Shown one piece after another: positions 1 through 64,000 of a stretch of 64,000 nucleotides of DNA. How positions within the stretch are numbered: position 1 is the stretch's first letter; each line of letters begins with the position of its first letter. The position numbers and the translations under genes were made by a program. Source of the DNA: a virus; the IMG/VR virus record IMGVR_UViG_3300028559_000015, positions 1-64,000 of that record; one strand, 5' to 3'. The notes beneath the pieces are model-generated. The model worked only from the letters and a program-made list of their open reading frames with translations. It did no database searches and was not told the origin of the DNA.

Positions 1-240
1 AGGGATGAAATCTGCGGAGAGAACGCAGAGAGTAAAAACTTTCAGTGAGGAACATTGTGATTCCTCGCAAGCGGGCAAGTCCGAAATGCCGGACAACATA
101 GTCTCGCTTGTCAACAAAAGGCTAACCATTTATTATTTAAGAACATGAGAGAAGAACATTAGCCCCGGCCTCGACCGCCGCGCCCTCTACTGTTCTTTAA
201 TAATGAATGGTATACATTTATGTGAATGAGAGGATTGTGC
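1..240 (+). ncRNA. Structured leader RNA upstream of tRNA array
   Basis: No convincing gene lies here. A long helix forms between 125-145 and 191-211 (21 positions, one mismatch, one G-U), extended by GAGAG/CTCT, and encloses a GC-rich loop (about 160-185). The 3' arm contains TGTTCTTTAA, a boxA-like sequence. Upstream, 88-102 forms a small GTCCG/CGGAC hairpin and the segment AGCGGGCAAGTCCGAAATG resembles part of the hairpin RNA at 50704. The left end may be cut by the window. Function unknown. Confidence 0.4.
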
Positions 241-314
241 TGGGGGATAGCACAATTTGGTAGTGCGTCGGTTTTTGGTACCGAAGGTTCTAGGTTCGAG
301 CCCTAGTCCCCCAG
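241..314 (+). tRNA. tRNA-Gln(TTG)
   Basis: Cloverleaf with TGGGGGA/TCCCCCA acceptor stem and anticodon loop TTTTGGT (anticodon TTG). CCA is not fully encoded (GCA follows). Confidence 0.88.
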
Positions 315-340
315 CACAATCCTCTTATATAATATAAAAG

Positions 341-416
341 GCCGTCTTAGCTCAGTTGGTAGAGCGCCACACTAGTAATGTGGATGTCAGTGGTTCGAAT
401 CCTCTAGACGGCACCA
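341..416 (+). tRNA. tRNA-Thr(AGT)
   Basis: GCCGTCT/AGACGGC acceptor, D- and T-arms normal, encoded CCA. Anticodon loop CTAGTAA gives AGT. A34 is unusual for a bacterial tRNA other than Arg(ACG). Confidence 0.85.
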
Positions 417-428
417 TTCATTCTTCAC

Positions 429-505
429 GACCCTTTAGTTCAACCGGATAGAGCGTCAGTCTTCGAAACTGAATGTTGTAGGTTCGAGTCCTACAGGGGT
501 CGCCA
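429..505 (+). tRNA. tRNA-Arg(TCG)
   Basis: Canonical cloverleaf, loop CTTCGAA in a TCAGT/ACTGA stem, encoded CCA. Confidence 0.9.
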
Positions 506-511
506 ATTCAT

Positions 512-588
512 GCCCGCGTGGCTCAGCTGGATAGAGCATCAGATTACGAATCTGAGGGTCGGAGGTTCGAATCCTTCCGCGGGCGCCA
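512..588 (+). tRNA. tRNA-Arg(ACG)
   Basis: GCCCGCG/CGCGGGC acceptor, loop TTACGAA, encoded CCA. Would need A-to-I editing to read CGN codons, as in the usual bacterial Arg(ACG). Confidence 0.93.
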
Positions 589-595
589 ATTTTAT

Positions 596-669
596 GTACG
601 CTAAGTGTTACGGTAGCACGACTGGTTCCAACCCAGTTAGCGTGGGTTCGACTCCTACAGCGTATGCCA
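596..669 (+). tRNA. tRNA-Trp(CCA)
   Basis: GTACGCT/AGCGTAT acceptor, ACTGG/CCAGT anticodon stem with loop TTCCAAC, encoded CCA. This is a class I Trp tRNA; compare the class II tRNA with the same anticodon at 5801. Confidence 0.88.
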
Positions 670-675
670 ATTCAT

Positions 676-959
676 TTCTCAATAGTGTAAAGGAAAAATC
701 CTAGTAGCTATGGTGAAAGGGTACTTGGAACATTGCTAGTAAAATCTAGAGTAATATCACACAGTAGCAAACGCAAAGGCTTAAAAAACTGTGAGCCGGG
801 GAAGAGCCGGACAGGCTTTGTGATATGAAATAGTGCTGAAAACAATGCTAAGAGTATTTGAGTAGTCATATTGAAACGATGAAGTACGTGGTAACACTCC
901 GGCATTAGCATTTGCGTTTGGAGCCGGAAATGTTGGTTCAAGCCCAACTTGAGAAGCCA
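676..959 (+). ncRNA. 284-nt RNA with tRNA ends (interrupted tRNA-like)
   Basis: A perfect 7-bp acceptor (TTCTCAA 676-682 with TTGAGAA 949-955) plus discriminator G and CCA is followed inward by a perfect T-arm (GTTGG TTCAAGC CCAAC, 932-948). The D-arm half GTGTAAAGG (685-693) and its partner TAACAC (892-897) are separated by about 198 nt. The anticodon position has a TCCGGC/GCCGGA stem with a 19-nt loop. Part of that loop (TTTGCGTTTG) is exactly complementary to CAAACGCAAA inside the insertion (about 767-776). It could be a tRNA with a D-loop intron, but the loop-insert pairing argues for one integrated RNA. Confidence 0.6.
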
Positions 960-1041
960 GAATATTATGGAGCCGTATGCACGGTAAGGGTCGATCACTT
1001 CGCTGGTGTTTAGCGTGATTGGCTGCTCCGCCCAATTTTAT

Positions 1042-1117
1042 GCTAGGTTAGTGTCAGCGGTTAGCACACGAGTTTGTGGAACTCGGTGGATTGGTTCAAA
1101 TCCAATACCTAGTACCA
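1042..1117 (+). tRNA. tRNA-His(GTG)
   Basis: GCTAGGT/ACCTAGT acceptor, CGAGT/ACTCG anticodon stem with loop TTGTGGA, encoded CCA. Confidence 0.88.
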
Positions 1118-1124
1118 ATATCAT

Positions 1125-1184
1125 GCACCCTTAGCTCAGTGGTAGTGGTGAATTAAAAATGCTATTTTTCTACCGCTGAGCTAA
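1125..1184 (+). pseudogene. tRNA 5' fragment with inverted D-arm copy
   Basis: GCACCCTTAGCTCAGTGGTAG (1125-1145) is a tRNA 5' half (acceptor strand plus D-arm) with no continuation. CTACCGCTGAGCTAA (1170-1184) is the reverse complement of the D-arm sequence 1131-1145, so the two form a 15-bp hairpin with one G-U. It lies directly upstream of the HNH gene and is probably a relic of insertion into a tRNA. Confidence 0.6.
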
Positions 1185-1192
1185 ATACATTT

Positions 1193-1711
1193 ATGATATA
1201 CAATTGTGATAAATGTGACAAAGAGTTCGATTCTGTTCGTAAATTGAATGGGCATAAAAGTGTTCATCGAACCAAAGGCAGATACAGTGTCAGTAGAAAA
1301 AAGCCGGAAAACAATATTAATCATTCTTGCGTTCATTGCAGCAAAACTTTTCCGCACAAACATAGTTCTTACAATAAGTTTTGTTCTATGGAATGTAGTG
1401 CAAAGTACACATGGGAACAGGTTTCTATTCCTCGCATTGAGCAAGGAATGGGTGGAAATTTTAAGAGATACCTTAAAGAATCAAGAGGTGATCAATGCGA
1501 AGAATGCAGACAACCCAGCTATCATAACGGTAAACCCCTGACATTGCAGCTTGATCACATAGATGGCAACAGTGACAATGATGCATTAGAAAATCTTCGT
1601 TTGCTTTGTCCCAACTGTCATACACAGACCCCTACTCATAGTAGAAGCGGTCCCGACAAGAAAATGACAAGAAGAAATACGCATCTACGAAAATATAGAA
1701 TGGGTCTATAG
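1193..1711 (+). CDS. HNH homing endonuclease with N-terminal zinc finger
   Basis: 172 aa. Residues 4-25 form a C2H2-type zinc finger (CDKC...HKSVH). A second Cys pair block follows near residue 45. The C-terminal half is an HNH nuclease: CEEC, then LQLDHIDGNSDND, then LRLLCPNCH. Such enzymes cut at or near their insertion sites and spread their own gene. The last codons overlap tRNA-Val (tRNA starts at 1702, stop codon at 1709-1711), and a tRNA fragment lies just upstream, so the gene appears inserted in the tRNA array. The start is the first ATG after the fragment hairpin; no strong ribosome-binding site is visible. Confidence 0.85.
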   Translation: MIYNCDKCDKEFDSVRKLNGHKSVHRTKGRYSVSRKKPENNINHSCVHCSKTFPHKHSSYNKFCSMECSAKYTWEQVSIPRIEQGMGGNFKRYLKESRGDQCEECRQPSYHNGKPLTLQLDHIDGNSDNDALENLRLLCPNCHTQTPTHSRSGPDKKMTRRNTHLRKYRMGL

Positions 1712-1776
1712 TTCATCGGTAGAACGCTTCCTTGACATGGAAGAGGCGGTAGGTTCAACTCCTACTAGACCCACCA
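1702..1776 (+). tRNA. tRNA-Val(GAC)
   Basis: GGGTCTA/TAGACCC acceptor, CTTCC/GGAAG stem with loop TTGACAT, encoded CCA. Its first 10 nt are also the end of the HNH reading frame. Confidence 0.9.
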
Positions 1777-1800
1777 AATTTAAGGTGTACCAAAGTTTAT

Positions 1801-1865
1801 GCGGCCACATGCTAGAGCTACCTTCCGAAAGTAGTATTCAGCATAGAAAATAAGTGGCCGCGCCA
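1801..1865 (+). ncRNA. Mini tRNA-like hairpin RNA ending in CCA
   Basis: GCGGCCAC (1801-1808) pairs perfectly with GTGGCCGC (1854-1861), followed by G-CCA like a tRNA 3' end. Inside are nested helices ATGCT/AGCAT and CTAC/GTAG. No D-, anticodon- or T-loop consensus is present. About 65 nt, between tRNA-Val and tRNA-Ser. Confidence 0.5.
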
Positions 1866-1871
1866 TATTAC

Positions 1872-1959
1872 GGAGTCGTGCTAGAGTGGCCGATTAGACT
1901 ATCTTGGAAAGGTAGCGTACCGCAAGGTACCGTGAGTTCGAATCTCACCGACTCCGCCA
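1872..1959 (+). tRNA. tRNA-Ser(GGA)
   Basis: Class II tRNA with long variable arm; CTATC/GGTAG stem with loop TTGGAAA; discriminator G; encoded CCA. Confidence 0.92.
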
Positions 1960-1990
1960 AAAGATATTTTACGATGAGGTGATATTTCGG

Positions 1991-2017
1991 TTGACTTTGG
2001 GAAGAGTATCATATACA
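1991..2017 (+). promoter_or_regulatory. Putative promoter for second tRNA block
   Basis: TTGACT (1991-1996) and TATACA (2012-2017) with a 15-bp spacer, shorter than in the other promoters here. It sits directly before a boxB/boxA leader. Confidence 0.45.
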
Positions 2018-2028
2018 TTAAGAAAATA

Positions 2029-2062
2029 GAGAGAGCAGCGATGTTCTCTCGTTCTTTGACAT
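2029..2062 (+). promoter_or_regulatory. boxB hairpin plus boxA, rRNA-leader-like antiterminator
   Basis: GAGAGAGC (2029-2036) pairs with GTTCTCTC (2043-2050) across loop AGCGAT, then GTTCTTTGACAT (boxA-like) at 2051-2062. The same arrangement and loop occur at 6182-6215. This is the boxB-then-boxA order of rRNA operon leaders, where NusB/S10 load to suppress termination on untranslated RNA. Confidence 0.6.
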
Positions 2063-2090
2063 AGTTAGAAAATAATAAGTCTCTTATGAG

Positions 2091-2211
2091 ACTTGTTAGA
2101 TGAATGCATCAGCCCATAGTAGCTACTGGGTCGTGGACGATAGGTGTATAACACAAAAGACGGTTCAATTCCGTAAGCAGGTCGCGCCTGCGATGCATTC
2201 TTCTAACAAGT
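2091..2211 (+). ncRNA. tRNA-like RNA with 20-bp end helix
   Basis: 2091-2110 pairs with 2192-2211 (20 positions, one mismatch). Inside are a T-arm-like hairpin (ACGG TTCAATT CCGT), a GTGT/ACAC hairpin, a CCCA/TGGG hairpin and GCAGG/CCTGC. The ends carry TTAGATGAATGC and GCATTCTTCTAA, closely matched in the RNA at 12117-12220, so the two belong to one family. No normal anticodon arm. Confidence 0.55.
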
Positions 2212-2221
2212 ATCGTATGAT

Positions 2222-2342
2222 CTGGTGTTCTTAGAAAGGGAGTTCCTTAGTGGCGTACTCTAACTCTGACCGGTATAAGGGGGGATAGGTCAGTATCCTA
2301 GGGAAGTGCAATTCTTCCAAACTCTCTTTCTAAGAACATCAG
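2222..2342 (+). ncRNA. Cloverleaf RNA with long acceptor helix
   Basis: 2222-2244 pairs almost fully with 2320-2342. Three arms follow in tRNA order: CCTTA/TAAGG, GGATA/TATCC with 6-nt loop GGTCAG, and GGAAG/CTTCC with 7-nt loop TGCAATT (T-loop geometry). The middle loop has no U33-type anticodon. Looks like a tRNA mimic rather than a decoding tRNA. Confidence 0.55.
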
Positions 2343-2352
2343 GTTATTAAGT

Positions 2353-2445
2353 CAAGACAAAGCAGGCCCTAAAGCTCTTTGTCCCGCCCTCGCAAGCGGA
2401 TATAGAATGGTTTAGGACATTCTATGCAGGATCGTTCCCTGCCGA
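2353..2445 (+). ncRNA. Multi-hairpin RNA before tRNA-Phe
   Basis: Consecutive helices: GACAAAG/CTTTGTC, then CCCTCG/CGAGGG enclosing TAGAATG/CATTCTA and GCAGG/CCTGC. No reading frame. Function unknown. Confidence 0.4.
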
Positions 2446-2462
2446 GGGTATATTTTTCTAAT

Positions 2463-2538
2463 GCTCCTGTAGCTCAGTTGGTAGAGCACCTGACTGAAGA
2501 TCAGGGTGTCGTCGGTTCGATTCCGTCTGGGAGCACCA
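2463..2538 (+). tRNA. tRNA-Phe(GAA)
   Basis: CCTGA/TCAGG stem with loop CTGAAGA, normal D- and T-arms, encoded CCA. Confidence 0.92.
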
Positions 2539-2541
2539 AAT

Positions 2542-2676
2542 TTTACTCGTGTGTGTACGGTGACCCAAAAGATAGTCTCCATTCTCAAACCCAGGCTATC
2601 AAGTCCGATGTCCGTAGCAGTACTAATTTAGTTAGTATCAGTGACTTATGTTGAGATACGAGTTACGGCGAGTAAA
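2542..2676 (+). ncRNA. Structured spacer RNA
   Basis: Closed by TTTACTCG (2542-2549) with CGAGTAAA (2669-2676). Inner helices include GATAG/CTATC and ACTAA/TTAGT. No gene or anticodon seen. Confidence 0.4.
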
Positions 2677-2692
2677 TACATTATACTACTAT

Positions 2693-2778
2693 GCGGATGT
2701 GGCGAAATTGGTAGACGCACCAGATTTAGGTTCTGGCACTCGCAAGGTGTGGGGGTTCGAGTCCCTTCATCCGCACCA
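2693..2778 (+). tRNA. tRNA-Leu(TAG)
   Basis: Class II cloverleaf; CCAGA/TCTGG stem with loop TTTAGGT; encoded CCA. Confidence 0.93.
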
Positions 2779-2788
2779 CTCTTAAAAT

Positions 2789-2874
2789 GCCCCGATGGCG
2801 GAATCGGTAGACGCGGGAGACTCAAAATCTCTTGCCCAAAAGGCGTGGGGGTTCGAGTCCCTCTCGGGGCACCA
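2789..2874 (+). tRNA. tRNA-Leu(CAA)
   Basis: Class II cloverleaf; loop CTCAAAA; encoded CCA. Confidence 0.92.
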
Positions 2875-2889
2875 GCTATTTCAGAATTT

Positions 2890-2966
2890 GGGCCCTTAGC
2901 TCAGTAGGTTAGAGCGTCCGACTTTTAATCGGAAGGTCCTGGGTTCGAATCCCAGAGGGCCCACCA
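2890..2966 (+). tRNA. tRNA-Lys(TTT)
   Basis: GGGCCCT/AGGGCCC acceptor; TCCGA/TCGGA stem with loop CTTTTAA; encoded CCA. Confidence 0.93.
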
Positions 2967-2971
2967 AGTTT

Positions 2972-3066
2972 GCAACGTGGTGTAATGGTAGCACAGGAAG
3001 TCCGAGAGTCGTAATGATGGGTAGGCAGCAAGATGCCAGGATGCGGGTTCGATTCCCGACGTTGTG
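2972..3066 (+). ncRNA. tRNA-like RNA without a recognisable anticodon arm
   Basis: Acceptor GCAACGT/ACGTTGT, D-arm GTGTAATGGTAGCAC and T-arm GGGTTCGATTCCC are normal. Between D- and T-arms lie about 50 nt that do not form a standard anticodon arm; the clearest helix is GGCA/TGCC. No CCA is encoded. Either a damaged tRNA or a mimic. Confidence 0.55.
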
Positions 3067-3072
3067 ATTAAG

Positions 3073-3256
3073 TTTGTAGTGGGTGTTATAGTATAAGTCA
3101 CTGCGCGGAAGCCGGCCAGCGGAAACACAGTAAAGGATGTGTCCTTGCAAGGGACTTTTGATTCTGACTTATGCAACATTAACTTACCCAACTGACCGGC
3201 GCTTCTAATTGGTCGATAATGCTGCTGATGTTGTGGTACAGCAGGCCCACTATAAA
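3073..3256 (+). ncRNA. Structured RNA closed by 11-bp helix
   Basis: TTTGTAGTGGG (3073-3083) pairs with CCCACTATAAA (3246-3256). Inner helices: ATAAGTC/GACTTAT, GTCC/GGAC, GACC/GGTC and CTGCTG/CAGCAG. No reading frame. Confidence 0.45.
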
Positions 3257-3282
3257 GCATAAATATTCATGGGAGGGTTCCT

Positions 3283-3660
3283 ATGAAGAAACTAGCAATA
3301 TTGTTTTTGTTCTTAGTGCTTACAGCGTGTAATCAGCCTAATAATACAGGTGCTGACAACTATCGATTTGTTGGCGCAGATTTTAATTATCGATTTGGCG
3401 CAAAACAATACGAGAACAGTAGAGTTACTGTTGATATTGTCACCTACAAATCAAGAACTGACTTACAAAAAGAAGCACGTAAATATGGCGTAACTGATCC
3501 TAATTTGGCAGCATTTACTCTTTTATTTAAAAATGATCAAGGTAAATGCACTATACACATGATGGATCCATCTATTTCATATGAGCCTGAGTTTGTAGGT
3601 CACGAGTTCCTACATTGTGTTTATGGTCAATGGCATACAGATAATAAATCTACAAGATAA
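3283..3660 (+). CDS. Lipoprotein with HExxH motif
   Basis: 125 aa. Residues 1-16 form a lipoprotein signal with lipobox LTAC (Cys16). Near the C-terminus is GHEFLHCVYGQWH, a HExxH zinc-protease signature (HEFLH). It would be exported and lipid-anchored in the host envelope. GGGAGGG precedes the ATG, and an ATAAATA box (3259-3265) lies upstream. A metalloprotease role is inferred from the motif alone. Confidence 0.75.
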   Translation: MKKLAILFLFLVLTACNQPNNTGADNYRFVGADFNYRFGAKQYENSRVTVDIVTYKSRTDLQKEARKYGVTDPNLAAFTLLFKNDQGKCTIHMMDPSISYEPEFVGHEFLHCVYGQWHTDNKSTR

Positions 3661-3662
3661 TT

Positions 3663-3736
3663 GCCCTGTTAGTTAAATGGTAGAACGACTGTTTCGTAAT
3701 CAGTAGATGGCAGTTCGATTCTGCCATAGGGCACCA
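3663..3736 (+). tRNA. tRNA-Thr(CGT)
   Basis: GCCCTGT/ATAGGGC acceptor; anticodon loop TTCGTAA closed by a T-T mismatch on an ACTG/CAGT stem; encoded CCA. Confidence 0.85.
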
Positions 3737-3741
3737 AGTTT

Positions 3742-3835
3742 GCTCCCTTAGTTTAGCGGTAAAACACCTGGCTTATATCCAGCATCGTCTCCAGATTAGA
3801 GAGCGTCACAGGTTCGAATCCTGTAGGGAGTACCA
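3742..3835 (+). tRNA. Class II tRNA with TAT (Ile) anticodon
   Basis: GCTCCCT/AGGGAGT acceptor, D-arm with GCGGTAAAAC, T-arm ACAGG/CCTGT, encoded CCA. Loop CTTATAT gives TAT. About 25 nt lie between the anticodon stem and the T-stem and form a long variable arm (TCTC/GAGA). Ile tRNAs normally have a short variable loop, so its charging identity is uncertain. Confidence 0.75.
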
Positions 3836-3845
3836 AAACATTATT

Positions 3846-3931
3846 GCCCAGGTGGTGGAACGGTAGACACGCAACGTTGAGGTCGTTGTGGACGAAAGTC
3901 CGTGAAAGTTCGAGTCTTTTCTTGGGCACCA
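3846..3931 (+). tRNA. tRNA-Leu(GAG)
   Basis: Class II; CAACG/CGTTG stem with loop TTGAGGT; encoded CCA. Confidence 0.92.
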
Positions 3932-3971
3932 AATTATCAGCCAATGCTGATAGATTATTTATAGATTTTGG

Positions 3972-4000
3972 TTGCACTAAGTCCAATCATAGTCTATATA
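3972..4000 (+). promoter_or_regulatory. Putative promoter before HNH gene
   Basis: TTGCAC (3972-3977), 17-bp spacer, TATATA (3995-4000). An ATCAGC/GCTGAT hairpin lies just upstream. Confidence 0.5.
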
Positions 4001-4040
4001 ATATAAACAGTCTAAATATGATAATATATAGGAGTTAATC

Positions 4041-4601
4041 ATGGCGGTTCTAGCCTTAGACATTTCGGGTACTCCAAGAGCATGGATTACCAACGACGAC
4101 GCAATTAGCTATCATGCTAAGAACTTGGTTGTCTGGACTTTAGGAGATGTCATCGCTAAGTATCGCGGAGGCATTCAGAAGGACGGCCGACAAAGCTATC
4201 TTGAAACACCGAGCATCATTGCAGTACGTGGCACAGGATTCGATTTTCGTAAGCACAACAAAGTTGTCTTGACTAATCGTACCTTGTTTGCTCGTGATCG
4301 CAACATTTGCGGTTACTGCGGTGATCATTTTGGACACACGAGACTAAGCCGAGACCACATTGTTCCTAGATTCCATGGCGGAATCGATGAATGGACCAAC
4401 GTTGTCACTGCTTGCATCCCGTGCAACCAAAAGAAGGGGTGCAAGTCGCTCAAGCAATCCGGTATGGAACTGTTGTATGTCCCATATGAACCAAATCACT
4501 ACGAGCATTTGCTATTGCAAAACCGTCATGTTCTTGCTGATCAAATGGCATATCTAATGACAGGTGTACCGAAGCACAGTCGGCTTATTGATCTTAATTA
4601 G
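4041..4601 (+). CDS. HNH endonuclease (McrA-like)
   Basis: 186 aa. Residues 92-140 carry a classic HNH fold: CGYCG, then RDHIVPRFHGG, then ACIPCNQKKG. It is probably a homing nuclease, placed between tRNA-Leu(GAG) and tRNA-Asn. The N-terminal 85 residues may bind DNA but match no family I recognise. TAGGAG sits 8 nt before the ATG. Confidence 0.85.
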   Translation: MAVLALDISGTPRAWITNDDAISYHAKNLVVWTLGDVIAKYRGGIQKDGRQSYLETPSIIAVRGTGFDFRKHNKVVLTNRTLFARDRNICGYCGDHFGHTRLSRDHIVPRFHGGIDEWTNVVTACIPCNQKKGCKSLKQSGMELLYVPYEPNHYEHLLLQNRHVLADQMAYLMTGVPKHSRLIDLN

Positions 4602-4654
4602 AAAAATAAGCCGACACTGCTCAAGAAGTTAAATAGCATAGATGAAAGTTATGT

Positions 4655-4730
4655 TCCGCGATAGCTCAGTTGGTAGAGCGTCTGACTGTTAATCAGAATG
4701 TCCCTGGTTCGAGCCCAGGTCGTGGAGCCA
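4655..4730 (+). tRNA. tRNA-Asn(GTT)
   Basis: TCCGCGA/TCGTGGA acceptor; TCTGA/TCAGA stem with loop CTGTTAA; encoded CCA. Confidence 0.92.
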
Positions 4731-4738
4731 AAATTAAT

Positions 4739-4814
4739 GCCCCTATAGCTCATTTGGTAGAGCGCCTGCCTTGTAAGCAGGAGGCGGTGGGTTCGAAACC
4801 TGCTGGGGGCACCA
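4739..4814 (+). tRNA. tRNA-Thr(TGT)
   Basis: CCTGC/GCAGG stem with loop CTTGTAA; encoded CCA. Confidence 0.93.
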
Positions 4815-4819
4815 ATTAT

Positions 4820-4855
4820 AAAAGCAAGAGTTTATCAAAACTCTTGCTTTTACTT
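4820..4855 (+). terminator. Rho-independent-like terminator in tRNA array
   Basis: Perfect 14-bp hairpin (4820-4833 with 4838-4851, loop ATCA) ending in a T-rich tract. Confidence 0.7.
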
Positions 4856-4869
4856 TAACGATTTTGATT

Positions 4870-4946
4870 GTCTCCTTAGCTTAGCTGGATAGAGCAACAG
4901 ACTTCTAATCTGTAGGTCGCTGGTTCGAATCCAGCAGGGGACGCCA
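4870..4946 (+). tRNA. tRNA-Arg(TCT)
   Basis: ACAGA/TCTGT stem with loop CTTCTAA; encoded CCA. Confidence 0.92.
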
Positions 4947-4952
4947 TTTTTG

Positions 4953-5036
4953 AGCCACTCCCGCGAGGTGAGGCCTGACTCATCGACGTTTGCAAAGGCG
5001 TTGAGTTGGTGCTGGTGCGAGTCCAGCATGTGGTTG
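4953..5036 (+). ncRNA. tRNA-like RNA with altered T-loop
   Basis: AGCCAC/GTGGTT acceptor-like stem, T-arm GCTGG/CCAGC with loop TGCGAGT (second T replaced by G), and an enlarged middle arm closed by ACTCA/TGAGT with ACG/CGT inside. No normal anticodon and no CCA; a TTTTTT run follows. Confidence 0.5.
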
Positions 5037-5076
5037 CTTTTTTGAGAGATTAAGAATACGATATAAATAGATTCAT

Positions 5077-5152
5077 GGGGATATAGCTCAGTTGGTAGAG
5101 CGACGGCTTTGCAAGCCGTAGGTCCGGGGTTCGAACCCCCGTGTCTCCACCA
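5077..5152 (+). tRNA. tRNA-Ala(TGC)
   Basis: ACGGC/GCCGT stem with loop TTTGCAA; encoded CCA. Confidence 0.93.
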
Positions 5153-5159
5153 AAATTAT

Positions 5160-5234
5160 CGGGGAGTAAGTCAGCGGTAGACGGCCTGGTTTGGGACCAG
5201 GAGGTCGGAGGTTCGATCCCTCTCTCCCCGACCA
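5160..5234 (+). tRNA. tRNA-Pro(TGG)
   Basis: CGGGGAG/CTCCCCG acceptor; CCTGG/CCAGG stem with loop TTTGGGA; encoded CCA. Confidence 0.93.
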
Positions 5235-5241
5235 AAATAAG

Positions 5242-5316
5242 GCCCGGTTAGCTCAGCGGAAGAGCATCTCGTTTACACCGAGAGGGTCGGGGGTTCGAAC
5301 CCCTCACCGGGCACCA
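5242..5316 (+). tRNA. tRNA-Val(TAC)
   Basis: TCTCG/CGAGA stem with loop TTTACAC; encoded CCA. Confidence 0.93.
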
Positions 5317-5327
5317 TTTGTAGTAAG

Positions 5328-5362
5328 AACTACACACATAATGTGTGTAGTTTTTGGTTTTT
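5328..5362 (+). terminator. Rho-independent terminator
   Basis: AACTACACACAT pairs with ATGTGTGTAGTT, followed by TTTGGTTTTTT. Confidence 0.75.
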
Positions 5363-5389
5363 TGATAAATAGTTATTCACTGTTTAGCA

Positions 5390-5791
5390 GTGGGATATAA
5401 GGGGTTTTATGAGTTGCAAAAGATTAATAAACACCTCCTGGTTAAGGGTTTTATAGAAGAGGCGCCAGGGCCCGATTATGTATCAGTCTTGAATGACTGG
5501 TTTCTTAGGCTCGTTGAGGCTATCGATATGAAGGTTCTTATGAATCCTCACTGCGTATGGTGTGACGACGATGGGAATGAAGGCGTGACCGGCGTAGTGG
5601 GTATCACTACTAGTCACAGCAGCATTCACTTCTGGCCAGAATATTATATGTTTGATCTTTATTCTTGCAAGGAATTTGAGGTTGAGACCGTTGTTGAAAT
5701 GCTTAAGGAGTTCAAAACCCATAGCCTTCAATATCAAGTGATCAACCGAGATACCGGAGAAATGCTTGATAACGGTTTCCTTAACTTATAA
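5390..5791 (+). CDS. Hypothetical phage protein
   Basis: Up to 133 aa from a GTG at 5390. A TTG at 5414 with AAGGGG upstream is an alternative start and would give about 125 aa. Acidic, with no family I recognise. GATAAATAG (5364-5372) upstream resembles a late promoter box. It sits between tRNA-Val(TAC) and the unusual tRNA at 5801. Confidence 0.7.
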   Translation: MGYKGFYELQKINKHLLVKGFIEEAPGPDYVSVLNDWFLRLVEAIDMKVLMNPHCVWCDDDGNEGVTGVVGITTSHSSIHFWPEYYMFDLYSCKEFEVETVVEMLKEFKTHSLQYQVINRDTGEMLDNGFLNL

Positions 5792-5800
5792 ACTACCTAT

Positions 5801-5889
5801 GTAGGAATGACCGAGTGGTCGAAGGTGGCAGTCTCCAAAACTGTTGTGGCGCAAGCCCCGCGTGGGTTCGAATCCTACTTCCTATGCCA
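5801..5889 (+). tRNA. Class II, Ser-type tRNA with CCA (Trp) anticodon
   Basis: GTAGGAA/TTCCTAT acceptor, D-arm ACCGAGTGGTCGAAGGT like the Ser tRNAs at 7764 and 8263, long variable arm (GGCG..GCC region), T-arm normal, discriminator G, encoded CCA. Anticodon loop CTCCAAA reads UGG. Bacterial SerRS recognises the long arm rather than the anticodon, so this could be charged with serine and read Trp codons; that is inference. Confidence 0.8.
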
Positions 5890-5890
5890 A

Positions 5891-6138
5891 TTAAACTCAC
5901 TGTTCACCGAGGGGCAGCGTCAGCCCATTGACGACTTGTGGATGTCCGATAAGTCTCGTGCAACTTACACGAGGAACTGTTGGAATACAGAAACAAAGAA
6001 TCTTTGGGTACTGTGGTTGCAGCCCGAGAAAAAGCCGAGACTTTGAGGTAGAGGGAGAAGTCCCCGAGCCAAAGAGTCAGAGCAATTATCCCGCTACAGT
6101 GGTGAGTGGGGCTGTCACGCGGTGAACAGTGAGTTTAA
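5891..6138 (+). ncRNA. 248-nt structured RNA closed by a 19-bp perfect helix
   Basis: 5891-5909 is perfectly complementary to 6120-6138. Inside are CGTCA/TGACG, CTCGTG/CACGAG and GGCAGC/GCTGTC helices. The short reading frames crossing it are not gene-like. It ends 8 nt before the -35 box at 6146, so it may also act as the terminator of the preceding unit. Confidence 0.55.
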
Positions 6139-6145
6139 AAACTTC

Positions 6146-6174
6146 TTGACATTACCACGATCATGTCGTATATT
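6146..6174 (+). promoter_or_regulatory. Strong promoter for tRNA block
   Basis: TTGACA (6146-6151), 17-bp spacer, TATATT (6169-6174). Confidence 0.75.
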
Positions 6175-6181
6175 GAGAACA

Positions 6182-6215
6182 TAGAGAGCAGCGAGCTTTC
6201 TACGTTCTTTGACAT
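6182..6215 (+). promoter_or_regulatory. boxB hairpin plus boxA leader element
   Basis: TAGAGAGC (6182-6189), loop AGCGA, GCTTTCTA (6195-6202), then GTTCTTTGACAT (6204-6215). It starts just after the -10 box at 6169, exactly as in an rRNA leader, and matches 2029-2062 in loop and boxA sequence. Confidence 0.65.
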
Positions 6216-6231
6216 TGTTAGAAATTCTAAT

Positions 6232-6317
6232 GCGAGTATGGCGAAATTGGTAGACGCCTCAGACTTAAAATCTGATATCTTAATGGTGTGCCGGTTCGAG
6301 TCCGGCTACTCGCACCA
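6232..6317 (+). tRNA. tRNA-Leu(TAA)
   Basis: Class II; TCAGA/TCTGA stem with loop CTTAAAA; encoded CCA. First tRNA after the promoter and boxB/boxA leader. Confidence 0.93.
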
Positions 6318-6323
6318 AACTTT

Positions 6324-6488
6324 AGACTTGTTACGCTATCACTGCGATCTTCGGTTCGAAACGATGACAGTAGATGTGGTGTAAGGTAGCACTCCGCCCG
6401 ACGATAGGCCGATACGAGGCCGACAATAGGGGGGCGGTTCGGGTTTCGAAGTCCCGAAGCTATATTGCAGTGATAGCGTAACAAGTTT
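6324..6488 (+). ncRNA. tRNA-like RNA with 20-bp end helix and rebuilt anticodon arm
   Basis: 6326-6345 pairs perfectly with 6467-6486. D-arm GTGTAAGGTAGCAC is normal. The next arm is CCGCCC/GGGCGG enclosing a second hairpin (GGCC GATACGA GGCC), and the T-arm is TTCGGG/CCCGAA with TTTCGAAGT. The segment GAAACGATGA...GGTA.CACTCCG is shared with the RNA at 676-959. It is not a standard tRNA and is flanked by tRNA-Leu(TAA) and tRNA-Glu. Confidence 0.6.
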
Positions 6489-6490
6489 AT

Positions 6491-6566
6491 GCACCCATCG
6501 TCTAGTGGTCTAGGATATCGCCCTTTCAAGGCGGGGACACGGGTTCAAATCCCGTTGGGTGTACCA
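6491..6566 (+). tRNA. tRNA-Glu(TTC)
   Basis: GCACCCA/TGGGTGT acceptor; TCGCC/GGCGG stem with loop CTTTCAA; encoded CCA. Confidence 0.93.
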
Positions 6567-6643
6567 AATAATACTCACGTTGGGTATACTGTATAAATAT
6601 ACACGGTCCAGAGATAAGGACCAAATCACAAAAGGAAAACAAA

Positions 6644-6826
6644 ATGAAGAAGATTATTGCAATTGCTAGCTTGGCTAGCGTACTTACACTTGGTGCTTGC
6701 TCTCAAGAAGCTGCTCCTGCGGTTGACGCAATCGACGCAGAAGTTGCTGAGGCTGCCGAAGGTGCAGATGAAGTAGCTGCCGAAGTTGCTCCTGCCGAAG
6801 GTGCTCCTGCCGCTGCCGCTCAGTAA
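6644..6826 (+). CDS. Small Ala/Glu-rich lipoprotein
   Basis: 60 aa. Lipoprotein signal with lipobox LGAC (Cys19), then a low-complexity Ala/Glu/Pro tail. It would be anchored in the host envelope. AGGAAAAC precedes the ATG, and TATAAATAT (6592-6600) upstream is late-promoter-like. A role in surface change or lysis is possible but not shown. Confidence 0.75.
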   Translation: MKKIIAIASLASVLTLGACSQEAAPAVDAIDAEVAEAAEGADEVAAEVAPAEGAPAAAAQ

Positions 6827-6860
6827 TAGAAGTAAGTAAACAACCATCGAGGACATCATC

Positions 6861-7064
6861 ATGGGACAAGTTATTCACGTAGATTTCTCTACAAGAAATC
6901 ATCATCAAAATGAACTTTCTGTATATCTGGATTATCTACGAACAAGTGGCTTAGACGAAGATGATGTCCTCGACATTCAAGATGCAATTCTTGACAAGGA
7001 CCGCTACTTCGAAGCAGACGAAATCATTCAAGAGTTTGCAAACAGCTGGTTCGAACAGTCTTGA
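6861..7064 (+). CDS. Hypothetical acidic protein
   Basis: 67 aa, acidic, no family recognised. It follows the small lipoprotein gene; GAGGAC lies upstream of the ATG. Next downstream is an HNH gene. Confidence 0.65.
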   Translation: MGQVIHVDFSTRNHHQNELSVYLDYLRTSGLDEDDVLDIQDAILDKDRYFEADEIIQEFANSWFEQS

Positions 7065-7118
7065 TAAGCAGATTTCAAATCTGACTTACAAATGATAAAT
7101 ACATTTGAGGAGTTAGAT

Positions 7119-7556
7119 ATGAAACAGAAACATAAAGACAAATTTACTGATGCCGAACTTATTGCTCAATATCAAATGATGCCGACTTTAAGCAAGTTGT
7201 CTCATTACTTTGATGTTCCGGATGTTACTATTTGGAGAAGAGCAAAGAAGTTAGGATTGGAATTTAAGATAGGCGGCGCAAACGCAAAGTTTCCACTGTC
7301 TGAAATCTTAGAAGGAAAACACCCTCAATATCAAAGTAACAAGCTAAAACATAGACTTGTCAATGAGGGCGTAAAAGAAGATAAATGTGAAGTGTGTGGA
7401 ATCACAGAATGGCAAGGTGTGCCTATTACAATGCAACTTGACCACATTGACGGTAACTCACACAATCATTTATATGACAACCTAAGATTAGTCTGTCCCA
7501 ACTGTCATGCACAAACAGACACTTGGTGCGGAAAGAATAAAAAAGTTAATGGGTGA
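7119..7556 (+). CDS. HNH homing endonuclease
   Basis: 145 aa from the ATG at 7119, which has GAGGAG 6 nt upstream; an earlier in-frame ATG at 7092 lacks this. The N-terminal half has a helix-turn-helix-like segment (LSKLSHYFDVPDVTIWRRAK). The C-terminal half is an HNH nuclease: CEVCG, LDHIDGNSHNH, CPNCHAQ, closely like the one at 1193. The final GGG TGA codons are also the first bases of tRNA-Tyr. GATAAATAC (7094-7102) upstream. Confidence 0.85.
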   Translation: MKQKHKDKFTDAELIAQYQMMPTLSKLSHYFDVPDVTIWRRAKKLGLEFKIGGANAKFPLSEILEGKHPQYQSNKLKHRLVNEGVKEDKCEVCGITEWQGVPITMQLDHIDGNSHNHLYDNLRLVCPNCHAQTDTWCGKNKKVNG

Positions 7557-7636
7557 TCGCCGAAGTTGGAGAGTCGGGACAGTCTGTAAAACTGTTGTGT
7601 AATGCTGAGTTGGTTCGAATCCATCATCACCCACCA
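7551..7636 (+). tRNA. tRNA-Tyr(GTA)
   Basis: GGGTGAT/ATCACCC acceptor, loop CTGTAAA, long variable arm as usual for bacterial Tyr, encoded CCA. Overlaps the stop codon of the HNH gene. Confidence 0.9.
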
Positions 7637-7643
7637 ATATAAT

Positions 7644-7718
7644 GCGCCTGTAGCTCAGGGGAAGAGCACCGTGCTGATAACGCGGTGGTCGGAGGTTCAA
7701 ATCCTCCCGGGCGCACCA
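7644..7718 (+). tRNA. tRNA-Ile(GAT)
   Basis: GCGCCTG/CGGGCGC acceptor; CCGTG/CGCGG stem with loop CTGATAA; encoded CCA. Confidence 0.92.
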
Positions 7719-7763
7719 ATTATAAAAAGTATACGTCAATCATAACTACATAAATATTAATAC

Positions 7764-7853
7764 GGAAGCGTGTCCGAGTGGTTTAAGGATCTTGTCTTGA
7801 AAACAAGCGAGGGTGAAAGTCCTCCGTGAGTTCGAATCTCACCGCTTCCGCCA
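7764..7853 (+). tRNA. tRNA-Ser(TGA)
   Basis: Class II; CTTGT/ACAAG stem with loop CTTGAAA; discriminator G; encoded CCA. Confidence 0.93.
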
Positions 7854-7873
7854 TCATTCATTAGGAGAAAGAT

Positions 7874-8257
7874 GTGTCATACCTATTATTCTTAGACGAT
7901 GAGCGACATCCTGATGATGTTACGTGGGAAAAGTTCCCCAGAGATTTGGTTACGTTCATCTTAAAAGATTTTGATACGTTCGTGAAGCAAGTCATAACCT
8001 CAGGAATGCCTGCGTTCGTGTGCTTCGATCATGATCTATGTGATCAACACTATGAGGCTATGATAGCAGAAGCGCAAGGTCTTCCGGCAGACTATGGTCC
8101 TAAGAAGACGGGCTATGACGCTGCTAAATGGCTAGTAGATTTCTGTGAAGATAACAAGCGTAAGTTTCCCCGTTATGTGGTTCATTCTATGAATCCGGAA
8201 GGGAAAGAACGAATCATCGCATACATCGAGGATGCTAAGAATCGGCTAGATATCTAG
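7874..8257 (+). CDS. Receiver-like protein, cyclic-phosphate-processing type
   Basis: 127 aa from GTG. It opens with YLLFLDDERHP, the signature of the small stand-alone receiver-like proteins proposed to act in RNA end (cyclic phosphate) processing, and has FDHDL at about residue 52. AGGAGA lies 6 nt before the GTG. An RNA-repair role would fit a tRNA-rich locus, because anticodon nucleases leave cyclic phosphate ends. The family call comes from motifs only. Confidence 0.65.
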   Translation: MSYLLFLDDERHPDDVTWEKFPRDLVTFILKDFDTFVKQVITSGMPAFVCFDHDLCDQHYEAMIAEAQGLPADYGPKKTGYDAAKWLVDFCEDNKRKFPRYVVHSMNPEGKERIIAYIEDAKNRLDI

Positions 8258-8262
8258 AATAC

Positions 8263-8352
8263 GGAGAGTTGGCTGAGCGGTCGAAAGCGGCACCCTGCTA
8301 AGGTGTTGTACGGGCAACTGTACCGAGGGTTCGAATCCCTCACTCTCCGCCA
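8263..8352 (+). tRNA. tRNA-Ser(GCT)
   Basis: Class II; GCACC/GGTGT stem with loop CTGCTAA; discriminator G; encoded CCA. Confidence 0.93.
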
Positions 8353-8371
8353 AGATTTTAAAAATAACAGT

Positions 8372-8400
8372 TGACATTGGTTATCCGTTTTGCTATATTG
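8372..8400 (+). promoter_or_regulatory. Promoter of the repeated TATATTGAAT family
   Basis: TTGACA, 17-bp spacer ending TTTTGC, TATATT, then GAATTATAAGCTGAG. Nearly the same sequence recurs at 20021, 22141, 49369 and 62688. Confidence 0.75.
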
Positions 8401-8433
8401 AATTATAAGCTGAGAAAACGGAGTTACAAAGAC

Positions 8434-8553
8434 ATGAATAAGCATCGTTTGGTCACTGTCAACGGCGTGATTTATCGCGGGTTTGATATTGATGGTAAAC
8501 TTTATGTTGTTATGATTCCTCTCGGCAATCATGGTGATTGCATCAGGGCTTGA
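8434..8553 (+). CDS. Small hypothetical protein
   Basis: 39 aa, ATG with CGGAG upstream, directly behind a strong promoter. No family recognised. It ends just before tRNA-Cys. Confidence 0.6.
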   Translation: MNKHRLVTVNGVIYRGFDIDGKLYVVMIPLGNHGDCIRA

Positions 8554-8578
8554 CAACGTTCTGTAAAATATGTATAAC

Positions 8579-8660
8579 GCACCGGTGGCAGATTGGGAAT
8601 GCGGTGGACTGCAAATCCGCTACGCAAGTGAAGTAGGTTCGATTCCTACCCGGTGCTCCA
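8579..8660 (+). tRNA. tRNA-Cys(GCA)
   Basis: GCACCGG/CCGGTGC acceptor; GTGGA/TCCGC stem with loop CTGCAAA; discriminator T; encoded CCA. Confidence 0.9.
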
Positions 8661-8774
8661 AATACTAAACATATCGGTACCGATTGAAGTCAAATATTGA
8701 GGACATAGGGCGAATCGGCTAAGAGAATGCATGTGTGACTGCCACTATACGTTTGGTAAAGACAAAGAGATTAA

Positions 8775-8850
8775 AGGCGAATAGTTCAATTGGTAGAACC
8801 TTCTGCTCATAACAGAATAGTTGTCGGTTCAAGTCCGGCTTCGCCTACCA
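8775..8850 (+). tRNA. tRNA-Met(CAT), elongator or Ile2
   Basis: AGGCGAA/TTCGCCT acceptor; TTCTG/CAGAA stem with loop CTCATAA; encoded CCA. A lysidine-modified Ile tRNA cannot be excluded. Confidence 0.85.
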
Positions 8851-8871
8851 AATACTAGAAAGGAGAAGGCA

Positions 8872-9234
8872 ATGGAATGGCCAAAAGTTGATGAAATGCT
8901 CGGTCAGACCTTCTCTAAGGTTTGGTCTGATGACGAGACAGTGACGTTTGAAAATGATGAGGTGCGTTATACGCTCTATCACGCTCAGGATTGTTGCGAA
9001 AGTGTTTACGTCGAAGATATATGCGGTGACTTGGAAGACTTGGAGGGCTGGCCTATGCTAGTCTCCAGAGAAGATACGAACGTTGAAGGTCCGGTCATGG
9101 ATGACGAAAGTTATACGTGGACGTTCTACAACTTCGCAACCTTCAAGGGATTTGTGACTGTTCGATTCTACGGATCCTCGAACGGGTACTATTCAGAAGA
9201 CGTATCTTTCAAGAAAGAGCTACTTGCTAATTGA
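8872..9234 (+). CDS. Conserved phage protein, function unknown
   Basis: 120 aa; AGGAGA precedes the ATG at 8872. Acidic, with YHAQDCCESVYVEDICGDLEDL near residue 33, a pattern I associate with a widespread small phage family of unknown function. It lies between two tRNA genes. Confidence 0.75.
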   Translation: MEWPKVDEMLGQTFSKVWSDDETVTFENDEVRYTLYHAQDCCESVYVEDICGDLEDLEGWPMLVSREDTNVEGPVMDDESYTWTFYNFATFKGFVTVRFYGSSNGYYSEDVSFKKELLAN

Positions 9235-9260
9235 CAGATTCGAATAACGAAAGAATTTAA

Positions 9261-9434
9261 GTGAAAGTCTATATCCTTATCAACCGCGAGATATATGGTT
9301 TATCCAGAATTATTGCTGTGTATGACAATCTTGATGAAGCTGAAAAGCATCGTAAGAACCTAAATGATAACGAAGACTTTTTCGACGATAACAACTACTC
9401 TATCGAAACACATAGTGTAGATACAAAGTTTTAG
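9261..9434 (+). CDS. Small hypothetical protein
   Basis: 57 aa from GTG; weak ribosome-binding site. The stop codon shares its last base with the start of tRNA-Lys(CTT). Beta-alpha-type sequence with acidic C-terminus; no family recognised. Confidence 0.5.
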   Translation: MKVYILINREIYGLSRIIAVYDNLDEAEKHRKNLNDNEDFFDDNNYSIETHSVDTKF

Positions 9435-9519
9435 GGCGTATTGGACAATTGGTTGGTCCAGCAGACTCTTAATCTGCCGCAGAAATGCCTTGTGAGTTCG
9501 AACCTCACTACGCCCTCCA
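9434..9519 (+). tRNA. tRNA-Lys(CTT)
   Basis: GGGCGTA/TACGCCC acceptor; GCAGA/TCTGC stem with loop CTCTTAA; somewhat long variable region; discriminator T; encoded CCA. Confidence 0.87.
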
Positions 9520-9526
9520 ATACAAT

Positions 9527-9540
9527 CCCGGGCGCCCGGG
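9527..9540. repeat. 14-bp perfect GC palindrome
   Basis: CCCGGGCGCCCGGG, directly after tRNA-Lys. Could be a processing hairpin or a protein site; no T-tract follows. Confidence 0.6.
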
Positions 9541-9607
9541 TTGATGCATTTAGGTGCGGTGCGTTGTAAAATAGGCAGGTAACTGCCGAGTGTCACGAAT
9601 TTTTGAG

Positions 9608-9684
9608 TTGCCGATGAAGCTAGGTCGCTCCTAGACATATGGAAGTAATTACTCTTAGTAGATGTGATGTCTACCCATCGGCAA
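9608..9684 (+). ncRNA. 77-nt tRNA-sized cloverleaf RNA
   Basis: TTGCCGATG (9608-9616) pairs perfectly with CATCGGCAA (9676-9684). Arms: CTAGG/CCTAG, a middle AGTAATTACT palindrome, and GTAGA/TCTAC with a 7-nt loop TGTGATG in T-arm position. No anticodon-like loop. A GGCAG/CTGCC hairpin lies just upstream (about 9574-9587). Confidence 0.5.
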
Positions 9685-9708
9685 ACGAAGCAATATAAGG
9701 AGGATATC

Positions 9709-9870
9709 ATGCCAGCAATGACATTAGCGAAGTCGGGCAAGCGTTATACTCATGAAGAATGGGTTAAGTTAGACGCCGAAGAACGCATACAGCTTCTTAG
9801 TATGTATGGCCCGGGTTATACAGACGAAGCGTGGAAAAAGCATTACGGTAATAGAAAGAAAAATAAATGA
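9709..9870 (+). CDS. Small hypothetical protein upstream of pth2
   Basis: 53 aa; AAGGAGGATATC precedes this ATG, so it is preferred over the upstream in-frame ATG at 9664. Basic C-terminus. Overlaps the next gene by ATGA, indicating translational coupling to the peptidyl-tRNA hydrolase. Confidence 0.7.
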   Translation: MPAMTLAKSGKRYTHEEWVKLDAEERIQLLSMYGPGYTDEAWKKHYGNRKKNK

Positions 9871-10280
9871 AACATAAGATGTACTGTATCTTTGCTAAAG
9901 AGAGCGTTCAGAAGATGAACGGTATCCGTGGCAAAATGTGTACGCAGGCAGGACATGCTTATCTACACGCATTTTGGGATGCAACTATCCCTAATGCGAA
10001 TCATACTACGATTGCTGAACCTGATATTCTTGTTAAGAAGCAGGAACAGGCACTAGCGTATGCTCACGGTGATCATGCATATAAGATCACTCTTATCGTA
10101 GACACTGTTGATGAGTTGAAAGCATTGCAAGAAGCATACAAGAATGTCTGCGGTACTGCACTAGTGACTGATGCAGGATTCACTGTTTTCAATGAACCGA
10201 CTACGACTTGTCTTGGCATCGGTCCGATACGAGAAGATAACATCGGTGAAGATTTGAAAGCACTAAAGACGTTTACTTAA
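9867..10280 (+). CDS. Peptidyl-tRNA hydrolase, type 2 (Pth2-like)
   Basis: 137 aa. Pth2 proteins release peptides from stalled peptidyl-tRNAs and recycle tRNA. The family signature is visible in order: GKMCTQAGHA near residue 23, KITLIVDTVDEL near residue 73, then DAGFTVFNEPTTTCLGIGP near residues 107-125. This is the archaeal/eukaryotic-type enzyme, not the usual bacterial Pth. It is coupled by ATGA overlap to the gene before and followed by tRNA-Met, so it sits inside the tRNA array it would serve. Confidence 0.88.
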   Translation: MKHKMYCIFAKESVQKMNGIRGKMCTQAGHAYLHAFWDATIPNANHTTIAEPDILVKKQEQALAYAHGDHAYKITLIVDTVDELKALQEAYKNVCGTALVTDAGFTVFNEPTTTCLGIGPIREDNIGEDLKALKTFT

Positions 10281-10281
10281 T

Positions 10282-10358
10282 GACGGGGTAGCTCAGTTGG
10301 TCAGAGCGCCAGACTCATATTCTGGATGTCGAAGGTTCAAGTCCTTCTTCCGTCACCA
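10282..10358 (+). tRNA. tRNA-Met(CAT), second copy
   Basis: GACGGGG/TTCCGTC acceptor; CCAGA/TCTGG stem with loop CTCATAT; encoded CCA. Either this or 8775 may be Ile2. Confidence 0.87.
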
Positions 10359-10366
10359 AACTTAAT

Positions 10367-10443
10367 GGCTCGTTAGTCGAGTTGGTCAAGACGCCAGCCT
10401 GTCACGCTGGAGATCACGGGTTCGAGTCCCGTACGAGTCGCCA
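10367..10443 (+). tRNA. tRNA-Asp(GTC)
   Basis: GGCTCGT/ACGAGTC acceptor; CCAGC/GCTGG stem with loop CTGTCAC; encoded CCA. Confidence 0.93.
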
Positions 10444-10514
10444 TTTTTAATACCCAAAACACTGTACAACAGTGATCGTTTATACTATAGTCAGTAAATA
10501 AGAAGGAAACACAC

Positions 10515-11078
10515 ATGAAGATCAATCTACGCAAGGCCAACGCTATTCAAGTAGCGATCAACGAAACTGTCAAGGGCCTTGAATTCAATGCTACGGCTAG
10601 CATTAACGAGTTCCAAGACGCTGACAAAGAGATTCTTGCTGCGTCCAGCAAGTTCAGCGGCAACCTCGCTCGCCGTCTCGCTTTGCTTGATGCCCTTTAC
10701 GAGATTCGTAAGGCGGTCGCGTCGGCAAACGATAGCGCAGGCATCGATGGTCGTCTCGCTGACGTTGCCCGACTTGAAAAGGACCTTCAGTTCTACAGCA
10801 CGTATGCAAAGGCTTCGGTCATTACCGATTCCGCTGTCATCAACGGCAAGCTAGAGAAGATTCGTAACCGCAAGGAAGATGCTTATTCTTACCGAGGCGA
10901 GACGGTCGACACTTCTATCTTTAACGAAAAGGTACTTGAAAGTTTCAAGGGTATCGTTGCTTCTACTAAGAAGCAGAAGCAGAAGCTGCAGGACGAACTC
11001 CTTGAGTTGAACGTCCGCACTGAAATTGAGTTTTCAGCGGCAACTGTTACTACGCTCACCAACGAGAAAATCCTTTAA
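10515..11078 (+). CDS. Conserved phage protein, helical
   Basis: 187 aa, AAGGAAAC before the ATG. Mostly helical, Lys/Glu-rich, with likely coiled-coil segments (about 80-110 and 145-170). TATACTAT upstream may be its -10 box. GC content is higher than in the surrounding tRNA spacers. No function recognised. Confidence 0.75.
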   Translation: MKINLRKANAIQVAINETVKGLEFNATASINEFQDADKEILAASSKFSGNLARRLALLDALYEIRKAVASANDSAGIDGRLADVARLEKDLQFYSTYAKASVITDSAVINGKLEKIRNRKEDAYSYRGETVDTSIFNEKVLESFKGIVASTKKQKQKLQDELLELNVRTEIEFSAATVTTLTNEKIL

Positions 11079-11087
11079 GGGGGTATG

Positions 11088-11501
11088 ATGAAAGTCGGTC
11101 TTAGTTACAGTCGTTGTGTTAAGGATATTGTTGACGGCAAGGTCAACATCGATGATGTTTTGGTGGTAATCGCCCGAACCGACTTTGACCCTACTAACGA
11201 TAAGCAGTGGGGAGGAATTTGGGATGGCTACACCGGAGGCGGCCTGTTTAGTCATGCTGAATGGCATGGCTACCCTGACGAGCAGAAGTTCCGTGAGGTA
11301 ACTTTAGAACTCTATAACAGAGGGAAGCTGCATCAGCCACGCAAGTTTGGAGTAATGCCCAAACGTCGTCCAGAGATTTGGTTGGAAGTAGTTCTTCTTG
11401 ACTCTGAACTAGAGCGTAACCCTGCTGCTAAAAATGCATGGGAACAGTTTCAGATGATTGCTGGTCTAACCGACGTTAAGGTAGATCACAACTATCAATA
11501 A
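11088..11501 (+). CDS. Conserved phage protein
   Basis: 137 aa from ATG 11088 (GGGGG 4 nt upstream; an adjacent ATG at 11085 is possible). It opens MKVGLSYSRC and contains WGGIWDGYTGGGLFSHAEW. No function recognised. The stop codon lies within the 5' arm of the RNA helix starting at 11497. Confidence 0.7.
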   Translation: MKVGLSYSRCVKDIVDGKVNIDDVLVVIARTDFDPTNDKQWGGIWDGYTGGGLFSHAEWHGYPDEQKFREVTLELYNRGKLHQPRKFGVMPKRRPEIWLEVVLLDSELERNPAAKNAWEQFQMIAGLTDVKVDHNYQ

Positions 11502-11637
11502 GTTTGGTAGGTCGGCCCCCTAGTAGGGGTAAACTACCCGGAAGGAAAAGAGAGACGAGAGTAGGCATTTACGTTTCAGTAATGAAACATTGATCAGGCG
11601 CTTGAAACGCTCCATACTAGCATGAATCAAACTTATT
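11497..11637 (+). ncRNA. Structured RNA closed by 10-bp helix
   Basis: AATAAGTTTG (11497-11506) pairs with CAAACTTATT (11628-11637). Inner hairpins: CCCC/GGGG, GTTTCA/TGAAAC and a GGCG..CGCTCC helix. Further hairpins (TCTC/GAGA, GATAG/CTATC) follow at about 11695-11750. No gene seen in 11502-11897. Confidence 0.45.
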
Positions 11638-11798
11638 TTGTTGCACATTGTGGTTTGAGTATAAGTTAGTTTTTGCAGTTTGTTTTTTGTTGATTGCTTG
11701 ATAGGTTGTTCTCTTGAGAGACACCGATGCAGATTGCACAGTCTATCACTTACTTTTTTCCTTCTGTATTTTTTTTTAAATAATAGGCAAAATAGTTC

Positions 11799-11827
11799 TT
11801 GACATTGAGGTCAAGAGCAGCTATATT
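11799..11827 (+). promoter_or_regulatory. Promoter, first of a tandem pair
   Basis: TTGACA (11799-11804), 17 bp, TATATT (11822-11827). Confidence 0.75.
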
Positions 11828-11856
11828 AAGTAAATCAAGAAAAGCAAAAAAAGTTC

Positions 11857-11885
11857 TTGACATTTTATAAGGAACTATATATCTG
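11857..11885 (+). promoter_or_regulatory. Promoter, second of a tandem pair
   Basis: TTGACA (11857-11862) and a TATATC/TATCTG -10 region at 11878-11885. Confidence 0.6.
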
Positions 11886-11897
11886 TAGGAGGAAAGA

Positions 11898-12071
11898 ATG
11901 GTTGCAACACAAGAAACAGATAATGCTATTAAAAAATTCTACAGAGATTTGGGATACACGGACAGAATATCTGGAAAACAGCGAAAAATAAATCTAGACG
12001 GTCTTGTAGTTAAGTGGTATAATGAGGGGTTCGATGCTTCATATCCTTTCTGGGATGCTGAAGCATCTTAA
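11898..12071 (+). CDS. Small hypothetical protein
   Basis: 57 aa; GGAGGAAAGA directly upstream of ATG, behind two promoters. No family recognised. The 3' end encodes a GATGC/GCATC hairpin. It precedes a boxA-like site and the large RNA region, so its mRNA may lead into the RNA operon. Confidence 0.65.
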   Translation: MVATQETDNAIKKFYRDLGYTDRISGKQRKINLDGLVVKWYNEGFDASYPFWDAEAS

Positions 12072-12091
12072 GCAGCAAAATAAGTAGTATT

Positions 12092-12110
12092 AGTTCTTTG
12101 AAATTGTTGA
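12092..12110 (+). promoter_or_regulatory. boxA-like sequence
   Basis: A GTTCTTTGAAATTGTTGA segment resembles the boxA elements at 2051 and 6204. It lacks the conserved boxB hairpin and precedes the RNA at 12117. Confidence 0.4.
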
Positions 12111-12116
12111 TGACAT

Positions 12117-12220
12117 ACTCATTAGATGAATACTGTTGGCGTAATGGGGAAGTGGTATCCCTCCCGTAAAGCGGTGGTCCTGGCGTTGGTTCGAATCCAA
12201 CCAGTGTTCTTCTAATGAGT
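12117..12220 (+). ncRNA. tRNA-like RNA with 19-bp end helix
   Basis: 12117-12135 pairs with 12202-12220 (TTAGATGAATAC with the complementary GTGTTCTTCTAA). A perfect T-arm GTTGG TTCGAAT CCAAC lies at 12185-12201. The D/anticodon part (GTAATGGGGAAGTGGTATCCC...) gives no good 5-bp anticodon stem. Same family as 2091-2211 by its end helix. Confidence 0.55.
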
Positions 12221-12224
12221 ATAA

Positions 12225-13070
12225 GAATTGGGGGCATAGCCTCACTAGGGTAGCAGGGAGTAATCTCTGTCAAAGCAAGGTTTCCTATAAACTTGCGCCA
12301 GCAATGGTCCATCTATGCAAGCCTGAGTTAGAGTTGACTCGCTTAAGCGAAAGCAACTCCCGTCTGTAGAAAGGCGGTAGGCAGTAAGTCAGAGTTGAAG
12401 TCCGAAAGGATAGGAACAGAGCCAGTCGGTGAGTTCTAAGAGGGTTGGCGCCCGAACTTCAACTAGCCAAACTGACGAATGTTGAATACTAACAGGTAGT
12501 TATTGAGTCTGACCTCGCAAGGGAAGGCAAGATAGCAATACAAACGAGGAAGGGATAACCGGAATCGTGAAGTATGATTGAGTATCCCGCAAGGAGAAAG
12601 ATACTAGGTGTGTTGTATTCTGTATCTAACAAGATATGGAGCAACTGGAGCAGCACATCTTCGTAGGTTCGCAAATTGCATAATGGTAATGCAACAGTTT
12701 TATGTACTGTAGATTCTAGGTTCAACTCCTAGTTTGTAACACAAAAGCGAAAGACTGCTCCGGTATATGTTTAAAGGTGCTTAATACCACACTCGCAAGG
12801 GAATGTGGTTCAGGGATGCTCGCAAGGCGGAACTGATTGATCGGAAAGAAAGCGTAGGTTCTTAGCGGAATCGAACTGCTCGCAAGGCAGGCGAAGGATA
12901 GATGGTCGAGTAGACATATGCGACGAGTCAAACGCCAGACTCTAAAAAAGGCAGCATTGAGTGATACTAGGTGACTGTAAAAAGCTCTAGTGGATAACGG
13001 TAGAACGGTCCTCGCAAGGGATTCGGTAATGACCAAAGACACTCGCTACAAGCCCGTAATCTCAGGGTGG
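12225..13070 (+). ncRNA. Large structured RNA with embedded tRNA, GOLLD-like
   Basis: About 850 nt with no reading frame but dense pairing: GCATAG/CTATGC, GAGTTG/CAACTC, GTTGAAGT/ACTTCAAC inside GTCAG/CTGAC, CCACA/TGTGG. At least six GCAA tetraloop motifs (CTCGCAAGG or CCGCAAGG) occur between 12513 and 13020. The helix GGAGCAG (12647-12653) with CTGCTCC (12755-12761) encloses a tRNA-like gene. Length, phage context beside tRNAs, and an internal tRNA all match the GOLLD RNA class of phage and metagenomes. I have not compared it to a covariance model; ends are approximate. Confidence 0.55.
12667..12741 (+). tRNA. tRNA-Ile(TAT)-like gene inside the large RNA
   Basis: D-arm TGCATAATGGTAATGCA, ACAGT/ACTGT anticodon stem with loop TTTATGT (TAT), T-arm CTAGG TTCAACT CCTAG. 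The acceptor pairs only with a bulged C (GTT-C-GCAAA with TTTGT-AAC). No CCA. Confidence 0.7.
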
Positions 13071-13173
13071 ATTATAAATAGACTAAATAATATTAGACTA
13101 TTTTGATGAACGCATTCGCAATCAGGACGCTGATGCTCGTTGAAGTGGAGTAGGAAGTAGCTACCTATGACAT

Positions 13174-13188
13174 GGAGAGTTGGCTGAG
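13174..13188 (+). pseudogene. tRNA-Ser(GCT) 5' fragment
   Basis: GGAGAGTTGGCTGAG is identical to the first 15 nt of tRNA-Ser at 8263 and then diverges. A recombination relic upstream of the initiator tRNA. Confidence 0.65.
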
Positions 13189-13210
13189 TGTGTTCTTCAA
13201 AATAGTTTAT

Positions 13211-13289
13211 CGCGGGGTAGAGGAGTTGGGTCGTCCTCGCCGGTCTCATAAATCGGAAATCGTTGGTTCAAATCCAACTCCCGCAACCA
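13211..13289 (+). tRNA. Initiator tRNA-fMet(CAT)
   Basis: CGCGGGG with TCCCGCA gives the C1-A72 mismatch typical of bacterial initiators. Loop CTCATAA on CCGGT/ATCGG, T-arm TTGGTTCAAATCCAA, discriminator A, CCA. Its layout follows the E. coli fMet tRNA. The three consecutive G-C pairs at the base of the anticodon stem are incomplete. Confidence 0.88.
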
Positions 13290-13296
13290 ATACTAA

Positions 13297-13370
13297 GCGG
13301 CATTAGCATAGTGGTAATGCTCCAGCCTTCCAAGCTGATTAGAAGGGTTCGATTCCCTTATGCCGCTCCA
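13297..13370 (+). tRNA. tRNA-Gly(TCC)
   Basis: GCGGCAT/ATGCCGC acceptor; loop CTTCCAA; discriminator T; encoded CCA. Confidence 0.92.
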
Positions 13371-13386
13371 AAACAGTGCGTGAGAT

Positions 13387-13806
13387 ATGATTGATAGAAA
13401 ATGTGACGGTTGTAATAAATGCTGTCAGGGACACTTGACTGCTACTATATACGGATTTGAAATGTATCCGGGAAAACCTTGTCACTTCGCATCTAAGACA
13501 GGATGTTCTATCTATCCACTCAGACCCGCTGATCCTTGTCAAGGATTCAAGTGTGTTTGGAAATCTAACGTAGCAGTTCCTATCTCATTCAAACCTGATG
13601 AAATTGGGATGATAATGATTGATGCAGTGAAAGACGGCATTCCTTACGTAAGTATAGTGTCTGCTGGTAAAGAAATTTCACTAGAAGTCATTGATTGGGC
13701 TGTCGGGATGGTAAACTCTGGTAAGATCGAAAATATCGTTTATAAACAAAACAACGGTATTAGGATCATATCACACAATAAAGACTTCGTTGACAAGTTC
13801 ACTTGA
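13387..13806 (+). CDS. YkgJ-type cysteine-cluster protein
   Basis: 139 aa. The N-terminal 60 residues hold CDGCNKCC, then CHF, GCSIYPLRPADPC and FKC, the cysteine-rich metal-binding (Zn/Fe-S) pattern of the YkgJ/CxxCxxCC family. Function in phages is not known. The start ATG lies 17 nt after tRNA-Gly and lacks a strong ribosome-binding site. Confidence 0.75.
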   Translation: MIDRKCDGCNKCCQGHLTATIYGFEMYPGKPCHFASKTGCSIYPLRPADPCQGFKCVWKSNVAVPISFKPDEIGMIMIDAVKDGIPYVSIVSAGKEISLEVIDWAVGMVNSGKIENIVYKQNNGIRIISHNKDFVDKFT

Positions 13807-13822
13807 TCGAGTCAACTTAAAT

Positions 13823-13897
13823 GCGGGCATAGCTCAGTGGTAGAGCGTCACCTTGCCAAGGTGAATGTCGGGGGTTCGAATCCCCCTGCCCGCTCCA
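13823..13897 (+). tRNA. tRNA-Gly(GCC)
   Basis: GCGGGCA/TGCCCGC acceptor; TCACC/GGTGA stem with loop TTGCCAA; encoded CCA. Last tRNA of the array. Confidence 0.93.
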
Positions 13898-13906
13898 ATA
13901 CTTTAA

Positions 13907-13915
13907 GATAAATAC
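13907..13915 (+). promoter_or_regulatory. Late-promoter-like box
   Basis: GATAAATAC, 4 nt before the next start codon; T4 late promoters use TATAAATA without a -35. Confidence 0.4.
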
Positions 13916-13918
13916 GTT

Positions 13919-14407
13919 ATGATTTACATAGCGTATCAAGGTATCTACGATGGCACTAATTTTCAAGATGCCAACACTCCTAACCAAATTGGAAGAGCGT
14001 TCAATCACGGCTTCTCATGTATGGTTGACGTATGGAGAGTAGACGATCAAATATATTTAGGTACTGATCAACCTCTCATACCTGTCACAGCAGAGTATTT
14101 GAGAGGCAATCGTTTTTGGCTAAATGCTAGTAACGCTGACATGTACACCTGGTTGCAGAGTCAACCACCAAAACTATATCCAAACTATTTTCAGTTCTCA
14201 AATGATACTGAATCAAACACTCCAACTACTAGCGGAGGGCAAGTGATTGTTCCTGGAAACGTCCCGCTCGCTGCTAATAGCATCATGTTCATACCTGAAC
14301 GAGTGGATAGAGGATTGCTTAGTACAGTGAAATTTAAATGCTACGGTGTGATCAGTAACTATCTGTCATTCATCAAACGGATGCGCTTTGAAGGAATATG
14401 GTTTTAA
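13919..14407 (+). CDS. GDPD-like phosphodiesterase-fold protein
   Basis: 162 aa. The pattern IAYQGIYDG, then A-F-NHGFSCMVDVW, then IYLGTDQPLIPV, WLNASNADMYTWL and a later VIVPGNVPL...SIMFIPE follows the glycerophosphodiester-phosphodiesterase-like family. The usual HRG and E-D catalytic signatures are altered (YQG, MVD), so activity is doubtful. It directly follows the late-type box and ends close to a convergent gene. Confidence 0.6.
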   Translation: MIYIAYQGIYDGTNFQDANTPNQIGRAFNHGFSCMVDVWRVDDQIYLGTDQPLIPVTAEYLRGNRFWLNASNADMYTWLQSQPPKLYPNYFQFSNDTESNTPTTSGGQVIVPGNVPLAANSIMFIPERVDRGLLSTVKFKCYGVISNYLSFIKRMRFEGIWF

Positions 14408-14409
14408 CT

Positions 14410-14862
14410 TCATAAATCTATCTTGCAGTATGCATTTGCATCGCTGGTTTCGGAACCTTCCCAATCAGAAGCTAGCTCAAATCCGGCAGCAAGGTATGAC
14501 TTCCAGCTTGATTTTCTAGGATAGCTCCAGCACATAGTAGCATCTTCTTTTCGTGCTTGGTCAATTGTTGCTAGCAGCAAGTCTCTTCCGAGATTCTTCC
14601 CCCTGAACTTTTCAAACACAAAAAGACCTCTTGAACGATATTGAAGGTCTTTGCACATATGTCCACTATTGACACCTGCGATCTCTCCATTGATAAAGAT
14701 GGCGAAGAACGTGGGTGGTTTTTCCATATTAAACGAATCATATCCTTCTAGGAAGCACATCGCACTGTTGGGCGTGATATCGCTTAGTCTATCAGGCCAC
14801 AGGTAAGTACTCCAGATCGGGTAGATTTCATCGAACGTGATTGCTGAGAGTTGCACTGTCAT
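14410..14862 (-). CDS. GNAT-family N-acetyltransferase
   Basis: 150 aa. Residues 77-100 contain LFVFEKFRGKNLGRDLLLATIDQARK, the acetyl-CoA-binding motif A (R-G-x-x-L-G). The C-terminal YLAAGFEL matches the motif B end. Substrate unknown. First minus-strand gene of the window, convergent with 13919. Confidence 0.82.
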   Translation of the reverse strand: MTVQLSAITFDEIYPIWSTYLWPDRLSDITPNSAMCFLEGYDSFNMEKPPTFFAIFINGEIAGVNSGHMCKDLQYRSRGLFVFEKFRGKNLGRDLLLATIDQARKEDATMCWSYPRKSSWKSYLAAGFELASDWEGSETSDANAYCKIDL

Positions 14863-14889
14863 TCGAATATTTATATGGATAAAAAGGGC

Positions 14890-14918
14890 TTGACATTTAA
14901 ACTAAAATCACGTACTAT
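14890..14918 (+). promoter_or_regulatory. Promoter
   Basis: TTGACA (14890-14895), 17 bp, TACTAT (14913-14918). Confidence 0.7.
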
Positions 14919-14937
14919 ACAAACTAAGGAGATTAAA

Positions 14938-15537
14938 ATGCCATCTGTATTCTTGACCAGTGATACTCACTTCGGTCACACCAACATCTGCAAGTTCACG
15001 AACTACGATGGTTCTCCTGTGCGTCCATGGGACGACGTTGAGGAAATGGACGAAGAAATGGTCAAGCGGTGGAACGACACTGTGGGTCCTAATGATAAGG
15101 TCTACCATCTGGGTGATGTTGTAATCAATCGCAGGTGTCTCGCTATCATGGATCGTCTCAACGGCAACAAGGTGCTGATCAGGGGCAACCACGATATCTT
15201 TAGCTTGGCTGATTACTCGAAACATTTCCGCGACATTCGCGGGTGTCATGTGATGAATGGGATGATCTTGACTCACATTCCGATCAGCAAGGATAGTCTT
15301 GCTCGTTTCGGGTGTAACATTCATGGTCATACTCATGGCAATCGTGTTCGCAAGATGCGAGGCGTTAATGTGAAGACCGGTGAAGTGCTGTACAGTGACG
15401 AGATTGATCCTGATTACTTCTCTGTGTGTGTTGAACACACTGACTTCACGCCTATTCTGTTTGAAGAAGTTATTCAACGCATCAAAGATCAGGGCGGCCA
15501 AGTAGGCTTCCGAAACGGTAACGGACCCATCATGTGA
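14938..15537 (+). CDS. Metallophosphoesterase
   Basis: 199 aa. The calcineurin-like phosphoesterase motifs are all present: SDTHFGH (8-14), YHLGDVV (about 58), GNKVLIRGNHD (about 79), THIP and NIHGHTHG (about 130). It hydrolyses phosphoesters with two bound metals; substrate unknown. AAGGAGATTAAA precedes the ATG at 14938, so the longer frame from 14851 is not used. Confidence 0.88.
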   Translation: MPSVFLTSDTHFGHTNICKFTNYDGSPVRPWDDVEEMDEEMVKRWNDTVGPNDKVYHLGDVVINRRCLAIMDRLNGNKVLIRGNHDIFSLADYSKHFRDIRGCHVMNGMILTHIPISKDSLARFGCNIHGHTHGNRVRKMRGVNVKTGEVLYSDEIDPDYFSVCVEHTDFTPILFEEVIQRIKDQGGQVGFRNGNGPIM

Positions 15538-15546
15538 GGGTAGATT

Positions 15547-16014
15547 ATGAACGATGATGAATGGATTGCGAGAGTAACAGCCCTACTTAATAGCGGTTAT
15601 GTTTCCACTAACTGGTCTACTAACGCTGTAAGTGGGATGTCAACCAAAAACATTTATGATTCACTAATGCATGTAGAACGAGCGAAAAAAGAACGAGAGA
15701 AGAATATGTATTCATATAATAGGCAACGAGATACTAGAGACGGTGATGTTGCTCAAGCTGCACTAGAGGCGCTTGAAGCCGGCATTTCTCTTGAGGAACT
15801 GCTGAAGTCAAACAAGACTGTCAAGATTTGGTATGGTCAAATGGCCGCTGACCGCGACAAGGCTAAGATCGCCCGACAGCGTGAAGCTGAACGTCAGCGC
15901 AAGTTGGATGAAAAGAAGCGTCAGGAAGATGAACTGCGGGCTACGGTTGCAGAAAAGCTTACTCCAGAAGAACTCGCTGCATTCGGCCTAACCAAGAAAG
16001 GAGTAAAGAAGTGA
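15547..16014 (+). CDS. Coiled-coil protein, unknown
   Basis: 155 aa; residues 98-135 are a charged coiled coil. The stop codon overlaps the GTG of the next gene (AAGTGAGTG). Part of the unit started at 14890. Confidence 0.7.
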   Translation: MNDDEWIARVTALLNSGYVSTNWSTNAVSGMSTKNIYDSLMHVERAKKEREKNMYSYNRQRDTRDGDVAQAALEALEAGISLEELLKSNKTVKIWYGQMAADRDKAKIARQREAERQRKLDEKKRQEDELRATVAEKLTPEELAAFGLTKKGVKK

Positions 16015-16334
16015 GTGAAGAACAACACATCGCACCTGAAATTTACGACGAAATCCTTCGTAACACTGACACCAAGAACTATGTTAGGTTGGATGAGCGT
16101 ATTGCTCGTAAGTCCCTAGTTTCTTTGGTAAAGTCCGGTCACGCTACCTTCTTGTTCCTTGCGGACGACGAGACTCGTGAATACTGGGCAAAGCTGGCAA
16201 AGACTGCTGCTACTAGAGTTGCGAAGCGTAAGGAAGCATGGCAGAAGTACGAAATCAAGCAAGCCGCTTGGGACCGGTTGTCTGAAGCAGATCGTAAGAT
16301 TCTAAAACTTCGTAAGCCTACCGCACCTAAGTGA
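16011..16334 (+). CDS. Hypothetical protein, coupled to the previous gene
   Basis: 107 aa from GTG, overlapping the previous stop; AAAGGAG lies upstream. Basic and helical C-terminal half. No family recognised. Followed at once by a terminator hairpin. Confidence 0.7.
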   Translation: MSEEQHIAPEIYDEILRNTDTKNYVRLDERIARKSLVSLVKSGHATFLFLADDETREYWAKLAKTAATRVAKRKEAWQKYEIKQAAWDRLSEADRKILKLRKPTAPK

Positions 16335-16371
16335 AAGATTCGGCTGTGTAATAGCAGCCGAATCTTACCTT
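16335..16371 (+). terminator. Terminator
   Basis: AAGATTCGGCTG pairs with CAGCCGAATCTT (16355-16366), followed by ACCTTTT. Confidence 0.75.
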
Positions 16372-16376
16372 TTGTG

Positions 16377-16405
16377 TTGCTCTTGAATCAAGAGTTAACT
16401 ATAAT
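16377..16405 (+). promoter_or_regulatory. Promoter
   Basis: TTGCTC (16377-16382), 17 bp, TATAAT (16400-16405). Confidence 0.6.
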
Positions 16406-16460
16406 TTAAAGTATAAAGGAAACAGGATGAACATTAGTCAATTAGCAGAAACCAAAGTCG

Positions 16461-16637
16461 GTGTCTAATAACCTGAACAGCATTCTAGTCTTGACGGGAT
16501 TTCTAATTTTCGCATTTTTGCTATTGTTAGCATACCTCACGATGATGTGTTTTATTTACCTTAGTTATGGTTTCTTTTTGATATATGATTTTTTGAAAAC
16601 ACGTTTAGATAAGGACAACAATGACGAACGAGAATGA
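16461..16637 (+). CDS. Small membrane protein (possible)
   Basis: 58 aa from GTG; residues 8-45 are strongly hydrophobic (one or two membrane segments). Its end overlaps the next gene's start. A 13-codon ATG frame (16429-16470 area) with AAAGGAAACAGG upstream precedes it and could act as a leader. Weak ribosome-binding site, so low confidence. Confidence 0.4.
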   Translation: MSNNLNSILVLTGFLIFAFLLLLAYLTMMCFIYLSYGFFLIYDFLKTRLDKDNNDERE

Positions 16638-16932
16638 AACTGAATGGGTTCTAGTGGAGACCTTGTCGCAGTTTAAGCTTAGCTACATGGTTGAAGTACC
16701 GAAAGGCAAAGCTGAATACGCATTAGACACGGTTGCTATGGAAGAAGCCACTGAATTTAGTCAGGTGCATTTGCTACCGACCGATATCATTCTTGGATAC
16801 AAAGTAGTGTCTAAAGAAGAAGCATTGGCACTGTGTGATGAACGCAATGACTACACATCTGGATGGTCAGATGATCTTAAGATCAAGAACTTTTTTACAC
16901 CTTGGAAAGAACAGACCAATGAACCAATTTAA
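16621..16932 (+). CDS. Hypothetical protein
   Basis: 103 aa, acidic; AAGGACAACA before the ATG. The next gene starts inside its 3' end, so the two are probably coupled. Confidence 0.65.
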   Translation: MTNENETEWVLVETLSQFKLSYMVEVPKGKAEYALDTVAMEEATEFSQVHLLPTDIILGYKVVSKEEALALCDERNDYTSGWSDDLKIKNFFTPWKEQTNEPI

Positions 16933-17233
16933 AGATATCATGACCGAAACTGAATGGGAAAACTTTGGTCCTTGGCTAAAGGATATGCTCAAGGTTAGCC
17001 CTGCAACGATCACGTTCACTAAGAAAGACGGAACTGAACGTGTCATGCAATGCACCCTCGATGCAACTCTACTGCCACCTGCTCCTATTAACGAATCTAC
17101 CGAGCCAAAGAAAAAGAGAGCAGTCAACGACAATACGATGGCTGTCTACGATTTGGAAGCAAAGGCCTGGCGCAGCTTCACGATTCGTAGCGTGACGCAT
17201 GTTGAGTTTAAGTCTCAACGAGTCAATGGTTAA
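16919..17233 (+). CDS. DUF2693-like SH3-barrel protein
   Basis: 104 aa from ATG 16919. ATITFTKKDGTERVMQCTLDATLLP followed by a spacer and MAVYDLEAKAWRSFTIRSV matches the small Sm/SH3-like barrel family found in many phages (DUF2693 type). Probably a nucleic-acid or protein-binding adaptor; function unknown. Confidence 0.65.
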   Translation: MNQFKDIMTETEWENFGPWLKDMLKVSPATITFTKKDGTERVMQCTLDATLLPPAPINESTEPKKKRAVNDNTMAVYDLEAKAWRSFTIRSVTHVEFKSQRVNG

Positions 17234-17498
17234 ATATAAGTACTTTTCTAAGGAGAAGTACTGATAAGTATATATGTCAGTTGTGAGAATTCTGACAAAA
17301 GGATCAGATTTGGGTTCGCCCTCTGAAGGTCTTAATTAACTGATATTTCAGTTGATTGTGCTTATAGAGTATGAAAAATTGCATAGCCGCAAGAAATTGC
17401 GGCTTTTCCTTTTACACATACTTTATCGGAAGTGCTACTTCAAGATTGCTAGGTACCTTGCTTAGACAATATTGCGGCGGCCCAATTAAGGAAATAAT
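17234..17498 (+). other. Intergenic region with hairpins
   Basis: No gene seen. A GTACTT/AAGTAC hairpin lies at about 17238-17262, a terminator at 17385-17412 and no clear promoter before the endolysin. Confidence 0.5.
17385..17412 (+). terminator. Terminator
   Basis: AGCCGCAA, loop GAAA, TTGCGGCT followed by TTTCCTTTT. Confidence 0.75.
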
Positions 17499-18122
17499 AT
17501 GTGTAATTCTCAACTTTTAGATACCAAACGAATAACTGCTACATGGAAAGTTTTACTAGCAGTACTATCAATAACTTTTATATGGCAAACTACACCTACA
17601 AAAACATACGCTAATGACAACCCCGTTGTAGATCCGACTTTACAGACATCTACACTTCCTCCGGTTCTCACAAGAGAAGAAATGCTTGAGCAGCAATATG
17701 CTAATGCTAGACTCTTTTCAGTAGTAGAAACCTCGGAGACAATTCAATACACTAATGCAGACTTTCTTTGCCTAGCAAAGAACATTTACTATGAGGCGCG
17801 CGGCGAACCTGTAACGGGTAGATACGCTGTCGCTCAGGTTACACTTAACCGCGTCCGGGATTCAAGATTTGGAGGCAGCATCTGTGATGTTGTATATGCT
17901 CCGTCCCAATTCTCGTGGACAAGCAATCCCAGTCGACGCCGAACTATTCCTCAAGGACCTAGTTGGCAAGAAGCAATCTACATTACCTTAGATGTGCTAG
18001 AAAATGGCAAACGAGTCAAAGGCATGGAAGAAGCACTTTACTTTCATGCTAATTACGTTAGACCGGGTTGGAGAAACGTGCAACGATTAGGACAAATCGG
18101 GGCGCATGTCTTTTACACCTAA
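17499..18122 (+). CDS. SleB-type cell wall hydrolase, probable endolysin
   Basis: 207 aa. An N-terminal signal or anchor (about 17-38) is followed by a linker and a Hydrolase_2 (SleB-like) domain from residue 85: LAKNIYYEARGEPVTGRYAVAQVTLNRV, SICDVVYAPSQFSW, and YFHANYV-PGW. The family cleaves peptidoglycan glycan strands; the Glu in YEARGE is the expected catalytic residue. The N-terminal hydrophobic segment suggests export without a holin. It stands alone between a terminator and a new promoter. Confidence 0.85.
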   Translation: MCNSQLLDTKRITATWKVLLAVLSITFIWQTTPTKTYANDNPVVDPTLQTSTLPPVLTREEMLEQQYANARLFSVVETSETIQYTNADFLCLAKNIYYEARGEPVTGRYAVAQVTLNRVRDSRFGGSICDVVYAPSQFSWTSNPSRRRTIPQGPSWQEAIYITLDVLENGKRVKGMEEALYFHANYVRPGWRNVQRLGQIGAHVFYT

Positions 18123-18146
18123 AACAGATAACACCATATAAAAAGG

Positions 18147-18199
18147 TTGACATTCCCTCGTTTCGGGTTTATAGTTTATCTATAGCTTGAAACGAGGGA
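18147..18199 (+). promoter_or_regulatory. Promoter with flanking inverted repeat
   Basis: TTGACA (18147-18152), 17 bp, TATAGT. TCCCTCGTTTC (18154-18164) and GAAACGAGGGA (18189-18199) form an 11-bp inverted repeat around the -10, which could be an operator or a 5' hairpin. Confidence 0.6.
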
Positions 18200-18208
18200 T
18201 TTTCCATT

Positions 18209-18439
18209 ATGAACCGCTTTCAGATGATCAGCAACAACGGTGGGGTTTTTAAGGAACCTACGATTGAACTGTCTACTGTAGAACTGCCGCATGTGCCTGG
18301 GTTTGACCTTGGGTATGCGTATGAGTCCTGCTTGTTCAGCCCGGGCGAATCCGAGGTTCTGGCTCGGTATCAGACTCGTAGTGAAGCGATTGCTGGTCAC
18401 GTTGAACTGGAAAAAAGTTCAAGCTGCGTTGATTCGTAA
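18209..18439 (+). CDS. Hypothetical protein
   Basis: 76 aa, behind the inverted-repeat promoter. No family recognised. First gene of a run of short, higher-GC genes to 19935. Confidence 0.65.
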   Translation: MNRFQMISNNGGVFKEPTIELSTVELPHVPGFDLGYAYESCLFSPGESEVLARYQTRSEAIAGHVELEKSSSCVDS

Positions 18440-18460
18440 AATGAATTGAAGGAATACCTT

Positions 18461-18772
18461 ATGACTAACAAACCGGATGAACTGCAACGGGCTGTTGATT
18501 TCGTCATGAAGATGGAGGCGCAGGAAGCCCGCGCTGCTCTCACTGCCGGAGAAGGGGAAATGAGTAATATCGTATCCACTGTAGAAGACCTGTTTCGATT
18601 GCAAGTCGCTCACGGAATGGAGAAGTCCATGTCCCTGAAAGACCCCGGCGGCTGGCCTGATTACGGAGAAGTCACGCAACACATCGACCGCATGGATAAC
18701 TCCGAGTTTCTTTTTGCAATATCGATGGCTATTGAAGACCGCCTCGCCCCCGACGCAGGAGAAGAGAAATGA
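18461..18772 (+). CDS. Hypothetical protein of GC-rich cassette
   Basis: 103 aa from ATG 18461, with AAGGAATACCTT upstream. Acidic. It ends in a PDAGEEK tail encoded by a GCAGGAGAAGAGAAATGA module that also supplies the next ribosome-binding site. ATGA overlap with the next gene. Confidence 0.68.
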   Translation: MTNKPDELQRAVDFVMKMEAQEARAALTAGEGEMSNIVSTVEDLFRLQVAHGMEKSMSLKDPGGWPDYGEVTQHIDRMDNSEFLFAISMAIEDRLAPDAGEEK

Positions 18773-19002
18773 CCAAAAAGTCTTTCTTGTTTAGGCTGTT
18801 CTGTAAACGGGACCGTTTCGCGGAAGGGGTCGCTGCTGCAACCCTTTTGATTACAACCGGCGACAAAACGCACATCCTCAAAAACTACGGGCTCAGCCGG
18901 GGCGCACCCGATCAAACGCCATTCGACGCGGGCTATCAAAAGACAATCCGAGCGTGGATTTCGGACAAAGCCACCACCCCCAATGCAGGAGAGAAGGGAT
19001 GA
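18769..19002 (+). CDS. Hypothetical protein of GC-rich cassette
   Basis: 77 aa. It ends with TPNAGEKG, encoded by the repeat module CAATGCAGGAGAGAAGGGA that serves as ribosome-binding site for the following gene (ATGA overlap). Confidence 0.65.
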   Translation: MTKKSFLFRLFCKRDRFAEGVAAATLLITTGDKTHILKNYGLSRGAPDQTPFDAGYQKTIRAWISDKATTPNAGEKG

Positions 19003-19136
19003 GCGCGGTTCTACAGTTTACCGGCATCGTAATCATCGGCGTGGTTGGTGTTGCCAGCGCAAGCGTTCTTTTGGACAGGCTGTTTAACGGCGCGACTTAC
19101 GTTCGCGATGCCAGAGAAAAAGGAAACCGCAAATGA
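18999..19136 (+). CDS. Small membrane protein
   Basis: 45 aa; residues 6-28 form a membrane helix. ATGA overlaps at both ends. No family recognised. Confidence 0.6.
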   Translation: MSAVLQFTGIVIIGVVGVASASVLLDRLFNGATYVRDAREKGNRK

Positions 19137-19180
19137 CCACCCGTCTCATCACACGCCCCAATGCAGGAGAGAAGGGATGA
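19133..19180 (+). CDS. 15-residue coupling micro-ORF (copy 1)
   Basis: MTTRLITRPNAGEKG. It starts at the ATGA overlapping the previous stop and ends at the ATGA of the next gene, carrying GGAGAG for the next start. Near-copy at 19577-19624. Probably a translation-coupling element rather than a functional peptide. Confidence 0.5.
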   Translation: MTTRLITRPNAGEKG

Positions 19181-19371
19181 GCCTTTACCATGACGAGAAC
19201 CAACACCTGCTGGACGCCATCTACGATGATGCTGCGGACGCTGCGGGACACGCATGGGGACCGCTAGGTTTTCCGAAGCACCGCCCGTGCCCTCACCCTG
19301 AAGGTTCCGAAGAAGCCGAAGCTTGGTGGATTGCGTTCCAGCAGCATTACACGATGGAGAACGGAAAATGA
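19177..19371 (+). CDS. Hypothetical protein of GC-rich cassette
   Basis: 64 aa; GGAGAGAAGGG before the ATG. Contains a WGPLGFPKHRPCPHPEGSEEAEAWW core. ATGA overlap with the next gene. Confidence 0.65.
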   Translation: MSLYHDENQHLLDAIYDDAADAAGHAWGPLGFPKHRPCPHPEGSEEAEAWWIAFQQHYTMENGK

Positions 19372-19580
19372 CCCAAGACCTAATCACATTCGGTTTTCGG
19401 TCATCTCACACGAAAGGCGGACAGCATACGAACGGGCCGGACTACGGTGTCGTCACAGGCGAGTGCGAGCTTAGTGGCGTTCGGATTGAACTCCAGACCC
19501 GCCCCGGCTTTGGACAGCACAAGGCCCGTGAGATGATCACGGCCCTGATCGCACTGGCCAATCAGGAGAACCGATCATGA
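19368..19580 (+). CDS. Hypothetical protein of GC-rich cassette
   Basis: 70 aa from ATG 19368. It opens MTQDLIT, like the micro-ORFs (MTQALIT). ATGA overlaps with its neighbours. Confidence 0.65.
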   Translation: MTQDLITFGFRSSHTKGGQHTNGPDYGVVTGECELSGVRIELQTRPGFGQHKAREMITALIALANQENRS

Positions 19581-19624
19581 CTCAAGCCCTAATCACACGC
19601 CCTATTGAAGGAGAGAAAAGATGA
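19577..19624 (+). CDS. 15-residue coupling micro-ORF (copy 2)
   Basis: MTQALITRPIEGEKR, same length and layout as 19133-19180, with GGAGAG inside for the next start. Confidence 0.5.
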   Translation: MTQALITRPIEGEKR

Positions 19625-19935
19625 GCGAAGATACCCTTCGTGTAATCGCTGCCGCTTACGAGATTGTTCCGACACTGAACGATACTCGGGCGGTTAGGAC
19701 GATCATCAGCGCACCGCCCCCGGCCCGCCATCACAATCTCTGCGGCCTTGAATATCACCTGAAGGAGCGAGGTATGATCGCCGACGAGCAGACGACACGC
19801 AACAGCGGGTTTCTTCTGTCGGACGGCACCTATGCCGATCGGAAGCGGGCCTGCGCTGTAGCTATCGCAGCGGGTCAGGTGACCGCCGACAAAATGACCG
19901 TGCAAGGCACCCTGTTCTCAGAGGATTTGTGGTGA
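19621..19935 (+). CDS. Conserved phage protein
   Basis: 104 aa. The segment SGFLLSDGTYADRKRACAVAIAAGQV resembles a short motif (SGF-TSDGRFVDRKEA..IA..AGQ) common in phage proteins of unknown role. GC-rich codon use. Confidence 0.7.
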   Translation: MSEDTLRVIAAAYEIVPTLNDTRAVRTIISAPPPARHHNLCGLEYHLKERGMIADEQTTRNSGFLLSDGTYADRKRACAVAIAAGQVTADKMTVQGTLFSEDLW

Positions 19936-20020
19936 CCCTCATCACACGCCTAGCAATACGATTGACTGTGATATTGAATTGTAAAAGTTCAATCTAAATT
20001 GAGTTTTTGGTGAAAAAAGG

Positions 20021-20049
20021 TTGACTTCGGGTATTCGGTTTGCTATATT
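20021..20049 (+). promoter_or_regulatory. Promoter of the repeated TATATTGAAT family
   Basis: TTGACT (20021-20026), 17 bp, TATATT (20044-20049), followed by GAATCATAGACAGA. Confidence 0.75.
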
Positions 20050-20087
20050 GAATCATAGACAGACACACACAAACGGAGCTGACGAAA

Positions 20088-20438
20088 ATGGCTTACATGA
20101 ATCAAGAGCGTAAAGCAATCATCGCTTCTAACTTGAAGCCTATCCTCAAGAAGTACAACATGAAGGGCACCCTTTCTGTCCGTGACCATTCTAGCATCGT
20201 GCTGACTCTCAAGTCTGGCAAGATTGATTTTGGTTCCGCTCGTGATCAGGTGAATCCTTACTGGTTCCACGAACACTACGAAGGTGTTGCTAAGGAGTTT
20301 CTCACCGAAGCGTTTGCTGCTCTCAAGAGCGCAGGATGGTATAATAATACCCGCGCGGAGATTGACTATTTTGATATTGCTTACTACGTTGATGTCAACG
20401 TTGGTAAGTGGAACAAGCCCTACGTGCTGGAGTCGTAA
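20088..20438 (+). CDS. Conserved phage protein
   Basis: 116 aa. It opens MAYMNQERKAIIASNLKPILKKYNMKGTLSVR, a beginning shared by a small protein family of many large phages; function unknown. It is well expressed by context: family promoter and CGGAGCTGACGAAA before the ATG. Confidence 0.75.
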   Translation: MAYMNQERKAIIASNLKPILKKYNMKGTLSVRDHSSIVLTLKSGKIDFGSARDQVNPYWFHEHYEGVAKEFLTEAFAALKSAGWYNNTRAEIDYFDIAYYVDVNVGKWNKPYVLES

Positions 20439-20474
20439 TGCAAAAAGTAAAAGAAATCGTCTTTAATACGCTCT

Positions 20475-20518
20475 GCTACACGGTGTATTATAATGAACTC
20501 ATTGTGTGTAGCTTTTTT
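20475..20518 (+). terminator. Terminator
   Basis: GCTACAC (20475-20481) with GTGTAGC (20506-20512), then TTTTTT. Confidence 0.65.
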
Positions 20519-20550
20519 CTTATTCTTGTTTTGGCATTTGGAGTCTAACT

Positions 20551-20697
20551 ATGTATAACTACTGGATTCTTATTCGTAACTCGAACGGGTTCCCCATGAA
20601 GGTGACTATTCAGGCATCGAACCCGTACGTTGCGATTCAACAAGCCCGCGCCCTTTATGGGTCGAATCTGATTTCGGAAGGGGCAAACCAATACTAA
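20551..20697 (+). CDS. Small hypothetical protein
   Basis: 48 aa; TTTGGAGTCTAACT before the ATG. Beta-alpha pattern with QARALYG near residue 31, as in short phage proteins of unknown role. Followed by a terminator. Confidence 0.6.
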   Translation: MYNYWILIRNSNGFPMKVTIQASNPYVAIQQARALYGSNLISEGANQY

Positions 20698-20705
20698 AGC
20701 ATTTT

Positions 20706-20741
20706 GGGTACCAGAGTCTTTGACTTTGGTACCCCGTTTTG
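20706..20741 (+). terminator. Terminator
   Basis: GGGTACCA with TGGTACCC, followed by CGTTTTG. Confidence 0.65.
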
Positions 20742-20784
20742 TTAATATTATTAATGTGCAATTTCGCACTATGAAGGAGATACT

Positions 20785-21147
20785 ATGACTACACAAACTT
20801 TTAAGGTTGTCGGCATCACTGTCCATAATCGAACTGCAAAGGTTCGTTTCACCGAAGACATGGTTCGTCGGGTGAAACAGTTTACGAAGGGCGGAGCTAC
20901 TCGATGTGACTTCATCGAGTTACCGAACGAGATGACCAAGATTGAGGCTCTCAAGTACATGCTTACCCGCAAGGAGTTCTCGTCACCTGATGATCAAGCT
21001 ACCATTGAAGACACGCTGTATGATAAAGAGCGTGAAGCTGGTAGAGGTGAAGTTCGGGTGAAGTCGAAGCCCTCGCTTGACGCTATCAAGTCTCGTCCGC
21101 GCAAGGATGTTACTGTTGAAGACGTACTGGGGGCAGTGAATGACTAA
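20785..21147 (+). CDS. Hypothetical protein
   Basis: 120 aa; AAGGAGATACT before the ATG. Basic. Overlaps the next start by 8 nt, so the two are probably coupled. No family recognised. Confidence 0.68.
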   Translation: MTTQTFKVVGITVHNRTAKVRFTEDMVRRVKQFTKGGATRCDFIELPNEMTKIEALKYMLTRKEFSSPDDQATIEDTLYDKEREAGRGEVRVKSKPSLDAIKSRPRKDVTVEDVLGAVND

Positions 21148-21343
21148 GGCTATCAAGATTAGTGATAAGCTGGCTAAGGTTAGCGAAACAATAAACGTTT
21201 ATTTTTATGATAACGCATATATGGTTGAAGCAAGCGGTCGTGACAAGAATGATGACTGGTGTACAGTAAAGCTTGTGTGTAAGGATCTTGATGAAGTTCA
21301 GAAGCTTCTGCAAGAAGCAGAATCTATTCCCCGCGATAGCTAA
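21140..21343 (+). CDS. Hypothetical protein
   Basis: 67 aa, overlapping the previous gene. No family recognised. Confidence 0.65.
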   Translation: MTKAIKISDKLAKVSETINVYFYDNAYMVEASGRDKNDDWCTVKLVCKDLDEVQKLLQEAESIPRDS

Positions 21344-21397
21344 CATGAAGACCCAAAGCACGTTAGCCCGACATCGATATTATGAAGGAGTGAAGCC

Positions 21398-21640
21398 ATG
21401 AGCGCCGAGACATCATCTGACGCCCACCCCCCACAACCCGACGTTCCTGCCCTGCTCAAGCGCCTTGACGCGGTCCGGGCCACCGCCGACGTCAACGAGA
21501 TCAAGGCGGGTGACGAGGGTACCGTCGTGGCCCGGTGGGCGATGCCAACCGTGTCAGTGAGATGGGACAAGGACGGCCTGATCCGTCGTATCCACCGCAA
21601 CAGGCTCGCCCTTATTCAGACAGAGAGACTGAACAAATGA
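21398..21640 (+). CDS. Hypothetical protein, GC-rich gene
   Basis: 80 aa; AAGGAGTGAAGCC before the ATG. EIKAGDEGTVV and VSVRWDKDGLIRRI suggest a small SH3/KOW-like barrel. Base composition is clearly richer in GC than its neighbours, suggesting recent transfer. Overlaps the next start. Confidence 0.65.
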   Translation: MSAETSSDAHPPQPDVPALLKRLDAVRATADVNEIKAGDEGTVVARWAMPTVSVRWDKDGLIRRIHRNRLALIQTERLNK

Positions 21641-21951
21641 TGGTGCCGCCCCAAGAGGGCCCGTCTCTACAAGATATTATAGATACGAACCATTATTATG
21701 ATGTTGGAGCTTCTATCCTTGTTTGTAAACAAGCATTGGTTGCTGCTAACGAGTTGTTCGGCGGAGACTCTCTGAAGGGTCTTCTGTACATCATGGCTGA
21801 TGGGTATGCAATCTCTGTGGGGAACAACCTTCCCCCTGAGGAACGTCGTGCTGCCCGTCTTAGGTGGAACCGCAAACGTGCAGAATCCGAGTCTGTTCGG
21901 ATAAGAGAGAAATACGATCCTGCATATTGGAAAGGAACCCCCGATGTTTGA
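21637..21951 (+). CDS. Hypothetical protein
   Basis: 104 aa from ATG 21637, overlapping the previous stop. No family recognised. Overlaps the next gene by 8 nt. Confidence 0.65.
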   Translation: MMVPPQEGPSLQDIIDTNHYYDVGASILVCKQALVAANELFGGDSLKGLLYIMADGYAISVGNNLPPEERRAARLRWNRKRAESESVRIREKYDPAYWKGTPDV

Positions 21952-22144
21952 TGAAATCCCAAATAAGTATCTTCGAATCTTTGTAAGACTCGTTGTCCTC
22001 GTGGTTGGCGTGTTGCTTATCGCACTGGCAGGGTTTGTTGTACAAACACTGACCGGGTTTGATACAGGTGTCATTCGCGGCGGCGCTTATACATTACTTT
22101 GGCTTACGATCATGCCATCGTTGCGTCCTTGGTATAAAGGTTGA
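21944..22144 (+). CDS. Small membrane protein
   Basis: 66 aa; residues 11-34 and about 44-58 are membrane segments. Its 3' end overlaps the -35 box of the next promoter. Confidence 0.65.
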   Translation: MFDEIPNKYLRIFVRLVVLVVGVLLIALAGFVVQTLTGFDTGVIRGGAYTLLWLTIMPSLRPWYKG

Positions 22145-22169
22145 CTTCGGGTACCCATTCTGCTATATT
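22141..22169 (+). promoter_or_regulatory. Promoter of the repeated TATATTGAAT family
   Basis: TTGACT (22141-22146), 17 bp, TATATT (22164-22169), then GAATCATAG. Confidence 0.75.
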
Positions 22170-22212
22170 GAATCATAGATAAATACAGCAGCTACTAAAA
22201 AGGAGAAACATT

Positions 22213-22359
22213 TTGAACAAGCATCTTATGGTGGGAATCGGTGGCGTCAAGTGCAACTGCTGCTTCCCTGCTCCTGGTTCTAAGCACCGCAAAATGGTTA
22301 TCCGCAAGGCAAAGCGCGACGAGGCTAAGGCTGCTTGGAAGGCCGAGGTTCTCAATTAA
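22213..22359 (+). CDS. Small cysteine-containing basic protein
   Basis: 48 aa from TTG with AGGAGAAAC upstream. KCNCC at residues 13-17 and a Lys/Arg-rich tail. No family recognised. Directly behind a family promoter. Confidence 0.6.
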   Translation: MNKHLMVGIGGVKCNCCFPAPGSKHRKMVIRKAKRDEAKAAWKAEVLN

Positions 22360-22386
22360 AAATAACAGGTAGATCAAAGAAAAAGG

Positions 22387-22415
22387 TTGACTTCGGAAAC
22401 TAAGTTTGCTATAGT
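22387..22415 (+). promoter_or_regulatory. Promoter
   Basis: TTGACT (22387-22392), 17 bp, TATAGT (22410-22415). GATAAATAA (22446-22454) downstream is also late-promoter-like, so the next gene may be expressed twice. Confidence 0.7.
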
Positions 22416-22470
22416 AAATTTACTAAGAGCATTTCGCTTCACTTTGATAAATAATACAAAGGATTAAGAT

Positions 22471-22800
22471 ATGAAGATTAATGAATTGCTCAACGAATCA
22501 GCACCCGATGATTGGAACGACGAAGAAGAAGTCGTGGTTGATCCTGATCAGGACAAAATCCCACACCTCGTGATGCAGTTGAAGAAAGCTGCCGATGTTA
22601 GTGGCAATCATCCCATCACTTTCAAGGATGGCACGAAGCACAAGATTCCTATGAAAGACATCATTTCGTTCATGCGTAAGTACAACGACCTGAAGCCGAT
22701 GGATCGTGAAGTAATGCAGGATGTTGCTGCTAAGAGCAACGATGACTTCTACGCTGTAATTCAGGGTTTTAATCGCTCTCCTGCCCCTCGCGGTATCTAA
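22471..22800 (+). CDS. Putative head-targeted protein (capsid-targeting N-terminus)
   Basis: 109 aa. It begins MKINELLNE, which resembles the T4 capsid-targeting peptide (MKTYQEFIAE) with a prohead-protease-type (L/I)xE cleavage site at residue 9. The rest is acidic then helical, with no family recognised. Preceded by both a host-type promoter and GATAAATAA. Confidence 0.65.
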   Translation: MKINELLNESAPDDWNDEEEVVVDPDQDKIPHLVMQLKKAADVSGNHPITFKDGTKHKIPMKDIISFMRKYNDLKPMDREVMQDVAAKSNDDFYAVIQGFNRSPAPRGI

Positions 22801-22807
22801 TTAAAAC

Positions 22808-22838
22808 AGAAAGCCCTAGTAGCAATACTAGGGCTTTA
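22808..22838. terminator. Bidirectional terminator hairpin
   Basis: AAAGCCCTAGTA with TACTAGGGCTTT, loop GCAA; lies between convergent genes. Confidence 0.75.
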
Positions 22839-22873
22839 CCATGGGTACCAAGGTAGGCTCTTTGTTGAACTAC

Positions 22874-23071
22874 CTAATAGATTCCAGTCATACGGAATAG
22901 ATGAGCAGGATGACCCTCTTCTGGTAGGTAGAATCTTTGTTTTTGAAGTTCTTGCATCTGCTTTAAGTAACCATGCAGCGACTCTTTCAAATGACCAGTG
23001 TCACCGTCAGTCGCAAGCGGCCAATCTTCGAACCCTTCTAAATTGGGTAGGTAGTCGTGATCTTGTTGCAT
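22874..23071 (-). CDS. Hypothetical protein
   Basis: 65 aa; AAAGGATGACAA precedes the ATG on the minus strand. No family recognised. It is convergent with 22471 and divergent from the porin-like gene. Confidence 0.6.
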   Translation of the reverse strand: MQQDHDYLPNLEGFEDWPLATDGDTGHLKESLHGYLKQMQELQKQRFYLPEEGHPAHLFRMTGIY

Positions 23072-23219
23072 TTGTCATCCTTTATGCGAGTACTACACTC
23101 CTATTTATGTGTTTACCCATATAAGCTCAATAAAAAAAATCAGACACACATTCAGCAATAAATATTATTACCTAGCAGAGAGACTGATAGGATCTTTAAC
23201 ATAAAAGGAAATAAAAAGT

Positions 23220-23690
23220 ATGAAGAAGTTACTCGTAATCGCGGCTGTCGCAATGGCTGCCTTCACTACCCCGGCAATGGCACAAGACTTCGCCGGCCCT
23301 CGCATTGAGGTTGCTGTCGGAGCTGATGATGTGAAAAACGGCGTCGATCCAACAGACCTTGTTTATGGTGCTGCTCTTGGGTATGACATTCAGCGCGGTA
23401 AGTTTGTTTTTGGTGTTGACGCATCTGCTGCTAACATCTTTGATGACGCTGACCTCGGTGTAGGTGCCCGCGCCGGCTATGTCGTTAGCGAAAACGTTCT
23501 CGCATATACCCGCGTTGGTTATACTAATCTTGACCTCGGTCGTCGCTCCGTTGATGGTGCTACTATCGGCGGCGGGTTTGAAGTAAACGTGTCTGATTCG
23601 ATGTTCGTTAAGGCTGAATATCGTTACACTGACTTCGACGGTGGTCTTGGTCGTCATGGCGGACTCGTCGGCCTCGGCGTCCGTTTCTAA
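23220..23690 (+). CDS. Outer-membrane beta-barrel protein (Omp25/OmpA-barrel-like)
   Basis: 156 aa. Sec signal peptide (cleavage near AMA-QDF, residue 21). The rest alternates as short beta strands: GADDVKNGV, GAALGYDI, ARAGYVVSENVLAYTRVGYTN, FVKAEYRYTDFD and a terminal strand ending in Phe (GVRF), the outer-membrane insertion signal. It looks like a small alphaproteobacterial porin-type barrel. A phage copy could alter the infected cell's surface and block further adsorption. Followed by a strong hairpin. Confidence 0.82.
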   Translation: MKKLLVIAAVAMAAFTTPAMAQDFAGPRIEVAVGADDVKNGVDPTDLVYGAALGYDIQRGKFVFGVDASAANIFDDADLGVGARAGYVVSENVLAYTRVGYTNLDLGRRSVDGATIGGGFEVNVSDSMFVKAEYRYTDFDGGLGRHGGLVGLGVRF

Positions 23691-23716
23691 GTATTACTGA
23701 CTAATCTAGCAACAAA

Positions 23717-23746
23717 GTAGCGGCGGGGAGAAATCTCCGCCGCTAC
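23717..23746 (+). terminator. Terminator-like hairpin
   Basis: GTAGCGGCGG with CCGCCGCTAC; GC-rich, weak T-tract. Confidence 0.6.
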
Positions 23747-23767
23747 CCTATTGTAGTAAATACATAC

Positions 23768-24316
23768 ATGAAAATTGGTCTTAGTCAGAAGATATTGAAT
23801 CATAATGGTACAGTACATGATGCTATTGACCATGGCTGGTATTCAATACTCACTGGGCACAGTCTTTACTTTTTACCCAACACAAGTAATCAGCAATTCG
23901 ACCACGTGGCTGACACCCTAGACTCACTGATACTTACCGGCGGCGAATCTTCTGAATTAAGACAAAGTGTGGAACTAAGTTTAGCAAACAAGATGATAGA
24001 GCGCGGTAAGCCTGTAGTAGGAATTGCTCAGGGTGCATTAGCAATAGCCGATATATTGGGTGCTACGCTAGAGCCAATAAAGAAACACGTAACAGTAAAC
24101 TATCCTATAATTTATCACGGTGAAGTTCTAGAAGTCACAGGAGATCATGCTACTGGTATTCTAAAGAACGAAGCGAGTGTTGAGGTACTATGCACAGATT
24201 ATAATGGATATACCGAAGCTTTCATAAAAGGTAATGTCGCCGGTGTCTTGTGGAATCCAGAACGGATGGTCAAGCCTTGGATTCCACCGGAGATCGCCCT
24301 CTTATTAAGAATTTAA
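23768..24316 (+). CDS. Class I glutamine amidotransferase-like protein lacking the catalytic Cys
   Basis: 182 aa. Fold signatures: LILTGGESSELR (about 56), GKPVVGIAQGALAIADILGA (about 79-98) and VAGVLWNPERM near the end. In active enzymes the second motif is GxCxG; here Ala/Gln replace the nucleophile, and the later H-P-E motif is N-P-E. It probably binds rather than hydrolyses a substrate. Weak late-type box TAGTAAATAC precedes it. Confidence 0.7.
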   Translation: MKIGLSQKILNHNGTVHDAIDHGWYSILTGHSLYFLPNTSNQQFDHVADTLDSLILTGGESSELRQSVELSLANKMIERGKPVVGIAQGALAIADILGATLEPIKKHVTVNYPIIYHGEVLEVTGDHATGILKNEASVEVLCTDYNGYTEAFIKGNVAGVLWNPERMVKPWIPPEIALLLRI

Positions 24317-24325
24317 GATAAATAG
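24317..24325 (+). promoter_or_regulatory. Late-promoter-like box
   Basis: GATAAATAG, 5 nt before ATG 24330. Confidence 0.45.
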
Positions 24326-24329
24326 CTTG

Positions 24330-25040
24330 ATGAGAGCAAGAGAATTCATATCCGAACGCAAAAAAAAGCGCAGTAAGAAAAAATCCACCCGTGGATATTT
24401 CTTTCCTGGATATGCCTACTATGGATTAGGAAGTTCTGACTCTAGCGGAGATTCAGGCGGTGACGGCGGTGGCGAGAGCGTCAACGAAGCGCCTGAGATA
24501 GAACTAGCTAGACGATTGCCTTCACTTGCTAAACACAATTATAATGCCATTGACACTTTAATGCGTAAGATTGCAAAGAAACATCGTATTACTAACGGAG
24601 CACTACATCGCTTATTTCAAAACAAGTACAACGATAGGCCTGATCATTGGATCAAAAACAAGCTTGATGAAAACGACCCGATTGTTAGTGATATCTCGGC
24701 GGAGGTAGAAAAGTTTGTTGAATGGACTGCCGAAAAACTTAATCTTAAGAAGGTTCCTAAGATAGAGTTATCAATGGACACTGAAGAAGCGCAGACCAAT
24801 CATCATACTGGCGGGCATGTTCCCGGAGAAGATAGCGTTTGGGTTTATGCGAAGAATCGTAATCTCGCGGATATTCTTAGAACAGTATTCCATGAACTAG
24901 TACATGTTCGTCAACATGAGATAGGCATGATCAAGCCCGGAGATAGTTATCCTGGGTCACCTATTGAAGCAATGGCCGATATGCTAGCCGGTAAATACAT
25001 AAAGATTTACGGTGAGAAGAATCACCACATCTTTCAATAA
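24330..25040 (+). CDS. Putative head-packaged metallopeptidase
   Basis: 236 aa from ATG 24330. It begins MRAREFISE, T4 capsid-targeting-like with an IxE cleavage site at residue 9. Next come a basic stretch, a Gly/Ser/Asp-rich linker and, from about 185, a HExxH zinc site (VFHELVHVRQHEIG) with a downstream Glu-Ala (SPIEAMADMLAGKY) as third ligand region. Suggests a protease packaged in the head and delivered with the DNA; both steps are inferred. Confidence 0.7.
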   Translation: MRAREFISERKKKRSKKKSTRGYFFPGYAYYGLGSSDSSGDSGGDGGGESVNEAPEIELARRLPSLAKHNYNAIDTLMRKIAKKHRITNGALHRLFQNKYNDRPDHWIKNKLDENDPIVSDISAEVEKFVEWTAEKLNLKKVPKIELSMDTEEAQTNHHTGGHVPGEDSVWVYAKNRNLADILRTVFHELVHVRQHEIGMIKPGDSYPGSPIEAMADMLAGKYIKIYGEKNHHIFQ

Positions 25041-25054
25041 GGTTACCAATATAG

Positions 25055-25082
25055 TTGAATTCTCTGCGTAGTCTGCTATACT
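25055..25082 (+). promoter_or_regulatory. Promoter for dsbA/polymerase
   Basis: TTGAAT (25055-25060), 16 bp, TATACT (25077-25082). Confidence 0.65.
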
Positions 25083-25104
25083 AACTAGACGATAAGGAGA
25101 ATCT

Positions 25105-25365
25105 ATGACAACTCGCATTTTTAATAATGAAGCTAAGACCAAGCTGACCCAACTGGTGAACGAGGGTATGGCTGTGATGCAAGAGATCGAGACACTAAAT
25201 GAAGGTCTCGGTGACACGATTAAGGCAATCGCTGAGGAACTTGAAATTAAGCCTAGCGTATTGAAGAAAGCAATTCGTATCGCGCATAAACAGCGCCTGA
25301 ACGAAGAAAATGAAGCCCACGACGAACTCAACACTATTTTGGAGACAGTTGGCAAGACTAACTGA
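25105..25365 (+). CDS. dsbA: DsbA-like dsDNA-binding late transcription protein
   Basis: 86 aa. Sequence LNEGLGDTIKAIAEELEIKPSVLKKAIRIAHK (about 33-64) matches the helix-turn-helix core of T4 DsbA, a small RNA-polymerase-associated DNA-binding protein acting at late promoters. Length is close to T4's (89 aa). AAGGAGAATCT before the ATG; the stop codon abuts the polymerase start, forming one operon. Confidence 0.82.
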   Translation: MTTRIFNNEAKTKLTQLVNEGMAVMQEIETLNEGLGDTIKAIAEELEIKPSVLKKAIRIAHKQRLNEENEAHDELNTILETVGKTN

Positions 25366-28076
25366 TGGCATACGTTGACGCAATCTTAGAACAGAGCGCG
25401 GATAAGGTTTACGTAGTAGAGCGTACTCCCGAAGGTAAGCGGGCCTATAAGGAATATAGTACCAACTATGTTTTTTATTACTCTGACCCGAAAGGAAAGC
25501 AGCGTTCTATCTACGGAGACCCTGTATCTCGTTTCTCTACACGAAAACGTGCAGAGTTCGAGAAGGAGCGCAGAATTCACTCTAACAAGAAGTTGTTCGA
25601 GAGTGACGTTAACGTGGTCTTTAGGTGCCTGTCTGAAAACTATCTAAACGCAGAGCCTCCTAAACTTCATACTTGCTTCTTCGACATTGAAGTGGACTTT
25701 GACCCGGAACGCGGTTTCAGTCCCACAGATGACCCATTCAATGCAGTGACGGCGATCACGCTCTATCTTGACTGGCTGGATCATCTGATCACTCTTGCGA
25801 TTCCTCCGAGGCACATGACCGATGAGACTGCACAAGAGTTAGTCAAAGACTTCCCGAACACGTTCCTGTTCCGCAGCGAAATCGAAATGTTCGATACGTT
25901 CTTTGATCTTATCGAAGATGCAGACGTACTCACTGGCTGGAACTCAGAAGGGTACGACGTTCCCTATATGGTGAATCGGGTTACTCGGATGATGAGTAAG
26001 AACGACACTCGCAGGTTCTGTCTGATGGGTCAGCTTCCGAAGCCTCGTACTTATGAGCGTTTCGGTAAGGCCGAACAGACATATGACTTTGTTGGTCGTA
26101 TTCATCTTGACTACCTACAACTCTACAAGAAGTATAACTACGAATCTCGTCACAGCTATTCACTTGATGCGATCGGTGAGTATGAACTAGGTGAACGCAA
26201 GACTCAATACGAAGGATCATTGGATCAGCTATACAACAAGGACTTTAGAAAGTTCATCGAGTATAACCGTCAGGACACGATGCTTGTGTTCAAGATTCAC
26301 AATAAGCTAAAGTTTCTTGATCTTGCAAACGCCCTAGCGCATGAGAACACTGTGCTACTCCCAACGGTCATGGGGTCAGTGGCGATGATCGAAATGGCAG
26401 TAATGAACGAATCACATGCTCGTGGCTTCGTCGTTCCGGACAAGAAGCGTAAAGACTCTCACGATGAAGTCTCTCAGGCAGCGGGTGCTTACGTGGCTAC
26501 TCCGCACAAAGGCATTCACGAATGGGTAGGAGCAGTTGACATCAACTCGCTGTATCCTTCTGCTATTCGTGCATTGAACATGGCCCCTGAAACTATCGTG
26601 GGTCAGGTTAGGCAAACGCTTACTGATCAATATATGAATGATAAGAGCCTTTCGCTAGCTAAAGATAAGCGCAAAAAGAAGAACGGGGATGATGCAGAAG
26701 CTGTCACTGGTGCTATTCTTTGGGAAGGTCTGTTTGGTTCACTAGAGTATACTGCTGTGATGAACCAAGAGCGCGGGACGACGCTCACGATTGATTATGC
26801 AGACGGTCGCAGTGAAGAAAAGTCTGCTGCTGAAATCTGGAAGATGATCTTTGATAGTCATCGTCCTTGGATCCTTTCAGCTAACGGAACCATCTTCACT
26901 TACGAGAAAGAAGGAATCATTCCGGGTCTGCTGTCTCGCTGGTATACAGAACGTAAAGCTATTCAGAAGCAAGCTAAAGAAGCGTACGGTACTGATATGT
27001 ACGAGTACTACGATAAGCGTCAGCTTGTTCGTAAGATTCTGCTAAACTCTGCATACGGCGCGCTTTTGAACGAACACTGTCGATTCTACGACAAGCGCAT
27101 CGGTCAATCTGTCACGTTGTCTGGTCGCCAGATTGTCAAGCACATGATGAGTCAAATCAATGAAATCGTTGAAGGCACTTATCAGCATGACGGTAAAGCT
27201 ATCGTCTATGGCGACACTGACTCCTGCTACTTCACTGCATATCCTGCACTCAAGCCTCAGATTGAAAGGGGAGAGCTAGAGTGGAGCAAGGAACTGTGTG
27301 TCGAACTATACGACAACATCGCAGACCAAGCTAATGATAGCTTCCCGGCTTTCATGGAGAAGGCGTTTCATGCCCCGCGCAAGAACGGTGAAATCATCAA
27401 GGCTGGTCGAGAATTGATCGGTGATCGTGCGATCTTCATCACGAAGAAGCGTTATGCTATCAACATCTTCGATAAGGAAGGCAAGCGACAGGACACTAAC
27501 GGTAAGCTAGGCTCTGTCAAGGCAATGGGTCTTGATCTGAAACGTGCTGATACGCCGAAGTATGTTCAAGAATTCTTGATGCAAGTGCTTTGTATGGTCA
27601 TTCAGGAAGGTAAGAACCGCGATGATGTCGTTGACAAGATTCGTGAGTTCAAGACTTGGCTCTCTACACAAGATAGTTGGACTAAGGGAAATCCGAAGTC
27701 TGTCAACAATCTGACTAATCACACTATCAAGTTTGAGAAGACTGGTAAGTGTGCAGTTGGTCATGCTAAAGCTGCTATCAACTACAACTATCTTCGTAGG
27801 ATGAATAGTGATCAGTATAGTCAGAAGATTGTCGACGGCATGAAGGTTATCGTCTGTTCTCTCAAAGATAACATGTTCGGCTTTACTTCTGTCGCATATC
27901 CTACAGACGAACTTAGACTTCCGCAATGGTTCCTTGAACTGCCTTTCGATGATCTAGACATGGAACGAAAGCTAGTTGATGAGAAGATCGACAATCTATT
28001 GGGTGTTCTAAACTGGAATATCCGAGTAGATACTAACACTAACAGTACTGCCAGTGATCTTTTCAGTTTCGGTTAA
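25365..28076 (+). CDS. Family B DNA polymerase, T4 gp43 type
   Basis: 903 aa, the usual size for T4-type enzymes. 3'-5' exonuclease: FFDIEVD (about 105-111), LTGWNSEGYD (about 189-198), YNRQD (about 300). Polymerase: VDINSLYPS (about 391-399, motif A), KILLNSAYG (about 557-565, motif B) and YGDTDS (about 615-620, motif C). All catalytic acids are present, so it should be the active replicative enzyme. The start overlaps the dsbA stop. The gp45-like clamp follows. Confidence 0.97.
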   Translation: MAYVDAILEQSADKVYVVERTPEGKRAYKEYSTNYVFYYSDPKGKQRSIYGDPVSRFSTRKRAEFEKERRIHSNKKLFESDVNVVFRCLSENYLNAEPPKLHTCFFDIEVDFDPERGFSPTDDPFNAVTAITLYLDWLDHLITLAIPPRHMTDETAQELVKDFPNTFLFRSEIEMFDTFFDLIEDADVLTGWNSEGYDVPYMVNRVTRMMSKNDTRRFCLMGQLPKPRTYERFGKAEQTYDFVGRIHLDYLQLYKKYNYESRHSYSLDAIGEYELGERKTQYEGSLDQLYNKDFRKFIEYNRQDTMLVFKIHNKLKFLDLANALAHENTVLLPTVMGSVAMIEMAVMNESHARGFVVPDKKRKDSHDEVSQAAGAYVATPHKGIHEWVGAVDINSLYPSAIRALNMAPETIVGQVRQTLTDQYMNDKSLSLAKDKRKKKNGDDAEAVTGAILWEGLFGSLEYTAVMNQERGTTLTIDYADGRSEEKSAAEIWKMIFDSHRPWILSANGTIFTYEKEGIIPGLLSRWYTERKAIQKQAKEAYGTDMYEYYDKRQLVRKILLNSAYGALLNEHCRFYDKRIGQSVTLSGRQIVKHMMSQINEIVEGTYQHDGKAIVYGDTDSCYFTAYPALKPQIERGELEWSKELCVELYDNIADQANDSFPAFMEKAFHAPRKNGEIIKAGRELIGDRAIFITKKRYAINIFDKEGKRQDTNGKLGSVKAMGLDLKRADTPKYVQEFLMQVLCMVIQEGKNRDDVVDKIREFKTWLSTQDSWTKGNPKSVNNLTNHTIKFEKTGKCAVGHAKAAINYNYLRRMNSDQYSQKIVDGMKVIVCSLKDNMFGFTSVAYPTDELRLPQWFLELPFDDLDMERKLVDEKIDNLLGVLNWNIRVDTNTNSTASDLFSFG

Positions 28077-28084
28077 CTAGAGCA

Positions 28085-28113
28085 TTGACAAGCGCAAAGA
28101 AATCCACTATTAT
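28085..28113 (+). promoter_or_regulatory. Promoter for sliding clamp
   Basis: TTGACA (28085-28090), 17 bp, TATTAT (28108-28113). Confidence 0.7.
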
Positions 28114-28157
28114 ACACAGTATAAAATCCTAAATATCATTAACAAAGGAAACACATA

Positions 28158-28892
28158 ATGAAAGACTACTTGCTCGACCTAGTTGAACACACTCATGCCC
28201 TCGGCATCATTGATCTTGTCAAGATCGTGGGAACCGACACAGAAACAAAATTTAGTGCATATTCGGAACAACGGGAGGCTGTGGTCACTGGTTCATTCAA
28301 GACACCGATTCCAGAGTTTGCAGGCACTTTTGGCATGCCTAACCTATCTAAGTTAAAGACTATTATTGGTTTTGCTGAATACGATGACGATGCTAAGATC
28401 AATCTCATCCGAGAGGACTCTGCGGGTGAAAAAGATGCTCCTGCTCGTATCCACTTTGAAACTGCAACGGGTGATTTCGTTAACGACTACCGCCTGATGT
28501 TCAGGTATATCGTTGAAGCTAAGGTGCAGGACGTTAAGTTCCGCGGTGCTACATGGGACGTTGAGTTTGAACCTACTGTTGTCGGAATCAACCGCTTGAA
28601 GAAGCAGGCTTCTGCTAATAGCGAAGAACTCACGTTCAACACCAAGACTGATAACGGAGACCTTAAGATTTACTTCGGTGACATTTCTACTCACTCCGGT
28701 AACTTTGTCTTCCAGCCGGGCGTTACTGGTACTCTGTCTCGTGCGTGGAACTGGCCTGTCAAGGTATTCCTCGCAATCATGGATCTTCCCGGTGACAAAA
28801 AGATTCGCATAGCAGACGCAGGTGCTATTGAAATCCTTGTAGATAGCGGTCTTGCAACTTATTGCTATCGTTTGCCCGCACAAGCGAAGTAA
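28158..28892 (+). CDS. DNA polymerase sliding clamp, T4 gp45 type
   Basis: 244 aa (T4 gp45 is 228). Clamp-like features include MPNLSKLKTIIGFAEYDDDAKINL near residue 60 and repeated strand-helix blocks. It would form a ring tethering the polymerase and, in T4, also activates late transcription. It has its own promoter and AAAGGAAACACATA before the ATG. Confidence 0.88.
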   Translation: MKDYLLDLVEHTHALGIIDLVKIVGTDTETKFSAYSEQREAVVTGSFKTPIPEFAGTFGMPNLSKLKTIIGFAEYDDDAKINLIREDSAGEKDAPARIHFETATGDFVNDYRLMFRYIVEAKVQDVKFRGATWDVEFEPTVVGINRLKKQASANSEELTFNTKTDNGDLKIYFGDISTHSGNFVFQPGVTGTLSRAWNWPVKVFLAIMDLPGDKKIRIADAGAIEILVDSGLATYCYRLPAQAK

Positions 28893-29273
28893 ATGATCAA
28901 TACAGTAAATGGATTGGGGAAGTATGTTGTGGTCGACGGCGGAATGCCCGGAACCACATATATAAATACTAGTTCAGGTTATATGAACGTCGGCGATATG
29001 CGGTTCAATCCTTCGCAGCAAAGGATTGAAGTGTATGACGGGAAACACTGGGTTACGTTAAACAGCGGTCATGCTTCGGTTAGGTTAACTTCTTATGCTG
29101 AAACGGTTATTGATTGGGCTGCCAAGAAGATGCAGGAAGATGCCGAACTTGAAGCGTTATCAAAGTCTAATGCTGCTATCGCCGACTTGGTCAAACAGAA
29201 AAAGAATCTTGACGATAAGATCAAGATGGTACAAATCTTAATTAAAGAAGAGCCGAAACTTGGAACAAATTAA
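28893..29273 (+). CDS. Conserved phage protein with coiled-coil end
   Basis: 126 aa, starting directly after the clamp stop. Residues 1-60 look beta-rich (VYDGKHWVTLNSG), and residues 75-120 form a coiled coil. Overlaps the next gene's TTG start by 14 nt. Function unknown. Confidence 0.7.
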   Translation: MINTVNGLGKYVVVDGGMPGTTYINTSSGYMNVGDMRFNPSQQRIEVYDGKHWVTLNSGHASVRLTSYAETVIDWAAKKMQEDAELEALSKSNAAIADLVKQKKNLDDKIKMVQILIKEEPKLGTN

Positions 29274-30807
29274 TCTCTCAGCATCACATAACCCAGATTG
29301 GGCGTTGTTTTTGCCAGCAGTCTCGTCTTTCTTCATCGCAGGTCTTGGCAAGCAGCGTGAAGGTGAAAACTATTTTGACGCGGCGAGAATTCCTGCGGCA
29401 TTCAACGGTGATGTTGAGAAGTTAAACTTTCTAAACGAGAAGGAAGGCTTGTACACGTACAAGTGGGGACTGTACTCTGCTGGTCACGCTAATCTAGACA
29501 TCACGAAGGACGACAACAACGAATCGATCATTCGTAAGCGTGATCGCCAGAATACATTCATGTTAGGTGACTCTGGTGGATTCCAGATTCTAAAATGTCA
29601 ATGGCCTGCTGATTGGAAAGACCCCAACTGCCCTCGTGCAATGAAGAAGCGTACAGAAGTTCTTAAGTGGATGGATGAGTACATGGACTACGGCATGTGT
29701 CTTGATATTCCATCGCAGTCTTTGACAACGTATCACATCGTTGACAAGAAGACCGGCAAGTCCGCACACGGTATCAGCACTATTGAAGAAGCAATCACAG
29801 CCACACATATCAACAATGAGTATTTTGTTGCTAATCGTGATGGTCGTTGCAAGTTTCTAAACGTTCTACAAGGACGCAATCATACGCAGTCTGATGACTG
29901 GTATGAAGAAATGAAGAAGTATTGCGATACTAACATCTACGGTGACAAGGCATTCAACGGCTGGGCATTCGGTGGTCAAAACAAGATCGATGTTCACTTG
30001 ATGCTTAAACGAATCATCAACATCATTCATGACGGCTATCTTGAAGAAGGTAAGCACGACTTGATTCACTGTCTCGGCACTTCAATCATGGAGTATGCTG
30101 TAATCTTTACTGATATTCAAAAGGCAGTTCGCAAGTATCATAATCCAAACCTACAGATTACATTTGACTGTGCGTCTCCGTTCTTTGCTGCGGCAAAGGG
30201 TCTTGTTTACAATAACAACACGTTCGAACACGATAGTAAGTGGACGTATGCTATGGAGAAGACGGCCGAGGACAAGAATTATGCTACTGACACCCGTAAG
30301 TTCAGTGACGGTGTATTAGCTGATGGTATTCATATGTTGTTTACTGACAGTCCGGTAACGGAAATGATGGTGATGAAGGACCTTTGTTTCCGTGGTCCAG
30401 GCTTTATTGGTCAACACGGCAAGGAGACGAAGACTAGCTGGGATACTCTTAGCTACACTCTCATTCAGGCACATAATGTGTATCAGCACATGACTGCTGT
30501 ACAGGAAGCGAATCGTCGTTATGAGCAGGGCATCATGCCTAAGATGGTCTTTGATCGATTCGATGGTAGAACATTTGGGCAAATCGTTGATGAGATTTTC
30601 TCACTTAAGGATAGACAACAGAGCTTAGATTTGCTAGAATCACATAGTAGATTTTGGACTCAGATGAAGGCAGGGCAAGGGTTCTCTGGTAAGAAGACAG
30701 TCAATGCCCACACAATGTTTAACCAGTTATTTGAAGTCGCAGACAGCGACCCCAAAGATGAAGAAATTGAAGACAGTGACGACGCAATGGAAGGTGTGCT
30801 AGAATGA
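29260..30807 (+). CDS. dpdA: DpdA/TGT-like DNA transglycosylase
   Basis: 515 aa from TTG 29260. MLGDSGGFQI (about 101-110) is the base-exchange motif of tRNA-guanine transglycosylases, with Asp104 as the nucleophile; WAFGGQ (about 235) matches the later substrate-binding motif. It is longer and more divergent than host tRNA TGT and lies beside folE, queD and queE, as do phage DpdA enzymes that swap guanine in DNA for a 7-deazaguanine. C-terminal 80 residues are acidic. A tRNA substrate cannot be excluded from sequence alone. Confidence 0.82.
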   Translation: MEQINLSASHNPDWALFLPAVSSFFIAGLGKQREGENYFDAARIPAAFNGDVEKLNFLNEKEGLYTYKWGLYSAGHANLDITKDDNNESIIRKRDRQNTFMLGDSGGFQILKCQWPADWKDPNCPRAMKKRTEVLKWMDEYMDYGMCLDIPSQSLTTYHIVDKKTGKSAHGISTIEEAITATHINNEYFVANRDGRCKFLNVLQGRNHTQSDDWYEEMKKYCDTNIYGDKAFNGWAFGGQNKIDVHLMLKRIINIIHDGYLEEGKHDLIHCLGTSIMEYAVIFTDIQKAVRKYHNPNLQITFDCASPFFAAAKGLVYNNNTFEHDSKWTYAMEKTAEDKNYATDTRKFSDGVLADGIHMLFTDSPVTEMMVMKDLCFRGPGFIGQHGKETKTSWDTLSYTLIQAHNVYQHMTAVQEANRRYEQGIMPKMVFDRFDGRTFGQIVDEIFSLKDRQQSLDLLESHSRFWTQMKAGQGFSGKKTVNAHTMFNQLFEVADSDPKDEEIEDSDDAMEGVLE

Positions 30808-31010
30808 CAGACTATGACACAGAAATTTATCTTTTACAAAAAGAATTCGATTCTCTGACTGCTCAAGCAAATGCGGCGGAGAAGGCCGAAGAAAACTCAC
30901 TTGAGATTCACGTACAACGCGGTGCAGTTTATGAAGAACTCACGCGGCTCAATCGATTGAAGTTTGAAGAACTTCACGAAACAACAGGACATGATGACTA
31001 TGACTATTGA
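30804..31010 (+). CDS. Hypothetical protein
   Basis: 68 aa, acidic, helical (likely coiled coil 5-60). ATGA overlap with dpdA. Part of the modification operon by position. Confidence 0.68.
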   Translation: MTDYDTEIYLLQKEFDSLTAQANAAEKAEENSLEIHVQRGAVYEELTRLNRLKFEELHETTGHDDYDY

Positions 31011-31470
31011 TAACGTGTCGGCAGCTAGAATTGCTGCTCAAGCAGAACATCACCGTAGAATTAAGGATCAGGCTAGACGAATGATCTGGGTAACCTTTAA
31101 GCGTGAAGGCATTCACAAGTATCCGGGAGCCGACACTGATCCAGCACTGGCAACAGGTGATGAGTTCGATGTCAGTTTTCTAGGTTTCCCTCACCGACAC
31201 ATCTTTCACTTTACGGTGGGGATTCAAGTATTTCACAACGACCGAGACATCGAGTTTATTCAGTTTAAACGCTGGCTCGAAAAGATTTTCAACGACGGAT
31301 TGATGCAGCTAGACTATCGGTCGTGTGAAATGGTTAGCGACGAGTTATATGATATGATTGCAACTCGCTATCCTAAGCGTGACATTGAGATTACCGTTTC
31401 AGAAGACGGTGAGAATGGTGCCACAATCTACTACAACATTTTTAAACCTGTACATTCAATCGCCATCTAA
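31000..31470 (+). CDS. Conserved phage protein, possibly T-fold
   Basis: 156 aa from ATG 31000 (ATGs at 30991 and 30994 are alternatives). Pattern IFHFTVGIQVFHNDRDIEFIQFKRWLEKIF, then DYRSCEMVSDELYDMI and a final ITVSEDGENGATIYY recalls the strand-helix layout of T-fold enzymes such as QueD. The metal-binding histidines are not evident. Next to dpdA. Confidence 0.6.
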   Translation: MTIDNVSAARIAAQAEHHRRIKDQARRMIWVTFKREGIHKYPGADTDPALATGDEFDVSFLGFPHRHIFHFTVGIQVFHNDRDIEFIQFKRWLEKIFNDGLMQLDYRSCEMVSDELYDMIATRYPKRDIEITVSEDGENGATIYYNIFKPVHSIAI

Positions 31471-31481
31471 GGAGTTATTCA

Positions 31482-31766
31482 ATGGCAAATCTTAATAACA
31501 AGTCTAACGTCAATCAAATCTTCAACGATCTGGATCTGTATCGTGATTTCTGTAGAGAATACGGTTACAGATTCGACGAGCGAGACTTGTACAGCGGTCA
31601 GAGCTATGTCTGGCGTCAACACCAAAAGGCTCTTGCAGGTAAGACTGTAAAGGATCAGTGGGAAGTTGATCGTATCCGCTTCAAGGAACAAGCGGAGCAG
31701 AATGCCCAGCGTAAGAGTTCTGTGCCGGTCCGAGCTAAGAACCAGAGCTTCCGCAAACGGGCATAG
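31482..31766 (+). CDS. Conserved phage protein
   Basis: 94 aa; AAGGAGTTATTCA before the ATG. Contains NVNQIFNDLDLYRDFCREYGYRFDERDLY, a short family I have seen in T4-type phages of unknown role. Basic tail. Confidence 0.72.
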   Translation: MANLNNKSNVNQIFNDLDLYRDFCREYGYRFDERDLYSGQSYVWRQHQKALAGKTVKDQWEVDRIRFKEQAEQNAQRKSSVPVRAKNQSFRKRA

Positions 31767-31776
31767 GGAAAACAAT

Positions 31777-32967
31777 ATGCGTAGATTATACTACATGGGT
31801 TTGGAAGCATACAATGCCCGTTATACCTTACAACTAACTGAATGGAACAGGTGTGTCTTTGACCAGCGCGGTCTTGATGTTACTTACGTTCCCGGTGAAA
31901 CTCTTGATGACAGTCAAAAGATTGTTGTTGGGCAGGTACTTGACGCACACGGTCGCTCTTACTTTGCGATGAGTCAGATGATGAACCTGGTTAAGATGAT
32001 GCAACAAGGTAAGGTGACCAACGAAGATGTAATCTACTTTGAAGACATGTTCCAGCCGGGCTTTGAGAGTCTCGGGTACATCATCAATCAAGTTCCTGAT
32101 AATCTTCGTCCTCGTATCTTTGTTCGTTGTCTTGCTCAAGCAATCGATCCAGATGACTTTGTTCATGTTTGGGGCATGGGTCTTTGGATGAGTCAATATG
32201 AACAGATGGTTAACAGCATCGTTTCTATCTCGGGCGGTGCAGTTCTTGCAACTAACGAAGAAATGGTAATGCACATGAAGGTGGCGGGTTGGACTGCTCC
32301 TATCTATAATATCTCCGGGCTTGCTTTTGGTAAGAATGAAGTAATTCAACGGCTTGGAGACAAGCTTAGGAACTTTACTGATCGACGCCTTCGCGTAGTG
32401 TTCTCTGCACGTTGGGACCAAGAGAAGCAGCCTGATTTCTACATGGACCTTGTTGAAGCGTGGAGGGAACGTTTTCCTAGCAAGGACGTAGAGTTTGTTG
32501 TTTGCAGCGGGAGTTCGTTGAAGTCAAATAATGAAAGTTACATGGCTCGTACTCGCAAGATGCAAGATAGCGGCAAGCTGACTGTCTACGAAAATCTAGA
32601 CAAGCAGAAGTACTACGAAATCCTCAATGATAGTCGTGTTGTTTTCAACTGTGCGCTTCAAGACTGGGTTTCTAATACTGCAAGCGAAGCTGATGCTTTG
32701 GGATGCAATGTGCTTTACCCTGCGTATCGTAGCTTTCCCGAGACGTTTGCAAACGACCCAGAACGACTTTACATTCCGTGGTCGATTGATGACGCAGTGA
32801 ACAAGCTGGATCCATTGCTTCGTAAGGCTCATCCCAACATGGGCAAGCTCAGTGATTGGACTGACAAGACTGTTGATCGTGTGATTGACATCATTGAAGG
32901 TAAGGGGGAGCAGTGGTTGCGTATGTCAAAAGACTACCGCAAATATTCTAAGGAAGCAAAGTATTAA
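31777..32967 (+). CDS. GT-B glycosyltransferase-like protein
   Basis: 396 aa from ATG 31777. The C-terminal half has [25 protein letters not shown] (about 206-230) and [36 protein letters not shown] (about 285-320), the nucleotide-sugar-binding region of GT-B transferases, including the E-A-ALG-pattern. Position between dpdA and guaC suggests a role in DNA decoration, but protein or envelope targets are possible. Confidence 0.75.
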
Positions 32968-34031
32968 TGCGTATTGAAAACGAGATACTGCTTGACTTTA
33001 GTGATGTGTTGATTCGCCCAAAGCGGTCAACACTTGCTAGTCGTAACGGAGTGGTGTTAGAAAGTACATATACATTCAAGTACAGCGGTACTCAATGGCG
33101 CGGCGTCCCTATCATGGCTTCTAACATGGATGGCGTAGGCACCGTTGAAATGGCAACTGCATTGCAACCACTTAACTTGTTTACTTGTTTAGTAAAAACT
33201 AACACAACGATTCCTTCTGAGCTATATGCTCATCGTTATGCAGTAAGCACTGGTACTAGCGAAAAAGATTTTGAGCGTTTGCAGTCTGTCCTGACTGAAA
33301 ACCCACAAACTAAATTCATCTGTATTGATGTTGCTAACGGCTATAGCGAACACTTTGGTGACTTTGTTGCTAAGGTTAGAAAAGAATACCCCAGTCACAC
33401 AATTATCGCGGGTAATGTTGTTACAGCAGACATGACACAGGAGTTAATTTTACGCGGAGCCGACATCGTTAAAGTGGGCATCGGCCCTGGGAGCGTTTGC
33501 ACAACTCGTATTCAGACTGGCATTGGTTACCCTCAGCTTAGCGCCATCATCGAGTGCGCTGATGCTGCTCATGGTCTTGGTGGACATATCATCTCCGACG
33601 GAGGATGTGTATGCCCAGGAGATGTTGCTAAGGCATTCGGAGCCGGCGCTGATTTCGTGATGCTAGGGGGTATGCTTGCTGGCCATGACGAAGGCGGCGG
33701 TGAAATGTTCACTCGCTGGAAACAGACTGGATATTGTGACGAAACCGGTGATCCTATTTTACGAGGCGACCGCAAAGTACAGTTCTACGGAATGAGCAGT
33801 GACACTGCTATGGACAAGCATCACGGTGGTGTAGCAGCGTATCGTAGTAGTGAAGGCCGTACAGTAGAGATTCCTTATAAAGGGCCAGTTGCAGATACTA
33901 TCAAGGATATTGTTGGTGGCTTAAGAAGTGCCTGCACTTATGTTGGTGCAAGTCATCTTACTCATCTTAGCAAATGCACGACCTTTGTTCGGGTAAATAA
34001 TCAATTTAACAATGTATTTGAAGAAAGATAA
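32967..34031 (+). CDS. guaC: GMP reductase (IMPDH/GMPR family)
   Basis: 354 aa. Contains the active-site loop [25 protein letters not shown] (about 170-194) with catalytic Cys, then HIISDGGC and [11 protein letters not shown]. The [10 protein letters not shown] start and lack of CBS domains favour GMP reductase over IMPDH. It would turn GMP to IMP, shifting purine pools. The start codon overlaps the glycosyltransferase stop (AATG). In a 7-deazaguanine locus it might clear unmodified guanine nucleotides. Confidence 0.85.
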
Positions 34032-34035
34032 AAAT

Positions 34036-34467
34036 ATGCATCCTGCAATTAAAAACATTATTCCCCTGTATTATGAGTTTGAACCTAAAAGTTTCGAAGC
34101 GTTGAATGACCATGTTACATACATCATGCAAATTTGCGAAGATAATAGTCCAAAGGTCTATTTTTTAGGAGATTGGATTGATACTCTAAACCTCGACATT
34201 AAATGTAAATATAGATTACGGTACGATGAGCAGGCTCGACGAGCAACCATTTCTGTTGGCAGTGATAGTAGAACTTTAACCACTGAGCCGCGAGGCTTTG
34301 TCTTAAATATGACAGAGGTCGAAGCTGAAAAGTTTGAAAAACTGTTGTTGTTCCCGCTGCTTACCCAAGAGGGCGACACATTCACTATCACGAAGATTAA
34401 CAATTGTGAAATTTCAAGAAATCTTGAACAAGAGAAAATTGATATTTTTAATTCTTTTTTCAGTTGA
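34036..34467 (+). CDS. Hypothetical protein
   Basis: 143 aa from ATG 34036 (an earlier ATG at 34012 is possible). No family recognised. Between guaC and folE. Confidence 0.6.
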   Translation: MHPAIKNIIPLYYEFEPKSFEALNDHVTYIMQICEDNSPKVYFLGDWIDTLNLDIKCKYRLRYDEQARRATISVGSDSRTLTTEPRGFVLNMTEVEAEKFEKLLLFPLLTQEGDTFTITKINNCEISRNLEQEKIDIFNSFFS

Positions 34468-34552
34468 CTAAATAACAATGTAGCACAAAGGCTACAACTT
34501 GAGAATTATTCTCCGTTGGGTATTAACGTTAGATACTTTGAAAGGAAAAACT

Positions 34553-35233
34553 ATGTCTTTTAATAAAAATAAATGTGACCCCGAATTAGGTCGTCGCGTT
34601 CACGAACATCTAGTGAATATGGGAGTTGAAACTCCCACTATCGAAAACAATCTCAGCAGAACCGACAAAATTGAGATCATTGAACGCAAGTTTAAGGATA
34701 TCATGGAAACCTTAGGGCTTGACCTGAGTGATGATAGTCTTATCGAAACTCCGAAGCGTGTTGCCAAAATGTATGTAGGTGAAATCTTTTGGGGCCTCGA
34801 CTATGAGGCATTTCCGAAGTGTACTACAGTTGACAACAAGATGAAGTATAACGAGATGGTCGTTGAACGCAACGTGAATGTGCAATCTAACTGTGAACAT
34901 CACTTTGTCATCATCGACGGTCTTGCTACTGTAGCTTATGTCCCGAATGAAAAGGTTCTTGGTCTATCAAAGATCAATCGCATCGTTGAATACTTCAGCA
35001 AGCGTCCTCAGATTCAGGAGCGTTTGACTGAACAGGTATTCCATGCACTTCGTTTTATTCTCGAAACAGAAGATGTTGCGGTCATGATTGACGCTCAACA
35101 CTATTGCGTTAAAAGCCGCGGCGTTGAGGATACCGGTTCCTCTACGGTGACAGTACGTTTGGGTGGTGGATTCAAGAACGACGCCGCAGCAAGAGCAGAG
35201 TTTCTTAGTATTGCTCGTATGGGCAAGTGCTAA
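34553..35233 (+). CDS. folE: GTP cyclohydrolase I
   Basis: 226 aa. SNCEHHF (about 112) carries the zinc Cys and catalytic His residues; HYCVKSRG (about 183) supplies the second zinc Cys. KRVAKMYVGEIFWGL matches the family's PxRVAxxY-E region. It converts GTP to dihydroneopterin triphosphate, the first step towards queuosine-type 7-deazaguanines. AAAGGAAAAACT precedes the ATG. Confidence 0.93.
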   Translation: MSFNKNKCDPELGRRVHEHLVNMGVETPTIENNLSRTDKIEIIERKFKDIMETLGLDLSDDSLIETPKRVAKMYVGEIFWGLDYEAFPKCTTVDNKMKYNEMVVERNVNVQSNCEHHFVIIDGLATVAYVPNEKVLGLSKINRIVEYFSKRPQIQERLTEQVFHALRFILETEDVAVMIDAQHYCVKSRGVEDTGSSTVTVRLGGGFKNDAAARAEFLSIARMGKC

Positions 35234-35712
35234 TGATCTTCAACAAGATTAAGAAACTAAAAGAGAACGGTCGCACGATTGGCATTACCTTCTCGACCTT
35301 TGATATGCTACATGCGGGTCACATTGCAATGCTTTCAGAAGCTAAGAATCATTGTGACTACTTAATTTGCGGGTTGCAGACCGATCCTACTATTGACCGA
35401 CCAGATACAAAGAACAAGCCAGTTCAAAGTATTGTAGAGAGGCAGATTCAACTTAGTGCTTGTCGCTTTGTTGACGAGATTGTTATCTATGAAACGGAAA
35501 AAGATTTGATAGATTTACTCTTGACGTTGCCCCTAGATTGTCGTATACTAGGTGTAGAGTATGAACATAGAGACTTCACTGGTCGAGGAGAATGTCAAGA
35601 CCGAGGGATTGAACTCATATTCAATGGTAGAGACCACAGCTTTAGTAGCAGCAATTTACGAAAGCGTGTAGCAGAAGCAGAAAGAAACAAAGATGGAACA
35701 CGAGAAGTTTAA
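35233..35712 (+). CDS. Cytidylyltransferase-like nucleotidyltransferase
   Basis: 159 aa. TFSTFDMLHAGHIAML (about 17-32) has the HxGH nucleotidyl-transfer motif, and the later SSSNLRKR matches the second (ISST-R) signature of glycerol-phosphate cytidylyltransferase-type enzymes. It would activate a sugar- or polyol-phosphate with CMP or AMP. The start overlaps the folE stop. Suggests an activated group made for the modification pathway; substrate unknown. Confidence 0.82.
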   Translation: MIFNKIKKLKENGRTIGITFSTFDMLHAGHIAMLSEAKNHCDYLICGLQTDPTIDRPDTKNKPVQSIVERQIQLSACRFVDEIVIYETEKDLIDLLLTLPLDCRILGVEYEHRDFTGRGECQDRGIELIFNGRDHSFSSSNLRKRVAEAERNKDGTREV

Positions 35713-35902
35713 CCATAACAAGTTCAATAATATTAGATGGTCGTTCACTCTGCCAGTCAACACTTATCAGTTTCCCGCATATAAGAAGGAAACGGTTGAA
35801 GAAATGATTGAACGAATGGATGCAGATGACGCGGTGATTGGGGTGATGACTTCGTATCCCACTGCTGAGAAGATGCTTAACAAATTGTATGGAAAAGCAT
35901 AA
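35693..35902 (+). CDS. Hypothetical protein
   Basis: 69 aa, overlapping both neighbours. No family recognised. Confidence 0.65.
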   Translation: MEHEKFNHNKFNNIRWSFTLPVNTYQFPAYKKETVEEMIERMDADDAVIGVMTSYPTAEKMLNKLYGKA

Positions 35903-36107
35903 GTTAGACTTACATGGTGTACGGCATCAAGATGTTGATGCTCTGGTGGAGAACTTTGTTCTGACGAATCAGCAAAGTTTTCCACTCACCGTCGTTTGTG
36001 GCAATAGCGTAAAAATGACACAACTAGCTGAAACAGTACTAAATAGGATTGGGTGTAACACATTTGTACTACGTTACGGAACAATCATTGTACATGGGTT
36101 CAACTAA
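35889..36107 (+). CDS. Smr-domain protein
   Basis: 72 aa. LDLHGVRHQDVDALVENFV (6-24) and LTVVCGNSVKM (about 33-43) are the DLHG and (T/C)GNS signatures of the Smr domain, which is associated with DNA or mRNA cleavage in MutS2 and SmrB. The single domain makes up the whole protein. Overlaps the previous gene. Confidence 0.8.
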   Translation: MEKHKLDLHGVRHQDVDALVENFVLTNQQSFPLTVVCGNSVKMTQLAETVLNRIGCNTFVLRYGTIIVHGFN

Positions 36108-36191
36108 AAATATCCGAACCGGTCTCTTTGGGCATCATCCCGGTATACAAACTCTGCCGCCTGTGCTATTATTAACATAGGAGATTAAAAT

Positions 36192-36698
36192 ATGGCAGGA
36201 CAATCAGTATCATACAAGTACACAAGTACTAAAGAGTATCACGACGCCTTTCCATGCGCTTATCGCCAATGGCGAGCCGATAGCCATTGCAATCTTATTC
36301 ACGGCTATTCGTTTTCTATGAAGTTCTACTTCGGGACTGATAGTCTCGATGTTCGTAATTGGGCTGCCGACTATGGTGGTCTTAAGGAATTGAAAGCAAT
36401 CCTCGAGGATCAGTTTGATCATACTCTCCTTGTGGCAGAAGATGATCCTGAACTTGAAACGTATATGATGCTACAGGAAAAGAAGTTGGCCAAACTAACT
36501 ATTCTTCCGAAGCTCGGATGTGAGGGTCTTGCTGACATGCTCTACAATTATGTCAACGGCGTGTATATCCCTGATATGTGGGGTCAAGCAGAATCGGAGC
36601 GTCTATGGTGCTATCGAGTAGAAGTTCGTGAGACACAGAGCAACATGGCTTTCAGAGAAGGCCGCCGAGAAGACAATGAGGACCTGCTAAATGGTTAA
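36192..36698 (+). CDS. queD: 6-carboxytetrahydropterin synthase
   Basis: 168 aa. HCNLIHGYSF (about 31-40) holds the zinc His pair and FDHTLLV the active-site Asp-His; EVRET near the C-terminus is the pterin-binding Glu region. It converts dihydroneopterin triphosphate to 6-carboxytetrahydropterin, the step after FolE. GGAGATTAAAAT before the ATG. The stop overlaps the next gene. Confidence 0.9.
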   Translation: MAGQSVSYKYTSTKEYHDAFPCAYRQWRADSHCNLIHGYSFSMKFYFGTDSLDVRNWAADYGGLKELKAILEDQFDHTLLVAEDDPELETYMMLQEKKLAKLTILPKLGCEGLADMLYNYVNGVYIPDMWGQAESERLWCYRVEVRETQSNMAFREGRREDNEDLLNG

Positions 36699-37239
36699 CA
36701 AAGTATATTACACAGAAAAACAAATCAATAACTCGATCCATACCATCATTCGACAAATAGTCAATGACGATTGGAAGCCTGACTATGTAGTTGGCATTAC
36801 TCGCGGCGGACTAGTACCTGCGCTTAAGATCAGTCACTACCTTGATGTTCCGATGAACACTCTCAAGGTTAACCTGCACGATAACGGTGAAAGTGAGACA
36901 AATTGCTGGATGTCAGAAGACGCATTCGGTTATGTTCCCGTATCAGAACGAGCAACAGTAAAGAGTCGATGGGACACTAAGAAGCGTAAGAATATTCTTA
37001 TTGTAGATGATATCAACGACACCGGTGAAACGTTAGAATGGATCAAGAAAAGTTGGGAAAAATGTTGCTTACCCGATGAACCCGCATGGGAAACAGTCTG
37101 GGGGAACAATGTTCGCTTTGCTGTGTTAGTTAACAATGACACTAGCCCTACAGAAGTCAATTATATCGGGGAGTCTATCAATAAGACAGAGGACCCTCAG
37201 TGGTGTGTTTTTCCGTGGGAGTATTGGTGGAAACTCTAA
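36691..37239 (+). CDS. Phosphoribosyltransferase
   Basis: 182 aa. VVGITRGGLVPALKISHYL (about 30-48) and the PRPP-binding loop NILIVDDINDTGETL (about 107-121) identify a type I PRTase, closest in style to xanthine/hypoxanthine-guanine enzymes. It may make a nucleotide from a free (possibly deaza-) purine. Located within the que genes. Confidence 0.88.
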   Translation: MVNKVYYTEKQINNSIHTIIRQIVNDDWKPDYVVGITRGGLVPALKISHYLDVPMNTLKVNLHDNGESETNCWMSEDAFGYVPVSERATVKSRWDTKKRKNILIVDDINDTGETLEWIKKSWEKCCLPDEPAWETVWGNNVRFAVLVNNDTSPTEVNYIGESINKTEDPQWCVFPWEYWWKL

Positions 37240-37250
37240 GAGACGACTTG

Positions 37251-37628
37251 ATGGTTCAACAGCAGATAAAGACTGAATGGGAACATATGGTCGGTGTGAT
37301 CATGCTGAACCAAACAGGAAGAAAGCCTGTGAAATACGTACTGCCGAAATTCTTAAAAAAGTTTCCGAACCCAACAAGTCTCCTAAATAGCACAGTGGAG
37401 GATGTGATCGACATCATCAAGCCACTTGGTATGTATAACATCAGAGAGAAACGGTTGCGCCGTATGTCAGAGGACTACTTGACTTGGAATAAGCAAGATG
37501 CACTAGCCCTTTACGGAATCGGAAAATACGGTAATGATAGTTATGAGATTTTCTTTAAACAAAACTACAACGTAAAGCCCACTGACAAAGAATTAGTACG
37601 GTACCTAAATGATAGAAAAGATAGTTGA
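37251..37628 (+). CDS. MBD4-like HhH DNA glycosylase
   Basis: 125 aa from ATG 37251. Similarity in order to the glycosylase domain of MBD4: EWEHMVGVIMLNQTGRKPV, IIKPLGMYNIREKRLRRMSEDYL, then LYGIGKYGNDSYEIF and NVKPTDKELVRYL. The helix-hairpin-helix G-I-G-K-Y-G and the catalytic-type Asp (PTD) are present. MBD4 removes T or U from mismatches with G. Only 3 nt separate it from the queE relic. Confidence 0.8.
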   Translation: MVQQQIKTEWEHMVGVIMLNQTGRKPVKYVLPKFLKKFPNPTSLLNSTVEDVIDIIKPLGMYNIREKRLRRMSEDYLTWNKQDALALYGIGKYGNDSYEIFFKQNYNVKPTDKELVRYLNDRKDS

Positions 37629-37630
37629 CA

Positions 37631-37684
37631 ATGGCTGTAATTAAAGTAAGCGAATTATTCTATTCAATCCAAGGAGAGAAGTAA
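37631..37684 (+). pseudogene. Truncated original start of queE
   Basis: 17 codons, MAVIKVSELFYSIQGEK then stop. Residues IKVSELFYSIQGE are identical to the start of intact QueE at 38279 but use four different synonymous codons. This is the displaced 5' end left by insertion of the endonuclease gene. Confidence 0.85.
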
Positions 37685-37734
37685 AAAGTGAAAATGCCTT
37701 CTCCCTGCATAAATACTTGCAAGAGGAGAACATC

Positions 37735-38301
37735 ATGATTCAACAGGGAATATCACGAAATAGCCGAGAACATTCTGCTAAGAGGCACAAACGAGCAGAA
37801 TTGAAAAAAGCATTTGGCATTCACGCAGATCAATATGAAGCGATGCTGGAAGAGCAAAACCATACTTGTGCAATCTGTGGGAAATCGGACATATGCAATA
37901 GGTCCCTAGCAGTAGATCATTGTCATAAAACTAAGCGAGTAAGAGGGTTATTGTGCACCAATTGCAATATGGCTTTGGGGAAGTTTCAAGATGATGTTGA
38001 GATTGTGAAACGGGCAGTTGAATATCTAAGAAGGGAATATCAGGTTCCTCAAGTTGAAGACACAGTTGAACACATTTCGCATGATGACCGACCTAATTGG
38101 AAGATGCTTGTTACTACCCCAGCTGGAATGTTTCCGTCTATGGGACACGCAGCTAAACACTATGATGTCCACGAAACAACGATAAGAGGCTGGTGTCTTA
38201 CTGACAGCAAGAGAAAAAAGGAAGGGTTTAGTTGTGAAAAACTATATGTTTCCATGAATTATTTGAAGGAATATATCAATGAACAAAATAAAAGTATCTG
38301 A
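37735..38301 (+). CDS. Endonuclease VII-type HNH homing endonuclease inserted in queE
   Basis: 188 aa from ATG 37735 (GAGGAG 6 nt upstream; ATAAATAC further upstream). Residues 35-85 match the Endo VII fold: HTCAICGKSD, LAVDHCHKTKRVRGLLCTNCNMALGKFQDD. The C-terminal part (DVHETTIRGWCL) looks like a DNA-binding helix-turn-helix. Its last 23 nt overlap the functional queE start, and a queE relic lies upstream, so it is an invader of queE. Confidence 0.88.
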   Translation: MIQQGISRNSREHSAKRHKRAELKKAFGIHADQYEAMLEEQNHTCAICGKSDICNRSLAVDHCHKTKRVRGLLCTNCNMALGKFQDDVEIVKRAVEYLRREYQVPQVEDTVEHISHDDRPNWKMLVTTPAGMFPSMGHAAKHYDVHETTIRGWCLTDSKRKKEGFSCEKLYVSMNYLKEYINEQNKSI

Positions 38302-39121
38302 ACTTTTCTATTCAATACAAGGAGAGGGAAGATATTCCGGTGTACCAAGTATCTTCCTCAGAACATTTGGCTGTAACTTCACTTGCGGCGGATTTGGGAT
38401 GCCCAAAGGACAGATGTCAGACGAGCGGGCGAACATAAATCCAAAGGACTATTCTGAGTATGGTTCTCTGCCGCTTCTCTCCACTGGATGCGATTCATAT
38501 GCATCTTGGGATCCTCGATTTAAGCATCTGTCTCCTGTTAGAGACATTGATTCTATCGTCGATAGTATTATGAAGCTGCTACCGTTCGGAGAATGGAGAG
38601 ACGAACACCTCGTCATCACAGGAGGAGAACCTCTCTTAGGCTGGCAACGTGCCTATCCTGCGTTGCTCGGTCATCACAAGATGCAGGGCCTTAAGGAGAT
38701 TACATTTGAAACAAACGGTACACAAGAGTTGAGCGAAGAACTGTATGGGTTTTTGATCGACCGGGAAACTTCACAAAACAATCGACAGGTTACATTTAGC
38801 GTCAGTGCGAAACTAAGCTGTAGCGGTGAGTCTAGAGAACAAGCAATCTGTCCAGACATTGTTAGTAGCTACGAGAATGTTGGGTATGCATATCTCAAGT
38901 TTGTGATCGCTACTGAAGATGATGCTCAGGAAGCTCTTGAAGTAACCAAGCTATATCGTGATAGCGGGTTCGAAGGCCCCGTATATTTCATGCCGGTCGG
39001 CGGTGTCGAAAGTGTTTATCATCTTAACAACAAGAATGTCGCTGATCTTGCCATGCGTAATGGCGTTAGATATAGTGACCGGCTACATTTGCCATTGTTC
39101 GGCAACAGGTGGAGCACCTAA
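38279..39121 (+). CDS. queE: 7-carboxy-7-deazaguanine synthase, radical SAM
   Basis: 280 aa. FYSIQGEGRYSGVPSIFLRTFGCNFTCGGF opens as QueE does. The cluster Cys residues start CNFTC, but instead of a near third Cys there is about 40 residues before STGCDSYASW, an enlarged cluster loop. ITGGEPLLGW (about 110) and FETNGTQ match later motifs. It makes the 7-deazaguanine ring. The gene's start is provided by the 3' end of the endonuclease insertion. Confidence 0.9.
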   Translation: MNKIKVSELFYSIQGEGRYSGVPSIFLRTFGCNFTCGGFGMPKGQMSDERANINPKDYSEYGSLPLLSTGCDSYASWDPRFKHLSPVRDIDSIVDSIMKLLPFGEWRDEHLVITGGEPLLGWQRAYPALLGHHKMQGLKEITFETNGTQELSEELYGFLIDRETSQNNRQVTFSVSAKLSCSGESREQAICPDIVSSYENVGYAYLKFVIATEDDAQEALEVTKLYRDSGFEGPVYFMPVGGVESVYHLNNKNVADLAMRNGVRYSDRLHLPLFGNRWST

Positions 39122-39150
39122 ATAGTAATAGTTTATTACCCCTCGTATTG

Positions 39151-39159
39151 TATAAATAA
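39151..39159 (+). promoter_or_regulatory. Late-promoter-like box
   Basis: TATAAATAA, 31 nt before the next ATG. Confidence 0.4.
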
Positions 39160-39189
39160 TGAAGACTATTTAATAATATGAGGGGAAAC

Positions 39190-39945
39190 ATGACAAATCC
39201 TATTAATAAAAAAACCACAGAACAGTTCATAAGCGAAGTAAATCCAGAGTTAGGTATTATGATATTAGGAGAGTATGTTAATACTGATACTAAGATCGAA
39301 TATCAATGCAAGCACGGGACCTACTATTCATTGCCCTGGCAAATGTTAAAGTTTAAGTATTGTTGTCGTAAGGGATATTACGAAAGCGGCAAAATGTGGG
39401 AAAAAAGAACTAATACCTTGCAAGAGTTGAAGGCACGGGCATCACGAGACCGTAAAAATATTGATGTTACAGAATGCTATATTGATACTTCCGGACGCTA
39501 TAAAAGACTAGCGAATATTAGATGCACTAACCATAATATATATTATAACCCCATAGCAAATAATAAAATAGGACAATGTCCAGAATGTTACAAAGAAGAT
39601 AATATGGAAAAGTTGAAGTTGGCACAAATAGCAGCTTGGTCAAGTCAGTCAACTGGTAGTTTTGTTAGTGAGAGCGAAACAAAATGGTTAGATTCATTAG
39701 AAGTTAAAGGTAGACAAGTGTGGTTAAAGGATGTACAATACAAAGTAGATGGGTATGATGCTGAAACTAACACTGTTTACTTGTACCACGGTAGATTCTG
39801 GCACGGTTGCCCAGATACATTTGATCCAGAAATGATTCATCCGGTGGTGAAGATACCAATGAAAGATTTATACGAGAAAACGATGATGTATGAAAACAAG
39901 ATTAGGAATGCGGGATATAACCTTGTGGTAGAGTGGGGAAGATGA
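39190..39945 (+). CDS. Vsr-like homing endonuclease
   Basis: 251 aa from ATG 39190 (AGGGGAAAC upstream). Cys-rich N-terminal DNA-binding part; C-terminal Vsr/EDxHD-type nuclease core: SESETKWLDSLEV, VDGYDAETNTVYLYHGRFWHGCPDTFDP, and YENKIRNAGYNLVVEW. AT-rich compared with its neighbours. The stop overlaps the next start by ATGA. Confidence 0.82.
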   Translation: MTNPINKKTTEQFISEVNPELGIMILGEYVNTDTKIEYQCKHGTYYSLPWQMLKFKYCCRKGYYESGKMWEKRTNTLQELKARASRDRKNIDVTECYIDTSGRYKRLANIRCTNHNIYYNPIANNKIGQCPECYKEDNMEKLKLAQIAAWSSQSTGSFVSESETKWLDSLEVKGRQVWLKDVQYKVDGYDAETNTVYLYHGRFWHGCPDTFDPEMIHPVVKIPMKDLYEKTMMYENKIRNAGYNLVVEWGR

Positions 39946-41273
39946 AGCGAATCGGATTCCTAGTCAGTTCGCAGACATTAATTCCACACGGTGGTATAGG
40001 TCAGTTCGCAAAGAGTTTTTGTGAGCTAATGAACAGACAAGGGGTGCTGGTTGACATCATCACCGATAAAGCTCCGCAAGGATCAAGCAGCGACTTTCTA
40101 AATTCCATAGATGCGAATATCATCTATCCTAGTGAGCCGCTGCGTTACACTGATCACAGTGCCATTTTTATGTACGGTGATAGTTTCTGTTATGAACGAA
40201 TGGCGAACTTTCGTAACTCAATTGTCAAGGCATTAACTACTAATATTTATGATGCCTTTATTTGTAATACGTATGAGACTGTGCAAGTTGCAAGCACTAT
40301 GGGACTTGAGGATTGCATTCAAGTCATTGCTTACACTCACCTTGAGAGTCAAATCTTCAAAGACACCAAGAATCCTTTCTTAGGCAACGTCAATGAAATG
40401 ATGCGTAAGCAACTGGGTATCAACAATGTTGACATCGGAACACAAAGCAAGTTCAATCAACTACAATTTTGGGAGGAAGCTGCGTATCATCTTCCTATTC
40501 CCCTTCCGGAAAAGGGGTTGTTGCAAGAATACAACAAACCACGTGAAGGTGTTCTGTTCATCGGACGCTGGGAAGAAGGCAAAAATCCTGAACTCTATCT
40601 TGACTTGATTGAGCAGACTAGATTGCCCGCCCGTGTCATGACTAATGCTACTGGTGCTAAGAAGTTTGAAGAACGCTTGAAAAAGTTAGGTGTTGATTAC
40701 AAAATTGCGGTCAGCGTTATCGGGCAAGAGAAAGTGGACTTCATCACAAACTGCCGAGTAGCGTTCAATCCTAGCACTGTAGAAAGCTACGGTATTGCTT
40801 TCTATGAACAGACTATCCAGCTTCCTACATTTGCCCTTGAGAACCAGCGCTGGACTAACAACTTTGATAGTCACTTGTTCTTCACAACAACTAAGAAGAA
40901 TATGGCAGCGGATATTATAGCAGCATATAATAAGTACGATACCGCAGAGAAGTGGTATGCTAACGGGTATCTTGAATACTTCAAGGCGCATGAAGATCAA
41001 GTGTTCCATCATTGGAATGAGTGCTTCGGTAGCTTTACTGGTAAGCAATCTAATAGCAGTACTGCTAAGATATGCAATGAAACTACAGTAAAATACGCTG
41101 ATTTCATCGCTGCACTAAAGCGAAACATCATTTGTATAGATGATGTCAGGTCAGTACTCACAAACAGGCACAAGTTTCGTGTCATCTACACTGCTAAGGA
41201 CACTTGGCTAACTAAGGATCCTTCGTTTGAACCAGCAGAAGAACTTACTGGATTAGGATTATTTGAGTTTTAA
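39942..41273 (+). CDS. GT-B glycosyltransferase
   Basis: 443 aa. N-terminal GFLVSSQTLIPHGGIGQFAKSFCELM is a typical GT4 opening (GGIGQ). GVLFIGRWEEGKNPELYLDLIEQT (about 198) and VDFITNCRVAFNPSTVESYGIAFYEQTIQLPTFALEN (about 266-302) are the donor-binding region with E-S-G-E motif. Second glycosyltransferase of the locus and paired with an epimerase. Confidence 0.85.
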   Translation: MKRIGFLVSSQTLIPHGGIGQFAKSFCELMNRQGVLVDIITDKAPQGSSSDFLNSIDANIIYPSEPLRYTDHSAIFMYGDSFCYERMANFRNSIVKALTTNIYDAFICNTYETVQVASTMGLEDCIQVIAYTHLESQIFKDTKNPFLGNVNEMMRKQLGINNVDIGTQSKFNQLQFWEEAAYHLPIPLPEKGLLQEYNKPREGVLFIGRWEEGKNPELYLDLIEQTRLPARVMTNATGAKKFEERLKKLGVDYKIAVSVIGQEKVDFITNCRVAFNPSTVESYGIAFYEQTIQLPTFALENQRWTNNFDSHLFFTTTKKNMAADIIAAYNKYDTAEKWYANGYLEYFKAHEDQVFHHWNECFGSFTGKQSNSSTAKICNETTVKYADFIAALKRNIICIDDVRSVLTNRHKFRVIYTAKDTWLTKDPSFEPAEELTGLGLFEF

Positions 41274-41274
41274 T

Positions 41275-42123
41275 ATGAAAAAGATTTTGGTAACAGGCTG
41301 TTCAGGATACATCGGTTCGCACCTTTGTAAGCTGCTTGAACAGGACTATGAGGTATATGGACTAGATGTTAATAAACCTAAACATCCAGTAAAAGAATTC
41401 TTTCAGGTTGATATCAACAAGCCGTTCAAGACTGACAGAGAGTTTGACGCGGTGGTGCATCTGGCTGCGTTAGTCAACGTCAGTGAGAGTGAGGTGATTC
41501 CAATCATGTATTACATCACTAACCTTAACGGTACAATGAATGTGCTGAACAAGGTCAAGACGAAAAACTTCATCTTTGCTTCTACCGGTGCAGCAGCACT
41601 GTGTGAAAGCGCATACGGTATTAGTAAGAGAGCCGCAGAGGATGTAGTCACTGAATATTGTACGCGCCACACCTCTACTCCTTATACGATTTTTAGGTTT
41701 TATAACGTTCTTGGTTCGTCAAGTTATCCACCCACTAACCCGGATGGCTTGATGTACAAGATGATGGAATCTAGTTATACTAGAGAGTTCACGATCTTCG
41801 GTGATGACTATGACACCTCGGACGGAACGTGTGTGCGTGACTATGTTCACGTTGATGAAATCTGCGAAGCTATCAAGCTAGCAATCGAAAAGCCAGCTAA
41901 TAAGGTCGAGTGCTTAGGTCATGGTGTAGGTTACACGGTTAAAGAAATCTTTGACAAGTTCCTAGAAGTGAATGAGGAAGCGTTGTATAAAGACACCGAT
42001 GAGGCAATTCTTTGTAAAGTCGGCCCCCGTAGAAAAGGGGACATACCTCATAGCGTACTAAAAGATGTGTCCCCTTATATGAAAAATCTCTATGCTATAG
42101 AAGATTTACTCAAGCTACCCTAG
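41275..42123 (+). CDS. NAD-dependent sugar epimerase/dehydratase
   Basis: 282 aa. Extended SDR: ILVTGCSGYIGSHLCKLL (GxxGxxG, 4-21), VVHLAALVNVSESE, and the catalytic Y-x-x-x-K in YGISKRAAED (about 120). Closest in style to UDP-glucose 4-epimerase. It would supply an altered nucleotide sugar for the preceding glycosyltransferase. Confidence 0.87.
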   Translation: MKKILVTGCSGYIGSHLCKLLEQDYEVYGLDVNKPKHPVKEFFQVDINKPFKTDREFDAVVHLAALVNVSESEVIPIMYYITNLNGTMNVLNKVKTKNFIFASTGAAALCESAYGISKRAAEDVVTEYCTRHTSTPYTIFRFYNVLGSSSYPPTNPDGLMYKMMESSYTREFTIFGDDYDTSDGTCVRDYVHVDEICEAIKLAIEKPANKVECLGHGVGYTVKEIFDKFLEVNEEALYKDTDEAILCKVGPRRKGDIPHSVLKDVSPYMKNLYAIEDLLKLP

Positions 42124-43382
42124 TGCATCAACAGGAATGAGTTGAGAACGTCGTTGCGATTGGCAGAATCATCTCCGTCGCCCGGCTTAACGATAACGTT
42201 CCACTTGCCTACTTCCTTACTCTGAGGTGTCTTCATCATCTCATCATATGTCAATATAGATTCTGGCTGCACACTGTATTTTGCAGCAAGGCGTTGCTTA
42301 AGCGAATTGATTGCGTTTTTGTCTATGTAGAACAGCTTTCCTTTTTCATCGCGATCCAGAAGGTCTTTGAATAGAACTTCAGGAACAACTCTACTGTTCT
42401 TGGTTTTTTGGAAATCAATCTGCTTCTCTTCTCCGGGCTTCGCCCCCATCGAATAGTTGATCTTGAAGTTATTTGGTTTCGACCCTTGAGCGACTGATGC
42501 TAGTTTGGTGTAAGCATAGAAATCTACATTAGGATGCTTTTTAGCCAATGCATACGACATTGCGAGATATTGAGGAGAGAAGAAGTCGCCGGCATCATGC
42601 CAACGAATAACAAGTTTAGTTTTCTTGTCTTTCTTGTTGAACTTCTTGTCAGCCGCATCGATTTCTCTGCTCATCATGTCCATGAAGCCGTCAGGGTCGT
42701 TGTACAAGAAGTTCAGAAGCTGCGTTTGTCCTTCAGCGACATTCTTCCACTGAACATATCCGCCCTTCAGGGCGTAGCAATACGTCTGACATTCGCCTGC
42801 TCCGGGGCAAGTGTCGATTACCACGAATTTTTTATCGTCTTCGTCATACGCTAGTCCTTTAAGAGCAGGAAGACCCACGTTATAGAATACACTAGCAGTG
42901 CCATCACTGTGCTGCATCTTTTCATTCTGTTTGAGAACTTTAGATGGTCGTCTAGTTATCAAATCGCGTAGGGCATCTAGGTCGTATTTTTTACCGTCTT
43001 GGTCAACGATTGGAACTACTGAACTTCGGTGAATATAAGGCTTCTTGAACTTGTCCTGCTTAGTTTTGCCTGACACATACTTTTCAGTTCCGCGAGCAGT
43101 CTTTTTTGCTGCACCCGTCTTAGGGTCTGTGACAGGTTTACCCATGATACGATCTAGATAACCCTTCAATTCTTTTGGACTTAACTCACGCGCAGGTGCG
43201 TCAATTTTAGCTTCTTCGATTTCCTCATCTTCTTCCACGTTTTTTTCGTCAGGTGTTACTACGCCTGATGCATTGAGAAACTGATCTAACGTCATCACGT
43301 TCAATTTATCCGAAAACGGGGAAGAACCCTTGACTTCTTCCGAATTCTCTGTTATAAGATTAAGTATGTTTCTAATATCCAT
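42120..43382 (-). CDS. gp88-domain protein with capsid-targeting-like N-terminus
   Basis: 420 aa from ATG at 43382. The start MDIRNILNLITE ends in an (I)xE prohead-protease-type site at residue 12. The core has TCPGAGECQTYCYALKGGYVQW (about 203) and RWHDAGDFFSPQYL (about 258), the phage gp88 domain pattern of unknown activity. GATAAATAC lies upstream on the minus strand (43413-43405). Convergent with the epimerase (4-bp overlap). Confidence 0.75.
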   Translation of the reverse strand: MDIRNILNLITENSEEVKGSSPFSDKLNVMTLDQFLNASGVVTPDEKNVEEDEEIEEAKIDAPARELSPKELKGYLDRIMGKPVTDPKTGAAKKTARGTEKYVSGKTKQDKFKKPYIHRSSVVPIVDQDGKKYDLDALRDLITRRPSKVLKQNEKMQHSDGTASVFYNVGLPALKGLAYDEDDKKFVVIDTCPGAGECQTYCYALKGGYVQWKNVAEGQTQLLNFLYNDPDGFMDMMSREIDAADKKFNKKDKKTKLVIRWHDAGDFFSPQYLAMSYALAKKHPNVDFYAYTKLASVAQGSKPNNFKINYSMGAKPGEEKQIDFQKTKNSRVVPEVLFKDLLDRDEKGKLFYIDKNAINSLKQRLAAKYSVQPESILTYDEMMKTPQSKEVGKWNVIVKPGDGDDSANRNDVLNSFLLMH

Positions 43383-43404
43383 GATAAGTCCCGCTTTATA
43401 TAGT

Positions 43405-43413
43405 GTATTTATC
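43405..43413 (-). promoter_or_regulatory. Late-promoter-like box
   Basis: GATAAATAC on the minus strand, 22 nt before the ATG of the gp88-domain gene. Confidence 0.45.
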
Positions 43414-43435
43414 AAAAACCGGCAAGATAATAAAA

Positions 43436-43537
43436 ATGCAATACGTTGACGACACTACATTGTTCTATATATCATGTGCATTGGTATTTGTGGCTATTTT
43501 ACTTAGTATACTCAAGCCTTTTAAAAATAACAGATAG
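43436..43537 (+). CDS. Possible small membrane peptide
   Basis: 33 aa with a membrane helix (about 8-27). No clear ribosome-binding site. Low confidence. Confidence 0.3.
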   Translation: MQYVDDTTLFYISCALVFVAILLSILKPFKNNR

Positions 43538-43549
43538 TGGAGAACCCTC

Positions 43550-44140
43550 ATTAATATTTTTTATGTACACACTGATCCAGTCATCGCTGCACAGTCGATG
43601 GTTGATCGGCACGTAGTCAAGATGATTCTGGAGACGGCCCAGCTACTCTCTACTGCACATCGTGTTATAGATGGTGTAGAGTATGTAGGTCAGTCACAGT
43701 CTGGTCGCAAAGCAAAACGATGGCGGTTATCAGGTAATGCTGATGCTATTATGTATGCTGCTACTCATATTAATCATCCTTCAGCAGTTTGGGTTCGTGA
43801 AAACTCTGCCAACTATGCTTGGTTGTATGATCATCTTTTGGCTCTTGGTCGTGAGTACACTTATCGTTATGGTCGTACTCATCTTACAATTGATAAGCTA
43901 AAGGATATTCTCAAGGAAGCCCCTGAGCAGATCACAGAAAGCAAAGTAATGACTAAGATGCCATCTTGCATGGACAAGCAGTACATTGTTAGCTTAGACC
44001 CGGTTGTCAACTATCGTAACTACTACAATTACGGTAAGGTTAACTTACTGCGTTGGACTGAGCGCGGGCCTCCTAGCTGGATCGACGGTGAAGTTATTCA
44101 GCAGTCAGGTAAAAAGACGATATATACTATTGAAAGGTAA
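43550..44140 (+). CDS. Conserved phage protein with probable ATT start
   Basis: 196 aa if started at ATT 43550, which has GGAG 7 nt upstream. This gives N-terminus (M)NIFYVHTDPVIAAQSMVDRHVVKMILETAQLLSTAHR, the complete beginning I know for this T4-type/cyanophage protein family. The first in-frame ATG (43598) would drop 16 conserved residues. Function unknown. Confidence 0.7.
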   Translation: MNIFYVHTDPVIAAQSMVDRHVVKMILETAQLLSTAHRVIDGVEYVGQSQSGRKAKRWRLSGNADAIMYAATHINHPSAVWVRENSANYAWLYDHLLALGREYTYRYGRTHLTIDKLKDILKEAPEQITESKVMTKMPSCMDKQYIVSLDPVVNYRNYYNYGKVNLLRWTERGPPSWIDGEVIQQSGKKTIYTIER

Positions 44141-44144
44141 AAAT

Positions 44145-44591
44145 ATGTTTGACAAATTAAAGAAATGGTTCACTGAACCAATGTTTCCCGAAGAACAGCC
44201 GGCGGTTCCTGAACCAAAGCCCGAAGTAAAGCCTGAAGTAAAAGCACCCAGAAAGCCTAAGGTGGAACTCACAGACAAGGAAAAGGCTACTGCGGCTGGA
44301 GAACCTTACGTCGCTATTCTCAAGGTTGATTTGGATCCAAATGACATCAACAATGGTGCGTTTGATCTTGATTGGAACGACAAGTTCCTTCTCAATCTGA
44401 TTAAACAAGGTTATAAGATTCGCGCCGATGACACAGACGCTATGATCGTTGATCGATGGTTCCAAACTGTTTGCCGAAATATCGCACTTGAGGTATACGA
44501 GCAAGAACAAGCTGACCCGGATAAGCGGGAAAGTGATATGCGTGTTATTCGACAGCGTGATCTAGGCGGCGGGTATACGGAGGCAAGCTAA
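44145..44591 (+). CDS. Hypothetical protein with Pro/Glu/Lys linker
   Basis: 148 aa from ATG 44145. Short amphipathic start, proline-rich charged linker (18-50), then an acidic folded part. No family recognised. Confidence 0.68.
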   Translation: MFDKLKKWFTEPMFPEEQPAVPEPKPEVKPEVKAPRKPKVELTDKEKATAAGEPYVAILKVDLDPNDINNGAFDLDWNDKFLLNLIKQGYKIRADDTDAMIVDRWFQTVCRNIALEVYEQEQADPDKRESDMRVIRQRDLGGGYTEAS

Positions 44592-44609
44592 CCTTTTGGA
44601 TAAAAGGGC

Positions 44610-44638
44610 TTGACAACTGCTACTATTTTGTGTATTAT
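44610..44638 (+). promoter_or_regulatory. Promoter
   Basis: TTGACA (44610-44615), 17 bp, TATTAT (44633-44638). Confidence 0.72.
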
Positions 44639-44673
44639 ATGCTTATTCATAGAGAAAATGCTAGGTAATAACC

Positions 44674-45906
44674 ATGGTCAGTAAGTCTAATAATTTCAAG
44701 TTTGCGTGGGTACCTAATAAGGAACCAATCACTGCTCGTCCCGTAAATGTTCTAGACAAGCTCCCGAACGACTACGATATTATCTCGGTAGATGTACAGG
44801 CTACGCAGTGTCTCGCTTCCCTTGAAAAGAGCATTCGGGATGAGCTAGCCAAACCTACTTACAAAAACACGAAGCCGCAGCGTTACGATCAACGACCCAA
44901 ACACCAGGAGATTGCGCTTGGTGTGTTTTTCACTGCTCGGTCATTCCAGCGTCCTGAAAACCAGCCTCATATTAGGAATATTGTTCTTAAGTGGGATTCT
45001 CGTCGTCCCGCAGCTATTCAAGTTTGCCACAATCCTGTTACAGATGAATACTACATAACCGACGGACAGCACACTGCGCTTGCGTATGCAATTCGTGCTA
45101 AGATGGGCTTGTTTCCTGATGTTAACCCTGAGGATTGGTTGAATCTCAAAGTAGATTGCATGGTAGTAGAACTTGAAGTCAACAAGGATGGTTCGGTTGA
45201 CATGAGTTTCTGTCGTGAGCATTTCATGGGTATCAACGGCGGTGACAAGTTGAAGCTAGCTGATTTTGATTTTTATCAGAATCATGTATTGGCTAAGCGT
45301 CAAGATTCACCCAACAATGAAACTCAGGACGAATATGAAATTGCTTTCAACAAGCAAGTGATTATGGAACAGAATGATGTCATTCCTGTTCACAAGAATT
45401 CTTCTGATCGCTTCAAGGCCGGTGCTCTTACTGGTGTTACTCACCTTAAGGATTTGAGCATTGAGGATGTAGAGTTCTTTAGTTCTAATCACAAGAAGTA
45501 TTGGCCTCAAGAACCCGTTGACGCTATGGAGCTTGTTCCCATGAAAACATTGCGTAAGCTGATTGTTTCTAAGATGCGTAATTCTAAGGAATTTGATTCC
45601 AAGGAATTCAAGAAGTTTATGGAAGATTTGAATGCAACAGTAAAAACTACTGCCGGTAGCTGGGAACAGCTTAAGAATTTAGCACAGACTACCTACGCAA
45701 AGTACTATCGTGAGATTATGGGTGACTTTGCTAAGTCTAAGGTTAGTGTTCCCGATGATGTGTCGCTCGTTCTTCTACTCAAGATGTATCGCGCCGCAGG
45801 TGGCAACTATAAGTGCATTCCTGATTCAGTATATACCCGATATACCGAGAACGGGGATGACCTGTTCAATCACTTGGAACCTGCTAAGAAAGAGTTGTTT
45901 AAGTGA
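44674..45906 (+). CDS. DGQH-motif (ParB/DGQHR-like) protein
   Basis: 410 aa. YYITDGQHTALAYAI (about 127-141) is a DGQH(R)-type motif of ParB-like phage proteins, preceded by the expected beta strands (IVLKWDSRRPAAIQVCHNP). The C-terminal 200 residues are helical. It may bind nucleotides or DNA; no activity can be assigned. Behind its own promoter. Confidence 0.7.
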   Translation: MVSKSNNFKFAWVPNKEPITARPVNVLDKLPNDYDIISVDVQATQCLASLEKSIRDELAKPTYKNTKPQRYDQRPKHQEIALGVFFTARSFQRPENQPHIRNIVLKWDSRRPAAIQVCHNPVTDEYYITDGQHTALAYAIRAKMGLFPDVNPEDWLNLKVDCMVVELEVNKDGSVDMSFCREHFMGINGGDKLKLADFDFYQNHVLAKRQDSPNNETQDEYEIAFNKQVIMEQNDVIPVHKNSSDRFKAGALTGVTHLKDLSIEDVEFFSSNHKKYWPQEPVDAMELVPMKTLRKLIVSKMRNSKEFDSKEFKKFMEDLNATVKTTAGSWEQLKNLAQTTYAKYYREIMGDFAKSKVSVPDDVSLVLLLKMYRAAGGNYKCIPDSVYTRYTENGDDLFNHLEPAKKELFK

Positions 45907-46325
45907 TCAAGAATCTGCTATATGTTACTAAGGTGCTTGACAAGGTGAAGTTTGGGATATCAGGTGATCTTATCAATCGCTTTATAAATTACAACAAGGG
46001 AAATCAAAATTATGAAGTCCATGCGTTGTATGTTGCGGTTGAGGGTCATGCGGAACATATCCTGACATGTGAAAATTACTTGATGAGGACGTTGCACGAA
46101 TATCTAGAGAACCCCAAACAACTTGCAAAGCCTACCGAGTACGTTGATCCTAAATTTACCGATATAGATGTTGATTATGTCTCTACCCTGATCGAAAACA
46201 AGATCAAAAATCATCCTTTGCAGATTAAAAGGCTGAAAGGGGAATACGTTTCTGCTCTTAAAATCGATCCTGACATGATGGATAAAATTAAATTGTCGCC
46301 CCATAAGTACCTAGAGGACATTTAG
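45903..46325 (+). CDS. GIY-YIG-like nuclease domain protein
   Basis: 140 aa from GTG overlapping the previous stop. LLYVTKVLDKVKFGISGDLINRFINY (5-30) and PTEYVDP (about 78) resemble the T5orf172/GIY-YIG fold (V-T, F-GIS-D-R). Possibly a small endonuclease coupled to the preceding gene. Confidence 0.6.
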   Translation: MIKNLLYVTKVLDKVKFGISGDLINRFINYNKGNQNYEVHALYVAVEGHAEHILTCENYLMRTLHEYLENPKQLAKPTEYVDPKFTDIDVDYVSTLIENKIKNHPLQIKRLKGEYVSALKIDPDMMDKIKLSPHKYLEDI

Positions 46326-46328
46326 GGC

Positions 46329-46357
46329 TTGACATATACTCATAAATAGCGTATTAT
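46329..46357 (+). promoter_or_regulatory. Promoter
   Basis: TTGACA (46329-46334), 17 bp, TATTAT (46352-46357). Confidence 0.72.
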
Positions 46358-46387
46358 CTATGTATATTATAAGAGTAAAGGTATCTC

Positions 46388-47392
46388 GTGAAATACGCAC
46401 TGATCGACACTGCTAACACTTTCTTCCGCGCTAGGCATGTTGCTGCTCGCAACACTGATACGTGGGAGAAGATTGGCATGGCTATGCATCTAACGCTTTC
46501 GTCTGTAAATCAGGCTGTGCGTATGTTCAACATCGACCACGTTGTGTTCTGTCTTGAAGGCCGTTCATGGCGTAAAGAATTCTACAAGCCCTACAAAGCG
46601 CATCGTGCTATCGACAACACTGCGTTGACTGAGGCTGAAATCGAAGAAAACAAGATGTTCTGGGAAACGTATGAAGCGTTCACTACGTTCCTGTCTCAGA
46701 AGACTAATTCTAGCGTGTTGCGTCATCCCAACGCAGAAGCAGATGATCTTATCGCCCGCTTTGTTGACTTGCACCCCGAAGATGAACACTATATCATTTC
46801 GTCCGACACTGACTTCGTGCAGTTGATCAGTGAGAACGTGCATCAGTACAACGGTGTCGCGGGTCAGTTGATCAAGCTAGATGGCTATTTCAATGATCGA
46901 GGTAAGCCTGTCAAGGACAAGAAGACCGGTGAGCAAAAGCTGCTAGAAGACCCTGAGTATCTTCTGTTTAAGAAGATCATTCGTGGCGATGCTACTGACA
47001 ATGTTTTCTCTGCTTATCCAGGTGTGCGTGAGAAGGGTTCTAAGAACTCTGTCGGCATCAAGGAAGCGTTTGAAGATCGCAACAAGCAAGGCTTCAATTG
47101 GAATAATCTGATGTTGCAGCGTTGGGCTGATCACAACGGAGACGAACACCGTGTCAAAGATGACTACGAACGCAACAAGACGTTGATTGATCTCCGAGCG
47201 CAACCAGCAGAAATCAAGGCTGCGGTAGACGGAGTGATCAAGGAGAACGTGCGTACAACTGTAACCCCAATGGTTGGCATTCATCTTATGAAGTTCTGCG
47301 GCAAGTATGAACTCACTAAGATTTCGGAGCAGGCTGAGACTTATTCAAAGTGGCTCAACAATCCATATAAAGGAGTTCTCAATGCCGATTGA
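46388..47392 (+). CDS. 5'-3' exonuclease / RNase H (FEN family, T4 Rnh-like)
   Basis: 334 aa from GTG. ALIDTANTFFRAR (4-16), HPNAEADDLIARF (about 113-125), IISSDTDFVQLI (about 136-147) and IIRGDATDNV (about 198) carry the acidic metal-binding residues of FEN-type 5' nucleases. It would remove RNA primers during lagging-strand synthesis, together with the polymerase and ligase here. Confidence 0.88.
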   Translation: MKYALIDTANTFFRARHVAARNTDTWEKIGMAMHLTLSSVNQAVRMFNIDHVVFCLEGRSWRKEFYKPYKAHRAIDNTALTEAEIEENKMFWETYEAFTTFLSQKTNSSVLRHPNAEADDLIARFVDLHPEDEHYIISSDTDFVQLISENVHQYNGVAGQLIKLDGYFNDRGKPVKDKKTGEQKLLEDPEYLLFKKIIRGDATDNVFSAYPGVREKGSKNSVGIKEAFEDRNKQGFNWNNLMLQRWADHNGDEHRVKDDYERNKTLIDLRAQPAEIKAAVDGVIKENVRTTVTPMVGIHLMKFCGKYELTKISEQAETYSKWLNNPYKGVLNAD

Positions 47393-47684
47393 TCCTGTCT
47401 ATCTTTGCAAAGATTGTAAGTTTAGCAAGATGGATGTGACAGATACTATTTTTACACTCGGTGGCCGAATGGGTGCTAAAGGATTCATGTACAAATGCGC
47501 TAAAACAATAAAGCTAGCGCATAGCGTACTTGACCCTGTCACAGGTCCCGAAAAGATTGAGACTAGAATGTCGTACTGCGAAATTGAGCGCAGGCACGGT
47601 GACTGTGGTCTTACTGCAAAGCACTGGGTACCTAAGCACAAGAAAGATTTATTTAAAATGTTGACAAAGGAATCATATGACTGA
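47382..47684 (+). CDS. Cys-containing hypothetical protein
   Basis: 100 aa from ATG 47382 (AAGGAGTTCTC upstream). YLCKDCKF at the start and later single Cys/His residues suggest a zinc site. Overlaps both neighbours. Confidence 0.65.
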   Translation: MPIDPVYLCKDCKFSKMDVTDTIFTLGGRMGAKGFMYKCAKTIKLAHSVLDPVTGPEKIETRMSYCEIERRHGDCGLTAKHWVPKHKKDLFKMLTKESYD

Positions 47685-48135
47685 ACTAGTCGCAAAGCCA
47701 ATCGTAAAGAACCAGTTTTGGATCGTCACTGATGGCATCAAGAAGGTTGGTAACATTGAAGTTAACAATGATGGGTACGGTGTCCGACTTAATGGAACTT
47801 TGTTACAGTTCAATAACACTGACGAGTTGAAGAAGAAGACTCATATTCGGTTTGAGCCTATCAAGTCAAACAACAAGAAAGTCTCGCTTCCCTATCCCGA
47901 ATACCCAACCACTCCTCGCACTTACAACTCACTGTTTGATGTTAAGCGGGGCTTGCATCTGTTCACTAAGACACGCAAATCTAAGTGTCAGCATGCCGCG
48001 GGTTGGTTTGTGATGGATCAGAACGGAGTTAAGGTTGTTGTTTTTTGTCCTAAATATATCTTTATCCAACGTTATCCTTACTCTGGTCCGTATAAAACAG
48101 AGGCTGAAGCGCAAGTTCAGATAAATACAAGATGA
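47677..48135 (+). CDS. Conserved phage protein
   Basis: 152 aa. Beta-rich start, then TYNSLFDVKRGLHLFTKTRKSKCQHAAGWFVM and later RYPYSGPYKTEAEAQ; a family I associate with T4-type cyanophages, function unknown. A GATAAATAC box for the next gene lies in its 3' end. Confidence 0.72.
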   Translation: MTELVAKPIVKNQFWIVTDGIKKVGNIEVNNDGYGVRLNGTLLQFNNTDELKKKTHIRFEPIKSNNKKVSLPYPEYPTTPRTYNSLFDVKRGLHLFTKTRKSKCQHAAGWFVMDQNGVKVVVFCPKYIFIQRYPYSGPYKTEAEAQVQINTR

Positions 48136-48332
48136 TGCATATTAACCGATTCATGGATAAGATGACCGTAGCTGACTCCAAACAAAACAAAGATTTGGTG
48201 TTGCCGATGACGGATGCCCGTGGATTGCGTGATGATATCGCTAGGTTACTGTCAGACTTGTATGAATTGTCTAAGACCAAGAATCAAAACGAGGTAATAC
48301 AAGTCGAAGTTAAGGGCGGATCATTCAAGTGA
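48132..48332 (+). CDS. Conserved small phage protein
   Basis: 66 aa; MMHINRFMDKMTVADSKQNKDLVLPMTDARGL. Helical. ATGA overlap with the next gene (GTG). Late-type box GATAAATAC at 48120-48128. Confidence 0.68.
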   Translation: MMHINRFMDKMTVADSKQNKDLVLPMTDARGLRDDIARLLSDLYELSKTKNQNEVIQVEVKGGSFK

Positions 48333-48628
48333 GTAGAACGCAACCAAATGTACTACTAGAGTATGTAGACAAGAAGACCTACAAGTGTGACCAGATTGTT
48401 GAGGCTGCTGGCATTTGGGCCGTGTTTTACGACGGGCAATCTATCAATCTCAAGTCTTCTCATTATCTCGCAAACGATGCTGCTCCGAAGTATAAAAAGA
48501 CTAGCTTCTCCAATCCAGGACATGCTAGAAACCTTTGCCGCAAATTGAATGCACAATTCAAGACAGATAAGTTTACTGTCGTTTTCATGAACTCGGGACG
48601 CACAGTTTATCCCGATGACTTATCCTAA
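48329..48628 (+). CDS. Hypothetical protein
   Basis: 99 aa from GTG, overlapping both neighbours. Basic. No family recognised. Confidence 0.65.
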   Translation: MSRTQPNVLLEYVDKKTYKCDQIVEAAGIWAVFYDGQSINLKSSHYLANDAAPKYKKTSFSNPGHARNLCRKLNAQFKTDKFTVVFMNSGRTVYPDDLS

Positions 48629-49022
48629 GACCAAACTTGAAATTGTCAAAACTATCCTGACTGAGACCAAGGATGATCCTGACTTTCCCTGGAACAATCA
48701 TGAACCTGACAAGCTGATATTTGAATGGTTTGTTACAGGTAGAAGGGGCGATGGGCTTAGACTAACTGATGTTGGTGCTACTGCTTTCATAAAAGCAAAC
48801 ATCGCTCATTACTCATTTGAACTTAATAAGCAGAGTTCTAGAAAGAACTGGGAAAGTTATGTTATGGTTCTAAACAAGAAAATGCATTGTCCCTATTACA
48901 TCGGAGCGGAAATCGACGAGAAGAAAAAGAAAAAACCCTATATCAGAGTCTACGATCACAAGATAGCTATGCTCATGACATTGTACGGCACAGTAGATGA
49001 CTATCTGGATTCAGTAAAATAA
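48615..49022 (+). CDS. Hypothetical protein
   Basis: 135 aa, overlapping the previous gene. Basic run KKKKKP near residue 105. No family recognised. Confidence 0.68.
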   Translation: MTYPKTKLEIVKTILTETKDDPDFPWNNHEPDKLIFEWFVTGRRGDGLRLTDVGATAFIKANIAHYSFELNKQSSRKNWESYVMVLNKKMHCPYYIGAEIDEKKKKKPYIRVYDHKIAMLMTLYGTVDDYLDSVK

Positions 49023-49092
49023 TATTTGTCTTCTTAAACCAACTCAAAAAGTAATATCCGATTCGTCAGGCATTTTTTTTGGATAAAAAAGG

Positions 49093-49120
49093 TTGACATT
49101 GGCTTCGTATTTGTTATGAT
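49093..49120 (+). promoter_or_regulatory. Promoter
   Basis: TTGACA (49093-49098), 16 bp, TATGAT (49115-49120). Confidence 0.65.
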
Positions 49121-49144
49121 TAGTATGTAGCAAGGAGATATCAA

Positions 49145-49342
49145 ATGGCACAAGTTAATGTTAAGTTTCGTGTTCACTGCGTAGACTCAGAGCGTGGTTG
49201 GGGCCAAGACTACTGGCACGTTGATTTCGACACCCGCCCCGAAGCTGAAAAGTTTATGGCAGACACCAATGCTAAGAATACTGCTAAGTTTGCCCCTGAC
49301 TTCTACAGCCAGGCAAATAGCATCGAAATGGTCGAAGCATAA
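49145..49342 (+). CDS. Hypothetical protein
   Basis: 65 aa; AAGGAGATATCAA before the ATG. No family recognised; flanked by promoters on both sides. Confidence 0.65.
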   Translation: MAQVNVKFRVHCVDSERGWGQDYWHVDFDTRPEAEKFMADTNAKNTAKFAPDFYSQANSIEMVEA

Positions 49343-49347
49343 AAATC

Positions 49348-49397
49348 GTACCCGAGGTCATTTTTCGGTTGACTTCGGGTACCCATTTTGCTATATT
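49348..49397 (+). promoter_or_regulatory. Hairpin-plus-promoter repeat (copy 1)
   Basis: GTACCCGAGGTCA, then TTTTTCGG, then TGACTTCGGGTAC form a 13-bp inverted repeat that overlaps the -35 TTGACT (49369-49374); TATATT at 49392-49397. The same block recurs at 62668-62716. The hairpin may end the upstream transcript while the promoter restarts transcription. Confidence 0.7.
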
Positions 49398-49426
49398 GAA
49401 TCATAAGCTGAGAAAGAGGTTTTTAT

Positions 49427-49750
49427 ATGTCACTGGATGTTTATCTGACTGCTGTTCGCCCCACAGAGGTGTACAGCCGCAACATCACGCACAATCTGAA
49501 CAAGATGGCTATGGAAGCCGGCATCTACGAGGCCCTGTGGCGCCCCGAAGAAATCAATGTCACTACCGCTGAACAACTGGTTCCTCTGCTGGAAACAGGC
49601 CTGGAAACCCTGCGGGCCGATCCTGAGCGTTTTAAGGAGTTTAATGCTCCAAACGGTTGGGGCATGTACGATAACCTGATTCATTTTGTTGAAGACTATC
49701 TGGAAGCCTGCAAGGAAAACCCCGATGCTGAGGTCAACGTAAGTCGTTGA
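49427..49750 (+). CDS. Conserved phage protein
   Basis: 107 aa; MSLDVYLTAVRPTEVYSRNITHNLNKMAMEAGIYEALWRPEEI and NGWGMYDN mark a widespread small phage family of unknown function. Preceded by AAAGAGGTTTTTAT and the promoter repeat. Confidence 0.75.
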   Translation: MSLDVYLTAVRPTEVYSRNITHNLNKMAMEAGIYEALWRPEEINVTTAEQLVPLLETGLETLRADPERFKEFNAPNGWGMYDNLIHFVEDYLEACKENPDAEVNVSR

Positions 49751-49791
49751 TTCACGAGAGCCAAAGTAATTCACTCTTTGGTGAAAAAATC

Positions 49792-49819
49792 TTGACTTCT
49801 TCTTAAAATCTGTTATATT
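49792..49819 (+). promoter_or_regulatory. Promoter
   Basis: TTGACT (49792-49797), 16 bp, TATATT (49814-49819). Confidence 0.7.
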
Positions 49820-49848
49820 GTTTACACACTGAAACAAAGGAAATTTTT

Positions 49849-49971
49849 ATGTTTAGCGTTATCGTTGCTTTCATTCTTGGAATGGTTGTTATGGACTTCA
49901 TGTGGGCCTACAAGATGGGAATCCCGCAGGCCATGTGGCGTCGTTGGAAAAATCGCAAGACCCGCATTTAA
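49849..49971 (+). CDS. Small membrane protein
   Basis: 40 aa; residues 3-20 form a membrane helix, then a basic tail (WRRWKNRKTR). AAAGGAAATTTTT before the ATG, right after a promoter. Confidence 0.6.
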   Translation: MFSVIVAFILGMVVMDFMWAYKMGIPQAMWRRWKNRKTRI

Positions 49972-49974
49972 GGG

Positions 49975-50003
49975 TTGACTTCTTCGCAAAGAAGTAGTAC
50001 TTT
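49975..50003 (+). promoter_or_regulatory. Promoter
   Basis: TTGACT (49975-49980), 17 bp, TACTTT (49998-50003). The spacer has a CTTCGCAAAGAAG hairpin. Confidence 0.55.
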
Positions 50004-50035
50004 AAGTTCATAGATTGAAGCAACGGAAGCAGCAC

Positions 50036-50695
50036 ATGGCTCGTTATCAGGCTCCCAAGATTTCTTATTCGACCGACGAAGTGTTTGCTGCTGCTTGTGC
50101 TGCACAGCGCATCAACGGTGAATATCTCAAGGACGATAAGATTCTGTATGATACTGACGGGTATGTCCTTTCGGTCGATAAGGTCGCTAACAAGAAGCTG
50201 ACTTCTCAGTTTCTTCGCGGTGACTTTGACATCAACGATGAGGACCGTGCGCTGGGACAAGAAGTGCGTCAATACTGCAACTCTCTGACGTTCAAGATCC
50301 TGCAGGGAAAGACTCTGAGTGATTTTGAGCAGACCATGCTCAAGATTGCTGACAAAGAGATTGTTGACAGCTTCTACGATATTGCTGTTGTTTCGTCTCT
50401 CCCTGCTTCGTATGAGCGTTCTAAGGCTCGGCGTGAGCAGAGCAATCGCCTCCGCGATCATCAGGGCTGTCTGAGTCAAGCAGAAGGTACCGCAGTTGAT
50501 CTTGAAATCGAAGTCGTGCGCTGCAACTATAGCAACAACTGGAACACTTATTATGTCACTGCTATTGTTGAAAATGCTGTAGTGTTTTTTGCGTTTCGTG
50601 ATCAGATTGAGATTGGTTCTAAAATCCGCGTCAAGGGTAAGATTAAATCCCACAAGGAAGATCGTACCCAACTTAGCCGCGTGAAAGTTATTTAA
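50036..50695 (+). CDS. Phage protein with OB-like C-terminal part
   Basis: 219 aa from ATG 50036. The N-terminal half is helical. Residues 155-219 alternate as strands ending IEIGSKIRVKGKIKSHKEDRTQLSRVKVI, a pattern like nucleic-acid-binding OB folds. Function unknown. Confidence 0.68.
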   Translation: MARYQAPKISYSTDEVFAAACAAQRINGEYLKDDKILYDTDGYVLSVDKVANKKLTSQFLRGDFDINDEDRALGQEVRQYCNSLTFKILQGKTLSDFEQTMLKIADKEIVDSFYDIAVVSSLPASYERSKARREQSNRLRDHQGCLSQAEGTAVDLEIEVVRCNYSNNWNTYYVTAIVENAVVFFAFRDQIEIGSKIRVKGKIKSHKEDRTQLSRVKVI

Positions 50696-50703
50696 GGTTT
50701 ACG

Positions 50704-50794
50704 AGAAGCGGACAAGTCCCGAATGGCAGGTCGTATATTGGGTCTCCCTTAAGTGGGTTGTAAATTCCCTCAGTGTGCTGGCTTGTCCGCTTCT
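50704..50794 (+). ncRNA. Structured 3' hairpin RNA / terminator
   Basis: AGAAGCGGACAAG (50704-50716) pairs perfectly with CTTGTCCGCTTCT (50782-50794); TATTTTCTTTT follows. The 65-nt loop carries GTCCCGAATGGCAGG, resembling the element near 88-100. Too elaborate for a plain terminator. Confidence 0.55.
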
Positions 50795-50818
50795 TGTATT
50801 TTCTTTTAGGGTTTATGT

Positions 50819-51193
50819 ATGACAGATTGGACGATACCAATTCAAAGTGTAGGGCGCTCTTGCCGTCCGGGTATGGAAGTCAATATGCTTACCGCAGGAA
50901 AAGGCAAGTCTGTTTCTGTGGATATAGAATCCGATGCTTGGACCCCGATGGTATGGCGACTTCAATCTTTACTGAGCCCTCACTATGCTGAATATTTTGA
51001 CTATGATACCGGTGAGACATACTGGAAGAAGTTCACTGGGCTGCCTAAAATAGCAGACTTATATAGAGCAAACAATGTCATTCGCAAGAATGAAGACGGT
51101 TCATATGAATATGTTAAGAATCGTCAAACTGGCGATGAGCGTCGGCTGACCGAACAAGAAGTTATTTGGCTCATTTTGAAAGCAGGAGCATAA
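50819..51193 (+). CDS. Hypothetical protein
   Basis: 124 aa; TTTTAGGGTTT before the ATG. No family recognised. Directly after the hairpin RNA. Confidence 0.68.
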   Translation: MTDWTIPIQSVGRSCRPGMEVNMLTAGKGKSVSVDIESDAWTPMVWRLQSLLSPHYAEYFDYDTGETYWKKFTGLPKIADLYRANNVIRKNEDGSYEYVKNRQTGDERRLTEQEVIWLILKAGA

Positions 51194-51194
51194 G

Positions 51195-51533
51195 ATGCAA
51201 ATCGCAATCGCAGATACTACTGGTAATGTTTCTATTTGGTGCGAAGTCATTGGCATCAATAAGGATGGTTCTATCAATTTCAGCGTCATCAATGGTGCTT
51301 GGGATGGTAAGTACCACAACAATACCGTGTACGTAGAATATACTAAGGCAACCTATCCTGGCTTCCTTGTCTGGGTTGGTCGAGCTAAGTTTAACGAGCA
51401 AGATTACAACGATGCTATTCCCTGGATCCAAGAACAGATTAATGATCCTGATTATGTAATGACGCAGCCCACTCAGTATGTTGGTCCCGTCAGACAACGG
51501 CGAAAAGATGAGCCAGACGATATTCCTTTCTAA
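51195..51533 (+). CDS. Hypothetical protein
   Basis: 112 aa, beta-rich start (VSIWCEVIGINKDGSINFSVINGAWDG). One nt after the previous stop, so the same transcript. No family recognised. Confidence 0.68.
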   Translation: MQIAIADTTGNVSIWCEVIGINKDGSINFSVINGAWDGKYHNNTVYVEYTKATYPGFLVWVGRAKFNEQDYNDAIPWIQEQINDPDYVMTQPTQYVGPVRQRRKDEPDDIPF

Positions 51534-51741
51534 GCCCAGTTATCTTCCGATATGTCAGCCCCCCACCTTCTCAAAACACACAGATGTGTGGCGCAACTTT
51601 ATGGCATCACTTGATGTTAAAGATAAATTTGACCCACGCTTTGCTGACCAAATGAGAAAATGGAACGGTATGCTGATCAATGATGTGGTCAGGTTTGAAT
51701 CCGACAAAGATAAAATGTGGTTTATTTTGAGGTGGTCGTGA
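51508..51741 (+). CDS. Hypothetical protein
   Basis: 77 aa from ATG 51508, overlapping the previous gene by 26 nt. No family recognised. Confidence 0.6.
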   Translation: MSQTIFLSKPSYLPICQPPTFSKHTDVWRNFMASLDVKDKFDPRFADQMRKWNGMLINDVVRFESDKDKMWFILRWS

Positions 51742-52016
51742 ATTACAAATTCATCGGTTGGTGTCGTGAAGATAAGCACGATAAGGTTTGGGGCGTTATC
51801 ACCCTTCACTCAAATTCTTACGTTACCTTTTGGGGTCGACGCGGCTCAAAGCTACAAACTAAGATCAGTACGGATTCCCATGCCGTTAACCACTCGATAT
51901 ACAAAAAGAAAAGGAATGGCTACCAGAGCATTCCGCGCGATGAGATTGATCAGGTTTATCCTGAATTTCAATCCGATCTAGAGAAGACTGCCCTTTGGGC
52001 GATGCTTAAGGCTTGA
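51738..52016 (+). CDS. WGR-like domain protein
   Basis: 92 aa from GTG overlapping the previous stop. WGVITLHSNSYVTFWGRRGSKLQTK (about 17-41) contains the W-G-R motif of WGR nucleic-acid-binding domains. The gene lies just upstream of DNA ligase. Confidence 0.65.
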   Translation: MNYKFIGWCREDKHDKVWGVITLHSNSYVTFWGRRGSKLQTKISTDSHAVNHSIYKKKRNGYQSIPRDEIDQVYPEFQSDLEKTALWAMLKA

Positions 52017-52041
52017 CTTTTATTTGTCTTCGCTGTATAGT
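52013..52041 (+). promoter_or_regulatory. Promoter for DNA ligase
   Basis: TTGACT (52013-52018), 17 bp, TATAGT (52036-52041). Confidence 0.72.
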
Positions 52042-52065
52042 GACTACATAAACTAAAGGAAACAC

Positions 52066-53439
52066 ATGTCTGCATCTTGGATTCAAAAGCTGGCTGAAAG
52101 CGATTCTCGCCTTCATAAAGAAGATGTTATTCTTCAAGCACTGACTGCTGCAAAGCTAGGCAATGATATCTCCTCGCGGTTTCTGCGAGGATTAAAAGTA
52201 TGCTATGACCCGTTCGTGACGTTCGGTGTAAGGAAGATTCCTGATACAGTAGGTATCACTGGTGCAGAAAATCCTGCAGACGATTTCGACCAGCTTCTCA
52301 TAGACCTTTCTGCTCGGCTCTTGACCGGGCATGATGCTCGTGATGCTATTCAGGGTCTTGCTGAACGGTTTGACAGTGATGAGTGGAATTACTTCTACGC
52401 TCCTATCCTTCGGCGTGACATGCGTTGTGGCATCAGCGCGACCACAATCAACAAGATTGTTAAGAAAACGGATTACGAAATTCCGATATTCAGTTGCCAG
52501 CTTGCTTCGAACAGCGAAGGCCGCCCTGAAATGCGCGGCACGAAACGTCTTGAACCGAAGCTGGATGGTGTTCGGGTGTTGATGATGGTGGCTGTGCAAC
52601 AAGGTATTTCCCGTCCTCCTACTACTTCGGTAGTTTGCTATAGTCGCAACGGCAAAGTGTTTGATAACTTCTCGCACATTGAAAATCAAGTCCTCAATAA
52701 CGTCGAGCGGCTGATCGCTGCTGCTGATAAAGTAGATGACATGCAGAGCGGCATTCTTAAGCAAGGATTTGTCCTTGACGGCGAAGTCGTCGGCAACACT
52801 TTCCAAGAACTGATGCGTCAGGCTCGTCGTAAAGAAAATGTCGATGCTGCTGACAGCGTGTTCCACGTATTTGATGTTCTTCCTCTTGCTGACTTTCAGC
52901 GTGGTCATTGGAATGCACCGTTGAGCAAGCGTATCGCTTTGCTTGAAGCTATGCAGCCTGCATTTGATAAGATGCCCAACGCTGAACTTCTCCCTCATCT
53001 TCAAGTTGACCTTGATACAAGTGAGGGTAAGAACCAGATTGAGCGTTACGCCAATGAAATGGTGAATGCAGGATTCGAGGGCATCATGATCAAGAATCTT
53101 GATGCACCTTATCTCTGTAAGCGTAGCACGGACTGGATGAAGTGGAAACCTACTATCACTGTTGATCTTCAAGTGATCGGTCTTGAAGAAGGTACCGGTA
53201 GAAACAAGGATCGGCTTGGTGCATTGGTCTGCAATGGTGTTGATGATGGTAAGGAGATCACTGTCAACGCTGGTTCTGGATTCAGTGACGCAGAGCGTGA
53301 CAGTCTTTGGGAAGATCGCAATCTGATCGTTGGTCGTACGGTTGAGGTTATGGCTGATGCTATCACACAGAACCAAGACGGTACATATTCGCTGCGCTTC
53401 CCGCGCTTCGTTCGATTCCGTGATGATAAAGGAGAATAA
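52066..53439 (+). CDS. ATP-dependent DNA ligase, T4 gp30 type
   Basis: 457 aa (T4: 487). Motif I LEPKLDGVRVL with the adenylated Lys near residue 165; motif III FVLDGEVVG (about 237); motif IV GFEGIMIKN (about 338); motif V DWMKWKPT (about 357); then an OB domain. It seals nicks during replication and repair. Own promoter and AAAGGAAACAC before the ATG. Confidence 0.95.
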   Translation: MSASWIQKLAESDSRLHKEDVILQALTAAKLGNDISSRFLRGLKVCYDPFVTFGVRKIPDTVGITGAENPADDFDQLLIDLSARLLTGHDARDAIQGLAERFDSDEWNYFYAPILRRDMRCGISATTINKIVKKTDYEIPIFSCQLASNSEGRPEMRGTKRLEPKLDGVRVLMMVAVQQGISRPPTTSVVCYSRNGKVFDNFSHIENQVLNNVERLIAAADKVDDMQSGILKQGFVLDGEVVGNTFQELMRQARRKENVDAADSVFHVFDVLPLADFQRGHWNAPLSKRIALLEAMQPAFDKMPNAELLPHLQVDLDTSEGKNQIERYANEMVNAGFEGIMIKNLDAPYLCKRSTDWMKWKPTITVDLQVIGLEEGTGRNKDRLGALVCNGVDDGKEITVNAGSGFSDAERDSLWEDRNLIVGRTVEVMADAITQNQDGTYSLRFPRFVRFRDDKGE

Positions 53440-53441
53440 AA

Positions 53442-53663
53442 ATGAACATTAAAGAAAAATACAACACCCTGAGTGTTAAGACTAGAGCAGCCGTCAAGAC
53501 GGCTGCTATCATGACCGTTGCATTCGGGGCGCCGAGCCTAATTGTTGCTATGCCGCAGATTATGCTTCCTATTCTGTTTTTTAGTTTAATCGCAGGAGCT
53601 ACATATGCGATATACGCCATTGTGCTGTCTGATATGAAATATGAAGAAAAGTACAAGAAATGA
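53442..53663 (+). CDS. Small two-helix membrane protein
   Basis: 73 aa; membrane helices about 20-38 and 42-62. Starts 2 nt after ligase. The coding sequence holds a strong AGCAGCCGT/ACGGCTGCT hairpin. ATGA overlap with the next gene. Confidence 0.68.
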   Translation: MNIKEKYNTLSVKTRAAVKTAAIMTVAFGAPSLIVAMPQIMLPILFFSLIAGATYAIYAIVLSDMKYEEKYKK

Positions 53664-53827
53664 ACATTGAAATCATCTTTGCAGAGCCTCCCCAACGGTG
53701 CGAATGCTGCGGCATCATTGCTGAAACTCGACCATACGGGTTCAATCACGAAGAAATCTGCTTTGAGTGTGCTATTAAAGACGAGTCGCTTACAGAAATC
53801 AGAGCTAAAGAATTTTTGTTCGGATAG
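53660..53827 (+). CDS. Small zinc-ribbon protein
   Basis: 55 aa; CECC (14-17) and CFEC near residue 34-37 form a likely four-Cys zinc site. ATGA overlap with the membrane protein. Confidence 0.65.
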   Translation: MNIEIIFAEPPQRCECCGIIAETRPYGFNHEEICFECAIKDESLTEIRAKEFLFG

Positions 53828-53835
53828 GGAGAATG

Positions 53836-54051
53836 ATGTATTTAACCGTAGCTTTTATTTTGTTGGTAGTATTTGCATACTTTGCTACTTACATCGATTA
53901 CCGTTTTGAGATTTATGGTCTTGGTTGGACCTTCACTATGGGGGTTGTTGCATGTTTTTTTTGGCCATTGACTCTCGGACTTGCTATCTTCATTGGTCCG
54001 TTGATTCTAGTCATGCGTCTGGGCGCAAAGCGTAGAGGAGACAAATTCTAA
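53836..54051 (+). CDS. Small membrane protein
   Basis: 71 aa from ATG 53836 (GGGAGA 5 nt upstream; an adjacent ATG at 53833). Two or three membrane helices. Shares one base with the next start (TAATG). Confidence 0.66.
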   Translation: MYLTVAFILLVVFAYFATYIDYRFEIYGLGWTFTMGVVACFFWPLTLGLAIFIGPLILVMRLGAKRRGDKF

Positions 54052-54296
54052 TGATAGAAGATGATGAGGATATGGAGAAGGTTACAGCCGAATGGTCTGC
54101 AAAGCTACTAGGGCTTCACCACACGTTTGAAGACGGTGATAGTATTGAAGTCACTCAAGTAAGACGCAGAGACACTGGTCCTTGGGTCACCTTTAATGTC
54201 AGGCAAGGTCCGGGCATCCCGAGAAAGTTGCTTATGGGTATAGACGAGTTTCTCGGGACATATGGCCACTTGTTCATCAAAGAAGAAAATAGTTAA
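54051..54296 (+). CDS. Hypothetical acidic protein
   Basis: 81 aa. No family recognised. Followed by a TATAAATAA box. Confidence 0.65.
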   Translation: MIEDDEDMEKVTAEWSAKLLGLHHTFEDGDSIEVTQVRRRDTGPWVTFNVRQGPGIPRKLLMGIDEFLGTYGHLFIKEENS

Positions 54297-54318
54297 CTTT
54301 ATCCTTAGGGGATAGTAG

Positions 54319-54327
54319 TATAAATAA
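54319..54327 (+). promoter_or_regulatory. Late-promoter-like box
   Basis: TATAAATAA, 4 nt before the ATG of the next gene. Confidence 0.45.
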
Positions 54328-54330
54328 AGC

Positions 54331-55764
54331 ATGACTTTAAATAGAAAAATATTCAGTTTTGCAACTATCACCTTATTAGTTGCTCTTTCATTGAGTGCCG
54401 TTGCGGCTTGGTACTCTATTCAGGGATTGATGGCTATCTTCGCCGCTGCCCTCATCCCTATCATGATTATGGGAGGCTCCCTAGAACTAGCTAAGATAGT
54501 CACGACTGTTTGGTTACATAGATATTGGGATAGGTGCGGTTGGGTGATGAAGCTCTACCTTATTCCCGCAGTCGTTGCTCTTGCATTGTTGACTAGCATG
54601 GGTATCTTTGGTTTCTTGTCAAAAGCACACAGTGACCAGAGCTTAGTAAGCGGAGATGCAGCAGCTAGGATTGAGTTGGTTGACGAAAAGATCCGGATTT
54701 CTCGTGAAAACATCGCCATGAACCAAAGGGCGATTGAACAAATGAACAGCCAGGTCGACCAGTTACTAGGTAGAACAGATGACGATAGAGGTGCTAATCG
54801 TGCGGTTCAAGTTCGTAGGCAACAATCCGCGGAACGTAATCGACTATTACAAGAGATAGAAGCCGAACAAGTTGAAATCGCACAGCTTAACGAAGAGGTC
54901 GCGCCTATTCGTGCAGAGATTCGTAAGATTGAGGCAGAAGTAGGTCCGATCAAATATATTGCTGCGATGATCTACGGGGATAACCCTGACACAAACCTGT
55001 TAGAACGTGCGGTACGATGGATGATTGTTCTTATCGTTCTTGTTTTTGATCCGCTGGCTCTTATGCTTATGATAGCTGCACAGAGCAGTTACAAATGGGA
55101 TGCAGAGGACGCAAAGAAAGAAAAAAATGAGATTGAATATAAGCCTGAACCTGAGTCTAAGTCAGCTAATATTGAGAAGAATGAAGATGTGCATAGTACA
55201 GAAATACTACAAGAAGAGGCTACTCAAGTCGATGACATCTTGGGAGAACCACTACCAGAAAAACCTCTTCCTGACGCAGATGAACTTGTCGATGAGTTGG
55301 CGCAGAGTGAGGCAGAACCTGCACAACATGTCGAACCCGCCGAGGAAGTAGCAATCCAAACGGAGGGCGTGACCCTTCATGAAATACAGGAAGGCTACTA
55401 CGACGTTGAGGGGAAATCTATGAGCAAGGCTGCATTGTTGGGAATGCGTCCTGAATTGTTTTCCGCGAGACCAGACAGTGAGCAAAGTAGTACTAACTTT
55501 GGAACCGAGTTTCCTAGATTTGCGAAGAAGTCTGACATATTCGTTCGTGTAGATGTTCTTCCCAACAAAGTTTTTAAATTTGATGGTTACAAGTGGATTG
55601 AGATCAACAAAGAAAACAGTGATTCGTATCTGTATGACGAAGCATACATTCGCCACCTCGTGAGTAAGATTGCATCCGGCGAATATGATGTTGATTTACT
55701 TTCAGAAAACGAGAAAGCGCAGATTGAAGAATATCTTCAACGAAATCAGTCCCAAGATAAGTAA
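54331..55764 (+). CDS. Membrane coiled-coil protein
   Basis: 477 aa. Membrane helices at about 8-28, 33-50, 66-90 and 230-250. A long coiled coil (115-205) lies between the third and fourth, and an acidic disordered region (265-350) follows. The C-terminal part has a repeat of FRFDGYKWIEIN type (VLPNKVFKFDGYKWIEINKE). Similar large membrane proteins occur in T4-type cyanophages; role unknown. Starts 6 nt before clpX ends the spacing. Confidence 0.75.
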   Translation: MTLNRKIFSFATITLLVALSLSAVAAWYSIQGLMAIFAAALIPIMIMGGSLELAKIVTTVWLHRYWDRCGWVMKLYLIPAVVALALLTSMGIFGFLSKAHSDQSLVSGDAAARIELVDEKIRISRENIAMNQRAIEQMNSQVDQLLGRTDDDRGANRAVQVRRQQSAERNRLLQEIEAEQVEIAQLNEEVAPIRAEIRKIEAEVGPIKYIAAMIYGDNPDTNLLERAVRWMIVLIVLVFDPLALMLMIAAQSSYKWDAEDAKKEKNEIEYKPEPESKSANIEKNEDVHSTEILQEEATQVDDILGEPLPEKPLPDADELVDELAQSEAEPAQHVEPAEEVAIQTEGVTLHEIQEGYYDVEGKSMSKAALLGMRPELFSARPDSEQSSTNFGTEFPRFAKKSDIFVRVDVLPNKVFKFDGYKWIEINKENSDSYLYDEAYIRHLVSKIASGEYDVDLLSENEKAQIEEYLQRNQSQDK

Positions 55765-55769
55765 TATAT

Positions 55770-56966
55770 ATGACTGACAATAAGATACAGCATTGTTCTT
55801 TCTGCGGAAACCATAAAGATCAAGTAACAAAATTAATAGTAAGTGAAGACGTTTCGATTTGCAGCGGTTGTATTTCTTTATGCACCCAACTACTGGAAGA
55901 AGAAAACAGTGAGGGGAAAAAGGAAATAGAATCTAAAAACTTCGACGCATATAGCATTAAAGAACACCTGGATCAGTTGGTCATTGGGCAAAACGACGCC
56001 AAAGAGGTGCTAGCAGTTGCAATATCAAATCATTACAAGCGAATCAATCATCCGCCCAAAGACCTTGAGATTCAGAAGGGCAACGTGTTGTTGATTGGTC
56101 CAACTGGATCAGGCAAGACGTTACTCGCTAGGGCAGTTGCAAAGTATCTTAATGTACCGTTTGTTGTAGCAGATGCAACTAGTCTTACTGAGGCAGGCTA
56201 TGTGGGAGAAGACGTAGAGAGTATGATTTCAATGCTGCTTGCTTTGGCGGACAATGATGTTAGCAAAGCAGAACGCGGAATCGTGTTTATCGACGAAATT
56301 GATAAGATCGCCCGCAAGAGCGAAAGCACTAGCATTACCCGTGATGTGAGCGGTGAAGGAGTGCAGCAAGCACTGCTAAAGTTAGTAGAAGGCACTAAGT
56401 GCAGGGTGAGTGCTGCGGGTAAGCGTAAGCACCCGCAAGGAGAATCCATCGAAGTTGACACTAAGAACATTCTATTCATCGCAGGCGGAGCATTCGTTGG
56501 ACTTGAGAACGTCATTAAGTCAAGAACTCAAGGAACCTCGATTGGGTTCGGAGCCGAGGTCAAATCTAAGAACGAAAAACCTAACATCAATCAAGTCACT
56601 CCTGATGATCTAACTCGTTTCGGAATGATTCCCGAATTCATCGGTAGATTCACCACCACAATCACGCTACAAGAATTGACTCTACCACAACTGATAGAAG
56701 TCCTGACTGATATCAAGAATAGCTTTATTAAGCAATATGCCTATCTGTTTTCGATTGATGATATCAATCTTTCATTCACTGACCAAGCTATCGAAAAAAT
56801 TGCACAGAACTGCATAGATTTAAAGACAGGTGCCCGCGGACTTCATACTGAGATTGAGCGTGTACTGATGCCACACCTCTTCCACATCAATAGGTACAAA
56901 GAGAACAATCTAACTGAATTAGTGATTGATGTAGAACATATCGATGAGCCTAAATCTATCTTTTAG
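55770..56966 (+). CDS. clpX: ClpX ATPase
   Basis: 398 aa, near-complete ClpX. N-terminal zinc domain (CSFCGNHK...CSGCISLC), Walker A GPTGSGKT (about 110-117), pore loop GYVG, Walker [11 protein letters not shown] (about 171-180), RKH loop (GKRKHPQG), and a ClpP-binding IGF loop (SIGFGAE, about 257). Unfolds proteins and feeds them to ClpP. clpS, an Hsp20 gene and clpP follow within 5.5 kb. Confidence 0.96.
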
Positions 56967-57071
56967 ACCCAAAATACTATATTTTTTTGCGTAATAGTGT
57001 ACACTAAATAATATTGTAGATGCTTTAATAGGTCTACAACAATAGTCTTGCTAACACATAGGAGATAAAAC

Positions 57072-57539
57072 ATGACTAATGCACATCTAAACCTTCGTTC
57101 CCTCGACATTCCGTCAATTCATAAATTTGCTGTAGGATTCGATAACGTCTTTGACGAACTTCTACGAATCAATGCACAGAATGCACAGCAAGCAAACGGA
57201 TCAAATTATCCCCCATACAACGTAGTAAAGCACGATGACGATCATTTCGCCATCGAACTTGCTGTGGCTGGTTTTAACATCGGGGACATCTCTATCACAG
57301 TAGAAAAGAATCTTCTCACTATAAGAGGGGAGCGTGAATACATCAGTGAAGACGCCTCGGAAATCACATATTTGCATCAGGGAATTGGTTACCGCAATTT
57401 CTCTCGTACATTTACTTTGGCAGAGCATGTCGAAGTGATAGGGGCAACCTCGGAGAACGGTATTCTCAAGATTAATCTTGAGCGTAAGGTTCCTGACGAA
57501 CAAAAGCCCAAAACAATTGCTATTTCGTACAATAAATAA
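57072..57539 (+). CDS. Small heat-shock protein (Hsp20/IbpA)
   Basis: 155 aa. Alpha-crystallin domain from about 45 to 145 (YNVVKHDDDHFAIELAVAGF, LLTIRGERE, NFSRTFTLAEHVEV, NGILKINLERKVP) and a C-terminal I-x-I-like AIS tail. Holdase chaperone, also found in T4-type cyanophages. Followed by a strong hairpin. Confidence 0.9.
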   Translation: MTNAHLNLRSLDIPSIHKFAVGFDNVFDELLRINAQNAQQANGSNYPPYNVVKHDDDHFAIELAVAGFNIGDISITVEKNLLTIRGEREYISEDASEITYLHQGIGYRNFSRTFTLAEHVEVIGATSENGILKINLERKVPDEQKPKTIAISYNK

Positions 57540-57552
57540 TAGAAGTAACATA

Positions 57553-57581
57553 GTGCTTGCAGTCATTGTGACTGCAAGCAC
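57553..57581 (+). terminator. Strong hairpin between hsp20 and clpS
   Basis: 13-bp perfect stem (57553-57565 with 57569-57581), loop TTG, then CACCTTAAAG. No T-tract, so attenuator, RNA stabiliser or weak terminator. Confidence 0.6.
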
Positions 57582-57601
57582 ACCTTAAAGGAATCATATT
57601 A

Positions 57602-57910
57602 ATGGCAAATGCAGAACCAAAAGCTAAGATTAGACCCAACGTTGCTCTCAAGGAGCCGCCCCTATACAAGGTCATCTACATGAATGATGAACACACATCG
57701 ATGGAATTTGTGATTGAAAGTCTATGTGAATATTTCAACTACAATCCGGACACTGCTACGCAGATTACAGTAGATGTTCACGAAAAAGGTAGTGCAGTTG
57801 TTGCAGTCTTGCCTTATGAAATTGCAGAACAAAAGGGTATCGAAGTGACACTTGATGCTCGGGCCCAAGGATTTCCGCTTCAGGTCAAAGTCGAAGCAGA
57901 ATCAGACTGA
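57602..57910 (+). CDS. clpS: ClpS adaptor
   Basis: 102 aa. PPLYKVIYMNDEHTSMEFVIESL (about 19-41) holds the ND-x-T/S N-degron pocket, and VDVHEKGSAVVAVLPYEIAEQKG the rest of the fold. Normally hands N-degron substrates to ClpA; here it might redirect substrates to phage or host Clp. Converges with the next gene (9-bp overlap). Confidence 0.92.
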   Translation: MANAEPKAKIRPNVALKEPPLYKVIYMNDEHTSMEFVIESLCEYFNYNPDTATQITVDVHEKGSAVVAVLPYEIAEQKGIEVTLDARAQGFPLQVKVEAESD

Positions 57911-58603
57911 CAGCGTTATTCTCTTAGCCCAATAGGGCTGTTTATAAGGGCGGGGGTTGTTGACGTAATTTACGTTACCTAAATGAGTGTCAACAATCTT
58001 ATCATAGGTTCCAAATACCCAATGCGTTACTTTGCGTTCAGTATCAATTTTTAAAGTAGCGTGTAGGGGTATTTGGGCCTCTGTTACTTCAGGGGTTTCT
58101 TTGAAGTACAAGTCTGGATGAGGTACTGCATTAGTCACGACGATGACTTTTACGATGTCCAGATGTTTTTGAAGTTTTTCAATAGACTTATATAGATACG
58201 TTGTATCTTCTTCCCTCGATGCTGCTTCCATTAAGTTTTCTACTGTGAGATTGTCAGTGTCAGCGTTTGCCCATCCATTGGCACCAATGATAGCAATTCC
58301 GTCAATCATCACTACATGATGATGCAGTATACAAACATTAGGTATAGCAAGAGTTAAACTCATCAACTCTTCCGTCCTAGACTGAATGTCAATGGCAGTC
58401 TTATATTCGAGCGTCCCTGGAACGAAAAACACACCCTGATAACAAGTACCAAGATGTGCTAACGTTTGAAGTGTCGTTCTCAGGTCAGAACTAATGTTAC
58501 CTGATACAATACAGTACAGGCTAGCCGCCTTGTTTTCCCAATTGAAGCTGTCTTCGGGTGATAAGTTTAGATCACCGAGGACATCAAAGCCGATATCTTG
58601 CAT
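57902..58603 (-). CDS. Degenerate metallophosphoesterase-like protein
   Basis: 233 aa. Follows the calcineurin-like layout, but each metal-ligand motif is changed: CIVSGNISSD (for GDIS), FVPGTLEY (for GNHE), VVTNAVPHPD (for THHAP) and HWVFGTYDK (for GHTH). Probably catalytically inactive; may act as a binding protein. Minus strand between clpS and clpP. Confidence 0.68.
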   Translation of the reverse strand: MQDIGFDVLGDLNLSPEDSFNWENKAASLYCIVSGNISSDLRTTLQTLAHLGTCYQGVFFVPGTLEYKTAIDIQSRTEELMSLTLAIPNVCILHHHVVMIDGIAIIGANGWANADTDNLTVENLMEAASREEDTTYLYKSIEKLQKHLDIVKVIVVTNAVPHPDLYFKETPEVTEAQIPLHATLKIDTERKVTHWVFGTYDKIVDTHLGNVNYVNNPRPYKQPYWAKRITLSV

Positions 58604-58627
58604 CTTTAATTAGATTACTATGTGATC

Positions 58628-58933
58628 TTAATCTTTTGCGATCTTAATCTTAGGCTTCCTGACTGGTTTTTTAGCAGCTTCTTCCACTTCATGAATTTCC
58701 TCTGACGGAGGATCCATCAGTGAAACGTGTGCGCTTTCAACTTCCTCGATCTCATACTCCGGTGGCCAGACTTCCGGTAAAGTTTCTTTGGGCCCCCACG
58801 GCACGACTTCCGGTAAAACTTCTTGATCGATGACAGGGTATGATTCTTCGGCGCGTCTGGCGACGTATTTCTTATATGCGTGATAACCGACAAAAAGTGC
58901 TAATGCGGCTAAGAGAGCTAGTGCGATTTCCAT
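58628..58933 (-). CDS. Membrane-anchored Pro/Glu-rich protein
   Basis: 101 aa; N-terminal membrane helix (3-20), then a basic stretch and a long acidic, proline-rich tail with two LPEVVPWGP/LPEVWPPE repeats. AGGAGAATCAT before the ATG on the minus strand. Confidence 0.68.
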   Translation of the reverse strand: MEIALALLAALALFVGYHAYKKYVARRAEESYPVIDQEVLPEVVPWGPKETLPEVWPPEYEIEEVESAHVSLMDPPSEEIHEVEEAAKKPVRKPKIKIAKD

Positions 58934-58993
58934 ATGATTCTCCTATTAAGTATGGTATCCATAATGTATTTATGTGTCAATACTAGACGAAAG

Positions 58994-59002
58994 AATAAAT
59001 AC
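58994..59002 (+). promoter_or_regulatory. Late-promoter-like box
   Basis: AATAAATAC, 3 nt before ATG 59006. Confidence 0.4.
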
Positions 59003-59005
59003 TTG

Positions 59006-60532
59006 ATGCGTGATATCATAGACAGACTGGAACTTATCAGCGAAAGCACAGGACTAGCCGGTAGAAGAACGGGTGACGTTTTTCGCAACGGCGACGGTGA
59101 TGAGATCACTTTTGACAATATCATGTTTGTCCCTGAACAGGGAGGACGGTTAGAGGATAAAGACCTAGACGATGCTATCGTTTCCGTTGACGATGCGGTA
59201 CAATGGTTGAACAATCGCACGAGTCGTACAGGAGGGTACGCTATTGCTACCTTTAATGGGCCTGATGGTCCTTTATATTTCGGTAGATACTTAGACAACA
59301 TCAAAGCCAACTTCGTGTCTAACTATGTTCCTAATCAAGTAGCAGGGTATAAGCTTGCTACGAAGACTGCATTGAAAGCTCAAGCAGGATTGACTCCTCA
59401 GGAACTTTTAACAGAAAAGACTGACCTGACAGCAAATGATATCATCAAGCAGCTTTCAGTAAGTTTGGGCGTTGACAACCCACTGTACACAGTTGCTTAC
59501 AACCTATCTATGGGAGAACCTCTTCCAATATCCTTTGCTGCTCCTCCCGGGGTTAGCTTCTCTGCATTCAGAGATTACTTTTGTGAAATTCTACAACCCA
59601 TTGCACTTCAAAGAGGTGAATATACAGTTAAGGCAGGGGATGATCCTAAAATCCTGTTAGATGGCAGCTTCGATGGTACGCTAATCTCATTTGATTTCAG
59701 CAAGACTGCTGGATTGAGTGATAGTACGATGTCCAACGAAGACGGTAAGTATGTAAAGGTTAGCAGCAAGGGAGGCACCGGCGCAACTGCTAGTACAAAG
59801 AATCTAATCAACAGTGTAGAGGAACTCTCTCACACTCCCAATGGTAAAAAGGTATTGGATGACCATATAGAAACAATAGAATTGCTCCGTGAGATTGTTG
59901 CACTAGGACAGGCAGGTGCTCCTCTTGGTTTGGGTGTTAAGTTTGATATCATTGATGACGAAGACGCTGCACAGATTCGTGACTTAAAAGATACCCCACC
60001 TGTCAAAGCAGATAAGATCGATGACCTTGGGTTGAGTGATAATCTTGTAAAGTTAGCTAAATCTAGAAAGCCTGACAACCCAGAAAGAATCAGTCTTTAT
60101 TTCCATCTAATCGCAGCAATAGCGCATAAGGTTGCGAAGGAAGTAAACGAGACTACTGAATTTAGTAAGGCAGCAGCAGACATTCTGAACAACGGGTCAT
60201 TAGTACAAGTTTATACCACAGCCAAGGCAGGCAAGGAAATCTGGACCTTAGACAAGTTCGCTACTGTTTATCCCGGAAATAGCATCAGGGGCGTCTATCT
60301 ATCAGCTTCTAAGACGTACTACAGCACGGGCATCAAGGGTAACTTCACGTTCAAGATTGATCGAGGCAAGGGAGTACCTGAAGATGATAAGCCAGGAGAG
60401 ATGCGAGCTAAGAGAATTCAGACAGATAAAGAATTCGAGAAGAAGGCCGCAGACATTGCTCTAGGCAGAGAAAAGCCCAAAGAAAGAATTCCTTCTAAAA
60501 TGGGAGATGTTGGGCGTTCATTGCGAAAGTAA
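59006..60532 (+). CDS. Large phage protein with capsid-targeting-like N-terminus
   Basis: 508 aa from ATG 59006. It begins MRDIIDRLELISE, with an (L/I)xE prohead-protease-type site at residue 13. No enzyme motif recognised in the rest; Lys-rich C-terminus. A late-type box lies just upstream. A structural or ejected internal head protein is the best guess. Confidence 0.72.
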   Translation: MRDIIDRLELISESTGLAGRRTGDVFRNGDGDEITFDNIMFVPEQGGRLEDKDLDDAIVSVDDAVQWLNNRTSRTGGYAIATFNGPDGPLYFGRYLDNIKANFVSNYVPNQVAGYKLATKTALKAQAGLTPQELLTEKTDLTANDIIKQLSVSLGVDNPLYTVAYNLSMGEPLPISFAAPPGVSFSAFRDYFCEILQPIALQRGEYTVKAGDDPKILLDGSFDGTLISFDFSKTAGLSDSTMSNEDGKYVKVSSKGGTGATASTKNLINSVEELSHTPNGKKVLDDHIETIELLREIVALGQAGAPLGLGVKFDIIDDEDAAQIRDLKDTPPVKADKIDDLGLSDNLVKLAKSRKPDNPERISLYFHLIAAIAHKVAKEVNETTEFSKAAADILNNGSLVQVYTTAKAGKEIWTLDKFATVYPGNSIRGVYLSASKTYYSTGIKGNFTFKIDRGKGVPEDDKPGEMRAKRIQTDKEFEKKAADIALGREKPKERIPSKMGDVGRSLRK

Positions 60533-60548
60533 TAGGTAACCAAACCTG

Positions 60549-60577
60549 TTGCTTTTATCACAAAGATAGTCTATTGT
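60549..60577 (+). promoter_or_regulatory. Promoter for clpP
   Basis: TTGCTT (60549-60554), 17 bp, TATTGT (60572-60577). Confidence 0.5.
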
Positions 60578-60603
60578 TGTTATATCATTAAGAAGGATAT
60601 TAC

Positions 60604-61185
60604 ATGAGCCTAGTTCCAATCGTACTCGAACAAACTAGCCGCGGTGAACGCAGCTACGACATTTATTCACGCTTGCTTAGAGAGCGTGTCATTTTGCTTG
60701 AGGGCGAAGTGCATGACCAAATGGCTAACTTGATTGTTGCCCAACTTCTTTATCTTGAATCGGAAGATTCAGATAAGGATATTTCTCTCTACATCAACAG
60801 CCCTGGCGGCAGTGTCACTGCTGGTCTAGCGATTCTTGACACCATGGATTTCATTAAATGTGATGTATCTACTATCGCAATTGGAAGCGTTTGCTCTATG
60901 GGGTCTTTGATTGCCAGTTCCGGTGCCAAAGGGAAAAGGTTTATTCTTCCTAGGGCGAGGCACATGGTTCACTCGGTGTCCGGTGGATCCCGCGGTACAG
61001 TATGGGATGCTGAAATCCAAATGGAAGAAATGGTTCGGTTGAATAACCTTCTTACTGAGGTTTATGCTAACAACACCGGTAAAACTATTGAAGAACTTAA
61101 AGCTGCTATGGCTCGCGACAACTATATGGATGCCCATGCATCCGTTGAGTTTGGATTAGCGGATAAGATCCTTACTTCTAGGTAA
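60604..61185 (+). CDS. clpP: ClpP protease
   Basis: 193 aa. Catalytic Ser in GSVCSMGSL (about 97-105), His in [10 protein letters not shown] (about 121-130) and Asp in the D-N-Y-M-D segment (about 177-181). Starts like host ClpP ([25 protein letters not shown]) but lacks a propeptide. Forms the proteolytic chamber served by ClpX. The stop overlaps a convergent homing endonuclease by 8 bp. Confidence 0.96.
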
Positions 61186-62071
61186 CGGTTCTTCCGGGAT
61201 AATACCCATCTGGACAAGTTTTCGCTCTTACTGATTTGCTACCGTCTGTGTACCAGTGGTAGCCGCTGTAATCTCTGTTCAGATGGGAATTTCCTGATCC
61301 GTTCGAGTGTCCCGATCTATAACCTTCAGGACATTCAAATGCTAACACCGAATTAATTCCGTTAGTGTACCATTTTTTTCCGATACCATGAGCCTTCCCT
61401 TTTAAAGTATCGCTTATTTTTTTATTAGTTTCTGCTGATGCCGGCAGCTTGCCCTTGACAAATCCGACCTCCTGTCCTACATTAGGTGGTAGCATTATTT
61501 CTTTGAAACCATTGTTGTAGCAAACATAGCCTTTTGTGTATCCGGATTGTTTAGGAAATGGATTAACTAATCTACCGGGAATGAACCCTTCGGGACATGA
61601 GTGTTGATGGACCTCCGTAATTCCATTATTATACCATTTCTTGTTCTTATTAGTTTGTCTTAGTTTAGCTACGCCTTCTTCGGTAACTTTGAATCTACGT
61701 TTATTTCCGGATTGCCAATGTTTATTGAGTAGTAATGGATTGTCCCAATTCTCAATGATCAGCATATTCTCCCGATCATATGCTTCATCCGGATCCGCAG
61801 TTTTAAATATTATATCACTCTCGTATTCACGGAATTCTTCCGAGCCTATGTATTCTGCGGAGGTGAAATATGTTATTCCTAGATCATCTTCCGGGTGAAT
61901 CTGTAGTTTGATGTTAGCATATCGGTATCCGATATAAAACTGTTTGGTTACCTTATGAGTAAGGCGATACACGTAAGCTAAATACATTTGCTGATACTCC
62001 GTTTCAGTATTAGAGTAGTTGGGAATCTCACCTCCGTGAACTACACTTTTATTTATCTTTGCGGTTGCCAA
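61178..62071 (-). CDS. GIY-YIG homing endonuclease with tandem DNA-binding repeats
   Basis: 297 aa. N-terminal GIY-YIG domain: [19 protein letters not shown] (about 31-49) with a later catalytic-type Glu in YDRENMLI. From residue 145 there are four repeats of about 25 residues of the form KWY-NGI..V....CPEG(F/Y).PGR, probably DNA-contact modules. The end overlaps the clpP end, a likely insertion site. AT-rich. Confidence 0.85.
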
Positions 62072-62135
62072 TCACCGTTTTGTGCGTTAGCGTATAAATA
62101 AGAGTGAGCGCAATTCACGTTTCGGTGAAAAAAGG

Positions 62136-62164
62136 TTGACTTCGGGTACGTTCTTTGTTAGAGT
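62136..62164 (+). promoter_or_regulatory. Promoter, diverged member of the repeated family
   Basis: TTGACT (62136-62141), TCGGGTACG, 17 bp in all, TAGAGT (62159-62164), then GCATCATAAGCTG. Confidence 0.65.
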
Positions 62165-62216
62165 GCATCATAAGCTGAAAAACAGAAACACAAAATTCAA
62201 GGACATCAGATTTAAA

Positions 62217-62426
62217 ATGCTCTTTCAAAAAGTCTTCGTACTTCGGGTCATCTATAAGAGTGGTTATGCCATTGACTTTGAAGTCACTGAATATGAGATC
62301 AGTCCATCTATTGCCAAGTGGGTTTCTGCCAACGACGAGTTTCGTCCGATCCATCTGAACTACGATGAAGTAGCTTCTGTGTGGAAGGTTGGTCAACGTC
62401 TGCGCCTCAAGTTTTTCAAGAAATAA
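62217..62426 (+). CDS. Hypothetical protein
   Basis: 69 aa from ATG 62217; beta-rich and basic end. No family recognised. Confidence 0.65.
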   Translation: MLFQKVFVLRVIYKSGYAIDFEVTEYEISPSIAKWVSANDEFRPIHLNYDEVASVWKVGQRLRLKFFKK

Positions 62427-62437
62427 GGAAATATAAA

Positions 62438-62653
62438 ATGTCAAAGAAGTATGATGAACGTCACGGAGGTCCGTATGATCGCGGGTCTGCTGATAGCTAC
62501 TACGGTCGGGGTTCTAACCCTCACTACTACAAAGGTGGTAGCTATTCCAGCGAAAAGGTTGAACAGAAGCATATGACTCCTGAGGAAATCGAAGCCTATC
62601 TTGCAGGATACGCCGGTAACGAAGCTGAAGGTAATTTTAAGGACTGGGGTTAA
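62438..62653 (+). CDS. Gly/Tyr-rich conserved phage protein
   Basis: 71 aa; MSKKYDERHGGPYDRGSADSYYGRG, then a helical acidic end (MTPEEIEAYLAGYAGN). A short family seen in many phages; function unknown. AAGGAAATATAAA before the ATG. Confidence 0.72.
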   Translation: MSKKYDERHGGPYDRGSADSYYGRGSNPHYYKGGSYSSEKVEQKHMTPEEIEAYLAGYAGNEAEGNFKDWG

Positions 62654-62667
62654 GTTGAATTAAATCG

Positions 62668-62716
62668 TACCCGAGGTCACTTTTCGGTTGACTTCGGGTA
62701 TCCGTTTTGCTACATT
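62668..62716 (+). promoter_or_regulatory. Hairpin-plus-promoter repeat (copy 2)
   Basis: GTACCCGAGGTCA, CTTTTCGG, TGACTTCGGGTA: the same overlapping inverted repeat as at 49348. TTGACT at 62688-62693, 17 bp, TACATT at 62711-62716. Confidence 0.7.
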
Positions 62717-62753
62717 GAATCATAGACAGAAACAAACAAACGGAGACACGAAC

Positions 62754-63029
62754 ATGATCTACACTCTCAAGATTTATCGTTATGATCGTCGCTGCAAGAG
62801 CGGTGAACGCTTCTTTAAGACTTACGAGTATGACCGTAAGGACGATGCTTCGATGGACCGCGAAGTCAATGCTCTCCGCGGCTGTGGCTACTTCGACGAC
62901 ATGTTCCGCATCGAATACGCCCCCAAGTTCATCACTGTCAAGAACCTGATGAGCGGCAAGGATGTGCAGATTGCTGCCGATACTCCTTGGTCTTGTCGTC
63001 CGGATTCAGAATCTTATTGGTCGGCTTGA
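62754..63029 (+). CDS. Hypothetical protein
   Basis: 91 aa from ATG 62754 (CGGAGACACGAAC upstream). Basic start, YDRRCKSGERFFKTYEYDRKDDA. The end overlaps the convergent endonuclease by 16 bp. Confidence 0.68.
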   Translation: MIYTLKIYRYDRRCKSGERFFKTYEYDRKDDASMDREVNALRGCGYFDDMFRIEYAPKFITVKNLMSGKDVQIAADTPWSCRPDSESYWSA

Positions 63030-63625
63030 GGTCTGATCATAACAAAGGAACCATCAGGCAGATAATGTCTTTTGGTTCCTGTTTTTGATTTAGCAAGTTT
63101 TGCATTTCGTTCTGGTGTGCAAATTTTAGCCTGAACATCTGGTCTTTTTAATGCTGCCGAAATATTAGCTTTTCCAGATTCTGGCATTTTCCACCCTTCT
63201 TCTTTTTTCTTGCGTTCTCTTTGGGCAGCTAATTCTCTAAACTTTTGAATGTTCTCCGGTGATCGTTTGAATCCAGTCAATTTTCTGCTAATGCGGGCCT
63301 TCACTTCTTCTGTGTGTTGAGCGGGACCACGAAACTTTTTTCCTCCGTTATGTCTATTAATCCAATTATCGCGGGAAGCAGCGTTTAATCTTCGTAACAC
63401 CTTGTGTTCCCACAGTATGGCTTCTTGAGATGTAGAGAATATTTTTCGGACCTCAACAGTGAATGAGTCAATGCCGTATTCCGCAATCAACTGCTTGACT
63501 ATTTTTGACGATGAAAAATAAGTTTTCCATAGTGTATCTGGGTTCGCAGTTTTACCGTGCCTAATCCCGTAATAATGCTTTTGAGTGGGCTTATGGAATA
63601 GATAGTATGAAAAAGGGGTTGACAT
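63014..63625 (-). CDS. GIY-YIG homing endonuclease
   Basis: 203 aa from the ATG at 63625 (GGAAAGAAAC upstream). YYLFHKPTQKHYYGIRHG (7-24) is a GIY-YIG variant, with ILWEHKVLRRL as the catalytic Glu region; the C-terminal half is basic with NUMOD-like helices (SRKLTGFKRSPENIQKF). Overlaps the 3' end of its neighbour, like the one at 61178. Confidence 0.8.
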   Translation of the reverse strand: MSTPFSYYLFHKPTQKHYYGIRHGKTANPDTLWKTYFSSSKIVKQLIAEYGIDSFTVEVRKIFSTSQEAILWEHKVLRRLNAASRDNWINRHNGGKKFRGPAQHTEEVKARISRKLTGFKRSPENIQKFRELAAQRERKKKEEGWKMPESGKANISAALKRPDVQAKICTPERNAKLAKSKTGTKRHYLPDGSFVMIRPQADQ

Positions 63626-63647
63626 TGTTTCTTTCCTGTTGTATATT
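63619..63647 (+). promoter_or_regulatory. Promoter
   Basis: TTGACA (63619-63624), 17 bp, TATATT (63642-63647). The -35 overlaps the minus-strand start codon. Confidence 0.72.
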
Positions 63648-63686
63648 GTATTTATACAAACAAAGATGTTTTTGGAGCATGTAATC

Positions 63687-63863
63687 ATGGATATCGAAAG
63701 AGCAAATCGTATCGTAGGCAAGATGGCTAAGGAGCGGTATCGTTCCAGCGACGAAGTTCTTGCCGAGTTCTTGCGTTATCAGAAAGATGGCGAGTGCCAG
63801 CATTTTTGGCCCGATGAAAACACGGCATGTCTCATGCTGATTAAGCGACGAGCGAGTCAGTAA
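63687..63863 (+). CDS. Hypothetical protein
   Basis: 58 aa from ATG 63687 (GGAG 9 nt upstream). Helical. No family recognised. Confidence 0.65.
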   Translation: MDIERANRIVGKMAKERYRSSDEVLAEFLRYQKDGECQHFWPDENTACLMLIKRRASQ

Positions 63864-63910
63864 TGCTGCAATATATCCCTTCAAAAGTCAACATCTATAA
63901 GGAAAATAAA

Positions 63911-64000
63911 ATGGAAACTATCGCTAAGGTTATCGGCCTCGCTGTCGTAGGAATTGTTGCTATCGTTGTTCTCGGGCTTATTCTTAGCCTGCCGGTCATG
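63911..64000 (+). CDS. Small membrane protein, cut by window end
   Basis: At least 30 aa; AAGGAAAATAAA before the ATG. Hydrophobic helix from residue 7. Incomplete at the right edge. Confidence 0.6.
   Translation, partial: METIAKVIGLAVVGIVAIVVLGLILSLPVM

What the first reader, a model, noticed from the sequence alone, without database searches (positions are those of the whole stretch)
12225..13070. Candidate GOLLD RNA with an internal tRNA
About 850 nt of gene-free, highly paired sequence with many GCAA tetraloop motifs and a tRNA-Ile(TAT)-like gene enclosed in a 7-bp helix. Known GOLLD RNAs are of this size, occur in phages near tRNAs and can contain a tRNA.
Basis: partly seen in the sequence, partly recalled or inferred. 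Interest (0 to 1): 0.75.

Follow-up and report, generated by a model that had tools for sequence, protein, structure and literature searches.

The report
GOLLD RNA carrying a tRNA look-alike
A phage makes a giant structured RNA of the known cage-forming GOLLD family; the 'tRNA' inside it looks like a tRNA-shaped part that can no longer carry an amino acid, and relatives show its anticodon loop changing unusually fast, which suggests a role other than translation, perhaps in conflict with bacterial tRNA-cutting defences.

Summary
Rfam's GOLLD model matches window 12605-13068 over its whole length (192.4 bits, E 1e-52), and 50 relatives show covarying helices over 12254-13069, so this is a complete, roughly 850-nt GOLLD RNA in a 38-tRNA phage cluster. 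GOLLD RNAs with a tRNA in the linker are already published, so that part is a new member of a known kind.

What appears new is what the 'tRNA' is. In 68 parsed distinct linkers from related viral contigs, the D, anticodon and T arms are intact and covary. The amino-acid end is broken: acceptor pair 2-71 forms in 25% (94% in other tRNAs of the same contigs), CCA is encoded in 3% (85%), and all 11 with Leu/Ser anticodons lack the long variable arm. The anticodon loop is hypervariable: in close pairs it differs at 43% of sites against 2.5% in the rest of the domain and 1.4% in ordinary tRNA loops, while U33 never changed and R37 rarely did.

I read it as a retained, non-decoding tRNA-like domain. 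By analogy with the published GOLLD structure it would lie inside the RNA cage. Its loop is probably diversifying in conflict with host tRNA-cleaving defences; that mechanism is inferred, not shown.

The parts
12219..13079 (+). Full-length GOLLD RNA (approximate ends; covarying helices 12254-13069)
   Evidence: Rfam hit; RNAalifold of 50 relatives; conserved block 12207-13110 against L166
12219..12604 (+). 5' domain of GOLLD, not covered by the Rfam model; cap of the cage by analogy with the published structure
   Evidence: Some 20 helix segments, most with double changes; PMC12286853
12605..13068 (+). 3' conserved GOLLD domain, model positions 1-416
   Evidence: RF02032 192.4 bits, E 1.1e-52
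12669..12740 (+). tRNA-like domain in the GOLLD linker (called tRNA-Ile TAT by ARAGORN)
   Evidence: parser; compared with free tRNAs
12699..12705 (+). Anticodon loop TTTATGT, the hypervariable part of the domain
12669..12675 (+). Acceptor 5' strand TCGCAAA; pairs 12733-12739 TTTGTAA with 2-71 mismatched (C-A) and 3-70 G-U; no CCA follows (CACA)
   Evidence: sequence
12668..12672 (+). 5' strand of a GOLLD helix (TTCGC, pairs with GCGAA 12747-12751) that competes with the outer acceptor stem
12747..12751 (+). 3' strand of that helix (GCGAA)
12646..12654 (+). 5' strand of the helix that encloses the linker
   Evidence: 9 pairs, 99% of cells paired
12753..12762 (+). 3' strand of the helix that encloses the linker

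Best explanation
This is a phage GOLLD RNA whose linker holds a tRNA-like domain that no longer works as a tRNA in translation. Shown by sequence comparison: GOLLD membership; an intact, covarying tRNA body; a defective acceptor end without CCA; a fast-changing anticodon loop that keeps U33 and mostly R37. Inferred: (1) weakening the outer acceptor stem and losing CCA keep the domain from being cut out by RNase P or tRNA 3' nucleases, so it stays attached to the GOLLD chain; (2) by analogy with the published 14-mer cage, up to 14 copies face the inside of an RNA cage; (3) the domain is kept because something that recognises tRNA shape meets it, most likely a host tRNA-cleaving defence, and the loop diversifies either to escape cleavage of the GOLLD chain or to act as bait. 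My separate estimates: GOLLD 0.97; non-decoding domain 0.85; conflict with anticodon nucleases 0.35.
For: GOLLD. tRNA body kept: D, anticodon and T stems average 3.96/4, 4.94/5 and 5/5 pairs in 68 linkers, with compensatory pair types and a covarying 15-48 tertiary pair (A-T, T-A, G-C). Acceptor end lost: pairs 1-72, 2-71, 3-70 in 57/25/66% against 91/94/94% in 1037 free tRNAs; CCA 3% against 85% (p 1e-46). All 11 Leu/Ser-anticodon domains lack the long variable arm. Loop: 31/72 sites differ in 10 disjoint close pairs against 16/634 elsewhere; the anticodon differs in 8/10 pairs against 2/81 for free tRNAs. L155 and L160 differ at loop positions 32, 34, 35, 36 and 38 but not 33 or 37, with about 98% identity around. 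At least 40 anticodon changes on the GOLLD tree. Phage tRNAs are proposed to evade host anticodon nucleases through loop mutations (PMC10264068).
Against: No expression, structure or binding data for any of these RNAs. Some tRNA-linker GOLLDs have lost the cloverleaf (L032, L061, L096; DSS3P8 and V10), so it is not essential. A few look recently captured and nearly intact (L184, L076/L157, L074). The commonest loops (CTCTTAA, CTGTTAA, CTTCTAA) are ordinary tRNA loops. No tRNA-cleaving enzyme was linked to these phages' hosts, which are unknown. A domain inside a closed cage would be hard for a nuclease to reach. The window's own acceptor still forms 6 of 7 pairs if a G-U is counted.
Confidence: 0.5

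Rival explanations
1. The domain is an inert spacer: a captured tRNA gene kept only because its compact fold is a safe filler for the linker, with the anticodon loop free to drift.
For: The linker is the variable, disordered part of GOLLD; some relatives have short or non-tRNA linkers; the anticodon has no decoding role if the acceptor is dead.
Against: The loop differs far more (43%) than the rest of the domain or the surrounding ~1 kb, more than simple drift at that divergence suggests; U33 and R37 are kept; the 15-48 tertiary pair covaries.
Confidence: 0.25
2. It binds the ribosome or another part of the translation machinery as a tRNA mimic and brings or holds it at the GOLLD RNA.
For: Elbow and anticodon arm are the parts kept; Kretsch et al. 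cite pull-downs of ribosomes with GOLLD.
Against: Anticodons are not conserved, 10 of the 68 parsed domains have an 8-nt anticodon loop, and most GOLLDs in the blind sample have no cloverleaf in the linker.
Confidence: 0.12
3. It is a working tRNA that is cut out of the GOLLD transcript, and the host CCA-adding enzyme completes it.
For: ARAGORN and Rfam call it; a few linkers carry ACCA or TCCA next to a nearly complete acceptor stem (L184, L076/L157, L074).
Against: Acceptor pair 2-71 in 25%, CCA in 3%; Leu/Ser anticodons without a long variable arm, stop anticodons and 8-nt loops. In M. aubagnense no separate expression of the inner 'pseudo tRNA' was detected (PMC6582537).
Confidence: 0.08

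Closest known systems
GOLLD RNA, Rfam RF02032 (Weinberg et al. 2009; cryo-EM by Kretsch et al. 2025, PMC12286853)
   Same: Full-length match to the 3' model, ~850 nt, separate 5' domain, phage tRNA cluster, tRNA in the linker
   Different: The linker element is described there as a phage-encoded tRNA; here it is shown across relatives to have a defective acceptor end and a hypervariable anticodon loop
'Pseudo tRNA' within GOLLD of Mycobacterium aubagnense (PMC6582537)
   Same: A defective tRNA-like element inside GOLLD, no separate transcript detected
   Different: One species, no comparative analysis of the loop or the acceptor end in the passages read
Phage tRNAs with anticodon-loop mutations (van den Berg et al. 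2023, PMC10264068)
   Same: Loop changes, proposed there as escape from host anticodon nucleases
   Different: Those are free tRNAs proposed to restore translation; this domain lacks an amino-acid end and is part of a larger RNA
tmRNA and plant-virus tRNA-like structures (from general knowledge, not tested)
   Same: tRNA-shaped domain inside a larger RNA
   Different: Those keep an acceptor end that can be charged; this one does not appear to

Membership tests
GOLLD RNA (RF02032) | Covariance-model match above the gathering score | tested here: met
   192.4 against 150 bits, model 1-416 complete
GOLLD RNA (RF02032) | Conserved secondary structure supported by covariation, with a separate 5' domain | tested here: met
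   50 relatives, most helices with double changes on both halves
GOLLD RNA (RF02032) | Phage context near tRNA genes | tested here: met
   38 tRNA calls at 241-13897; IMG/VR virus record; family B DNA polymerase gene
GOLLD RNA (RF02032) | Assembles into a 14-mer RNA cage | not testable with these tools
   Shown for the env-38 RNA in PMC12286853
Functional tRNA | Cloverleaf with D, anticodon and T arms and elbow signature | tested here: met
   Rfam tRNA 54.0 bits; parser score 23.5
Functional tRNA | Complete 7-bp acceptor stem | tested here: not met
   C2-A71 mismatch here; 3 of 68 relatives have 7/7, against 848 of 1037 free tRNAs. All 19 parsed free tRNAs of this window have 7/7
Functional tRNA | Encoded CCA, as in other tRNAs of this phage | tested here: not met
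   Tail CACA here; 18 of 19 parsed free tRNAs of the window carry CCA
Functional tRNA | Aminoacylation | not testable with these tools
   Needs biochemistry

The most novel reading that the evidence does not exclude
Phage GOLLD cages display many copies of an uncharged tRNA mimic with a rapidly diversifying anticodon loop as a counter-defence: bait or an escape-tuned target for bacterial tRNA-cleaving immunity.
Probability: 0.2. Interest if true: 0.88.

Novelty: new variant of a known kind. Interest (0 to 1): 0.62.

Why it matters
GOLLD RNAs form some of the largest natural RNA-only cages and have no known function. A retained tRNA mimic with a hypervariable anticodon loop in the linker gives a concrete, testable lead: it points to something that recognises tRNAs. 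It also means that tRNA annotations inside GOLLD genes (for example tRNA-Arg in DSS3_MAL1 and MD18, tRNA-Leu in Cp1R7A-A1) should not be counted as translation tRNAs without evidence.

Tried and rejected
Kissing of the anticodon loop with the rest of its own GOLLD RNA: no more complementarity than with swapped loops (5.33 against 5.40). Link between the linker anticodon and a free tRNA with the same anticodon in the contig: 22 of 43 against 17.2 +/- 2.5 shuffled, not convincing. Recent copying from free tRNAs of these contigs: nearest free tRNA only 63% identical for the window's domain. The GOLLD-motif scan of bacterial genomes was not used: at that collection size most matches are expected by chance. 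For the same reason the blind viral sample was checked by covariance model: 71 of the first 80 stretches have a GOLLD match, and 15 of those 71 have a cloverleaf in the linker. Searches failed on input limits. The Weinberg 2009 and Morgado 2020 papers are not held, so what they say about the inner tRNA was not checked. Promoter scan no better than shuffles (3 sites against 2.7 expected; the best, 11 of 12 matches, at 11799-11827) and no terminator-like site after 13068.

Full report
Observation. The stretch is a GOLLD RNA. Rfam RF02032 matches 12605-13068 over its full model length with 192.4 bits; it is the only GOLLD in this 89,904-base virus record. The Rfam model covers only the 3' half; an alignment of 50 relatives shows covarying helices from 12254 to 13069, and identity to the relative L166 is 97.2% over about 12207-13110, against 88-91% in most of the flanks. 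The region lies in a cluster of 38 tRNA calls.

Prior art. Kretsch et al. 2025 report a 14-mer GOLLD cage whose linker lies inside, and state that phage tRNAs are sometimes present in the linker. A 2019 paper reports a 'pseudo tRNA' inside GOLLD of Mycobacterium aubagnense, without separate expression. A tRNA inside GOLLD is therefore not new.

The linker domain. Three pattern scans of viral contigs with earlier loci gave 90 linkers, 72 distinct; 68 parse as good cloverleaves. The patterns fix the linker length but not its content. The parser does not use the acceptor stem, so the acceptor can be compared fairly. Against 1037 distinct free tRNAs from the same contigs, outer acceptor pairs 1-72, 2-71 and 3-70 form in 57, 25 and 66% against 91, 94 and 94%, the inner four pairs in 96-97%, and CCA is encoded in 3% against 85%. 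D, anticodon and T stems are intact. A few linker domains outside the pattern (such as L126) remained among the 'free' set, which makes the contrast slightly conservative. In the sample chosen by a 3'-end motif, blind to the linker, 22 of 113 stretches (the window counted) have a cloverleaf there and 0 of 113 shuffled ones do; none of the 22 has all seven acceptor pairs and two carry CCA. Nine of the first 80 stretches of that sample are not GOLLD by covariance model.

Selection on shape. Stem pairs vary with compensation, and the 15-48 tertiary pair covaries (A-T 42, T-A 10, G-C 9 of 66). In the window's branch the 5' acceptor strand can instead pair with GCGAA of the GOLLD flank (12668-12672 with 12747-12751). 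This helix covaries (TTCGC/GCGAA, TTGC/GCAA) and is longer than with shuffled partners (4.53 against 4.02 +/- 0.07 pairs), but is only 3 pairs long in 16 of 68.

The anticodon loop. In 10 disjoint pairs of close linker domains the loop differs at 31 of 72 sites, the rest of the domain at 16 of 634; in 81 free-tRNA pairs the loop differs at 8 of 567. Position 33 never changes in these pairs. The choice of close pairs excluded the loop from the identity measure for both groups, so the comparison is like for like; but changes within one loop may come from a single event, so the per-pair test (8 of 10 against 2 of 81, p 2e-8) is the safer one. Whole domains are also exchanged: L135 and L136 have identical GOLLD cores by the tree but different tRNA bodies. 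On the GOLLD tree the anticodon changes at least 40 times in 83 rows.

Cultured relatives. DSS3_MAL1 and MD18 (annotated tRNA-Arg), Cp1R7A-A1 (annotated tRNA-Leu) and Phosso (not annotated) have the domain in the GOLLD linker; in their sequences I read acceptor stems of 3-4 inner pairs and no CCA.

Interpretation. The comparison shows a tRNA-like domain without a working amino-acid end, kept in shape, with a fast-changing anticodon loop. Why is inferred. Loss of the outer acceptor and CCA would prevent excision of the domain. A loop that changes while U33 and R37 stay looks like pressure from something that reads anticodon loops; host anticodon nucleases are the best-documented candidates, and phage tRNAs are proposed to escape them by loop mutations. 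I cannot tell escape from bait, and neutral drift of a spacer remains possible. Faster than neutral change was not formally tested.

Noticed in passing
L002 4542-4958, L007 4696-5111, L005 4652-5038, L008 4652-5043: In four roseophages a phage-encoded alphaproteobacterial-type tmRNA lies directly downstream of GOLLD.
   Followed up: no
L005 and L008, about 4100-4170: DSS3P8 and V10, related to tRNA-bearing roseophages, have a linker with arm-like remnants but no T arm, as if the tRNA-like domain had decayed.
   Followed up: partly
L082 (record G074: 19736-20149 and 36280-36673): One virus record holds two GOLLD RNAs.
   Followed up: no
window 12128-12210 and 9434-9519: Two tRNA calls (Thr CGT, Lys CTT) made by ARAGORN but not by Rfam at its gathering score; the first ends just upstream of GOLLD. 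They may be degenerate.
   Followed up: no
window 3742-3835: A second tRNA-Ile(TAT) call, 94 nt long, unusual in length for an isoleucine tRNA.
   Followed up: no
L158, L182, L189, L194, L197, L198, L143, L151, L181, L130: Ten linker domains have 8-nt anticodon loops, the form known from +1 frameshift suppressor tRNAs.
   Followed up: partly
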